The translations under genes were made by a program, and so were the position numbers. From a virus: a stretch of DNA of 39,160 nucleotides. Positions within the stretch are counted from its first letter, which is position 1; each line of letters opens with the position of its first letter. Location: positions 1 through 39,160 of IMG/VR virus record IMGVR_UViG_3300009705_000039. One strand, given 5' to 3'. Under the pieces are notes generated by a model. That model saw nothing but the letters and a program-made list of their open reading frames with translations. It did no database searches and was not told the DNA's origin. Shown here in pieces: positions 1 through 39,160 of the stretch.

Positions 1-47
1 AACGCTAGTATAGGTAGTAATAATAGTAGTAGTAGTAGTTTTTTCAT
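1..47 (-). CDS. secreted protein, N-terminal signal peptide only (cut by window edge)
   Basis: On the minus strand an ATG at 47 opens a frame reading MKK followed by eight leucines and PILA before the window ends. This is a textbook signal-peptide start (basic N-terminus, leucine core). It begins 2 nt after the stop of the thioredoxin-like gene, as expected for the next gene of the same operon. The leucine run is encoded by a CTA/TTA microsatellite, seen on the plus strand as repeated TAG. The mature protein lies outside the window, so its function cannot be stated. The neighbouring genes suggest another envelope-targeted product. Confidence 0.6.
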   Translation of the reverse strand, partial: MKKLLLLLLLLPILA

Positions 48-48
48 T

Positions 49-408
49 TTAAAAATCACTCATTAGTTGGTTATTAATTTCTTCTTGTACTTCTTCTCTT
101 GTAGCTATCATCTTAAAACTTAAATCAGCTTGAAACCTTGCAACTTCAACATCATCTTTAAATATTATGATAGTAGGTATAACTGCTATCTTATGTTTCT
201 TTTGTAACTCTGTATCTTTACTTACATCTATATATGATAATGTCTGAACCTCTTCTAATTTATCATACCACTCTACTCCATTTGTTGTGTTCCAACCAGC
301 ATTAAAATATGCCACTTGAATTTGACTAAATGCACCACTAGACATTAACATAAAAAAGATAATCAACATATACATACTAAATATTTTCCATGTAATCTTG
401 TCTTTCAT
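49..408 (-). CDS. membrane-anchored/secreted thioredoxin-fold protein lacking CxxC
   Basis: 119 aa. Residues about 8-28 are strongly hydrophobic and act as a signal peptide or membrane anchor. The rest follows the thioredoxin pattern: a beta strand (QVAYFNAGW), the position of the active-site WCGPC motif, a helix, a strand (YIDVSK), and the cis-proline segment AVIPTIIIF followed by KDDVEVARF. The active-site motif reads WNTTN, so both catalytic cysteines are replaced by Asn and the protein has no cysteine at all. Ordinary disulfide chemistry is therefore excluded. A structural, chaperone or binding role, as T7 makes of host thioredoxin, is conceivable but is inference. The start overlaps the stop of the upstream 103-aa gene by 4 bp (ATGA type), which implies translational coupling. 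Confidence 0.72.
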   Translation of the reverse strand: MKDKITWKIFSMYMLIIFFMLMSSGAFSQIQVAYFNAGWNTTNGVEWYDKLEEVQTLSYIDVSKDTELQKKHKIAVIPTIIIFKDDVEVARFQADLSFKMIATREEVQEEINNQLMSDF

Positions 409-716
409 CTGTTATAAACTTTATCCTCTATTCTCTCAAGAGTCTTTTTCATTTCGTCTACATCTTTCTTTGTCTCCATGATTGTAGCTCTAATCATTTG
501 ATCTTTCATGTCAAACTCCATTCTTGTAATTTCAGCTTCTGGTATCTGCTTTATTATATCTTCAATAGTAATTGGAGTTGGCGTTTCTTTAGCTTCTTGT
601 ATCTCTTGCATAAGAGAATACCATCCACCTACAACAACAACTATACCAGCTGCTATCATACCCATTGTCTTGATACTCATTTTAAATGTAGTATCCTCGT
701 TTAATTCTTTAGCCAT
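405..716 (-). CDS. small membrane protein with C-terminal coiled coil
   Basis: 103 aa, function not recognised. A single hydrophobic segment spans residues about 17-36 (MGMIAAGIVVVVGGWYSLM). It is followed by a Pro/Thr linker (ETPTPITIED) and a charged helical tail (KKDVDEMKKTLERIEDKV) with heptad-like spacing. It overlaps the next gene by 4 bp and the preceding XhlA-like gene by 8 bp, so these form a compact translation unit. The topology (one transmembrane helix plus a coiled coil, mirroring its upstream neighbour) suggests the two proteins may work together at the inner membrane, for example in lysis, but nothing in the sequence proves this. Confidence 0.7.
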   Translation of the reverse strand: MAKELNEDTTFKMSIKTMGMIAAGIVVVVGGWYSLMQEIQEAKETPTPITIEDIIKQIPEAEITRMEFDMKDQMIRATIMETKKDVDEMKKTLERIEDKVYNR

Positions 717-948
717 TCCATATAAGTTTAATAACTAGTCCAATTACAACTACGTAAATAACCCACAAAGCTTTACTCATTAGTTTACGATGAGTAGTGT
801 TTCTATTTACCCGCGCAGTAACACCGTAATCTGGATCTAATAGTTTTTCAGTCAACATGTCTAATTTACCGTCCATTTTATCTAACTTCTGTTCCATCGA
901 ATTCATTCTATGTTCCATTAATATTAATTCATCTTTTACTGTAGCCAT
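709..948 (-). CDS. XhlA-like coiled-coil/transmembrane protein, candidate holin accessory
   Basis: 79 aa. The N-terminal half is an amphipathic coiled coil (MEQKLDKMDGKLDMLTEKL). It is followed by a short linker with DPDYGVTARV and one C-terminal transmembrane helix (LWVIYVVVIGLVIKLI). This N-coil/C-anchor layout and size match the XhlA/haemolysin-type proteins that accompany holins in many phages. That resemblance is architectural, not based on a search. The start codon overlaps the stop of the upstream 56-aa gene by one base (TAATG). A role in lysis is inferred. No endolysin is recognisable in the window. Confidence 0.68.
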   Translation of the reverse strand: MATVKDELILMEHRMNSMEQKLDKMDGKLDMLTEKLLDPDYGVTARVNRNTTHRKLMSKALWVIYVVVIGLVIKLIWNG

Positions 949-1118
949 TATACTTCAAATCCAAAATTCAATATTATAATTCTAAGTCTTTTAGCACTAC
1001 ACTCTTTAGTGCAAAATAAACATGCTTTAATTTCTAAGACAGTTATTCTGCCTAATCTTATGCCTATTTGATATTTTTCTTTTTTATTACCTTTAGCCCA
1101 ACTGTTTATAAAATTCAT
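948..1118 (-). CDS. 56-aa basic Cys-containing protein
   Basis: Minus-strand frame from ATG at 1116-1118 to TAA at 948-950, giving a 56-aa protein that begins MNFINSWAKGNKKEKYQIG and ends NFGFEV. A cysteine cluster CLFCTKEC lies near residues 33-40 (CxxC followed by another Cys). The gene fills the gap between the outer-membrane-like gene and the XhlA-like gene, and its stop shares one base with the next start (TAATG). That junction is the main reason to believe it is real. Function is unknown. It could be a small metal-binding or membrane-associated accessory of the envelope cassette. Confidence 0.55.
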   Translation of the reverse strand: MNFINSWAKGNKKEKYQIGIRLGRITVLEIKACLFCTKECSAKRLRIIILNFGFEV

Positions 1119-1129
1119 TTGTTTTATTT

Positions 1130-2218
1130 TTAAAATATTATATAATTAATTCCTAACTTAAAGCCGTACCACTCTCTGTTCCAATATTTATTATAAGTAC
1201 CTTCTACAAAGTATCCTAAATTTCTGTTTACTTTTATTCCATATATTAATCCTCCTGAGTAATCATACCATTGATCATCTTCTATGTAATTATGATATGA
1301 AAATTCTTTACCATCATTATAATGATAAGGTAATAAATTACCCCAAGCATGCAGCCATGTTTTCTTACTATATTTATAATAATCAAATCCTATAACAAGT
1401 GAATGTTGAATTTGATTTTTTAAAGCATCTCTCTTTTTTTTACTATAATCTGATAATACTTGAGGTATTACATTTTCTTCCCATACTTCAGCATTAGTGG
1501 CAACTACATTTCCGTCAGGGTCTTTATATTCATTTGCATATACATCCACTGTATATCCTTCCATTATAGCTAAATACGTATAATGTAGATTACCATTATC
1601 TAATATCCATTCTTCTAAAGGGTCATATCCATAAGGCTCTGCTAACCTATGTGCGAATCCTACACTAAATGCTAAGTTCTTATCTTTCTTAACTCTATAT
1701 CTCTCTGATAACTCAAAGTATTTAATATCAGCAAATCCATCTTCTAAATATTCTACCTTTAAAGCAAACTCATTCATACATAATTTACCAACACAATCAT
1801 CGTCAGAACTATACCTAATAAAGTGATGTTGGTTTATATAATCTATTCCTTGCTGTCTAGAATAATCTACTTCAAATAAATATTCAAACCCTTCGACTTT
1901 ACCTACTGTAGCATTATCTGACCAAGATATTTCAGTACCATCATAAAAAGTATTAGCTTTATTCTCATATCCAAACCTAGCTATTTTTCTAATTCCGAAT
2001 GTAACTGAATAGTCATAAGGAGTTTGTACTATATCTTCTTGCAGTTGCCCTGAAGTAACTGAAAACGATGTAGCATCAGAAATAGAAGTTCCTCCATTTA
2101 CAGCCCCATAAATCGTAGAAAATTTCAATTGCTTTTTAAACATCTCTTGAAAATCTACATTCTGAGAATATAAACTAGTTGAACATACTAGTAATAAAAA
2201 TATTAAGAACTTCTTCAT
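1130..2218 (-). CDS. secreted beta-rich, outer-membrane-protein-like protein
   Basis: 362 aa. It begins with a clear signal peptide (MKKFLIFLLLVCSTSLYSQ, probable cleavage after SYS-Q or nearby). The mature part is rich in alternating aromatic/polar segments typical of amphipathic beta strands. Examples are SLVIGFDYYKYSKKTWLHAW, GGLIYGIKVNRNLGYFVEG and a final strand WYGFKLGINYIIF that ends in Phe, the usual terminal residue of outer-membrane barrels. Residues about 130-150 carry Cys in SSDDDCVGKLCMNEF. No enzymatic motif is visible. A phage product sent to the host outer membrane could block receptors (superinfection exclusion) or alter the envelope before lysis. Both are inference. It heads the envelope cassette and lies 3 nt from the upstream 146-aa gene. 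Confidence 0.65.
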   Translation of the reverse strand: MKKFLIFLLLVCSTSLYSQNVDFQEMFKKQLKFSTIYGAVNGGTSISDATSFSVTSGQLQEDIVQTPYDYSVTFGIRKIARFGYENKANTFYDGTEISWSDNATVGKVEGFEYLFEVDYSRQQGIDYINQHHFIRYSSDDDCVGKLCMNEFALKVEYLEDGFADIKYFELSERYRVKKDKNLAFSVGFAHRLAEPYGYDPLEEWILDNGNLHYTYLAIMEGYTVDVYANEYKDPDGNVVATNAEVWEENVIPQVLSDYSKKKRDALKNQIQHSLVIGFDYYKYSKKTWLHAWGNLLPYHYNDGKEFSYHNYIEDDQWYDYSGGLIYGIKVNRNLGYFVEGTYNKYWNREWYGFKLGINYIIF

Positions 2219-2221
2219 ATA

Positions 2222-2662
2222 TTATTCTTCCATTATTAAGTACTCTATTTCTGGAGTTCCTGCAGCTGCGTCTGCAAAAAGTGTATCATGTGCAGCAAAA
2301 GGTAATAAAATTACACCTAATGCTGGAATTTGTGCTATCTGTATATAGTGAGTATAATCACCACAACCACTACAAGAAGTAGCGTTTAATGTTGATGCCG
2401 TTAAAGTATTCTTAATCCAAAGATTAATATAGTTAGTAGAGTCTGCTGCAGTATTTCTAATATATATAAATACTCTTTTATTAGTACTTGTAAAAGGGCT
2501 AGCAGGTAATGCTATAGGAGTACCAGTTGCTGTTTGAGTTTTAAATTTACTATATGATTTACCCGCTCCGTTACCACTAAGATTAAGGTCATTAGTAACA
2601 TTTAAAGGAATACCTAGAAGAGTTCCACTTGTTAATACTGTTTTTATTTTTAAATTTGCCAT
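2222..2662 (-). CDS. small structural-like protein of the fibre cluster
   Basis: 146 aa, not recognised. The protein is Thr/Ala/Asn-rich with beta propensity (KRVFIYIRNTAADSTNYINL) and contains a CSGCGDY cluster near residue 97. It lacks a signal peptide. Composition and position between the lectin-domain protein and the envelope cassette suggest a virion surface or tail-associated component. An A/T-rich leader (repeated AAAT) precedes the start and there is no Shine-Dalgarno. Confidence 0.6.
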   Translation of the reverse strand: MANLKIKTVLTSGTLLGIPLNVTNDLNLSGNGAGKSYSKFKTQTATGTPIALPASPFTSTNKRVFIYIRNTAADSTNYINLWIKNTLTASTLNATSCSGCGDYTHYIQIAQIPALGVILLPFAAHDTLFADAAAGTPEIEYLIMEE

Positions 2663-2679
2663 GTCTTTTTATTTATTTA

Positions 2680-3381
2680 TTAAAATTTGTTGTTTAAATA
2701 TGTGTTAACGTCTGCGGCTTGTAAAGCAGTTAATACAGCTCCTGCAGGCCACACTATTACTTCTTGTATATTTCCTACCATCATCCATGCATTTCCGTTT
2801 TTCCCCCCTACTTCTGACATTGTTAGATTATAAGTATCATCAGCAAACTGCGGTGTAGCACTTTGAGCAACTCCGTCTATATAACATGTTAAGAGTCCGG
2901 AAGTACTGCATGTTACCATTATATTATAATATTGACCATCTACAAGATCTGAGGGAGTATCAAAGTTTAAACCCTTTGTTTGTGTACCACTAGTACCAGT
3001 TGCTTTTATTGATAGACCACTGCCTGTATTTTTTATAAATGAGTCATTACTATCGTTATCAGCTGCCAGAGTAGAATTTGATGTCCAATCAGTTTCTGTA
3101 TATCTCGAACATACAGTCCATCCTCCACCGGCTGGTGTCAAAACTCTATCTACATTACATTGTAAATTATCGCCCCCATCAAATGTTAGGTGAGTACCGT
3201 TATCTGTAGGCTGTCTTGCAGTATTTGCATTAGAAAATATCTCAGAAGGTTTCATAAAATTTAACCAATCATTTACAGTAGTAGATGTAGTTCTATAATC
3301 AGGATCTAGATTTAACCAAAGCATCAAACCATCATTACCTTGAGTAAGTGGAGCGTAATATGGCATATGAGAATTCATCAT
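2680..3381 (-). CDS. concanavalin/LamG-like lectin-domain protein
   Basis: 233 aa. From residue about 17 the protein follows the laminin-G/concanavalin jelly-roll pattern: GLMLWLNLDPDY at the start, THLTFDGGDNLQC, a 'W-T-V' strand (GGGWTVCSRYTE), QYYNIMVTCSTSGLLTCYIDG (the typical 'wxxvxxxxdgxxxxlYvDG' strand pair), and a closing NIQEVIVWPAG with a helical NTYLNNKF tail. This fold in phages normally binds glycans, so a receptor-binding or decorating role in the tail-fibre cluster is likely. It is separated from the 578-aa fibre gene by only 2 nt. The fold assignment is by pattern and the ligand is unknown. Confidence 0.7.
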   Translation of the reverse strand: MMNSHMPYYAPLTQGNDGLMLWLNLDPDYRTTSTTVNDWLNFMKPSEIFSNANTARQPTDNGTHLTFDGGDNLQCNVDRVLTPAGGGWTVCSRYTETDWTSNSTLAADNDSNDSFIKNTGSGLSIKATGTSGTQTKGLNFDTPSDLVDGQYYNIMVTCSTSGLLTCYIDGVAQSATPQFADDTYNLTMSEVGGKNGNAWMMVGNIQEVIVWPAGAVLTALQAADVNTYLNNKF

Positions 3382-3383
3382 AC

Positions 3384-5120
3384 TTATACTGTTTTATATC
3401 CTATTAATGTAACTTTTAATCCTGCACCTGCAACTGTACTTCCTATTACATCTACATCTACTCCTATAACAGAGTCGTCTGCAATAGCAACTGTAGGTGT
3501 AGCTGCTCCACCACCTGTTGCAAAAACATGTGCAGTACCTCCAACAGAAGTAAATGCAGAAGCAGCTATTGTAGGTCTAACCCCATTATTAGTACCATCA
3601 TCAAAAATACTTGTTCCATCATCACTTATATCTACTGTAAGAGCTGCTCCTGTAGGCGCTACATTACAGCCTAATCTTACATCTGTTAATGTAAATGCAT
3701 AAGGCACTCTAAATCTAACTTTCCTAACTCCCACAACTAAAGATGTTGTCTCATCAGAAGCTGCTAGTAAAAATGACTCTGTTCTTAAAGATTCAACTGT
3801 TGCTAATGTAGTACCTGTTTTCTTAAAACTTGTATCTCCATCTGAATCTAAAACTAAATGAGCTTCAGCTCCTGCATTATCATCTGTTTTAATTACAGTA
3901 ACTCCGTCTGCATAAGTAGCAATATCAAATAAATCGTTTGCGTCTAGAGGACTAACCAATCTAAAATGATTATAAGACGCAGCGCCTCCATCTCCAAAAT
4001 GTTGAAGAAATCCTATCGAACAAACCGCATGCGCACCTGTTCCAGAAGCTACTTGTTTTGCCCCAACGAAGTCAATAAGTGGATTATTACCTGTACCTGT
4101 ACCTAAACCAGTAGTAAGTTGTACATTTCCACAAGCTAGGTTTGTACCGGCTCCAGAATCTCCTGCATTTAACACAAGTCGATTACCATTAATACCAACA
4201 TTACTAACTTTTACATCGATAATAGCATCATCATGATTTGTCCCATCTCCCATTAGTATATCTCCTGCAATACTAAGAACTTCAGATCCTGTGGTAGCAT
4301 TATATGTTAATCCCTCATCTGTTTTAGGGGCTAAATTTCCAGTAGCAGCTTCATAGAGCCCTACAAAGCATCCAGCATTTTCAGTGTCTAAAACAGCCAG
4401 AGTAGTAGCAGTAAAATCAGTAACTGCTATTTTACTAAATAATCCTGGATTAGCAACATTGTCTACAATTATATGTGTTGGGGCAGCCTCAAGTGGAATA
4501 GGATTAATCCATAAACCATTAATATCTAGCTGTCCTGTTTGAGAACCTGTATTATAAAAAAACGTCTCACTTCCTGAGCTGATTGAAACAGACGACACAT
4601 TACCGGCTTCTATTACAAGATCATTGTCAGAGTATATAGATTGATTTGCTAGATGTAAACTGGTTGTAGGCAGCGATCCTCCAACATATAACTTACCAAT
4701 AAGGGCATTAAACCTGAGTTGCTCATCAGTTTTAGGGTCTAAAGCTCCTGCGGCAGCTTCATACATTCCTACAAAGCAGTCAGTATGTTCTGTGTCTAGT
4801 ACAGTATTAGGTGATCCAGTTATAGTTACTGTTGTATCATTACCTGAAACTGTTGTAGTAACACCAGCCCCTACGTAATTTATAGACTCAGTAGTAGTTG
4901 TTAAACTAACACCCTCATCTAAACTTTCTAAATTAGGCAAGAAACTAGTAGCTGCACGTTTTTCAATATCTCCAGCAGTTTCTACTAATACACTTGCTGA
5001 AGTACTAGTCTGTAAATTTGTAATAACTAAATTCTGTAACCATGACGCTCCCCACGTTTTAAGGGCAGTTCCTAAACCTCCTTCATTATTATCTCTTGGT
5101 ACTAATTTTTTTGTTGGCAT
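3384..5120 (-). CDS. tail-fibre-like protein with internal duplication
   Basis: 578 aa. The N-terminus (MPTKKLVPRDNNEGGLGTAL) is the short conserved opening seen in many phage fibre or appendage proteins. The body is Thr/Ala/Gly-rich beta-structured sequence (TTVSGNDTTVTITGSP). A block of about 40 residues occurs twice, near residues 107 and 243: VLDTE followed by CFVGMYEAA / CFVGLYEAA, then PKTDE. The C-terminal part from residue about 460 (RKVRFRVPYAFTLTDVRLGC) resembles the compact beta-sandwich end domains common on fibres. It probably forms a trimeric adhesive appendage. The receptor is unknown and no enzymatic residues are evident. Confidence 0.72.
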   Translation of the reverse strand: MPTKKLVPRDNNEGGLGTALKTWGASWLQNLVITNLQTSTSASVLVETAGDIEKRAATSFLPNLESLDEGVSLTTTTESINYVGAGVTTTVSGNDTTVTITGSPNTVLDTEHTDCFVGMYEAAAGALDPKTDEQLRFNALIGKLYVGGSLPTTSLHLANQSIYSDNDLVIEAGNVSSVSISSGSETFFYNTGSQTGQLDINGLWINPIPLEAAPTHIIVDNVANPGLFSKIAVTDFTATTLAVLDTENAGCFVGLYEAATGNLAPKTDEGLTYNATTGSEVLSIAGDILMGDGTNHDDAIIDVKVSNVGINGNRLVLNAGDSGAGTNLACGNVQLTTGLGTGTGNNPLIDFVGAKQVASGTGAHAVCSIGFLQHFGDGGAASYNHFRLVSPLDANDLFDIATYADGVTVIKTDDNAGAEAHLVLDSDGDTSFKKTGTTLATVESLRTESFLLAASDETTSLVVGVRKVRFRVPYAFTLTDVRLGCNVAPTGAALTVDISDDGTSIFDDGTNNGVRPTIAASAFTSVGGTAHVFATGGGAATPTVAIADDSVIGVDVDVIGSTVAGAGLKVTLIGYKTV

Positions 5121-5131
5121 ATCTTATTATT

Positions 5132-5401
5132 TTAGTATGGTTCTGGTTGTATATCATCATTAGCATCTGTATCAAAATGTCCGGACGGATATGGATTAAC
5201 TTCTGGCATTATATCACCTAAAGCGTCTAAATCAAAAGTATCACAAAAATCTACGATTGTTAATTGAGGCATTAATTCATCTGCTAATAATGTATGCTCA
5301 AAAAAGCAATCAGGATAATGAGGAAAAGTACCCAAGGCTGCAACCACATGTGATCGCAACCTTACAAGACTTATTCCTAATGCATTTTGTGTTATTCCCA
5401 T
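5132..5401 (-). CDS. small hypothetical protein of the tail cluster
   Basis: 89 aa, not recognised. The N-terminal half is mixed (GITQNALGISLVRLRSHVVA). The C-terminal half is acidic and Asp/Pro-rich (DFCDTFDLDALGD, then DTDANDDIQPEPY). The start overlaps the stop of the upstream 139-aa gene by one base (TAATG), which supports the start choice and coupling. Position suggests a virion or tail-assembly role. Confidence 0.6.
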   Translation of the reverse strand: MGITQNALGISLVRLRSHVVAALGTFPHYPDCFFEHTLLADELMPQLTIVDFCDTFDLDALGDIMPEVNPYPSGHFDTDANDDIQPEPY

Positions 5402-5820
5402 TACTTATAATATGCTATTAATTTTGGAGCTCCTGCTACTTCACCTGTAACTGTTTTTAAAGACACTGCCGTAAAATTACCGTAAAATGGTAATCCTACA
5501 GGCATCATAAAATCTTCAGTCCACGTATTAGGTTGAGCTCCTGCTCCTTGCCCAACAACTACTCCATCTGGATTTTCATCCCAATTAACTTCTGTATGCC
5601 CAGCTTGTAACATTACATCATCTCTGATTGCTATTATACAATAAAAATCTCCTCTTACTTGCCCTTGAAGATTTCCTTTTATAGGAGAAGTCTCACAAAG
5701 AAGTACTGCCCCTTGTTGTCCATACGGAGCATTTAATAGCTGCTCTTCGTTGGTTCTTATATCTGTAGGCTTTTTTACTAAATTATCTGGAAACCTATTT
5801 CCTTTTGTGCTATGTCCCAT
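5401..5820 (-). CDS. structural-like hypothetical protein
   Basis: 139 aa, not recognised. It begins MGHSTKGNRFPDNLVKKP and contains a beta-rich core (QVRGDFYCIIAIRDDVMLQ, then FTAVSLKTVTGEVAGAPKLI) without signal peptide or membrane segment. The core shape is compatible with a small beta-barrel/sandwich virion protein such as a decoration or fibre-base protein, but this is only suggestive. It lies 4 nt from the upstream coiled-coil gene. Confidence 0.6.
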   Translation of the reverse strand: MGHSTKGNRFPDNLVKKPTDIRTNEEQLLNAPYGQQGAVLLCETSPIKGNLQGQVRGDFYCIIAIRDDVMLQAGHTEVNWDENPDGVVVGQGAGAQPNTWTEDFMMPVGLPFYGNFTAVSLKTVTGEVAGAPKLIAYYK

Positions 5821-5824
5821 AGTT

Positions 5825-6283
5825 TTATTCTTTTATTATTAAACTAATATCATTTAATTGTTTAGCAGTAATATCTCCTGGTAAATGCTTTTCTGAAATT
5901 TTAAATAAAGAAAGTTCAGTTGTGTCTGCCATCATTGCTTGAAACTCACGTATTTGATCTTTTCTTTTTTGTACTAATTCTGCATTTTCTTCTTCTATTT
6001 TAGCTACCGCTTCTTGTTTTTCTTCTGGAGTTAATTCTGAAGCTTCAACAGATTGAACTTTAGTAGCTAGAGCTATAAAATCTTCATCAGGTCTTGCAGC
6101 TTCTTCCAGCTCTAATAGCTCAGCTTTAATTAATCTGGTATTCTTAGATATTTGTAAAGCAAACTTAACTCCTTTTAAATCTTGTACATCTATTAAACCT
6201 TGTAATAAATCTGCTAAATCTGCATATTTATAAGATTCCATTAATGTTGTTGTGTTTGGGTGCTCTAAAACTGTTGTTGTCAT
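5825..6283 (-). CDS. helical coiled-coil protein of the tail cluster
   Basis: 152 aa, mostly helical. Residues about 30-60 (GLIDVQDLKGVKFALQISKN) give way to acidic helices and a Glu/Lys-rich coiled coil (EEKQEAVAKIEEENAELVQK). The pattern 'L..LKGVKFALxxxKNxRLIxxE' recalls short helical proteins found in the tail regions of many tailed phages, where assembly factors are encoded. I cannot assign a function. It sits between two fibre-like genes in the same operon. Confidence 0.6.
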   Translation of the reverse strand: MTTTVLEHPNTTTLMESYKYADLADLLQGLIDVQDLKGVKFALQISKNTRLIKAELLELEEAARPDEDFIALATKVQSVEASELTPEEKQEAVAKIEEENAELVQKRKDQIREFQAMMADTTELSLFKISEKHLPGDITAKQLNDISLIIKE

Positions 6284-6322
6284 TTTTGTTATTATTTAAT
6301 TATTATTTAGTTGTTTTCCTTT

Positions 6323-7666
6323 TTATACTGCTGACGCCCATACACGTATCCAAGCGTTCAGTGTTTCTCCTCCTACATTAAGTTGAACTTTTACAGCTCC
6401 AACTTTTGCTGCCGCAGTAGCGGTAGATGTAGATATATTTGTTGTACTGTCTGCTGCTGAAGTCCCTTGATATCTCATAAAAGGATAATCAACATCTCTT
6501 TGCTCTAGTCTTAATACTGGTATAGCTGCAGCAACTTCTGTCTGTACAGCATCTAATAATGCTAATGGTGTTAATTCTCCTGCGCTATTTTGTATTGAAA
6601 CTCTATTCGTAGGAGTCACTCTTAATATTGGGAACGAAGTATCAGCAGTGGTGCCGCTATACAATGTAATATCTCCATCAGCAGCATCACTTGATTTTCC
6701 TCCATACAACCTACAATCCCCTCCTGTACCAGTTGTAGTTGATCCCGGTTTTAGTACAATTGATCCTCCATCCGATGAAGTTGTTCCTGCATTAGATCCA
6801 TTTATTTGAAATAAAGAACCTGTCCCACTAGCTGGCGCTAGCACACTAATAGATCTAGCACTATCTCCTTTTAAAGTTAAATCTCCAGATACGTTTAAAG
6901 CTCCTGTTCCTCCCGTAGCTGTAGCCCCAGTTGGAATAAAATGCCCTCTATTACTTGAGTCAAATGATAACCCTAAAACAGCTGCACCTGTATAGTTTAT
7001 TGTACCTGAGCCAGTATTAATATTATTACCTGCCATATTTAAAACAGTAGTAGCAGTATGATTACCTAAATTATCTGCTGCTCCTGCAGCTGTCCATCCT
7101 ACGCCGGAAGCTTGTCCAGAGTCTGCTGTTAATAGATAACCATTTGTACCTACCGGTAAAGCTACAGGATCAGTTGCACCGTCTCCAACTATAATAGAAC
7201 CTTTAGCTAGTGCTGCCATGGCTGTAATAGCTCCTGTCCCACTCCCTAATAATATTCCTCCATCAGCTAAAGTTCCAATACCAGTACCTCCATTAGCTAC
7301 TGGTAGTATAGTAGCTCCTACATTTGCCGCTAAATCTACAGTGCTTAAAAACAAAGAAGTTGTATTACTACATGAACTTAAATCAATACTGCCAGAATTT
7401 ATATCTAAAGTTATAGAATAATCATTTGTATTAATACCAATTGCTATAATAGAAGATTGACTTATTAAACTTCTAAAGTTTAAATTATTTCCTACTGATC
7501 CTTGATATATAGATGCTCCTATCCCTAAAGACGTCGCTGTAGGAACTAGTTCAGAGAGCGCTACTTTACTCTCAACCGCTGTAGCTAAATTGTTTACATA
7601 TAAAAAATTATTTGTTAGCGCTAATTCTTTTAATTTTTTAGTTGATAGTTTTCTTATATTTGCCAT
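6323..7666 (-). CDS. tail-fibre-like protein
   Basis: 447 aa. The N-terminal about 45 residues (MANIRKLSTKKLKELALTNN) form a likely attachment helix. A long Gly/Ser/Thr-rich beta-helical shaft follows. The segment 'GDGATDPVALPVGTNGYLLT...GVGWTAAG' near residues 160-195 is a very common phage fibre/appendage signature. Preceding it are repeated LGSGTGAI / VANGGTGIGTLADGG units, the 'NGGTG' fibre motif. The C-terminus (KVGAVKVQLNVGGETLNAWI) is a compact beta domain. Together with the 578-aa gene it gives the phage at least two fibre types. Confidence 0.75.
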   Translation of the reverse strand: MANIRKLSTKKLKELALTNNFLYVNNLATAVESKVALSELVPTATSLGIGASIYQGSVGNNLNFRSLISQSSIIAIGINTNDYSITLDINSGSIDLSSCSNTTSLFLSTVDLAANVGATILPVANGGTGIGTLADGGILLGSGTGAITAMAALAKGSIIVGDGATDPVALPVGTNGYLLTADSGQASGVGWTAAGAADNLGNHTATTVLNMAGNNINTGSGTINYTGAAVLGLSFDSSNRGHFIPTGATATGGTGALNVSGDLTLKGDSARSISVLAPASGTGSLFQINGSNAGTTSSDGGSIVLKPGSTTTGTGGDCRLYGGKSSDAADGDITLYSGTTADTSFPILRVTPTNRVSIQNSAGELTPLALLDAVQTEVAAAIPVLRLEQRDVDYPFMRYQGTSAADSTTNISTSTATAAAKVGAVKVQLNVGGETLNAWIRVWASAV

Positions 7667-7677
7667 TTTTTTTAATT

Positions 7678-10600
7678 TTAAAAGTCATATTCTGTTGTAC
7701 CCGAACCTCCAAATGGAGACCCTTGATCTGGATCTATACCAGGTAATGGTGTAGCCGCTTCACAATCTGGACAAATGTCTTCTAAAAATTTTGTCCAAGA
7801 TAGTAAATCTTGCATTGTTATACAAGGATTTAAATTAGTAATTAAATACTTCATAATCATAACCATCCATATATCTTTAATCTCTAAGTTATTGCTTAGT
7901 AAGCCTGCAACCATTTTTGCATATACTTCATTTGATAAAGTACCTACACATTCTACTAAGTCTGATAAATACTCTGGACAATTAATTGGTAAATCACACT
8001 CTGCTGTGTCGTCGCTTAAACATGTAATAACTCCGCCATTAATCTTTACGCATCCACTAGTGCACTCATATCCGCTAGAAGGACTTGTTCCTATTCTAAA
8101 CTGATGATCGTAATTTGCATTTGTCTTATCAAAACTAGTTATTGGTTTTCCATTTACGTCTGCTAAGTGATATACATCTAATGTACTTTGAAGCGTAGCT
8201 GTTGAAAATACACTTGTTACTGATAAACCACTTGATAATTCTCCTTGAAATAAATCAAACGCTAGTCCCGCAGGTTGATTCGCTACATTACTTGTAGAGT
8301 TTTTAACTTCAATAAGGATGGTATGTTTTCCAGAGGAAATAGCAAAAGGGAACATGGAGTACTCATTAATATTATTAGTCTCTACAGCAAACGTTTGTGC
8401 TCCTCCAATACTTTCTGATGTTATAAGTAATGCGCAATCTATACTAACTCTATAATTTCCATGTGCAGATATACCTAATATACAACTAGTATTACTAGCA
8501 AAATCAACTTCTATAGGTATACCAATCCAAGTATTTACTGGAAGAGCAGGAACAGAAGGGCCTTGTTGTAGCCATACTCCTATATCAAGTAATCTTGTAT
8601 TAAAAATAGTTCCATATTGAACTACGTTAGCATTACTATCAAGAGCTGGTATTAATACAGAAGTAGTTCCTGAAAAACACATGTTATAAGGAAATGCAGA
8701 TCCACATCCTGCTCCTTTATAATAAGTATCTGCAGCAGAAACAAAAGTAGAGGCACTTCCAGATGTGCTATCTACATATAATACTCCTCCATTAGGGGTT
8801 CCATAGACTGGAGTATATACATTAGCACTTCCAAATTGTTGAATACTATAAGTAGTAAGCATTGGACCATGGTCTATTGGAGCTACGTCTACTTCTCCTG
8901 CGCAGGGTAATCCAGAAGCAGGCGGAGGAGTAATTAAAGCATATCCTTCAGGGCAGGCGCACTCACAGTTAGTAGCAGCATATATACCTATTATACCAAG
9001 AGTACCATTATCGATTTCTACTTCTATTGAAGAAAAACATCCAGTTGAATCTTTTACAGTTATTCTGTACCATGCAAATAAAGCCGTGTTACTATAATCT
9101 TGTGCAACTGATAAATTATCTATTATTACTGGCCCGTTAGCAGCTAAAGTCGTTATCCCAGAAACATCTACAGGAGCTCCATTTATATTAATATATTGAT
9201 TCAATCCTGCTGTAAGCGTCGTAGCAGTTTGTGATGTACAAGAGTCAAACGGAGTTGAGGTTCCAGAAGCAATTACTGATATTTCATATGGAGCTGTTCC
9301 TGCTGTTATATTTACATCTATTTGTCCATCTGTTGATCCAGGTAAAGAATTATGAATTGTAGAAATATGTTGTAAATCTAAACTTGAAGTTGCACCTACT
9401 TGTATTGATGTTCCTGTAGGCCATAGCCCAGAAATATAATCACTATAACATCCATTAGCTCCTGTTAATACATTGTCTGTAGGATCAAATAATATTTGAG
9501 TTGCACACATTGGGTCTCTTGCCCACACTCTCCAAGTACCTGCTCCTACGCCTGTAAATACATTAGAGACGTGCCAAGTAAGTCCGTCATCAATAGAATA
9601 TTGTAAAGTACCGCTACTTCCTCCTGTTGCAGTAACTGTTATTGTTCCGTCATCACATCCATTAGCACACAATTGATCTGTTGCTACTATATTTGTAATA
9701 TATACTCTTGGATCTATTAAAGTCCAAGTTTCTGACACTGTTATATCGCAATCATCTGTTGAAGAAAATACATATGTTCCTGGATATAACCCTGTAAAAT
9801 CTAGTTCATTATACTCTACATCAGTACAGCCTCCATTACAGGATACTGCATATGCAACAACACTTGTTATATTTATACCATCATGAACTAATGTCCAATC
9901 AAATGATAATGTTCCTGGAGAACCTCCAGCTCCTTGAGCAATTGGTACTCCATTATTAATTACTACATTAATACTTCCAGCACACGAAATATTATTACAA
10001 CTACAACAGTCAGGTTGCACTATTGTTTCGTCAAAAGTCATTGGAATATAAGCTGCTATAACTGGTGTAATAGGAGTATCATATGAATAACATCCATTTG
10101 CTACACTTAAAGTTCTAAATATATAATTAGTATTACTAGTAAAACAAAATCTATTTGCTGTAGTAGCTTTAAAGTAATTTAAACTATCAATAAGTATACC
10201 TACTGCTCCAAAGGCTGGAGCTGGAGCATTCTCATTAAAAGCTGTAGCAGGACTACTTGCACTTTGAGCTACTCTGTCAAATGTAGCTCCCCCATCATCA
10301 GATATTTCTACATATAAAGGAAAGTCTCCTCCGTCAACATCTACATAAATACCCCCACATCCTCCTGGACATGCAGATGCTACTGTAGTTAAAGTTAAAT
10401 TCTCTAAAGTATCTGCACTTGCTAATATATCTACACTAGCAGTTCCTGTACATCCGTTAGAATCTGTTACTATTACAACATATGTTCCAACAACTAAACT
10501 ACTTAAGTCTTCAGTAGTATAAGGTCCTCCTGGCCCTGTCCAAGCATATGTATATGCAGGTGCTCCTCCACTTACTGTTAAATTAATAGATCCATCATTA

Positions 10601-13600
10601 GTAGGCGGGAAAGTACATGATACATCACTTTTACTAGTTACAAGTGTAAGTGCAGTTGAGTCTACAACAATTGTTACTGGAGGAGCTTCACATCCTCCGG
10701 AATCTGTAGCGGTAACTGTATAAGTACTTGCAGCTAAACCTGTAAATGTAGCTGTAGATGTTTGAGTCACTAAAACAACAGCGGCTGGAAAGATTGTTAA
10801 TACATAAGTATAAGGGGCTCCTGAACCTCCTGACCATGCTGTAAGTGCTATTGTCCCATCATTATTTAATCCACACGTTGCGTCTGTAGCTGTAAGTGTG
10901 CCAGGAGTTAATACTGGAGGATCGACTAAGTACATATCAACTTCAACTGCACATCCTGCAGCATCAACAACTTGATATGTATAAGGGAGAATAACATTCT
11001 CACATAAACTGTGAGGCGATAGAGATGCCCAAGTAGAGCCTCCTGGAGGCATCCATACAGAACCTCCTGAATCCCAAAAATAATATAAATAAGGAGCTGT
11101 TCCACCTGTTGTAACTTCTGTAAAAGATCCATCACAAACTCCTGCACAAGTTGGATGATTTGCAGTTACAGTCCACGTAGGCCCACCTGGTGGAGCTATT
11201 GTAATAGGACCATAAACAGCTGAAGTTTGCCCTATAATAGGCCCTGGATTAAACCAGTCTGATACTGTAAAGTAATAATTTCCAGGAGATAGATTACTGA
11301 ATGTATTATTTTGTTGAGGAGCTAAACATCCTGTGCTCATTCCAGCATCAGTACACATAGTGTATTCATAATAAGCAAATCCTGCAGAAGATCCTCCAGT
11401 TACTGTATCAATTGTTATCTCTCCTGAATTTGCAGGAGCACTACATAAATCATCTACAGCAGTATGAGCTGTTATAGTTAAAACAGATGGAGCAGTCAAT
11501 ACAACAGTACAAATTTCAGTACACATGTTATATAGATGTGCAGGCCCAAAATAAGTAGAAGTAATAGTAATAGTTCCAGGCGCTAAACCAGTAAATGTTA
11601 TAGGTACTCCTGGAGGTGGTCCAACTCCTGGCCCAGGCCAAGGTCCACATGTGAGGTCTGAACCACTAGTTAGACCTGTAGAAGCAGTTGTTGTCCAAGA
11701 TATATTTGGCTGACCTTGAATTAAACTACATCCTAGAGGGAATACAGACGGAACGTAGTCCATCGCAATAGAGAATTGTCCATCAAGAGCTACAGCAGTT
11801 GTTGGATTAATAGAAGTAGTTATACAAACAAGACCTGTAGAAGGTTGTACTGGAACAGTTACGGTACCTCCGCACGAATTACATCCAGTACTATCAGACA
11901 TTATATATGTCCAAATTCCAGGCATAGCCATAAGTTGAGTAACACTACTGAATCCTGTACTTGTACCGACATTACCAAAAGGGTCAGTAAATACACACGA
12001 GTAAGGTGAAACACCAACACCTGAAGTATCTGTAACTACAATTTGTGAAGCAGAAATGCACGTTCCAAACTGATTTACAACTGCACTACATACCAGTAAA
12101 GATGAAGGCTGATTAACATTAACTATTATAGTAAATACGCAGCCGTCAGAGTCTGTAAAAATTAAAGTATGATTTCCGGTAGTTAATGAACTAAAAGTAT
12201 GAGTACTAGTAGTAGACCCTGTTAAAGACCCAGAACCAAATGCTCCTGGAGTACAATCAATAGTAACATTACCTGCTGCAAATCCTGCACCAGAAACGTC
12301 AACTGTAATCTGTCCGTCACTACCTCCATTACATGTTACATCTGTAATTGTAATTGCAGGAGTAGGAGTAAAAGAAGCAACGCCAACTACGCAAGGGGTA
12401 CGGCTATCAAAAGTATATGCTGAAGATTCTATTTGCCCTACAGCGTTATGAAATACTTGAGAAGCGTTAGCATTATAATATTCATTAGACATTACTGGCC
12501 CTACTGCACACGAAATTAAAGTATATGATCCAGGATTAACATTATAAGTAAAACTTATTGGACCAAATGAAGTAGTGTCAGTAATATTAGTAGTAGCATA
12601 CTGATAAGTAGCACCATCATATATTCTAAAGGTTATTGGAATATCCCAAGTTTGAGGTCCAAGTGAGGCCCAATCTGCTGAATAATTCCATGTAAATTCA
12701 ATTAGAACACTTCCATTTGAATTGCATGTCTGATCATTACAAGAGAAATTAAAATTATGTAAGTCAACAGCGTATAAAGCCTTATGATTTTTTAGAGTAT
12801 CTGCACATAAAGATTTTGGATCTTGAATTTTCCAATTACTGAAAGTACCAGGAGCCAAAGTACTAGAGCTCGCATCCCAAATATACGATCCAGTTGTAGT
12901 AGCAGATACATACGGACTCCCCCACGGTCCCCCTAAATACAAATATTCGTAATTCTTAAAATTACCTGCTCTAGTTCTTAATCCTACTTCTTCCATCCCA
13001 GTTGGTGTAGGAGCAGGTACAATTGCAAAGTACGCAAGCAGAGTTTGCCATTCAGTGTGACTAGGACAGTGTGGAGAGATATATAATACTCTACCACTTT
13101 CAAATTGAAGATTACCCGCAGCCTCATTAGCAGGGAACTGCCAATCCTGAATCATAGAAGGAGAAATTTCTTGGTATACATAAAATTCATCAATGTCTAT
13201 ATGATGAAGACTATTAGTTGTAGTATTATTACTAATAAAATTAGCGTTAGTCCCAGTAAATGTAGGATTGTATGCAGATTCAGCTCCTAACATATTTGTT
13301 GAAAAAGTAAGAGCTCCAGTTCCAGTTGTGTAAACTATACCTCCGGATTGACTACCTCCTAATCGACCATTATGTCCCATGTCAAGAGCACCAATATCAT
13401 ACTTTATACAGTTAGATTTTGCCCACCCGGCAAAACTGTAATTTCTAGAATCATCAATATGGCAACTACTTCCAGGAGATGATTGATTAAGTTCTCCATT
13501 AAGAGCCGGTATAAAAAAATCATCTATAGCGGTAGTAAAAATATTATTTCCATGCGTAAGACTATCTCCTGCTGGTAACCATCCTTTATTACTTATATCA

Positions 13601-14430
13601 GCTTTAAAAAAATATAACGCTTTATGTGGAGGATCTTCATATCCCTCATTAATATAAAGTTGATCTTTATTATCATTATTAACAGATACAAATTGTTGTG
13701 CCCATGCATTAGAAGTTGGAATTCCTCCCCACGACATGTTAAAATTGTCCCATATTTGTATTTGTAAATCTAAATATTTTGGTTCATCATTCGTTCCATT
13801 AAACCCAGAACTTGTAGACAGTAGAGTAGGCATAGCAGGAGTCTTAGACATAAATGTATGGTGCTTAGCCCAAGTTTTTGCAGTAGTATTCCAGCTATTA
13901 CGTACTCCTGGATGCAACTGCGTAGCTAATAACTCATTTCCTGGTATTCCTGAACCATTTACAGATTGATTAAACATCTCGTCCGACCATGGATTTCCTC
14001 CTCCTGCACCAAAATAATTATCATCAACAGGTATACATAGACCGTCAGCTATTGTAGCATGAGTAGCCGGATCCCAACCAGCTGGAGTAAAAGGGTAATT
14101 ACCATATTGAGGTTGAGGCCTAAATTTAAATCTAACATGTCCTTGATTTATTTTACTTTCTAGCCATGGCTCAGCATTATAAATACTTACAATAATAAAT
14201 TGAGGCATAAGAACTCCTACTTCTCCGGGAGTGTCTACTGTACCATGATAATAAGGTTTAAAATAATCTAAGTCTTTATTAACAACATAGTCGTAAGGTG
14301 ATACTGGAGCATCACCATAGTCATTACCTACGTTTGTAAAATTTACAGCTAAGCTAAACCCGTTATACTCAGCAAACTGTTGAGAGCTTGAGCTTTGAGT
14401 AAGAGCAGAATTAGGTTGAGTTACAGGCAT
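7678..14430 (-). CDS. giant virion adhesin with SprB-type repeats
   Basis: 2250 aa, the largest gene in the window. Residues about 1-680 are unique and include many aromatic residues and a DSRTPC segment near the end. Residues about 690-1750 contain at least eight degenerate units of the SprB type. Each opens with a 'TxxxCxGxxDGxIxVxxxGG' strand, as in TDVTCNGGSDGQITVDVSG, DATCGLNNDGTIALT and SDVSCTFPPTNDGSINLTVS. Several close with 'L.xGxYxVxVTDxxGC' (LVVGTYVVIVTDSNGC). Residues about 1750-2250 hold further beta domains (SGKHTILIEVKNSTSN) and a helical Cys-containing end. SprB repeats are known from the flavobacterial gliding adhesin. Here the gene lies among virion genes, so a long receptor-binding tail protein is the best reading. 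There is no signal peptide, in keeping with a virion rather than a secreted protein. Confidence 0.78.
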   Translation of the reverse strand: MPVTQPNSALTQSSSSQQFAEYNGFSLAVNFTNVGNDYGDAPVSPYDYVVNKDLDYFKPYYHGTVDTPGEVGVLMPQFIIVSIYNAEPWLESKINQGHVRFKFRPQPQYGNYPFTPAGWDPATHATIADGLCIPVDDNYFGAGGGNPWSDEMFNQSVNGSGIPGNELLATQLHPGVRNSWNTTAKTWAKHHTFMSKTPAMPTLLSTSSGFNGTNDEPKYLDLQIQIWDNFNMSWGGIPTSNAWAQQFVSVNNDNKDQLYINEGYEDPPHKALYFFKADISNKGWLPAGDSLTHGNNIFTTAIDDFFIPALNGELNQSSPGSSCHIDDSRNYSFAGWAKSNCIKYDIGALDMGHNGRLGGSQSGGIVYTTGTGALTFSTNMLGAESAYNPTFTGTNANFISNNTTTNSLHHIDIDEFYVYQEISPSMIQDWQFPANEAAGNLQFESGRVLYISPHCPSHTEWQTLLAYFAIVPAPTPTGMEEVGLRTRAGNFKNYEYLYLGGPWGSPYVSATTTGSYIWDASSSTLAPGTFSNWKIQDPKSLCADTLKNHKALYAVDLHNFNFSCNDQTCNSNGSVLIEFTWNYSADWASLGPQTWDIPITFRIYDGATYQYATTNITDTTSFGPISFTYNVNPGSYTLISCAVGPVMSNEYYNANASQVFHNAVGQIESSAYTFDSRTPCVVGVASFTPTPAITITDVTCNGGSDGQITVDVSGAGFAAGNVTIDCTPGAFGSGSLTGSTTSTHTFSSLTTGNHTLIFTDSDGCVFTIIVNVNQPSSLLVCSAVVNQFGTCISASQIVVTDTSGVGVSPYSCVFTDPFGNVGTSTGFSSVTQLMAMPGIWTYIMSDSTGCNSCGGTVTVPVQPSTGLVCITTSINPTTAVALDGQFSIAMDYVPSVFPLGCSLIQGQPNISWTTTASTGLTSGSDLTCGPWPGPGVGPPPGVPITFTGLAPGTITITSTYFGPAHLYNMCTEICTVVLTAPSVLTITAHTAVDDLCSAPANSGEITIDTVTGGSSAGFAYYEYTMCTDAGMSTGCLAPQQNNTFSNLSPGNYYFTVSDWFNPGPIIGQTSAVYGPITIAPPGGPTWTVTANHPTCAGVCDGSFTEVTTGGTAPYLYYFWDSGGSVWMPPGGSTWASLSPHSLCENVILPYTYQVVDAAGCAVEVDMYLVDPPVLTPGTLTATDATCGLNNDGTIALTAWSGGSGAPYTYVLTIFPAAVVLVTQTSTATFTGLAASTYTVTATDSGGCEAPPVTIVVDSTALTLVTSKSDVSCTFPPTNDGSINLTVSGGAPAYTYAWTGPGGPYTTEDLSSLVVGTYVVIVTDSNGCTGTASVDILASADTLENLTLTTVASACPGGCGGIYVDVDGGDFPLYVEISDDGGATFDRVAQSASSPATAFNENAPAPAFGAVGILIDSLNYFKATTANRFCFTSNTNYIFRTLSVANGCYSYDTPITPVIAAYIPMTFDETIVQPDCCSCNNISCAGSINVVINNGVPIAQGAGGSPGTLSFDWTLVHDGINITSVVAYAVSCNGGCTDVEYNELDFTGLYPGTYVFSSTDDCDITVSETWTLIDPRVYITNIVATDQLCANGCDDGTITVTATGGSSGTLQYSIDDGLTWHVSNVFTGVGAGTWRVWARDPMCATQILFDPTDNVLTGANGCYSDYISGLWPTGTSIQVGATSSLDLQHISTIHNSLPGSTDGQIDVNITAGTAPYEISVIASGTSTPFDSCTSQTATTLTAGLNQYININGAPVDVSGITTLAANGPVIIDNLSVAQDYSNTALFAWYRITVKDSTGCFSSIEVEIDNGTLGIIGIYAATNCECACPEGYALITPPPASGLPCAGEVDVAPIDHGPMLTTYSIQQFGSANVYTPVYGTPNGGVLYVDSTSGSASTFVSAADTYYKGAGCGSAFPYNMCFSGTTSVLIPALDSNANVVQYGTIFNTRLLDIGVWLQQGPSVPALPVNTWIGIPIEVDFASNTSCILGISAHGNYRVSIDCALLITSESIGGAQTFAVETNNINEYSMFPFAISSGKHTILIEVKNSTSNVANQPAGLAFDLFQGELSSGLSVTSVFSTATLQSTLDVYHLADVNGKPITSFDKTNANYDHQFRIGTSPSSGYECTSGCVKINGGVITCLSDDTAECDLPINCPEYLSDLVECVGTLSNEVYAKMVAGLLSNNLEIKDIWMVMIMKYLITNLNPCITMQDLLSWTKFLEDICPDCEAATPLPGIDPDQGSPFGGSGTTEYDF

Positions 14431-14440
14431 AAGTTATTTT

Positions 14441-14995
14441 TTAACAATTACAATTACAATTTTCTAATCCACATAATTCTACAGCTTTATTATATTCATC
14501 TGTAGTTTTGATATACAACGCATTAGTTTGTACACATCCAGCAATGTTAACTTGCATGCCTTGCATAAATAAATATATTAATGTAACATCATTTAGTAAT
14601 GATGTACACTCTATACACTCTTTACATTTGCATTCTAGTAAATCTTTAACTTTCTTAGCTAAGCAGCAATTTAACGCGCATAGACCTACTGTTCCTAGAG
14701 TTACACTTCCAGAAGGTTCAGTTACAAGAACTTTAATTACTCCATTCAGTTGTTCTGTAGTTGAACAAGGTATATTAATATATGTTACTACTAAACTACC
14801 TGTTCCGTCTAATGTTTCGACGTCTTGATTTATAGAACTAGAATTAATAATTCCTGTCACAGGATTGATAGCACCAGGAGGCGCAATCATAGGACATGGC
14901 ACTTCATTAATATAAATTTCTACATCTGCATTTGCAGTCCCTCCACTAACAGTGAGGGTTTTACAATCTGAGGATAAAGCTACTTCTAAAGCCAT
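14441..14995 (-). CDS. cysteine-rich protein paired with the giant adhesin
   Basis: 184 aa with about 15 cysteines. An N-terminal beta domain (LSSDCKTLTVSGGTANADVE) resembles an immunoglobulin-like strand pattern. It is followed by a helical Cys cluster (CKCKECIEC near residue 122) and a terminal CNCNC. The giant adhesin also ends with a Cys-containing helical region, and its gene starts 10 nt downstream. The two could interact at the tail tip, though the sequence does not prove this. Because cytoplasmic disulfides are unlikely, metal binding is a plausible alternative. Confidence 0.62.
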   Translation of the reverse strand: MALEVALSSDCKTLTVSGGTANADVEIYINEVPCPMIAPPGAINPVTGIINSSSINQDVETLDGTGSLVVTYINIPCSTTEQLNGVIKVLVTEPSGSVTLGTVGLCALNCCLAKKVKDLLECKCKECIECTSLLNDVTLIYLFMQGMQVNIAGCVQTNALYIKTTDEYNKAVELCGLENCNCNC

Positions 14996-15019
14996 TTGTT
15001 ATAAGTTTTAAAGTTAAAA

Positions 15020-15046
15020 AAAGTAGGGGGATTTTACACCCCCTTC
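15020..15046 (-). terminator. intrinsic terminator after the 310-aa structural gene
   Basis: On the minus strand a GGGGG/CCCCC stem (15039-15043 with 15026-15030, flanked by extra A-T pairs) closes an 8-nt loop. It is followed after two to three bases by a run of seven T (ACTTTTTTT). It lies 14 nt past the stop of the 310-aa gene and before the Cys-rich gene, so it should reduce expression of the adhesin and fibre genes relative to the upstream product. Confidence 0.75.
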
Positions 15047-15059
15047 TTTCAATGTTAAT

Positions 15060-15992
15060 TTAGTATATGATTGTTTTAGCTGTTCCAGCTGTAAGAACAA
15101 ACATATCTTTAAAGTTGTCCATGTTTGCATCTACACCGTCAAAGTAAATCGTTAACGCTGTACTAGCACTAGCATCGCTAGCAGCATTTCCAGAAGTACT
15201 ATTTGGAATTACTAAAGTTATAGCATCATAACCAAGTGTAGCTGAAGTTGCAACTGGTGCAATAGCAGCGCTTGTATAAGTGTCTGGAGTATTTAGGAAT
15301 GATCCTGCTCTTCCGTGATATCCATGCATAGCTTGAGTCGCTTTCTCTGCAGAAAGAACTTGGTGGTAGTTACCTGATCCCTCTACTCTAGCAGTTACTG
15401 CTAATGTATTAGCTGAAACTCCTGCAAAGTTTACGCAATCAAAGTCGTGACCAAATTCTGCAGCTGTAATTATAACAGTTGTAGCACTTGAAGTAGCAAC
15501 AAACCCATAAGAAGGTCCTAGTTTGTTTGCAGCTGCCTCTAACTTATCACATACTGTAGCAATAGTATCACCAACTTCTTCTACATGCTCAACAGTTACA
15601 ATTTTATCTGTATAAGAAAAATCGCTAGATCCTCCATTAATTACTTTGTCGTACCCAATATCTGTAGCACGTCTAACTAATTTAAAAGAGTGAATAGTTC
15701 CCGCTCCTGGTACAGCAATTACTGTAATAGTGTTAACTTGTTTTACCGCTCTAACGTAAGGTGTGTATGTAGCAACTACACCTGACATTGTAAATATCTG
15801 ACTAAAAATTGGATAAGCGGCTGCTCCTCTTCCTTGTACTACTTGTACCGTATCTGTTGCTAATAAAGGTGCTGCACCTTGCCAGTCTGATGCACCTAGG
15901 TCCCAAAACCCAGTTGTTCCTGCTGCCGCTGCCGTAATAGCACCTGATGCAATATGAGCCTCTGTGTTTGAAATGAATGTTAATTTTGACAT
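15060..15992 (-). CDS. abundant structural protein, candidate major tail protein
   Basis: 310 aa. The sequence is Ala/Thr/Gly/Val-rich and beta-structured (TITVIAVPGAGTIHSFKLV, then TLGYDAITLVIPNSTSGNAA) with few charged clusters. There is no signal peptide or catalytic motif. A strong terminator directly follows it, as also happens after the major capsid gene, which suggests a separately dosed, abundant protein. Its place just downstream of the connector-like genes fits a major tail or tube protein. A head-decoration protein is the alternative. The assignment is from context and composition. Confidence 0.6.
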   Translation of the reverse strand: MSKLTFISNTEAHIASGAITAAAAGTTGFWDLGASDWQGAAPLLATDTVQVVQGRGAAAYPIFSQIFTMSGVVATYTPYVRAVKQVNTITVIAVPGAGTIHSFKLVRRATDIGYDKVINGGSSDFSYTDKIVTVEHVEEVGDTIATVCDKLEAAANKLGPSYGFVATSSATTVIITAAEFGHDFDCVNFAGVSANTLAVTARVEGSGNYHQVLSAEKATQAMHGYHGRAGSFLNTPDTYTSAAIAPVATSATLGYDAITLVIPNSTSGNAASDASASTALTIYFDGVDANMDNFKDMFVLTAGTAKTIIY

Positions 15993-16019
15993 AATTTTAT
16001 ATTTTTATCAATTAATAAT

Positions 16020-16928
16020 TTATTCAGATTTGTGTACCTCAATTTGATTAGTTTGGTACCGAGGATCTGAAATTCCCTCTAGGATACTATTCACTGTCAT
16101 ATCTACAATTTCTTGATGAGTATGTTCAGGTAAATCGCAATCCGTGCTATTGCTTACTACTGCAGGATGTGCTAGATAAGTAAATTTAACTTTACTTATT
16201 AAAAATGTCTCATCCGTATAGAAGTCTAAGTTATCATTTACCACTGTATATAGCGGCTGTTTGTAACTGGTATTATTAAAAGGATCATCTAATAGTGTAT
16301 AAATATCATCTAATTGTGCAAACTTACATTTAGATCCTGTATTTGTATGTGTAGTATTTATTAATGTTAATTCTCCAAGATTATTATATATAAAGTCTCC
16401 ATCAGAATCTACCTGATAATTTCCCATTATTCTATTTGGAGATTGATTATAAGTACAAACCCACTCATTACCCGCATCTTCACATAAATTAGGGTTAACA
16501 AGAACAAGAGGTTGAAAACTACATTCACACTGGTCTAGTTCATACTCATATGTATAATCTATAGGTTGGCAATTCCTATAAGAAACTAGCGCTCTAACAT
16601 TTAATAAGAACATATAATCACCCGCAGCACCACTCCCTATAGGTAATGCAGCTGTATCTATAAAAGAGTTTTCATCTATCTGTCCCTTAAAAACTGTTGC
16701 TTCTGACGCTTCAACAATCAAAGTTCTTAAATCGTCTATTCTTTTCTGAGACTCTTCAAACCCTTTTGAATATTTATTTCCTAGAGCATTATATCTACTT
16801 TTAATAAATCTTGATATATTTTTATTAATTTCAAGATCTATCTCGGTAGTTAAAAGCAAATCAACTTGGAAAGATGCAATTTTTTGCACCCCCAAGTTAA
16901 TTGCTATATGCATTTCTGCGGTTGTCAT
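16020..16928 (-). CDS. putative head-tail connector (neck) protein
   Basis: 302 aa. It opens with helical sequence MTTAEMHIAINLGVQKIASF followed by LTTEIDLEINKNISRFIKSR, and closes with EHTHQEIVDMTVNSILEGIS plus a short tail. This open-and-close pattern ('INxGVQKI... EIDxxxNKxxxRFI', 'HxxIVDxxVxxxLExIxxxRYQ') is one I associate with neck/connector proteins of Bacteroidota phages, where the terminal helices pack against the portal region. The middle part is Cys-containing (YELDQCECSFQ) and beta-rich. Gene order, two genes after the major capsid protein, supports the role. The name is inferred, not searched. Confidence 0.58.
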   Translation of the reverse strand: MTTAEMHIAINLGVQKIASFQVDLLLTTEIDLEINKNISRFIKSRYNALGNKYSKGFEESQKRIDDLRTLIVEASEATVFKGQIDENSFIDTAALPIGSGAAGDYMFLLNVRALVSYRNCQPIDYTYEYELDQCECSFQPLVLVNPNLCEDAGNEWVCTYNQSPNRIMGNYQVDSDGDFIYNNLGELTLINTTHTNTGSKCKFAQLDDIYTLLDDPFNNTSYKQPLYTVVNDNLDFYTDETFLISKVKFTYLAHPAVVSNSTDCDLPEHTHQEIVDMTVNSILEGISDPRYQTNQIEVHKSE

Positions 16929-16929
16929 A

Positions 16930-17739
16930 TTATACTAATTCTTTAAGTTTTGCTCTTAGTGTAGTAAGTACACCAGAATTCTTCTTATTTTTCAAATAAA
17001 CAACAGAGTCATCCATATCTTCTCCAATGACATCATCCATATATATTATTTGATTACCTATTTTTCTAAGTACTTCTGCAGATATTAACTCATTAATTTC
17101 TGCAATCATATCTAAATTTTTATCAGTTGCTACTTTGATAAATTTTGAAGGATCTTTCTCTTTTAATTCATATAAAGCATTTTCTGCTTGTATATTATTT
17201 AATTTATCCGGATTAGTCCCATCAATCGGAGTAAGTACTCTTAAGACGTTCTTCATTTTTGTTTTATCCGAAGTTACCTTTATAAACTCTTTATCTGCAT
17301 CCTTTTTCTTTTGGATAGTTAAATGTTTCTTAAGGGTTTCTCTATTAGCATCATGTACATAAAAACGCTGAGTTGCTTTCATTTCTTCTTTGCTTTTAGC
17401 TACATGTGGATGAGCTTTAATAAATGTATACTTAATATAATCCTCTAGTGCTACTGGACTACCGTCTTCAGCTAAAGACACGTCTAGTGTTACTCCTTCA
17501 AAAGGAACTTGTATACTCATTTCCGCCCAAAATTTCTTAGAATGTCTTGGCCAATCACTATGTGTTGGTTCAACATCTAGTACTCCATTAAGCAATGTTT
17601 TTTCTACTTCGCCTGACACACCTTTTAAAGGTTGTCTTCCTACAAATACACTACCTAAACGAGATTTAGCAGTTACTCTAACTTCTTTAGGTAAATGATT
17701 CATAAGTTCTTTTCTTCTTAATGTTACTGTTTTTTTCAT
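16930..17739 (-). CDS. virion-associated hypothetical protein
   Basis: 269 aa, highly charged and Lys-rich (KKTVTLRRKELMNHLPKEVR at the start, KEEMKATQRFYVHDANRETL in the middle). The C-terminal third (residues about 175-269) contains KLNNIQAENALYELKEKDPS followed by a FIKVATDKNLDMIAEINELI helix. It lies between the major capsid gene and the connector-like gene, one base from the latter, so a minor head/neck protein is likely. No family is recognised. Confidence 0.6.
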   Translation of the reverse strand: MKKTVTLRRKELMNHLPKEVRVTAKSRLGSVFVGRQPLKGVSGEVEKTLLNGVLDVEPTHSDWPRHSKKFWAEMSIQVPFEGVTLDVSLAEDGSPVALEDYIKYTFIKAHPHVAKSKEEMKATQRFYVHDANRETLKKHLTIQKKKDADKEFIKVTSDKTKMKNVLRVLTPIDGTNPDKLNNIQAENALYELKEKDPSKFIKVATDKNLDMIAEINELISAEVLRKIGNQIIYMDDVIGEDMDDSVVYLKNKKNSGVLTTLRAKLKELV

Positions 17740-17794
17740 AATATCGTTCTTTTAAAGTTTAAATTAGGTGGGTGTAAAGAATAACTCCCCGGTT

Positions 17795-17839
17795 AAAAAA
17801 GGTATTTAGGGGCGGAGCAAAAGCCCCAACCCCAATACC
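17795..17839 (-). terminator. intrinsic terminator after the major capsid gene
   Basis: Minus-strand hairpin with outer arms GGTATT (17834-17839) and AATACC (17801-17806) and an inner GGGGC/GCCCC stem. It is followed immediately by six T (17795-17800 read in reverse). It sits between the major capsid gene stop and the next gene, and should insulate high capsid expression from downstream genes. The presence of one terminator after each of the two likely most abundant virion proteins is notable. Confidence 0.82.
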
Positions 17840-17858
17840 AAGGAAACTAAATAATAGA

Positions 17859-19295
17859 CTAAACTGCAACGCAACTTAGATCCAAACTAGTGTCGAAACG
17901 TCTCAACACTATACCTGCAGTCTTAAGCATATGTACAGATGCACCATCAATATCTGACGCTCTAGAATCTGATTGATCAAATCCTTTAGGAGCAACAGAC
18001 CCTGAAACTGCCCATCTTAAATACTCACGACCTTTTTTGTTAATCATTTGCACATTCGCTTGACCATCATAATTTGATTGATCAACAAACACCATTCTGT
18101 AAGACTCCATAGAGTATCCAGTAACAGGATGTTTAGCACGAGCTTGTGCAACTGGTCCATGATCAAACATAGGAACTTTCACAACATTTACTCTGTGTCC
18201 ATCAATATGATCATAACTTGTAAAGTAACCAGTCATTCCTAAAGATCTACCTGATCCCGTAATGAATTTATTATCAGCATTTACAGTCCAGTTTGCACCA
18301 GCACCTGAATTTGAGTGAGTAAACCCACCTTGATAATTTTTCAATGCGTCATCAAATTCTCTAGCACCTCCGATTCCAGTATACAATGTTACTTGTTTAT
18401 TAGACGCGTCAGTCATTCCGTAGAATAAGTCACCGATTACATTTTTTAATTTTGCTTCAGTTAAAGTTGAATATGTATCTTTATTGATGATTTGTTGTAA
18501 TAATCCAGGTCCAGTGATAACAGGTTGACCGTTTTCATCTTTCATAGAAGTTACACCATTAGAATCATAAGTTTTCTCACCATACCAATAAAGCATTTCA
18601 CATTCTTCCTTAAATCTTAACATGTGTTGGTACTCTTCATAGTCCATCCAAAGTTTAGTAGTTTTTCCTCCTTTTGTTGGAAGAGAAAATTCAGCTACAT
18701 AATCTTTAGCATTACCAGCAAAGTGGTAAGACTTACGAACAGTTCCAATTTTGTTTCTTACTAATCCAGGAGTTGACCAATTAGAAGCGTTACCTCTAGA
18801 GAAGTCTAATCCAACATTAGCATATAATTGAGCCCACATAGCACCTGCTGCTGTTTCACTAGCAACTAAAGAAGCTGTAGCATCTGGATCAATTAATTGT
18901 AAAGTGTATTCCCAATTACTTCCATTCTGTACAGGAGCAGACATAATTCTTGCCTGAGTACCTTGTTCAGAAATTAATGTATAAGGGAAAATAAACCATT
19001 TGTCAGGGAAAACAAGTTTAAAAGGAGCCCCACCAAGACCTAATCCCGTACTCGAAACAACTGGACGGATATTAACCTCGTGAGTCTTCACTCTATACTC
19101 GTATTCGTATCTGTCAATCGATTTTGTGTTACCGACGCCCTCAGTAAGCATAGTTAAAGGAAATCTTCGATCTTCTTTACCTGCTAAGTGCGTAATAACT
19201 GGGGAAAGCTCAGTTGGCTTTTCCATCAACGCATTTGCTAGACTATTTGAGTCTGTCATTTGCTGATCGTTATAAAACGTTTTTAATACTTGCAT
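17859..19295 (-). CDS. major capsid protein
   Basis: 478 aa. Length, position (after an acidic scaffold gene, with an intrinsic terminator behind it) and sequence character fit a HK97-fold major capsid protein. Visible features are an N-terminal helical arm (LKTFYNDQQMTDSNSLANAL), a region rich in aromatic beta strands (DRYEYEYRVKTHEVNIRPVV), the long helix DYEEYQHMLRFKEECEMLYW with adjoining YGEKTY, and a YTGIGGAREFDDALKN helix. The C-terminal strands end SLDLSCVAV. No protease domain is fused. It assembles the icosahedral shell, presumably folded with help from host GroEL and the phage GroES-like protein. Family assignment is from memory of Bacteroidota phage capsids. Confidence 0.85.
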   Translation of the reverse strand: MQVLKTFYNDQQMTDSNSLANALMEKPTELSPVITHLAGKEDRRFPLTMLTEGVGNTKSIDRYEYEYRVKTHEVNIRPVVSSTGLGLGGAPFKLVFPDKWFIFPYTLISEQGTQARIMSAPVQNGSNWEYTLQLIDPDATASLVASETAAGAMWAQLYANVGLDFSRGNASNWSTPGLVRNKIGTVRKSYHFAGNAKDYVAEFSLPTKGGKTTKLWMDYEEYQHMLRFKEECEMLYWYGEKTYDSNGVTSMKDENGQPVITGPGLLQQIINKDTYSTLTEAKLKNVIGDLFYGMTDASNKQVTLYTGIGGAREFDDALKNYQGGFTHSNSGAGANWTVNADNKFITGSGRSLGMTGYFTSYDHIDGHRVNVVKVPMFDHGPVAQARAKHPVTGYSMESYRMVFVDQSNYDGQANVQMINKKGREYLRWAVSGSVAPKGFDQSDSRASDIDGASVHMLKTAGIVLRRFDTSLDLSCVAV

Positions 19296-19331
19296 AATTT
19301 ATTTATTTATTTTTAAGTTAACGGACCTTTT

Positions 19332-20441
19332 TTAAAGACTCAGATCCAAAGAGTCTATATCGAAACCTCTACTTTTAGCAGACTTACTTCTTGTAGATTT
19401 AACTTTATCTTGATGACTAGTTATTCTATTTTTTAAAGTTTGTACGCTTTTAGTTTTAGCTTTTGTATCTATTACTTTACTAAGATCAAAACCATTATAC
19501 ATCATCCAGTCCATAGCTAATTTAATATCCATGTCTGCATTCATATGGTCCATATCTCTTTGTGTGTATCCTTCCTTTGTTATAGGAGTAGATATATACT
19601 TAAAGAATTTTTTCTTTTCTTTTGTTGGGACATCAAGACCAGCAAATTTGTCTGCAGTATCTACCTTATTATAAACTTCATCCCACATATCTTTTTGCTC
19701 TTTCATTTGGTCTTCTTGTACCTTTTTTTGTTTTTCCATCATTTGTGCGCGTTCTGAGGTTTGTAATTTAGTTAAAGCCTCTTTAGCTTGCTGAGCTTTA
19801 CTATATAATTTATCGCCGTCATTATAATCACCTAATAACTCAGAAATAAAAGTATCTTCATGTCCTTTCTTTCTAAAGTATTCTACTAAAATTGCTTTTT
19901 GCATAGCAGAATCTTTTTCATTTAAAGTTATTTTACCATAATCTTGAGTTGGAGAATAGGCAGACATAAATTGTTGAGAATCTCCCCCACTTAATACATA
20001 CTCTAAGTGTTGTTTAATTAAAGGAAATGATTCAAACATTTCATTCATTTTATCTTCTGACATTTTTTCTGAAACTGCTTGTGTCATTTTTGTTAATCCA
20101 TCAGGAGTATCTTCAAACTTCTCTTCAAATTCATAGCCAAGTTTTGATAATACTTCTCCAACAACTGTACTTTCATCTATAGTAGTTTCGTCGTCACTCT
20201 CATCTTCTTCATTAACTTCTTCTTCCTCTTCTTTCTCTTCTTTATCTTCAGTTTCTGAAACAGCTTCTATTGAAGTCTCTTCAAGTCCTTCTAAAGAATC
20301 TTCTTTTTTTTCTACATCTTCTTGAAGTTCATCTTTAGGCTCATCTTTTACTTCTTGTTCTTCGGTTACGTTTACTCCTTCTCCGATAAAATCATCAAAG
20401 GTAATATCGTCCAGGTTTAGCTTCTCATTTGGGTTTTCCAT
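19332..20441 (-). CDS. capsid scaffold-like protein
   Basis: 369 aa. Residues about 1-95 are extremely acidic (runs of Glu such as EDKEEKEEEEEVNEEDES). The middle is helical (KMTQAVSEKMSEDKMNEMFE), followed by a long Gln/Lys/Glu helix (ERAQMMEKQKKVQEDQMKEQ) and a basic C-terminus (KVKSTRSKSAKSRGFDIDSL). An acidic, coiled-coil protein with a basic capsid-binding tail immediately upstream of the major capsid gene is the standard arrangement for a scaffolding protein. No protease motif is seen, so how it leaves the head is unknown. Confidence 0.72.
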   Translation of the reverse strand: MENPNEKLNLDDITFDDFIGEGVNVTEEQEVKDEPKDELQEDVEKKEDSLEGLEETSIEAVSETEDKEEKEEEEEVNEEDESDDETTIDESTVVGEVLSKLGYEFEEKFEDTPDGLTKMTQAVSEKMSEDKMNEMFESFPLIKQHLEYVLSGGDSQQFMSAYSPTQDYGKITLNEKDSAMQKAILVEYFRKKGHEDTFISELLGDYNDGDKLYSKAQQAKEALTKLQTSERAQMMEKQKKVQEDQMKEQKDMWDEVYNKVDTADKFAGLDVPTKEKKKFFKYISTPITKEGYTQRDMDHMNADMDIKLAMDWMMYNGFDLSKVIDTKAKTKSVQTLKNRITSHQDKVKSTRSKSAKSRGFDIDSLDLSL

Positions 20442-20538
20442 AGTTGCAAATTTAATTAATTATTTAGTTAGTTTTATCCTTTTTGTTAATTTTAATATAC
20501 TCTTTATTATATAACACTTATTATCTTTTATATTCATC

Positions 20539-22155
20539 TTATTCCGTTATTATTTCGTTTCCTAAGCTATCAAGACCACTATCATTGTTATTAAAATAAG
20601 GCAGTCTTGTAGGATTTGCTGCATCGTACTCTCCATCTCCAGAATAATCGTTAATATAAGAATTTAACGTTCTGTATCCTTTAGCTGTAGCATTAGCTAA
20701 CAAACTATAAGGGTTTTTACTTTGAGTGAACGCGCTTGCATAATAAGGTATTCCCTTACTAGACATAAATTGTCCTTCTTGATAATCTCTCATAGCTCCT
20801 TTATATCCGTCTCTGACCATAGAAGAAAATGGTATCCTTGCGTCTAACAAATCAAAACTAGTATCTTGAGCATCTTGCCATGTTACACCCTCTTTACTGA
20901 ATAATCCTCTATTCGCAAAATCACCAACTGATGCTGCTGCATATGGAAGCATAGCAGTTTTACCAGAATAGTACAGTGAATTACCAAGACCAGTTACAGT
21001 TCTAGTCAAAGGGTTCAGATATGAATATGCTTGCTTGTTATTAGTTATCTGTTGTACTCCCTTTACTGTTTTACTTGCATTTTCCTTTAATGAGTTTTTT
21101 AGTGTCTTATAGGTAGAATTAGCAATATTTTTAGGCGCATCTTTAAGTCCTTTTTGTAGTATTTTAGGTAATTGTTTATATCCAGCTCCTCCTCCTACGA
21201 AAGTATAAGGATCAGTAAACATCCTTATTGCCCCATTAGCAAAGGAGTTTCTATTCTCATGCCCAGGAATAACCTCATCACTGCCTGGGTTGTAATCTTG
21301 CAAACTTCCAGACTCATCCATACTGCCTCCTCTAAACATTGGAGATCTCAAGTCAACTGTTTCTGTACCATCTCCAAACGCTTCATTTAGTCCATAAGTA
21401 ACGAGTCTTGCTGGGGCATTAATAAAAGGGTCTGCAAGACTTTTATATAGATTACCTGTAAATGTATTTATTTTATCCATACTTTCCTGCCCTATCCTTC
21501 GTTGTGTATGTTGCTTATCTACTAGGTCTGAGTAATATTGGTTATAACTAGAAACTTTATCTTGGTTATAACTTGGATGGTGAGAAGGCATAGAGTTTAA
21601 TCTATCCTGTTCCATACCTTGGGTTACTGAGTAAGGCCCTACTCTTAATCCTGGATTCCAATCTGGATTTGAAGGATGTAGTGTTGCGGCCCCTTCCATT
21701 CTTTTCTGCTCTGATCTCCAATACGCATCATACTCATTTAGCTGTTTTAAATCAGCATTTTCTTGTGTTGCTAAATCTGATGTATACTTCTCGTAATCAA
21801 AGTTAGAAGCGTCTTCACCTTCCCCAAAGACAGGAACTTCTCTTAGGTTCGAAGGATTCATTATCCACTGCCCATTATTTCCTAGAACATATTTCTGATC
21901 ATAAGAATGGTCCTGAAATGTATAATCAGGATTATTATCTATAAACGTATGCCATGCTTTATCGTTCTCACTTAATTCTACAGTTTCTCCAGCTGGGTCG
22001 ATGGGGTCAGTTTCAAACCCTCCAGTATTAAATTTTCTTACGCCTCCATTTTTAAACTTATTACTATTAAGTATTGTAGTTATATCAGGCAATTCCATAA
22101 CTGGAGCGTCCTCATAAATTACAACAGGCCTTAGATATTTTTTTAAGTTAGGCAT
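20539..22155 (-). CDS. internal virion/structural protein
   Basis: 538 aa, not assigned to a family. It begins MPNLKKYLRPVVIYEDAPV and has a Gly/Lys/Phe-rich segment near residues 33-50 (FKNGGVRKFNTGGFETD), a style common in proteins packed with the capsid in Bacteroidota phages. A large middle part is helical and basic (DAPKNIANSTYKTLKNSLKE). Its start overlaps the stop of the 559-aa gene by one base, and both lie between portal and scaffold, so head-associated or ejected proteins are likely. Confidence 0.62.
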   Translation of the reverse strand: MPNLKKYLRPVVIYEDAPVMELPDITTILNSNKFKNGGVRKFNTGGFETDPIDPAGETVELSENDKAWHTFIDNNPDYTFQDHSYDQKYVLGNNGQWIMNPSNLREVPVFGEGEDASNFDYEKYTSDLATQENADLKQLNEYDAYWRSEQKRMEGAATLHPSNPDWNPGLRVGPYSVTQGMEQDRLNSMPSHHPSYNQDKVSSYNQYYSDLVDKQHTQRRIGQESMDKINTFTGNLYKSLADPFINAPARLVTYGLNEAFGDGTETVDLRSPMFRGGSMDESGSLQDYNPGSDEVIPGHENRNSFANGAIRMFTDPYTFVGGGAGYKQLPKILQKGLKDAPKNIANSTYKTLKNSLKENASKTVKGVQQITNNKQAYSYLNPLTRTVTGLGNSLYYSGKTAMLPYAAASVGDFANRGLFSKEGVTWQDAQDTSFDLLDARIPFSSMVRDGYKGAMRDYQEGQFMSSKGIPYYASAFTQSKNPYSLLANATAKGYRTLNSYINDYSGDGEYDAANPTRLPYFNNNDSGLDSLGNEIITE

Positions 22156-23834
22156 TATTTATTCTCTATTGGGGTCTTTCTTCTTACTCCTCCTCGCCTT
22201 AATTGCTGAGGAGGCTGAGATGGGGCAGCAGTAATATTATTTACAAATTGTCTTCCTTTCATTAACAAAGGTATAATATTTTGAGGAATATTTTGATAAA
22301 TAAAAGGAGCGTTTGCACTAGCTTTAGCTTTATTTGCTTCTTCTTTCTGTCTTAATTGATCTTCCATTTCCTGTCTATTTAAACTAATATTTATAGATGC
22401 TCTATTAGGATCATCTTCAGTAACACCTACATCACTCATCCAGTTTCTTAATTTACCATAACTACTAATATTGTCTGTTTCTTCATAAGTATCTACACCC
22501 TTTTTATTAAAGTCATAATGACCTTTATCAAATATAATATTACCATCTTCTTCTCTAAATCCTTCTCCTCCGATTGTCATCATCATATTGTAAGCTCCTC
22601 TATCTACATCTGAAGCGTCATAATAATGTTTTGCAGCATCAAATAAATTCTCCTCACCTCCTTGAAATTGTTTCCATAAATCTCTATCGCTACCATAATC
22701 TTGATATTTAACCATATTATCTCCTCTTTTTACTGAATTTTTATATGCCATATATAATCCTAACTTCTCATCATCGGTCATAGTCTCACCATCAATATTA
22801 GCTCGTTGAACTAACATTTGACGAATAGGACGAGGTAAGACTCCAAAAAATTTATCTCTTACCATAGGGTATAAATCATCATTTAAAAATTCTCGCTTAG
22901 AAGACGGTACCTGTTCCATAATGTTTTCTTTAGTCTCTCCAATATACTCTTGCACACTCTGACTCATCTGATTAATCTTAGGAATAACCTTGTCTTGAAA
23001 TAATGTAAAGAGATTACTTTTATCGTTATCAGTTAATGTCTCAGTTGTTGAGTTAGGATCTTCTATAATTTTCTTAGTACTATCATCTACATCTCCCCAG
23101 GGAACAGTTCTATTAATAAATGGAAGAAGAGTTTTATTTAAAAAATTATCATTTAATTTATTTTTAAAGTTCTCAAATTCACTTTGTGCTCCTTGTGAAA
23201 CTTGTTCAGTAAGATTATGCACAGTTTTTTTAATATTTCTAGCTCTCAGTAATTGATTATTGTACGTATCATCTGCTATATCTTCAAGGTCTTCAGCTAT
23301 AGCACTTAAATTTTCTTTTGATTCATTATAAACTTGTTTACTTTTATTTACAGTACTTTCAACTAAATCATTATCAAAATTAATTAGCTCCCCTGCCTTA
23401 TTTAATAAATTTTGTCCTATACTTTTTCCTTTTTCAATAACATTAGAAATACCTTCAAGAAGACCTGGGCCGTCTTCAGCATCAGGCGTAGGAGTAGGCT
23501 CCATTCCTTTAATGAATTCAACTATATCTTCTCCTTTATTAAGTACGTCTTCTTTAGCAACAGATTCTGTTTTAACAATACTATCATTTAAATCGAGAAC
23601 AGTATTTTCTTTTACTCTAGCATCTGAGCCTTCTATAAGAGTTTTATCGTTAGCAACTTTAGATATCTCATCTTGTATAGTCTTAGATCTAGCTTCCTCT
23701 TCTCTATGATTTGTTGTAAATCTTCTTCCTTTCCATTTAAATACTTGTCCAGGACCTAGATCTTGTCTACTCTTAGCAAAAGCTTTACTAAAAGAAAGAT
23801 TGTCTAAATTATTTGTTATTTTTGTTTTTGGCAT
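22155..23834 (-). CDS. internal virion protein, candidate ejected protein
   Basis: 559 aa. Near the N-terminus is SFSKAFAKSRQDLGPGQVFK followed by WKGRRFTT. This 'SFxxAFxxARxxxGxGxxFxWxGKxYTT' motif recurs in structural proteins of many phages. Residues about 110-330 form long helical, coiled-coil sequence (AGELINFDNDLVESTVNKSK, TKENIMEQVPSSKREF). The C-terminus is basic and Pro/Gln-rich (APSQPPQQLRRGGVRRKTP). The start lies 26 bp inside the portal gene. A cargo or ejection protein is a reasonable inference. No lytic domain is evident. Confidence 0.62.
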   Translation of the reverse strand: MPKTKITNNLDNLSFSKAFAKSRQDLGPGQVFKWKGRRFTTNHREEEARSKTIQDEISKVANDKTLIEGSDARVKENTVLDLNDSIVKTESVAKEDVLNKGEDIVEFIKGMEPTPTPDAEDGPGLLEGISNVIEKGKSIGQNLLNKAGELINFDNDLVESTVNKSKQVYNESKENLSAIAEDLEDIADDTYNNQLLRARNIKKTVHNLTEQVSQGAQSEFENFKNKLNDNFLNKTLLPFINRTVPWGDVDDSTKKIIEDPNSTTETLTDNDKSNLFTLFQDKVIPKINQMSQSVQEYIGETKENIMEQVPSSKREFLNDDLYPMVRDKFFGVLPRPIRQMLVQRANIDGETMTDDEKLGLYMAYKNSVKRGDNMVKYQDYGSDRDLWKQFQGGEENLFDAAKHYYDASDVDRGAYNMMMTIGGEGFREEDGNIIFDKGHYDFNKKGVDTYEETDNISSYGKLRNWMSDVGVTEDDPNRASINISLNRQEMEDQLRQKEEANKAKASANAPFIYQNIPQNIIPLLMKGRQFVNNITAAPSQPPQQLRRGGVRRKTPIENK

Positions 23835-26103
23835 CAGATTTATTCTTTTCCTTAGTTATATTTTCTTTTGTTATATTAGATCTTTCAGACTCTCTTTGAG
23901 ACCTCTCTTTTAATTCTATTTCTCTTTCTCTTAATTGTTGATCTTTAGCATTATTATATTTATCTCCCTCAAACTTTGCGCCTTCTCCATTTGCTTTAGA
24001 TCGTGCTTGTATTAATGCTACTTCAATTTTTGTATCACGATCTGCTTGATTATTCATATTCTCATTATCAAGTTGAGCTGCAGCAATTTTTTCTGCGCTT
24101 TGTAGACCTTGTTGTTGTTGTTGCATAGCTTGTTGCTGTTGAGCTTCTTCTAATTCTTGTTGAGCTTTTTCAGCAGCTTTCATTTTAGATTTTATACCTA
24201 CAAAAGATTCAGACTCCATAACATCTACTACAGTAGACATTGGCATTCCGTTTTGTATCATACTTAAACTTAATTGTCTAATTTGTTCTAACTTATCCTG
24301 ATCTCTTCCAGAGTCTGATAAGAATATACCATATTCAGATTCCATATGCGACAAACTATTTACATCTAAAAAGTCTGTTGTACCATCAGGCATAACATAT
24401 GTAGTTTTCTTACCTGTTAGCCAAGCTTCTTTAGAGTAATCTAATAATGCTTGCATATCTCTTTGCTCAAACCTTGCAAAACGTCTAAATAAATCTTCTG
24501 TAATATGAGAAGATTGCATGATAGCTTGTTGTGATGTTGCTTTTCCTTCATAAGCTCCTACATTACCTTGTCTTTGCCTATTAACTCCAGATACTCTTTC
24601 CCATTCTATTACTATGCTTTCTAATAAAGTAATATATTGTTGTATTGTTTTAATAGACATATCCATAACAGATTGATGTTGTGGATTTAATTGAATACCT
24701 TCTTTATTATAATCTACCCAAGCTATTCCAGTACCTTCTACATAATACATAAATTTATCCATGTCCCATTTTTTAGGGATCATATTAATATCAAATTGAG
24801 CTATAATATCTTTACTTCTAGCTATTGCTAATTCTAATCTATATTTATAAATATTATATGTAAGCTGATAAGGTACTCCTATACCTACAATAGACATATT
24901 AGATGAAGGATTAGTTGAATATACTCTCCCATTAATTGGAAGTTTACATATAGACGGATGATCTATAGAAGTTCTTTGATTAACTACAGGATGTATATTA
25001 AGATAATGTTTATCATCTATTCTTGTTCCTTCCCACACTTCATTAATCCATTCCCATTTAATTCTAGCTCCTGTTTCTTTCATCTCAGGAGTTATTACAT
25101 ACCCATCTTCAACTGTCATTTCTTCGATAGATTCTGTAGCTGGATCTACATACTGCATAAATCCAATTCTTTTTCTTGATTTCCAATAAACAGTTACTAC
25201 TTCAATTAAAGCATTTTTATTTATTCTATTATCATTATTAGTAGCGCTAAATGCTATATCAACATTAGTCCCTTTAGGATCTTCTAAATCTAATATTTGT
25301 TTATCTGATAAATGAGTACCAAAGTGATCTATAACTGAAGAGACATGCATTGCCTTTTTAACTAACGCCCAATCTCCATCTTCTACAAATTCTACGTCTG
25401 GGTCTTTATCGTAATCAACATCCATAGGATTTAATACTTCATAAAACGGTTCTCCATTTCTTACTCCTCTATGAGAATAACATTCTCCTGCTACTAAGAA
25501 ATGAAACCATGCTTTTTGAAAATTATCATACATTTCACATTTTTGAAATAGATAGTTCATAGCTTTCTCGCCTGTTAGAGCTCTATTATCTACATAACTA
25601 TCTTCAAATTTTCTCATTAACTCTTCTGGCATCTCAATCTCTTCAGGATCTAATGGAATACCTTCACTCATAGCTTCATCTCCTACTTCACTTAAAAAAC
25701 GTTGTTGTAAATTCATAAATAAAGCTTCAGATTTAGCCACTTCTTTTTGACTTATAGCATCTGAATTCTGTACTGTTACAGTGTAGTTTAAAGGCCTTTT
25801 AGATTTCTCTCCTAATAATAAATCTATAATAGGTTTTATAATAGGGAAATTTCTTATTTGTGATGGAAAGTTTTTTCTTGTTTTTCCATAAGGTTTTAAT
25901 ACATGTTTATAATCAGTATCATCAATGTCTCCATTATAATACCTGTAGAATCTTTCTATATCTGAGTCGCCATATGTATTATGAATATCTGACAATGCTA
26001 TAAACCCTTCGACACATTGCTCTCTCCATTCTTTAGTTTTCTTTGACGCTGGTAATCTTTGTTGTGGGATACTGCTGCTACTACTCGTTTCTTTATGTGC
26101 CAT
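23809..26103 (-). CDS. portal protein
   Basis: 764 aa. The N-terminal half holds the portal-type core: FYRYYNGDIDDTDYKHVLKP, then NFPIIKPIIDLLLGEKSKRP, where the 'P.IK..I..L.GE...RP' helix is typical of large portals of this group. It continues through beta-wing sequence to a long helical stem (ITLLESIVIEWERVSGVNRQ, with GNVGAYEGKATSQQAIMQSS) and a Gln-rich C-terminal coiled coil (EEAQQQQAMQQQQQG). The portal forms the dodecameric gate through which DNA is packaged and the neck attaches. It lies 2 nt downstream of the terminase gene and overlaps the next gene by 26 bp. The C-terminal Gln/Lys/Glu tail is longer than usual. Confidence 0.83.
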   Translation of the reverse strand: MAHKETSSSSSIPQQRLPASKKTKEWREQCVEGFIALSDIHNTYGDSDIERFYRYYNGDIDDTDYKHVLKPYGKTRKNFPSQIRNFPIIKPIIDLLLGEKSKRPLNYTVTVQNSDAISQKEVAKSEALFMNLQQRFLSEVGDEAMSEGIPLDPEEIEMPEELMRKFEDSYVDNRALTGEKAMNYLFQKCEMYDNFQKAWFHFLVAGECYSHRGVRNGEPFYEVLNPMDVDYDKDPDVEFVEDGDWALVKKAMHVSSVIDHFGTHLSDKQILDLEDPKGTNVDIAFSATNNDNRINKNALIEVVTVYWKSRKRIGFMQYVDPATESIEEMTVEDGYVITPEMKETGARIKWEWINEVWEGTRIDDKHYLNIHPVVNQRTSIDHPSICKLPINGRVYSTNPSSNMSIVGIGVPYQLTYNIYKYRLELAIARSKDIIAQFDINMIPKKWDMDKFMYYVEGTGIAWVDYNKEGIQLNPQHQSVMDMSIKTIQQYITLLESIVIEWERVSGVNRQRQGNVGAYEGKATSQQAIMQSSHITEDLFRRFARFEQRDMQALLDYSKEAWLTGKKTTYVMPDGTTDFLDVNSLSHMESEYGIFLSDSGRDQDKLEQIRQLSLSMIQNGMPMSTVVDVMESESFVGIKSKMKAAEKAQQELEEAQQQQAMQQQQQGLQSAEKIAAAQLDNENMNNQADRDTKIEVALIQARSKANGEGAKFEGDKYNNAKDQQLREREIELKERSQRESERSNITKENITKEKNKSDAKNKNNK

Positions 26104-26105
26104 AG

Positions 26106-28070
26106 TTAATAATAGTTATTATCAAACCAATCATCTGTTGACCGGTCGCTGTATATATCTTGTACTTCAGCATTATATAATTCTCTAGTATGATACATAC
26201 CAATCATTAAAGACATAACTCTATCAAAGTTGCCTTTATGATTAAATTTAATCAATTCTTGTATTAATGCGGAATCATAGATTTTATGCAAATTTAGTAA
26301 TTTTTTTCCATTCTCGTCTATAGTACGTACTGAATTAAGCCAATCCCTTATATATATCTCACCTTGAAGCTTCCTAGACTCCGTCATATGCATGCCATAT
26401 TGCCTTTTTACGGTTTTTGATTGCAGTCCTTTCTTGTCTAACATCTCAAATTCTTGCTGTAGTCTGTGTAACTTTCTATGTCGTTTTGCATAAGCTATAA
26501 GCTCTCCCCTATCGTTCTCAAATCCTATCTTAGAATTATAATAATCCGCTAATAAAAATAGATTACGATTATATTCGTCAGATGTTTCAGGCCTACCAAC
26601 ATAAGATGCTACAATTATATCATCTGGTTGAGATAAGTTATTAGGCCTCTTGATTACATAAGATGCTCCTAAAGATGTACTATCTGCAGATTGGTTCTGT
26701 CCATAAGGGTCATGGCAAACCACATATAAATTATGAGGTGTAACACCTTCTGGATTTTTATAAGGAGATTGATAGATTACAATACATCCACTATTATCAT
26801 TCTCTTTTCTATGAGGAAACCTTTCAACTGGCTTCTTACTATAGTCTGGTCTAAAACTAGGATTACCATCAGTATCTTGATACATTACTCCTGGGGTACC
26901 CACTATATTTAAACCTTTAACTTTAATTAAATTATATTGTTCTTGCAAAGATGCTACATCAAATAAATTAGATGTTACTTGTAATGTAGCTTCTTGAGGA
27001 GAATAAGGGTGCTCGGCGATGTATTGGTCTAATGATTTGGCATCTGCTGCACCCTTTTTCTTGTTCCTCATTTTTTGTTCATACTCTACAGCTATATCTT
27101 GTTGGGAGTTACCATTATCGTCTATAAATCCATCTAAATTCTTTTGGATAGGAATAAAATATCCACATGTAGTACCTGTAGCTCCTTCGTCCCAACTGTT
27201 ATTATATTCCATACAATCATAAGCTTCCGGATTGTAAAAAATTTCTTCCATGGCCTCAAAATCTGCTCCTTCCGTACCGCCCGTTCCGAACGCTACCATC
27301 AGTCCCAGTGTTTTGCTACCCTGACGCATGGTAGGCATAGTAACCTCCCACGCTTTCAGGAGGCCAGGAAAAGAACCTGCTTCCTCGAAGAATACTAGCT
27401 CACCTGCTTTACCCCTTACTTTATCTGGAGCATCTTTTAGTGATACCCCCATGATTTGAGACTTCATCCCCATCTCTATCTCAATACCATTTATTTTCTT
27501 TTTATACCCAGACATTTTACTCATTTCTCTGTCTCTTAATCTTGGTTGAGCCCACGCTGTATTATCATCTATAAAAGATAAAAAATCCCAAGCTTTAGAT
27601 AGTAATCCATCCCCAATTAAATATTCTTTTTGTGCAGCAAATACAAAGTTTTTAGAATTCTTTACATGAAAGAAATTACGTGCTAGCATAGACCCTGCTT
27701 TATAAGAATATCCTTTTCTACGGGCTTTAAGTACAATCATATGTCTATTACTTGCTCTAGCTTTATCTATCTCTTGAAAGTATTCCCAATCTCCATCATA
27801 GAATCTAGGAAAAGATCTTTCACGATTAGATTGTATAGATCCATCAGGCATTACTTCGTCTATAGCTCTATCAATAGGACAATAATTTAAATAGAAATAA
27901 TGGAAACCCGTAACACTTAATTCATCTATAGTATACCCATACAAACAGCGTTTCCTTTCCTCGTCCCAAAAGTCATAATACTCTTTTGTTCCAGGGATGG
28001 CTTCTGTATAAGAACCTTCCGCTAAAAATTTTACGGCTGCCTGCCTTACTCTGTTTATATCCTTAAACAT
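26106..28070 (-). CDS. terL: terminase large subunit
   Basis: 654 aa. The ATPase part has a Walker A-like KARRKGYSYK at residues about 115-124 and a Walker B ELVFFEEAG at about 224-232. The coupling region follows in MVAFGTGGTEGADF. The RNase H-like nuclease starts at VVCHDPYGQNQSADS (Asp about 454) and has a second acidic site in IGFENDRGELIAYAKR (about 515-530). All the pieces of a DNA-packaging motor are present in order and length is normal. The start overlaps the stop of the small acidic upstream gene by 8 bp. It acts with the portal at the procapsid vertex, translocating and cutting DNA. Confidence 0.92.
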   Translation of the reverse strand: MFKDINRVRQAAVKFLAEGSYTEAIPGTKEYYDFWDEERKRCLYGYTIDELSVTGFHYFYLNYCPIDRAIDEVMPDGSIQSNRERSFPRFYDGDWEYFQEIDKARASNRHMIVLKARRKGYSYKAGSMLARNFFHVKNSKNFVFAAQKEYLIGDGLLSKAWDFLSFIDDNTAWAQPRLRDREMSKMSGYKKKINGIEIEMGMKSQIMGVSLKDAPDKVRGKAGELVFFEEAGSFPGLLKAWEVTMPTMRQGSKTLGLMVAFGTGGTEGADFEAMEEIFYNPEAYDCMEYNNSWDEGATGTTCGYFIPIQKNLDGFIDDNGNSQQDIAVEYEQKMRNKKKGAADAKSLDQYIAEHPYSPQEATLQVTSNLFDVASLQEQYNLIKVKGLNIVGTPGVMYQDTDGNPSFRPDYSKKPVERFPHRKENDNSGCIVIYQSPYKNPEGVTPHNLYVVCHDPYGQNQSADSTSLGASYVIKRPNNLSQPDDIIVASYVGRPETSDEYNRNLFLLADYYNSKIGFENDRGELIAYAKRHRKLHRLQQEFEMLDKKGLQSKTVKRQYGMHMTESRKLQGEIYIRDWLNSVRTIDENGKKLLNLHKIYDSALIQELIKFNHKGNFDRVMSLMIGMYHTRELYNAEVQDIYSDRSTDDWFDNNYY

Positions 28071-28323
28071 TCACACTTTTATAATTTACTAATTCTGCAC
28101 ATTTTTCGTATTCTTCTAACCCTGTAAAATGTTCTATCACTTCGTCTATCTCTTCATTTGAAATATCCTCGTGTAAGAACGGATTAAAAGGTAATGAAAA
28201 CTCTGCTAGATCATCATTATCTAGTTCTACTAATAAATCTTCTAAATCAAGTTTATTGGTAATAACTAAATATGCATTATCCATAGCTTGATTATAAAGT
28301 TCTAAATCTTCTAAAAAATCCAT
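28063..28323 (-). CDS. small acidic protein with UVR-like C-terminal helix pair
   Basis: 86 aa, acidic. The C-terminal stretch IDEVIEHFTGLEEYEKCAEL has the 'L...I..fe.lEeYEkCA.L' spacing seen in UVR-type helical hairpins and in many small phage proteins. The N-terminus (MDFLEDLELYNQAMDNAYLV) is also helical. It lies between the candidate small terminase and the large terminase and overlaps the latter by 8 bp. Function is unknown. A protein-protein adaptor in packaging or in early regulation is possible. Confidence 0.6.
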   Translation of the reverse strand: MDFLEDLELYNQAMDNAYLVITNKLDLEDLLVELDNDDLAEFSLPFNPFLHEDISNEEIDEVIEHFTGLEEYEKCAELVNYKSVNV

Positions 28324-28324
28324 A

Positions 28325-28849
28325 TTACATACTGTATTTATTTACTTCTACTCCACCTCTATTTTTATTCCCTACTTTTTCTTCTTTTCTAACTAGCTCT
28401 TCTAGTTTAGATAATCCTTCTACAACTTTACCCATTTTTTCTAAATTATAAATTATATCTTTAGCTGTATAAATAGGCTTACCATTATCATCTAATGATG
28501 TTAAATCAATGAACCTCAAGTACTTCTCTAATTTTGCTATAGATGTTTTTGCTGCTTTTAATAATTTAACAGCTGAGGTTTCAGATAATTCATTATATAC
28601 GTCCATACATGCTTTAAGTTTAGGATCTGGTTTCCACTTAGAATCTTTAAATAAAGCGTCTTTAACTTGTTTATCTCTTTCTCCATGATCATAAACATAG
28701 AATGGTGAGTTATGATTACACATATAGTAAACATATGCTAATTCTTTCATACCATTTTTTCTTTTAGCTACAATACTAAACTCATCTAGTGATAATGCAT
28801 ATGGAGAAGGCACAGCTGTGTAATCAACTATTGTTAATAGATCTCTCAT
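28325..28849 (-). CDS. candidate small terminase subunit
   Basis: 174 aa, helical. Features in order are DLLTIVDYTAVPSPYALSLD, a 'DSKWKPDPKLKACMDVYNEL' segment, 'SAVKLLKAAKTSIAKLEKYL', 'YTAKDIIYNLEKMGKVVEGL' and a basic end (KRGG-type NKNRGGVEV). The long helical core with a basic tail, and the place just upstream of the large terminase in most related genomes, make the small terminase the best guess. A helix-turn-helix is not obvious. It starts 26 bp inside the upstream 74-aa gene. Confidence 0.5.
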   Translation of the reverse strand: MRDLLTIVDYTAVPSPYALSLDEFSIVAKRKNGMKELAYVYYMCNHNSPFYVYDHGERDKQVKDALFKDSKWKPDPKLKACMDVYNELSETSAVKLLKAAKTSIAKLEKYLRFIDLTSLDDNGKPIYTAKDIIYNLEKMGKVVEGLSKLEELVRKEEKVGNKNRGGVEVNKYSM

Positions 28850-29048
28850 AATTTTTCTCTAATATTTTTAATAATTGCCTGTCTGTATACATCTTTCTAG
28901 AACTAGAATAGTTTTCATACTCATGTGGATTAAAAATCATCTTAACTTCAGTAAGAACATTATCTACTTCTCTTATAGTCCATCTTCTACCTCTCATGGA
29001 TCTCTTTGCTTTTTTTAACTGCTCTCTTAAACTCATGAATTTATTCAT
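28824..29048 (-). CDS. small basic hypothetical protein
   Basis: 74 aa, strongly basic (LREQLKKAKRSMRGRRWTIR) with a predicted helical C-terminus (DRQLLKILEKNYERSIN). The charge would suit nucleic-acid binding. It overlaps both neighbours: 8 bp with the zinc-ribbon gene upstream and 26 bp with the candidate small terminase downstream. These overlaps argue that it is a real, co-translated gene. The family is not recognised. Confidence 0.58.
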   Translation of the reverse strand: MNKFMSLREQLKKAKRSMRGRRWTIREVDNVLTEVKMIFNPHEYENYSSSRKMYTDRQLLKILEKNYERSINNS

Positions 29049-29220
29049 TTCTTTTTATTGTAGGAAATCCTTCATATTCTTTAGTTAATACCTCTTTCAT
29101 ATACTGTCCCTCTGCACAAGAGCACTCTGCCTCTTTAGTTACCCACTTACCGTCTATTAATACTGTAGTGCTCTTCTGTAGATCCATTGTTGCTCCACAT
29201 GCGTCACATTTATATTTCAT
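29041..29220 (-). CDS. 59-aa zinc-ribbon-like protein
   Basis: Minus-strand frame from ATG at 29218-29220 to TAA at 29041-29043, 59 aa, starting MKYKCDACGATMDLQKST. It has a CxxC near the N-terminus (CDAC) and a CSC at about residues 33-35, so it could bind one zinc. It then has a charged tail (KEYEGFPTIKRNE). Its start overlaps the stop of the 46-aa gene by 4 bp and its stop overlaps the next start by 8 bp. This chain of overlaps is strong evidence for translation. Role unknown. Confidence 0.62.
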   Translation of the reverse strand: MKYKCDACGATMDLQKSTTVLIDGKWVTKEAECSCAEGQYMKEVLTKEYEGFPTIKRNE

Positions 29221-29357
29221 AATTCAAATTTTTTATGATTATTACCCGTTCTAAGACAAATATAATCTTTTTTTGTTGTAAATAAACGTCTTCTACAATC
29301 TTTATTGTGAAATCCTAAATGATGTAGAAATTTAAATCTTTTTAACAGTTGCCTCAT
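29217..29357 (-). CDS. 46-aa basic His/Cys-containing protein
   Basis: Minus-strand frame from ATG at 29355-29357 to TGA at 29217-29219. The 46-aa product begins MRQLLKRFKFLHHLGFHNK and contains CRRRLFTTKKDYIC, very basic with two Cys and several His. It starts 26 bp inside the end of the HU-like gene and ends with an ATGA overlap on the zinc-ribbon start. It may be a small nucleic-acid-binding protein. It is too short for any family call. Confidence 0.5.
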   Translation of the reverse strand: MRQLLKRFKFLHHLGFHNKDCRRRLFTTKKDYICLRTGNNHKKFEL

Positions 29358-29562
29358 CTTTCAATTTATTTATATACTTAACTCTAGAATTCTTTACAAA
29401 AAATTTACCAAAATACGGTAGACGTACTGCGTCAAAATTTCCTTTCTTTATTGTTTCAGATACAAACTTAAATTGATAATTAACCATCTCTTTAACTTTG
29501 TAAACTGGTAACTCATATTTATTAGCTAGGTAATAAATAATTTCTTCTTTATTTTTTACCAT
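29332..29562 (-). CDS. compact HU/IHF-like DNA-binding protein
   Basis: 76 aa. The helical N-terminus (KEEIIYYLANKYELPVYKVK) and the segment FDAVRLPYFGKFFVKNSRVK match the HU/IHF pattern: two helices, then 'V.L..FG.F.v'. Typical HU proteins are about 90 aa. Here the DNA-embracing beta arm is largely missing, and the protein ends shortly after the core. Such short HU-like proteins are frequent in phages of Bacteroidota, including crAss-like phages. It probably compacts or bends phage DNA, perhaps during packaging given its neighbours. It overlaps the 89-aa gene by 14 bp. Confidence 0.7.
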   Translation of the reverse strand: MVKNKEEIIYYLANKYELPVYKVKEMVNYQFKFVSETIKKGNFDAVRLPYFGKFFVKNSRVKYINKLKDEATVKKI

Positions 29563-29818
29563 GATCTACTTTCCATCTTGGTGGAGTATCTGGGCATGAG
29601 GCTGTTCCCCATTTAGCTTTCATTTCCATGTGGCATCCACAAATTCCACATTTTATATTCTCTGTTATATGCTCACAATCGTAACACGCTTTCATTCTCT
29701 TTGTATATACTTCTGGTTCTACTACTGGAGCTCCATTTGCTAGAAACGTACTAGCTTCTTTTAGAAAGTTACTCAGTAATGTCGTTATAGGTTTCGTCGG
29801 TTTCGTCGGTTTCTTCAT
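29549..29818 (-). CDS. zinc-ribbon protein (DUF6171-like)
   Basis: 89 aa. The C-terminal half has the spacing C-x2-C-x8-C-x2-C-x-C followed by a further Cys: KACYDCEH, then CGICGCHMEMKAKWGTASCP. This closely follows small zinc ribbons widespread in phages ('CxxCxxxxxxxxCGxCGCxxxxKxxWxxxxCP'). The N-terminus begins with KKPTKPTKPITTL, in which the repeated Lys-Pro-Thr is encoded by a 9-bp tandem repeat. It likely binds one or two zinc ions. The partner is unknown. Confidence 0.68.
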   Translation of the reverse strand: MKKPTKPTKPITTLLSNFLKEASTFLANGAPVVEPEVYTKRMKACYDCEHITENIKCGICGCHMEMKAKWGTASCPDTPPRWKVDHGKK

Positions 29819-29948
29819 ACTCTATTTTTAGTTTTACACAGTTTCCTTCATAATCATATCCAATTAAAACTATTACTAAGGCACCTCCTCCTAGTACTAG
29901 CCATTCTTCTATGAATACACTATTGGTTGCTATTGATATTGACCTCAA
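29769..29948 (-). CDS. possible small membrane protein with non-ATG start
   Basis: An open frame of about 60 codons with a possible TTG start at 29946-29948 (an ATA codon lies 9 codons further in) and TAA at 29769-29771. It contains a good transmembrane stretch (WLVLGGGALVIVLIGYDY), then an acidic end with EETDETDET. It fills the gap between the winged-helix and zinc-ribbon genes. Against it are the missing ATG and an overlap of 50 bp with the downstream gene. The repeat GACGAAACC occurs in the overlap and encodes Glu-Thr-Asp here and Lys-Pro-Thr in the other frame. It is a tentative gene. Confidence 0.38.
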   Translation of the reverse strand: MRSISIATNSVFIEEWLVLGGGALVIVLIGYDYEGNCVKLKIEYEETDETDETYNDITE

Positions 29949-30264
29949 CTGTTTTTATATTAGGATTAAGGATAGGAGTTAATACATAAAGATTCTTAAT
30001 CTTTTTTAAAGCACCTTTATCTTTTAACTTTTTAATATAATTATTCAAAGTATTAGCATCACGAATATCCAACTTAGATGCTACTACCTGTTTAATTTTA
30101 TTATGACATATATTTTTAATCTCAACTGTCTTATGTATATCTATAAATAAAGATAATACTTGTAACTCTTTATTAGTTAAATTAAAAATACCATTCCATA
30201 CTTGGAGATACTTAAGAGTAGTATCAGCCTTAATAGTTATTCTTCTACGTTCTTCTGGATTCAT
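29920..30264 (-). CDS. winged-helix DNA-binding protein
   Basis: 114 aa. Features are a helical start (RRRITIKADTTLKYLQVWNG), 'LTNKELQVLSLFIDI' (first helix of a winged helix), 'IKQVVASKLDIRDANTLNNY' (turn plus recognition helix) and a wing-like end LKKIKNLYVLTPILNPN. The protein has the size and pattern of small phage transcription or replication regulators, as in the T4-like and crAss-like phages. It directly follows the GroES-like gene with a one-base overlap, so it is near the promoter end of the leftward operon, where a late-gene regulator would fit. The target is unknown. Confidence 0.66.
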   Translation of the reverse strand: MNPEERRRITIKADTTLKYLQVWNGIFNLTNKELQVLSLFIDIHKTVEIKNICHNKIKQVVASKLDIRDANTLNNYIKKLKDKGALKKIKNLYVLTPILNPNIKTVEVNINSNQ

Positions 30265-30536
30265 TACAGTATACCTAAGCAGTGAAACTCACTAACTAGT
30301 ACATAAGAGGTCTCACCTACTACTATAATCTTACCAGCTACCGCAGGATCAATCATTACAGTGTCTCCTGTTTTTACCTTAGTACATTCCGGACCTACAT
30401 CCAAAACTTCTAAGATATTTGTTGTCATCTTATCAGAAGCCTCTTCCGATAGTATTATTCCTGATTCTGTTTGGGTTTTTCTTGGATCAGGTAGTAAGAT
30501 CCAGTCTCTTAAAGGTTTAAATTTAATCTTTGTCAT
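30264..30536 (-). CDS. GroES-like co-chaperonin
   Basis: 90 aa. It begins KPLRDWILLPDPRKTQTESG ('P..DrvLv...e...tesGIil'), has the mobile loop SGIILSEEASDKM with the hydrophobic IIL tripeptide that contacts GroEL, then 'EVLDVGPECTKVKTGDTVMI', 'VGETSYVLVSEFHCLGIL' as in Cpn10. Phage co-chaperonins (for example T4 gp31) replace host GroES so the GroEL chamber can fold the capsid protein. No GroEL is encoded here, so it must work with the host's. It is the first gene of the leftward operon, 26 bp from a -7 promoter box. Confidence 0.85.
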   Translation of the reverse strand: MTKIKFKPLRDWILLPDPRKTQTESGIILSEEASDKMTTNILEVLDVGPECTKVKTGDTVMIDPAVAGKIIVVGETSYVLVSEFHCLGIL

Positions 30537-30561
30537 TTTATTTTATAATTTAGTTTCGGTA

Positions 30562-30569
30562 CAAAAATA
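30562..30569 (-). promoter_or_regulatory. possible -7 promoter element for the leftward operon
   Basis: On the minus strand TATTTTTG (TAnnTTTG) lies 26 bp before the GroES-like start. I see no TTG at the expected -33 position, so the promoter is half-matched. Upstream is an AT-rich tract of about 60 bp with A/T runs that may act as an UP-like region. Confidence 0.4.
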
Positions 30570-30633
30570 TAAAAGTTTTTTATATAAATACTAAAAAATA
30601 AATTTTTTTTAACAATTTTAAAAAAAGATATAG

Positions 30634-30873
30634 TTATCCCCCTTGGTTTTGCTTCTTTCAAGTGTTGATTTCTCTCTAATAGTGCTTTCCTCATCGGAGA
30701 CCAAAGGATACTAAAACTGGTGTTAATTCACCGCACCTACCTATGTGCTATGTATCCTAATTAGAGTTTATACATTACTCTTTTGCAACTACCGGAGAAA
30801 ATCTCGTTCTTATTTAGAACTACCAATCCGATGTCTAATCCCTTTTTTGGTTACCGAGGGATGATAATATTGC
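30634..30873 (-). ncRNA. structured non-coding RNA, about 240 nt, unknown family
   Basis: Read on the minus strand, the region folds into a set of nested stems. The ends pair as TTATC(A)TCCCTCGGT (30867-30853) with ACCAAGGGGGATAA (30647-30634), about 13 bp with one bulge, one mismatch and one U-G pair that fits only this strand. Inside, CATCGGA (30833-30827) pairs with TCCGATG (30698-30692). Within that lie hairpins GTTCT/AGAAC (30820-30806), GAGA/TCTC (30805-30795) and AGAGT/ACTCT (30781-30763). The stem AGGATAC/GTATCCT (30758-30752 with 30711-30705) encloses two more hairpins, GCAC/GTGC (30748-30733) and GGTG/CACC (30732-30719). A consensus promoter puts the 5' end about 5 nt before the outer stem, and TCTTTTTTT follows the 3' end. 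No protein frame fits. It resembles no RNA family I can name. Confidence 0.62.
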
Positions 30874-30877
30874 GGGA

Positions 30878-30907
30878 CAAAAGTAATAAAAAAATATTAC
30901 AGTGCAA
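30878..30907 (-). promoter_or_regulatory. Bacteroidota-type promoter for the minus-strand ncRNA
   Basis: On the minus strand TTG (30907-30905) is followed by exactly 19 bases and TACTTTTG (30885-30878). This is a full match to the Bacteroidetes sigma-factor consensus (-33 TTG, -7 TAnnTTTG). The expected transcription start near 30873 is a few bases before the outer stem of the structured RNA. The flanks are unusually rich in A runs. Confidence 0.75.
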
Positions 30908-31028
30908 TAAAAAAATAAAAAAAGTTAAAAAAAAGTTAGTTTTCTTTGTGAGAGCGTGAAGGTCCTTGTCAACGACCCCTGTGTTAATTCGATATTCGAG
31001 AGTATCCCGTATATCAAACTTATTAACT

Positions 31029-31277
31029 ATGAAATATATAATTACTAAGTTGTATGACACTTGTATCCTATTGTCTCGCTCGTCAGAGTTTGGAGGTGGA
31101 CAGTTTGTTACTAAAGGACAACCTATCTTTGTACATAAAGGTAGTGAGTTCTCTATGAACATAGGAGACACAGTTGTCATTACTAATCCTAAATTCGAAA
31201 CATCATCTGTTATTGATGAAGAGAACCCTGAAAAGGTAATCGAGTTTACGTGGTTAGTAGACGGCGAAGTACAGTAG
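31029..31277 (+). CDS. small beta-rich hypothetical protein, first rightward gene
   Basis: 82 aa from the ATG at 31029. The frame stays open 21 codons further upstream to an ATG at 30966, but the shorter start MKYIITKLYDTCILLSRSSE looks more protein-like and lies after an A/T-rich stretch. The sequence is beta-rich: 'PIFVHKGSEFSMNIGDTVVI' then 'IEFTWLVDGEVQ', with a GxxFVTKG turn. It is not recognised. It is the first rightward gene from the divergence point and its stop codon lies inside the first stem of the structured region that follows. Confidence 0.55.
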   Translation: MKYIITKLYDTCILLSRSSEFGGGQFVTKGQPIFVHKGSEFSMNIGDTVVITNPKFETSSVIDEENPEKVIEFTWLVDGEVQ

Positions 31278-31759
31278 CCGTTGCATCCGTAGGAATAATC
31301 CACCTATGTCATCGTCAAACGGATTGTGGCTTAACCAACGGTTACGTTACGACTGTGAGTGCACGAAGGACTGTGCATTCGCAGGTTTCACACTACATTG
31401 ACATAACTTACATTACAGTTGTATTGTATAGTATAACACATAGTAACACTACTCTCTTTAAATGTAGAGGTAATTCCATCTTGAATGGTAATACATGAAT
31501 TGGACAGCAATCCATTAAACTGTAGTTGTTATTTAACTAAACACGAACACACTTCAGTCTTAACATTTCCAGTATAGTGCACCTTCACGTAGTATGTGAT
31601 GCAGTCCTAATCTAGATAGTTGTGTGTTTGTTGTTTATAACAAGTCACTACAGGAGTAGTGTTAAAAGAATTGCCATTCTGCTTGTTGTTTATAAATAGC
31701 CTCACTTATAAGACGGAAGGGACCAAGAGTAGCTCAAACTTTGTGTGTAATTCATCTAA
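31274..31759 (+). ncRNA. large structured non-coding region, plus strand
   Basis: This stretch has no convincing gene but many strong stems. GTAGCCGTTG (31274-31283) pairs with CAACGGTTAC (31336-31345), with ATCCGT/ACGGAT (31285-31290, 31319-31324) nested inside. A 12-bp hairpin CTGTGAGTGCAC/GTGCATTCGCAG (31353-31384) contains two G-U pairs, which are valid only for plus-strand RNA. GTTGTA/TATAAC lies at 31418-31437. AAACACGAACACAC (31539-31552) pairs with GTGTGTTTGTTGTTT (31622-31636), one bulge, enclosing TGCA..TCAC/GTGA.TGCA (31578-31603). CACTAC-AGGA-GTAGTG lies at 31646-31661. TTGTTGTTTATAA is repeated at 31628 and 31683. The 5' end is not defined; it could be the tail of the preceding transcript. 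The size and complexity recall ornate phage RNAs such as ROOL or GOLLD, but no such motif was recognised. Confidence 0.5.
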
Positions 31760-31789
31760 TTGAATACATAGACCAAGTAGTTACTTTTG
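31760..31789 (+). promoter_or_regulatory. Bacteroidota-type promoter for the rightward early genes
   Basis: TTG at 31760-31762, 19 bases, then TACTTTTG at 31782-31789: a perfect consensus match with the same -7 octamer and spacing as the divergent ncRNA promoter at 30878-30907. The start would be near 31794, giving a leader of about 80 nt before the 84-aa gene. The TTG overlaps a hairpin (31744-31770, TGTGT-A-ATTCA/TGAATACATA). Confidence 0.75.
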
Positions 31790-31846
31790 GAATAACCTGA
31801 TGACAAATGTCGACGCATAGTTTGGGTTAAATAATATAACTTAAAC

Positions 31847-31868
31847 ATTAACTAAACCTTAACTAAAC
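31847..31868 (+). repeat. leader repeat ATTAACTAAAC / CTTAACTAAAC
   Basis: Two adjacent 11-bp units, ATTAACTAAAC and CTTAACTAAAC, lie just before the start of the 84-aa gene and are followed by ATTAAATC. The same unit occurs three times before the gene at 32298 and once in part before the gene at 36574. They are G-poor, unstructured leaders, which in Bacteroidota favour ribosome loading without Shine-Dalgarno pairing. Confidence 0.65.
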
Positions 31869-31876
31869 ATTAAATC

Positions 31877-32131
31877 ATGGAAAAGAATATTGAATTAGAT
31901 ACTAAGATTCTAAACAAAAACTTAGAGATAACTAAAGCATTAAATCACAATACAATACTATTGTCACAACTTGTTGATTTAAAAGAAAGAATGAAAGCAC
32001 CATTTGTAATCAACACATTAAATACATGTCATGCTATAATTAATGATTATAAAGATGCTAATGGTGTAGAGGCTAATGAAGATATAAAAAGAGATTTAAG
32101 AAGAGTCATTAGCTTTCTTAGTCTGCAATAA
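31877..32131 (+). CDS. small helical hypothetical protein
   Basis: 84 aa, helical throughout: MEKNIELDTKILNKNLEITK, 'LLSQLVDLKERMKAPFVINT', 'EDIKRDLRRVISFLSLQ'. It has no recognised family, signal or membrane segment. It is preceded by a consensus promoter about 90 bp upstream and the ATTAACTAAAC leader repeat. A strongly promoted short early gene with this composition could be a host-takeover protein, but this is a guess. Confidence 0.6.
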   Translation: MEKNIELDTKILNKNLEITKALNHNTILLSQLVDLKERMKAPFVINTLNTCHAIINDYKDANGVEANEDIKRDLRRVISFLSLQ

Positions 32132-32136
32132 CAACT

Positions 32137-32257
32137 TAATAACAGGTGTAACAATAAGCCCAAAGGTTAGTGATAACTATCTAGATTTGGTGTCGAACAA
32201 GTAGTCAGTATGGGATAACCCGCGATATTGCTAATAACCGCTGCTTACCTGTTATTA
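32137..32257 (+). ncRNA. intergenic structured RNA element closed by an 11-bp stem
   Basis: TAATAACAGGT (32137-32147) is perfectly complementary to ACCTGTTATTA (32247-32257). Between them lie GTTA-GTGA-TAAC (32166-32177, a GNRA loop), GGG-ATAA-CCC (32212-32221) and GC(G)ATAT(T)GC (32222-32231). It begins 6 nt after the stop of the 84-aa gene and its last base opens the ATTAACTAAAC leader repeats of the next gene. A -7 like TAGATTTG at 32182-32189 lies inside but has no TTG partner. It may be a riboswitch-like leader, a processed small RNA or an RNA-stability element. Confidence 0.5.
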
Positions 32258-32289
32258 TTAACTAAACATTAACTAAACATTAACTAAAC
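32257..32289 (+). repeat. three perfect tandem copies of ATTAACTAAAC
   Basis: The 11-bp unit ATTAACTAAAC is repeated three times without gap, ending 8 bp before the ATG of the 62-aa gene. See the related leader at 31847-31868. Probably a translation-enhancing unstructured leader, possibly also a protein-binding site. Confidence 0.75.
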
Positions 32290-32297
32290 AAATAAAT

Positions 32298-32486
32298 ATG
32301 AAGAATTATACTAAGGAGTGGTGTTCCGTAACACTAATGAATAGATTTAATATCTGTTTTAAAATTGAATTTGCTTCTGGTCAAGCAGATTTAATAATGA
32401 TAGGATTCAAATTAAGAGATGGACTAGCAATAACTATGTTAGGCTTATCAATTGGCTTTGACTGGAAATTAACAAATAAGAAATGA
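32298..32486 (+). CDS. 62-aa hypothetical protein
   Basis: 62 aa with hydrophobic strands and glycines (LIMIGFKLRDGLAITMLGLS, then IGFDWKLTNKK). It has no clear signal peptide. Two Cys lie in the N-terminal part (KEWCSVTLMNRFNICFKIEF). Similar short 'FKxGxxxGxxFxF' proteins are common in phages of marine bacteria but have no known function. The stop overlaps the next start by 4 bp (ATGA). Confidence 0.58.
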   Translation: MKNYTKEWCSVTLMNRFNICFKIEFASGQADLIMIGFKLRDGLAITMLGLSIGFDWKLTNKK

Positions 32487-32872
32487 AAGAGCCTTACAAA
32501 TCAGACCCTAAAGTAATGAAAGCTAATTATGATAGAATAAAAAGAGATAAAAGACATAACATATTTGAGACAACATTAAGTTGGTGTATCTTATTAACTC
32601 CAGTAATCATATTTATTATGTTACTTATAACTTGCTCTTCTTGTAATACTGTTAGAACAATACCTGTAATTGATGAAGATGGTGTTAGATGGACAACAAC
32701 AGATACAAGACAAGTCATCGCTAAAGATAAAAATGATTATTATTTAATAGCATTAAAAGATGGCTCAACATACTATTCTACATTTGGTGAGTATTCACTA
32801 ATACAAATAGGTGATTACCTTGAGTTAAATAGAAGAGGTACAAAAATAATTAATATACATAAGAAACCATAA
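32483..32872 (+). CDS. single-pass membrane protein with soluble C-terminal domain
   Basis: 129 aa. A basic N-terminus (KANYDRIKRDKRHNIFE) precedes one transmembrane helix at residues about 33-51 (CILLTPVIIFIMLLITC). The helix ends in CSSCNT, which resembles a lipobox but sits too far from the start for a normal lipoprotein. The C-terminal domain (VIDEDGVRWTTTDTRQVIAK to LELNRRGTKIINIHK) is beta-rich and would face the periplasm if the N-terminus stays inside. Unknown role. A periplasmic sensor or superinfection factor is conceivable. Confidence 0.62.
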   Translation: MKEPYKSDPKVMKANYDRIKRDKRHNIFETTLSWCILLTPVIIFIMLLITCSSCNTVRTIPVIDEDGVRWTTTDTRQVIAKDKNDYYLIALKDGSTYYSTFGEYSLIQIGDYLELNRRGTKIINIHKKP

Positions 32873-32876
32873 AGTG

Positions 32877-32954
32877 TAGACTTTAATAAATAGGGGCAAG
32901 ACAATCCATTCTTACTAAGCTTAACGCTAACAGATAAACTATTTATTAAGTCTA
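32877..32954 (+). other. intergenic stem-loop closed by a 16-bp stem
   Basis: TAGACTTTAATAAATAG (32877-32893) pairs with CTATTTATTAAGTCTA (32939-32954) over 16 bp with one bulged T. The 45-nt enclosed part contains only a weak AGC-TTAAC-GCT hairpin (near 32918-32928). It starts 5 nt after the stop of the membrane-protein gene and ends 23 nt before the next ATG. No T-run follows the 3' arm, so it is not a classical terminator. An RNA-processing or mRNA-stabilising element is possible. Confidence 0.55.
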
Positions 32955-32977
32955 ACTTTTACTTAAACCATTTAAAA

Positions 32978-33163
32978 ATGACAAATAAAGAGATCATGGA
33001 TCTAATCGACAGCTTAAACAAGCAAATATTAGAGTTATCTAATATAGCTAAGACTTTAGCAACTGAAGTTAGACTTAACAGAGAACTTATAGGAAAGAAT
33101 GCAGAATTAACAAAGAAAATAACAGAAGTATTATCTAACATTAACCAAACTATTAACCATTAA
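32978..33163 (+). CDS. small coiled-coil protein
   Basis: 61 aa, entirely helical with heptads: MDLIDSLNKQILELSNIAKT, LATEVRLNRELIGKNAELTK, KITEVLSNINQTI. It has no cysteine and no membrane segment. It is likely an oligomeric partner for another protein, for example its neighbour, the coiled-coil/membrane protein that begins 10 bp downstream. No family call. Confidence 0.6.
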   Translation: MTNKEIMDLIDSLNKQILELSNIAKTLATEVRLNRELIGKNAELTKKITEVLSNINQTINH

Positions 33164-33173
33164 AGATCAAAAA

Positions 33174-33392
33174 ATGACAGAAAAAACCGTTAAACCTAAA
33201 AAGAAAGGACCATCGTTAGCAAAACAATTAACTATGAAGAAGACTCAAGAGCTTAGATACATCCAACAATTAAAAGTAGCAAACATGAAAGTTACATACT
33301 TAGAGAGAAAATTAGACAGCTCTAGAATATGGACTTTATGTGCTTGTTTAACATTAGTAGTATGTATACTAATGATGTATCAATGGTCTTAA
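33174..33392 (+). CDS. basic coiled-coil protein with C-terminal membrane anchor
   Basis: 72 aa. The N-terminus is very basic (VKPKKKGPSLAKQLTMKK), followed by an amphipathic helix (ELRYIQQLKVANMKVTYLER) and a C-terminal transmembrane helix (IWTLCACLTLVVCILMMYQW). The N-in/C-anchored form resembles small holin-like or membrane-tether proteins. It ends 10 bp inside the next gene. Function unknown. Confidence 0.62.
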   Translation: MTEKTVKPKKKGPSLAKQLTMKKTQELRYIQQLKVANMKVTYLERKLDSSRIWTLCACLTLVVCILMMYQWS

Positions 33393-33574
33393 CACTTAAG
33401 GGGAGGAGGATATCGACTAAAAACAAATCAGTAAGTCAATTAAAAAGACTTGTGAAATGTATTAAGAATGTTCAACGATATCATCCTAACCCTACAGTAG
33501 CAGAGTTTTGTATAACTATGCTTAACAACAAAATAAACAGGATGTTAGTATCCTTGAAAACTAACACCAATTAA
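33383..33574 (+). CDS. small basic hypothetical protein
   Basis: 63 aa from the ATG at 33383. The frame extends up to 33329, but that would overlap the preceding gene by 64 bp, so the nearer ATG, with a 10-bp overlap, is preferred. The product is basic: SVSQLKRLVKCIKNVQRYHP, then NPTVAEFCITMLNNKINRML, and ends KTNTN. A purine-rich tract, GGGGAGGAGG, lies 16 bp inside the frame. Function unknown. Confidence 0.5.
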   Translation: MVLTLKGRRISTKNKSVSQLKRLVKCIKNVQRYHPNPTVAEFCITMLNNKINRMLVSLKTNTN

Positions 33575-33594
33575 ACATTTAAATTTATAAAAAC

Positions 33595-34230
33595 ATGCAA
33601 AACAAAATCAACAGTGGAGCCTTGGACACTATAAAGCCAGGACAAAGTCTACTAGTAAATTGTAGACCAACAGCAAGTGGAGAGAAAATGTACTTAGAAT
33701 TTGCAGAAGCAATGGCAAATAGTCCTTCAAGACTAGCAATGTCAGCGGTAGCAACATTAAATGCAGATGATCCTCAATTTCAACAAAGACCAAGAAGAGC
33801 TTGGACTACAGCAACACCTAAAAGAATGATGGAATTATTTGGAGTTGATGTATCTGATAAGAATCCTAACTGGGATAAAGCTATGGTAAATGATAGAGAA
33901 GTTGACAGTTTACCTTTAAACATTCTTAATCCTTATCACCCTGAATTAGATAAATTCTTCAGAGTACAAATTAGAGAAACAGTTGAACCAAATGAATGGC
34001 AATCAGAAAATGTAAGTACTGCTGCTAAACGAAGAGGTAAAAACGGTGCTTATATTACACATAAGAGCTTTTATATCTTTAGTAATCCAACAGTAGTATT
34101 AGCAGATGAAGATGAAGTTATTGAACACATCACATTAGATGCAGACGCAGTAGAACCAGGTAAAGAACAAACTGCTGAAAAAGTTAATGTTAATACAGGT
34201 GAAATAACTGACCAAACTATGGGAATATAA
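33595..34230 (+). CDS. unknown protein of the replication module, candidate ssDNA-binding
   Basis: 211 aa. The middle is built of short beta strands: KPGQSLLVNCRPTASGEKMY, SFYIFSNPTVVLADEDEV. In between are a basic stretch (QQRPRRAWTTATPKRMMELF, AAKRRGKNGAYI) and an acidic tail (TLDADAVEPGKEQTAEKVNV). The combination of beta core, positive patches, acidic C-terminus and place just before the DNA polymerase genes is what one expects of a phage single-strand-binding protein, but no OB-fold signature can be proven by eye. The function is inferred only. Confidence 0.55.
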   Translation: MQNKINSGALDTIKPGQSLLVNCRPTASGEKMYLEFAEAMANSPSRLAMSAVATLNADDPQFQQRPRRAWTTATPKRMMELFGVDVSDKNPNWDKAMVNDREVDSLPLNILNPYHPELDKFFRVQIRETVEPNEWQSENVSTAAKRRGKNGAYITHKSFYIFSNPTVVLADEDEVIEHITLDADAVEPGKEQTAEKVNVNTGEITDQTMGI

Positions 34231-34247
34231 AAAGATTTAATATATGC

Positions 34248-34278
34248 TTGTATAGTATGTATTAAATGCTTATATTTG
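34248..34278 (+). promoter_or_regulatory. Bacteroidota-type promoter before the polymerase genes
   Basis: TTG at 34248-34250, 20 bases, then TATATTTG at 34271-34278: a full match to the -33/-7 consensus. It lies 18 bp after the stop of the 211-aa gene. The start would be near 34283. The downstream unit ends in a strong terminator at 34391-34417. Confidence 0.72.
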
Positions 34279-34282
34279 TTCC

Positions 34283-34417
34283 AAGCTTAGAGATAGTATA
34301 AAAGTATTTTGCATAATTTTATTCTAATACCTTAAGGAACAACTAAATAATTGACGATGACTATACCTACGGTTGGTCACATGAATGATGAAAGGGGAGA
34401 GAAATCTTCCCTTTTTT
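34283..34417 (+). ncRNA. short promoter-to-terminator transcript or attenuated leader of the polymerase genes
   Basis: From the expected start near 34283 to the intrinsic terminator at 34417 the transcript would be about 135 nt. It can form a stem TGAC..ACC/GGT..GTCA (34358-34361 and 34365-34367 with 34371-34373 and 34376-34379) and a GTATT/AATAC pair upstream. The inverted repeat TTGTTCC (34276-34282)/GGAACAA (34336-34342) overlaps the promoter box. The ATG at 34357 begins only 25 codons. It may be a stable small RNA or a leader whose read-through is controlled, since the 70-aa gene and the polymerase lie just downstream. Confidence 0.48.
34391..34417 (+). terminator. intrinsic terminator before the polymerase genes
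   Basis: AAAGGGGAGA (34391-34400) pairs with TCTTCCCTTT (34405-34414) around a GAAA tetraloop: ten pairs, one of them G-U. The 3' arm runs into six T, then CATTTTT. It is a classic plus-strand rho-independent terminator, unusual in that it stands directly in front of the replication genes. Confidence 0.82.
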
Positions 34418-34451
34418 CATTTTTATATCATTAACAACTAAAACAAATACT

Positions 34452-34664
34452 ATGAAACAAACTTGCTTAACACCTGTTTATGGGACTGAAACCGATAAAC
34501 AAGGGAAAAAAAGAATGTCAAGAACCCACTATAAACTAACTTTACCAAATATCATATCAGATGACTTGACATATGAGATGCAATTCGGGTGGCCTTCACC
34601 AAAAATAGGTCCAAAAAAGACGGAAAGCGGTATTAAAGTACAGTGTTTAGATACAGACTACTAA
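34452..34664 (+). CDS. 70-aa hypothetical protein coupled to the polymerase
   Basis: 70 aa: MKQTCLTPVYGTETDKQGKK, a beta strand RTHYKLTLPNIISDDLTYEM, and a tail with WPSPKIGPKKTESGIKV. It is not recognised. Its stop shares one base with the polymerase start (TAATG), so the two are translationally coupled and may interact. There is an A-rich leader but no clear promoter between the terminator and this gene. Confidence 0.58.
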   Translation: MKQTCLTPVYGTETDKQGKKRMSRTHYKLTLPNIISDDLTYEMQFGWPSPKIGPKKTESGIKVQCLDTDY

Positions 34665-36526
34665 TGATTAAAATAATAAGTCAAACTTCCAAACTATCAC
34701 TAGAAGATGTAGTGTTGTATTGTAAGGATAAACCAGTATTAGGAGTAGATACAGAGACTACAGGCCTAGATTTTATCAAAGATGACATAATAATGTTACA
34801 AATCGGAGATGAAAACACTCAATATATTATAGATGTTAGAGAATGTAATATAAATCCTTTAAAAGAGATATTAGAAAACAAAGAACAGTTAAAGATATTC
34901 CACAATGCTAAGTTTGATCTTAATTTTATAAAGAAATTTGATATACATTGTGAGAATATTTATGATACTATGTTAGCAGAACGAATTCTAACATGTGGTA
35001 AGAAATTATCAGTATCTTTAAAGGAGACAGTAAAGAGGAGATTAAACATAGATTTAAGTAAAGATGCTCAATCTTCCTTCATAAATCACACAGGAGCGTT
35101 TACAGACGCTCAAATAAAGTATGCAGCTAAAGACGTTGAATTACTATCAAAACTTCTTAAAGCGCAAGAAACAAGCATTAAGCACCATAAGCTTGAAAAT
35201 ACTATAAACTTAGAAAATGAGGCTGTTTTAGCCTTCGCAGATATAGAATACAACGGATTAAACATTGATGTAGATAAATGGAAAGAATTAGAGGACAGGA
35301 GTAGATTAGATGCCAAAAGATTAGAAATATGTTTAGATAATATAGTGATAGAAAACGATATGTATAAAGAATTTCTTTATAAATATATACAAGCAGATAT
35401 GTTTACACCAATTGATGAATTAAGAACTGTAAATATTAAATGGACTAGTCCTAAGCAAGTATTAAACGTATTTCAACGTATTATACCTACATTAGATAAT
35501 GTTAATGGCAAAGAATTATATACCTTTAGAAAAGATAATGAATTAATTGATACTTATATACAATATAAAGAAGCGATGAAACTATTCACTTCTTATGGAG
35601 AGAAATTTTTAGAAAATGTTAGAGAAGATAATAAAATTCATACCTCATTTCACCAAATACTGGATACAGGACGAGTAAGTAGTAGTAAACCTAATATGCA
35701 GCAGATACCTGCTGACAATAGATTTAGAAACTGCTTCACAGCTCCCCATGATTGGAGCTTTGTTAGTGCAGACTATAGTTCGCAAGAACTAAATGTAATT
35801 GCCTTTGGGTCTAAGGACCCTGTTTGGTTAAAAGCTCTAGAAGAAGGGCAAGACTTACATTCAACTTGTGCTGAACTAGTATATGGTGAAATATGGATGA
35901 ATAGTGGGACAGATGATTGTACATACTTTAGTCGTAAAACTAAGTGTAATTGTCCTTCACACAAAAAACTTAGAACAAATGTGAAAACTATTAACTTTGG
36001 TTTAGCCTATGGAATGGGCCCAAACAAACTTGCTGCAACTTTAGATATATCTAAGGAAGAAGCTAAACAGTTAATTGATAAGTATTTTAAAGCTTTTCCT
36101 TCAATACAAGGGTTTTTAGATAAACTCGGTAATTATGGGAAGAAATTTGGATACATTAAAACATTTCCACCTTACAATCGAAAAAGATGGTTTACAAATT
36201 GGTACCCTAAGATCTGGAACAACAAATCTGCTATGTTAGAACTTGGGACAATTGAACGAGCTTCAAAGAACACACCAATACAAGGAGCATCTGCAGATAT
36301 GACTAAACGTGCTTTAGTATTAATGCGCGGGCATATAGCTGGGAGTAATGCTCCTGTAAAACTAGTGATGACTGTACATGATCAGATAGATACTATATGT
36401 AAGAATGAGTATTTAGATAACTGGACAGTAATTATGAAGGCGATCATGGAGTATGCAGCTAAAGAGATTGTAGACAATGGCTTGTTAAAAGCTGAAGTAA
36501 CAGTAAGTAACTATTGGGAAAAGTAA
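34664..36526 (+). CDS. polA: family A DNA polymerase with 3'-5' exonuclease
   Basis: 620 aa from the ATG at 34664 (the frame opens 7 codons earlier, but this ATG overlaps the upstream stop by one base). N-terminal exonuclease: Exo I VDTETTGLD (residues about 28-36), Exo II FHNAKFDLNF (about 79-88), Exo III KYAAKDVELLSKL (about 152). Polymerase: DTGRVSSSKPNMQQIP, motif A SADYSSQELNVIAF (about 368), motif B RTNVKTINFGLAYGMG (about 436-451, with the Phe and Tyr of the O helix), motif C VMTVHDQID (about 569). Motif C has HDQ in place of the usual HDE. Between motifs A and B a CTYFSRKTKCNCPSH insert carries three Cys and a His. It replicates the phage genome. The 5'-3' exonuclease domain is absent, as is usual in phages. 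Confidence 0.93.
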   Translation: MIKIISQTSKLSLEDVVLYCKDKPVLGVDTETTGLDFIKDDIIMLQIGDENTQYIIDVRECNINPLKEILENKEQLKIFHNAKFDLNFIKKFDIHCENIYDTMLAERILTCGKKLSVSLKETVKRRLNIDLSKDAQSSFINHTGAFTDAQIKYAAKDVELLSKLLKAQETSIKHHKLENTINLENEAVLAFADIEYNGLNIDVDKWKELEDRSRLDAKRLEICLDNIVIENDMYKEFLYKYIQADMFTPIDELRTVNIKWTSPKQVLNVFQRIIPTLDNVNGKELYTFRKDNELIDTYIQYKEAMKLFTSYGEKFLENVREDNKIHTSFHQILDTGRVSSSKPNMQQIPADNRFRNCFTAPHDWSFVSADYSSQELNVIAFGSKDPVWLKALEEGQDLHSTCAELVYGEIWMNSGTDDCTYFSRKTKCNCPSHKKLRTNVKTINFGLAYGMGPNKLAATLDISKEEAKQLIDKYFKAFPSIQGFLDKLGNYGKKFGYIKTFPPYNRKRWFTNWYPKIWNNKSAMLELGTIERASKNTPIQGASADMTKRALVLMRGHIAGSNAPVKLVMTVHDQIDTICKNEYLDNWTVIMKAIMEYAAKEIVDNGLLKAEVTVSNYWEK

Positions 36527-36573
36527 CTTACTATTTTATTAACTAAATTTATTAACCAATTAAAACGAATATT

Positions 36574-36942
36574 ATGACAGATAAAAGTTTGATTAGAAAC
36601 TTCGTAGCTGAAGTAAAACAGCAAAAGTACTTGAAATCTTTATTTAAAAAGAATACAATAGAGATGGACAATTATTTTAAATACAGTGGTAAAACAACAG
36701 ATGAAATTGACCCAACTGTATTAGAACCTGAACAAGTTAGAGACTTTAGACTTGCTTATGAAGCTAAAAAGATTAAAGGTAAAAATATTCATACAATTAT
36801 GAATAAAACAGATTCATTAATAATAGATTATTTTTACCGTAACCCTAATAAAACCATGACAGATATGTCTGAAGATCTAAACATACCAGTTCACAAGATT
36901 AGAAAAGTAATGAATAAAAATTTAGACAGAAATTCATGGTAA
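36574..36942 (+). CDS. helix-turn-helix protein of the replication module
   Basis: 122 aa. The N-terminal part is charged and helical (SLIRNFVAEVKQQKYLKSLF). The C-terminal 40 residues form a likely helix-turn-helix: IIDYFYRNPNKTMTDMSEDL followed by NIPVHKIRKVMNKNL, the 'mtdiaedLnip..kvrkvl' pattern. It probably binds DNA as a regulator or replication-initiation factor. An ATTAACTAAA leader unit occurs upstream at 36538-36547. It overlaps the helicase start by 7 bp. Confidence 0.65.
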   Translation: MTDKSLIRNFVAEVKQQKYLKSLFKKNTIEMDNYFKYSGKTTDEIDPTVLEPEQVRDFRLAYEAKKIKGKNIHTIMNKTDSLIIDYFYRNPNKTMTDMSEDLNIPVHKIRKVMNKNLDRNSW

Positions 36943-38117
36943 GAACATTAAGAAAAATGAAAACAGACGAAAAGAAAAGTCAAGAACAAAGAAAAGCATT
37001 AAATGCTTGGGCTGAATCCAATTATACTGGCAGTATCATCGCCGGTACTGGATTTGGCAAGAGTAGATGTGGCGTAGCAGCTATTCATCACACTCTTAAA
37101 GATGATCCAAAAGCATCTGCTTTACTTTTAGTCCCTACAACTCAGTTAAAAGATCAATTTATTGAGGAGTTTTATAAATGGAATTTTGATTCTGTTTTAG
37201 AACAAGTAGACATTATGTGTTATCACAGCGCATACAAACTAATGCATGAACATTATGACATAGTTGTATGTGATGAGGTACATTTAGGACTAAGTACAGA
37301 GTATAGAAAATTCTTTGCGCAGAATTCATATGGTAGATTATTATGTATGACAGCAACTTTACCTGAAGAAATTGATTACAATTTAAAATTACAATCATTA
37401 GCACCAATAGTATATTCTATCTCATTAGATGAATGTGTTGAATTGGGACTAGTAGCACCGTATGAAATATATTGTATACCAATTGAATTAACAGAACAAG
37501 AAAGAGCTAATTACACAGTGATTAATCAAGAGTTTGTAAAACATAAGATCCATTTAGGTCCAGACGCTTTTAACATAGCAAAAGCATGCATTGGAAATAA
37601 CAGCGCTCATCCTTTAGACAGGATGCATGCTGCAGGATTTTATAAAGCAATAAGAGAAAGAAAAAGCATAGTAGACACAGCCGACAACAAGATAGAAAAA
37701 TTTAAAGACATAGTTTATACCAATCTAAATAAAAAGATCATATCTTTTGGCGGTAAAAACTCTTTTACTAGTCAGCTTGCTGAAAGCGTGAGTCCTTATG
37801 CTGTTGCTTATCATAGTGGGATTACACCTAAGAAAAGAATTGAAGCCTTAAAAAGATTTACCGACGGAAAAATTAACGTAATATGTTCCACCAAATCTTT
37901 AAATCAAGGCTTTGATGCTCCAGGTGCCAGTATAGGTATTGTATGTGGGTTAACTTCTAAATCTCTATCAATGATACAAAGAGTTGGAAGATTAATCAGA
38001 TATGAGGAAGGCAAGATTGGAAAGATTTATATTATATACGTTAAGGATTCTCAAGAAGAGAAATGGCTGAAAAGCTCAGTAAAAACCTTAAAAAATATAA
38101 AATGGCTCACCCAATAA
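36936..38117 (+). CDS. SF2 DEAD/DEAH-type helicase
   Basis: 393 aa. Motif I GTGFGKS (residues about 37-43), motif Ia LLLVPTTQL (about 63-71), motif II DEVH (113-116), motif III TATLP (139-143), motif V region ICSTKSLNQGFDAPG, motif VI QRVGRLIR (about 348-355). All SF2 motifs are present in the type III restriction/UvsW-like arrangement, without an extra nuclease domain. It likely unwinds DNA branch or recombination intermediates during phage replication. An alternative start at the internal ATG seven codons later is possible. It overlaps both neighbours. Confidence 0.88.
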   Translation: MVRTLRKMKTDEKKSQEQRKALNAWAESNYTGSIIAGTGFGKSRCGVAAIHHTLKDDPKASALLLVPTTQLKDQFIEEFYKWNFDSVLEQVDIMCYHSAYKLMHEHYDIVVCDEVHLGLSTEYRKFFAQNSYGRLLCMTATLPEEIDYNLKLQSLAPIVYSISLDECVELGLVAPYEIYCIPIELTEQERANYTVINQEFVKHKIHLGPDAFNIAKACIGNNSAHPLDRMHAAGFYKAIRERKSIVDTADNKIEKFKDIVYTNLNKKIISFGGKNSFTSQLAESVSPYAVAYHSGITPKKRIEALKRFTDGKINVICSTKSLNQGFDAPGASIGIVCGLTSKSLSMIQRVGRLIRYEEGKIGKIYIIYVKDSQEEKWLKSSVKTLKNIKWLTQ

Positions 38118-38329
38118 AGTGCGAACCGATGAAATTGTCCAGGGCATTGCTCTCTGTAGCTGTAGAATTAGTTACAGAGAAGCATGCACCGGATAACTAT
38201 ACGGAATACGCAACAAGAATCAGCAATTCATTTAATTGTAATTGTTCTCCTGAAGATGTACAGGAGGTTATCGAAAGTACTACATCAGATTTTATAATAA
38301 CCCCTAAAAAATTTGGAAAGAATGATTGA
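38102..38329 (+). CDS. small hypothetical protein
   Basis: 75 aa from the ATG at 38102 (16-bp overlap with the helicase). An earlier in-frame ATG at 38063 would overlap it by 55 bp. Helical: MKLSRALLSVAVELVTEKHA, YTEYATRISNSFNCNCSPED, VQEVIESTTSDFIITPKKF. The NCNC pair and the helical hairpin give no clear family. It overlaps the next gene by 8 bp. Confidence 0.58.
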   Translation: MAHPIKCEPMKLSRALLSVAVELVTEKHAPDNYTEYATRISNSFNCNCSPEDVQEVIESTTSDFIITPKKFGKND

Positions 38330-38504
38330 TATTATTATATTTGCAATCCTTTCGTATATACTTGTTACTCAGGATAATATACGCTTCGCAGATGATGAAA
38401 CCGGACTCTATATGATACTTAGTTGGAAGACTAATTCTCTAGATAAAGAAGGATATAGAGTAGATACTCACTATAAATTAAAACGTATATGGAAATACCA
38501 ATAG
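38322..38504 (+). CDS. small membrane-type protein
   Basis: 60 aa from the ATG at 38322 (a TTG start three codons earlier is less likely). The N-terminus is hydrophobic (IDIIIFAILSYILVT), acting as signal anchor, followed by DNIRFADDETGLYMILSWKT and a basic end (YKLKRIWKYQ). It overlaps both neighbours (8 and 16 bp). Function unknown. Confidence 0.52.
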   Translation: MIDIIIFAILSYILVTQDNIRFADDETGLYMILSWKTNSLDKEGYRVDTHYKLKRIWKYQ

Positions 38505-39022
38505 ATACAGATATATTAAGAGAATATGATTTAAGTGTAGACGACTATATGTGGTTATACTTAACATTTAAACAAGAACTTGAGTTAAGAGATATATTAT
38601 CTCTTTCTCCCAATACATATCAATTAACAACTAAAGGATTTTTAATGACAGATGACATAATAACACAAAAATTTCCAGGCTTTTTCTTAACAGACTTTGA
38701 TGCTATGTTCACAGAACTATGTGAGTTGTATCCTTGGAAAGTAAGAACTGCACAGGGAGTCAGAGTATTAAGAGCAAAGGATCCAAAAGCTAACTCAAAT
38801 AAGAAAGCTAAAAAGAGATACTTTGCAGTCACTAAAGGTCGAACATCTATACATACTTATATCATAGAATGTCTAAATGAACAATTAAAGATTCTAGGAG
38901 ATGGCATATCATATATGCAAAATTTAGAAACATGGTTAAATAATTATACTTGGGAAAAATATGAAAACATAACAAATGATGAAACAACAACCGATCAAAA
39001 GCGAATCACTAGATCCCTTTAA
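38489..39022 (+). CDS. hypothetical protein before the right-edge gene
   Basis: 177 aa, acidic N-terminus (MEIPIDTDILREYDLSVDDY), then MWLYLTFKQELELRDILSLS, 'TYQLTTKGFLMTD' and a basic middle (KANSNKKAKKRYFAVTKGRT). It has a helical C-terminus (ILGDGISYMQNLETWLNNYT) and a Thr/Glu-rich end. The 'L..Y.l.....yl..l........l' layout with a central winged-helix-like 'L..KGFL' is reminiscent of small replication accessory proteins. No family call. It overlaps the next gene by about 47 bp. Confidence 0.58.
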   Translation: MEIPIDTDILREYDLSVDDYMWLYLTFKQELELRDILSLSPNTYQLTTKGFLMTDDIITQKFPGFFLTDFDAMFTELCELYPWKVRTAQGVRVLRAKDPKANSNKKAKKRYFAVTKGRTSIHTYIIECLNEQLKILGDGISYMQNLETWLNNYTWEKYENITNDETTTDQKRITRSL

Positions 39023-39160
39023 AGAAAGAGGATTTAAAAGTATTAACAAAGCTATTAGTGCTTCCTTATACCAAGTAGAAAGTGGGATTAAAGGACAACG
39101 GCTTGTATATCCTAGTAAATGGGCAAGATTAAATAGAAATTTACTTGGAGGATTACAACC
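38976..39160 (+). CDS. start of a DnaB-type replicative helicase-like protein (cut by window edge)
   Basis: An ATG-ATG start at 38976 opens a frame that runs out of the window: MMKQQPIKSESLDPFKERGF, then a SLYQVESGIKGQRLVYPSKW segment and RLNRNLLGGLQP. The closing 'LGGLQP' is the usual entry to the RecA-like C-terminal domain of DnaB helicases ('L..GGLQPGxL...'), and a short N-terminal part is typical of phage versions. Only about 61 codons are seen, so the call depends on the next part of the genome. Confidence 0.55.
   Translation, partial: MMKQQPIKSESLDPFKERGFKSINKAISASLYQVESGIKGQRLVYPSKWARLNRNLLGGLQ

Follow-up and report, generated by a model that had tools for sequence, protein, structure and literature searches.

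A structured leader RNA of the crAss-like phage late operon

The window analysed here is the whole of a 39-kb virus record (39,160 nt) which, on sequence grounds, is a fragment of a Crassvirales (crAss-like) phage: its TerL is ~40% identical to those of gut crAss-like phages, and its capsid protein matches the Pfam Crassvirus major capsid protein with an E value of 3e-83. Genes to the left of ~30.5 kb lie on the minus strand and encode packaging, capsid and other late proteins, and those to the right of ~31.9 kb lie on the plus strand and encode an SSB-like protein, PolA and a helicase. The RNA that we describe sits between these divergent late and replication blocks. The late operon that it heads (49..30536, minus strand) begins, 3' of the RNA, with a GroES-like co-chaperonin (30264..30536, minus; Pfam Cpn10, E 4e-8; PHROG co-chaperonin GroES), followed on the same strand by TerL (26106-28070), portal (23809-26103), capsid (17859-19295) and other genes.

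The RNA itself is encoded on the minus strand at 30625..30877 (cmsearch 268.8 bits, model positions 1-252). It is ~250 nt long and has ten helices, including a long-range P4/P5 pairing and a three-way junction. The initial annotation had assigned it to 30634-30907, an interval that also takes in the promoter; the covariance model sets the 5' end at 30877 and the 3' end at 30625. The minus-strand -33/-7 promoter that had been proposed was borne out, and is of the Bacteroidota type (30878..30907, minus): a canonical -33 TTG starting at 30907 is separated by a 19-nt spacer from the -7 element TACTTTTG (TAnnTTTG) at 30885-30878, and this is the only match to the TTG/TAnnTTTG promoter within the late-operon intergenic gaps of the window. 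TAnnTTTG occurs near the 5' end of the RNA in 90 of the 93 non-redundant members with enough upstream sequence, compared with 7.2% of background windows, and its spacing from the RNA is identical in 69 of those 93 members. By this spacing, helix P1 therefore starts within a few bases of the expected transcription start.

The ten helices were derived from 57 non-redundant sequences (alignment A2) and a pairwise covariation scan, and fall into two domains. Domain I (30785..30873, minus), comprising helices 1-4 with 99-100% of cells paired, is closed by P1 (GCAAU/GUUGC, 30873-30869/30789-30785), which encloses P2 (30862-30858/30842-30838), P3 (30832-30827/30796-30791) and P3a (30819-30816/30810-30807). 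In many divergent members an extra hairpin lies between P1 and P2 (ACAC/GUGU, ACUC/GAGU and others). Domain II (30660..30780, minus), comprising helices 5-10 and supported by covariation, is formed by the long-range helices P4 (30780-30777/30663-30660) and P5 (30766-30760/30680-30674), which enclose a multiloop with a three-way junction and the hairpin P7 (about 30699-30690). The junction consists of P6 (30758-30752/30711-30705) and, inside it, P6a (30748-30745/30736-30733) and P6b (30732-30729/30722-30719, a position read from the sequence). It corresponds to the 7-bp stem around two adjacent hairpins that had been noticed in the window alone, and over 86 sequences it shows compensatory changes with 99.8% of cells paired. 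The ~13-bp outer stem that had been thought to join the two ends of the RNA did not survive comparison: its 5' arm (TTTGTCCC) overlaps the -7 element and is not conserved, nearly all homologues reading TTTG-CACC. The actual closing helices are P1 and the long-range P4 and P5, which were absent from that description.

Several unpaired segments are also conserved, namely AUCA before P2, AGA between P2 and P3, UUUUCUCC, GUAUAA, GAAAUC and the loops of P6a and P6b. The 3' tail (30625..30644, minus) is made up of a conserved AAGGGGGA (30644-30637), whose GGGGG is invariant in alignment A2, and a UAACUAUAUC-like stretch. A pseudoknot between this tail and GUAUAA, in the P4/P5 internal loop, may exist but is only suggestive: complementarity scores 4.84 for the true tails and 3.92 for letter-shuffled ones, with tails swapped between members barely below the true value (4.70 +/- 0.07). 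Two other pairings were rejected. Pairing of the tail G-run with UUUUCUCC or with the P2 arm was inseparable from existing helices, and a local AGAAC/GUUCU hairpin between domains I and II, seen in the single-sequence fold, is displaced by the covarying P4 and P5.

The comparative evidence for this structure is far stronger than the stability of the window's own fold, whose minimum-energy form differs from the conserved structure. In a plain MAFFT alignment of the 57 non-redundant homologues, 98.7% of cells in the 46-pair structure are paired, whereas controls in which the structure was slid along the alignment are only 34-51% paired. Changes on both sides occur at 21 of the 46 pairs (0/500 shuffles), and double-change cells number 267 versus 74.7 +/- 9.5 in shuffles (again 0/500). 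A set of 86 more divergent sequences is 96.8% paired, with 32 pairs changing on both sides and 549 double-change cells, in an alignment to the model that leans towards the model. Folding with no structure supplied recovered the same layout in two divergent groups: ten freshwater-type Crassvirales gave 61 pairs, of which 24 vary on both sides, and four phages of a different group gave 68 pairs, of which 14 do so. A second freshwater-type Crassvirales group was too uniform and its 5' part folded differently; P4 and P5 are clear there (CGACA/UGUCG and CUCGG/CCGAG).

The strand and the nature of the element follow from the same alignments. At paired positions the homologues have 209 G-U combinations and 21 A-C, and therefore it is the minus-strand RNA that is under selection, rather than the DNA or the opposite strand. 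No open reading frame spans the RNA: every frame carries stops in the 57 homologues, except for two sequences without a stop in one frame, and no match to a protein-coding alignment was seen, in agreement with the earlier view that no protein fits here. It could be argued that the fold arises by chance, or that the element acts as DNA or encodes an overlooked protein, on the ground that the window sequence alone folds only moderately better than expected (z = -2.37; 2 of 200 shuffles as good). Given compensatory changes well beyond those of both the shuffled and the slid controls, the strand-specific G-U excess, the stops in all frames and the independent confirmation from separate clades, the probability of any of these is close to negligible. 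We regard the existence of a minus-strand RNA, its strand and its status as a leader, taken together, as practically certain.

The RNA appears to be new. A covariance-model search of Rfam 15 with the window and ten divergent homologous loci gave no match at the gathering score, and below that score only chance matches to unrelated families (E up to 5). No description of it was found in the open-access literature, a coverage that excludes most subscription papers. Together with the massive covariation among homologues and their presence in more than 100 contigs, this strongly supports the initial annotation of a new phage non-coding RNA.

Homologues were found in well over 100 viral contigs, including at least a hundred aquatic crAss-like phages. 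An IMG/VR scan with TerL yielded 80 loci, 36 of which contain the RNA by blastn or nhmmer, many of the remaining contigs ending before the site. With two motif scans the number of RNA-bearing loci rose to at least 165 of 209 fetched, some of which repeat the same contig, and a third scan with a different motif added at least 53 further loci with model E <= 4e-4. In Crassvirales outside the group close to the window in TerL, the RNA was missed near GroES and was then located farther upstream by a whole-record model search. A blastn search of named phages with the RNA of the window and with three of its divergent variants gave no convincing match, and model R1 gave only weak matches on six named records (five Crassvirales and one Flavobacterium phage). 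In Azobacteroides phage ProJPt-Bp1 (L244, 4522-4674) a weak model match (E 0.15) lies between divergent blocks and heads the late operon, and may be a remote homologue. A match in cr273_1 (E 0.31) was rejected, as it falls at a capsid/RecA coding boundary. In GTDB bacterial genomes there were four chance pattern matches, none of them confirmed by the model.

The RNA is not confined to Crassvirales. In four divergent members (L277, 10949-11206; L259, 1118-1354; L291, 492-731; L301, 8270-8511) it heads a terminase-portal-capsid operon whose terminase, portal and capsid belong to PHROGs other than those of Crassvirales, with no match to the window TerL. The RNA is thus shown to be common to Crassvirales and at least one other, unrelated phage group. 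A weak member with a P3 region very like that of the L216 type was also seen in L286 (848-1044, E 0.076), where the operon that it heads includes genes for a helicase and a UvsX-like recombinase.

The position of the RNA relative to the gene blocks is fixed. Across 216 loci, not all of them independent, the late genes detected (GroES 191, TerL 169, capsid 23) all share the strand of the RNA and follow it, and the PolA (67), SSB-like (81) and helicase (28) genes are all encoded upstream of it on the other strand; the RNA was never found away from the head of a late operon among the loci examined. The fixed position may in part reflect general phage synteny. The first late gene, in contrast, varies. 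GroES lies 64-95 nt from the RNA in most members; elsewhere, concanavalin/LamG-like, peptidase- or transpeptidase-like, or holin-like proteins (named by sequence inspection) are inserted between the two, and in freshwater-type lineages GroES can be 5-8 kb away. A consistent link to one downstream gene or function, of the kind that marks a gene-specific riboswitch or protein-binding leader, is absent.

The initial annotation had called the RNA self-contained, a description that the comparison does not support. The T7 tract 3' of the RNA is present in the window, but no conserved hairpin precedes it and the tract itself is unconserved, and no conserved terminator was found 3' of the RNA among the homologues. 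The next gene lies within about 15-90 nt of the RNA in most members, and can begin as little as ~15-40 nt downstream. In a few lineages (L114, L133, L171 and the L216/L306 type), the RNA is preceded by the stop codon of a small gene running in the same direction and no promoter adjoins it, so that the RNA is internal to the transcript and its position at the 5' end is therefore not essential. Because there is no conserved terminator and the next gene can start so close, the RNA is a leader, usually at the extreme 5' end, or an intra-operonic element of the ~30-kb late operon, and does not look like a self-contained transcript. In L047, L084, L114, L306 and L313 a small co-directional gene directly before the RNA ends in C-E-N-C-G-S and a stop, and is zinc-ribbon-like.

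The shape of the RNA, like its fixed position, points to a role in transcription of the late operon in its entirety, and such a position would fit the regulation at the early/late switch that had been suggested from the window alone. Our tentative proposal, which we hold with some doubt, is that it may be a cis-acting leader, similar to put or EAR, that modifies the host RNA polymerase for the long late operon. According to this proposal, host RNA polymerase would start at the adjacent Bacteroidota-type promoter, and the nascent RNA would fold and stay with the elongation complex, either directly or through Nus-like or phage proteins. The polymerase so modified would then resist pausing and Rho, as well as the intrinsic terminators that lie within the ~30-kb operon. 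A cis-acting polymerase modifier is favoured because the leader stays next to the promoter at the head of a long operon, is followed by any gene, and is common to unrelated phages; its occurrence at the same operon place in an unrelated phage group is what is expected of a portable cis element acting on the host polymerase. The late genes of Crassvirales have been described as a single transcription unit that the host RNA polymerase probably transcribes (PMC10136315). In HK022, the put leader RNA alone suffices, with no phage protein, over at least 10 kb, and put RNA is located just after the promoter or ~270 nt downstream of it (PMC9378689).

The late operons do contain internal terminators. 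Two strong intrinsic terminators lie between co-directional genes inside the late operon of the window (15025-15044 and 17740-17858, minus). In 11 of 11 late operons examined, an intrinsic terminator lies between co-directional late genes about 13-20 kb into the operon, and no obvious Bacteroidota promoter was found in the terminator-bearing gaps of these 11 genomes. Ten relatives have conserved a terminator at the corresponding site behind the capsid region, and gut Crassvirales possess one as well. However, internal late terminators are also present in crAss001, cr113 and phi14:2, in which the RNA was not detected. The terminators are therefore permissive rather than specific evidence, and the argument that they prove antitermination was dropped. 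Partial terminators could also set expression ratios by themselves.

Other functions have to be weighed against a polymerase-modifying leader. Action as a separate molecule is supposed for other ornate phage RNAs, and the present RNA might likewise work in trans, once excised from the transcript that starts at the late promoter or once formed by pausing at the tail; its high structural complexity and conserved loops, its own promoter in most members and its unpaired, conserved G-rich tail would all agree with such a role. We consider this rather unlikely, since the RNA lacks a terminator or any conserved end signal, was never found away from the late-operon head and, in some lineages, is embedded after an upstream gene without a promoter of its own. 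A leader that works in cis after transcription, by stabilizing the late mRNA, by controlling translation of the first genes or by binding a late protein for feedback, is an alternative to which we assign a low probability. Structured 5' ends can shield mRNA from decay, and the RNA is the 5' UTR in most members, with P1 a few bases from the expected start. The varying first gene (GroES, concanavalin/LamG-like, peptidase-like or holin-like, with GroES sometimes far away) argues against gene-specific control, and protection of the 5' end alone is hard to reconcile with the several lineages in which the RNA is internal.

The transcript could also serve the DNA rather than gene expression, either by priming replication from an R-loop at an origin close to the strand switch or by a part in packaging. 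The unpaired G-tract of the tail and the site at the switch between gene blocks, which in Crassvirales has been reported to coincide with separate replichores (PMC10136315), would suit such a role; as the RNA of freshwater lineages can be preceded by a gene on its own strand, we find it improbable. The polymerase-modifying proposal has difficulties of its own, in that the RNA is far larger and more complex than put, and has no evident sequence resemblance to known antiterminators.

The RNA was compared with known systems, and we claim no membership in put, EAR, GOLLD, ROOL or HEARO. Like HK022 put, to which we claim no relation in sequence, it is a phage leader RNA placed right after a host-type promoter that heads a long operon, with any gene downstream. 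Put, however, is ~70 nt long with two stem-loops and serves early genes (PMC9378689), whereas the RNA described here, with its ten helices in ~250 nt, precedes late genes. The EAR/epsC leader (RF01735), which is structured and linked to antitermination, and JUMPstart (RF01707) are likewise leader elements of long operons, found in another phylum and of a different architecture, and neither the window nor the ten homologous loci matched them in Rfam. The epsC element is located in a 5' UTR (PMC2864571). GOLLD, ROOL and HEARO are also ornate structured RNAs tied to phages or mobile elements; the present RNA has no Rfam match to them, is smaller and bound to the late-operon head, and has a promoter of its own in most members with no sign of independent termination. 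The structured elements manA, wcaG and PhotoRC-II of marine phages (PMC2864571) go with particular cyanophage metabolic or photosynthesis genes, unlike the RNA described here, which precedes a structural operon whatever its first gene and again has no Rfam match.

Crassvirales rank with the most abundant phages known, and their late genes have a single long transcript. An RNA that heads this transcript in aquatic phage contigs numbering well over 100, that also occurs in a second phage group and that is not in Rfam, offers a concrete handle on late gene control, and is a candidate for a new class of RNA modifying the host RNA polymerase. One may speculate further, with less conviction, that it represents a new leader-RNA superfamily, common to Crassvirales and one or more unrelated phage groups, whose members would bind the host polymerase and license transcription of the whole late operon, that is, an RNA-based antiterminator of Bacteroidota phages several times the size of put. 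The covariance model and the structure make mutational tests possible at once.

Two further features of the window were observed. A 2250-aa protein of the late operon (7678-14430, minus) has repeat-like domains and no PHROGs match, and shares only ~51% identity with its counterpart in the close relative G010, against 94% for the capsid; such divergence would be as expected of a fast-evolving surface or host-binding protein. On the other side of the RNA, a 600-nt non-coding region (31278-31876, plus) precedes the plus-strand genes, and it is mosaic, since ~390 nt of it (31451-31840) are missing from the close relative L078 and pieces of it recur in other contigs. At its end (~31837-31876) lies an AT-rich, repeat-like leader (ACATTAACTAAACCTTAACTAAACATTAAATC) which in L078 precedes more than one plus-strand gene, and which is perhaps an early-gene signal.
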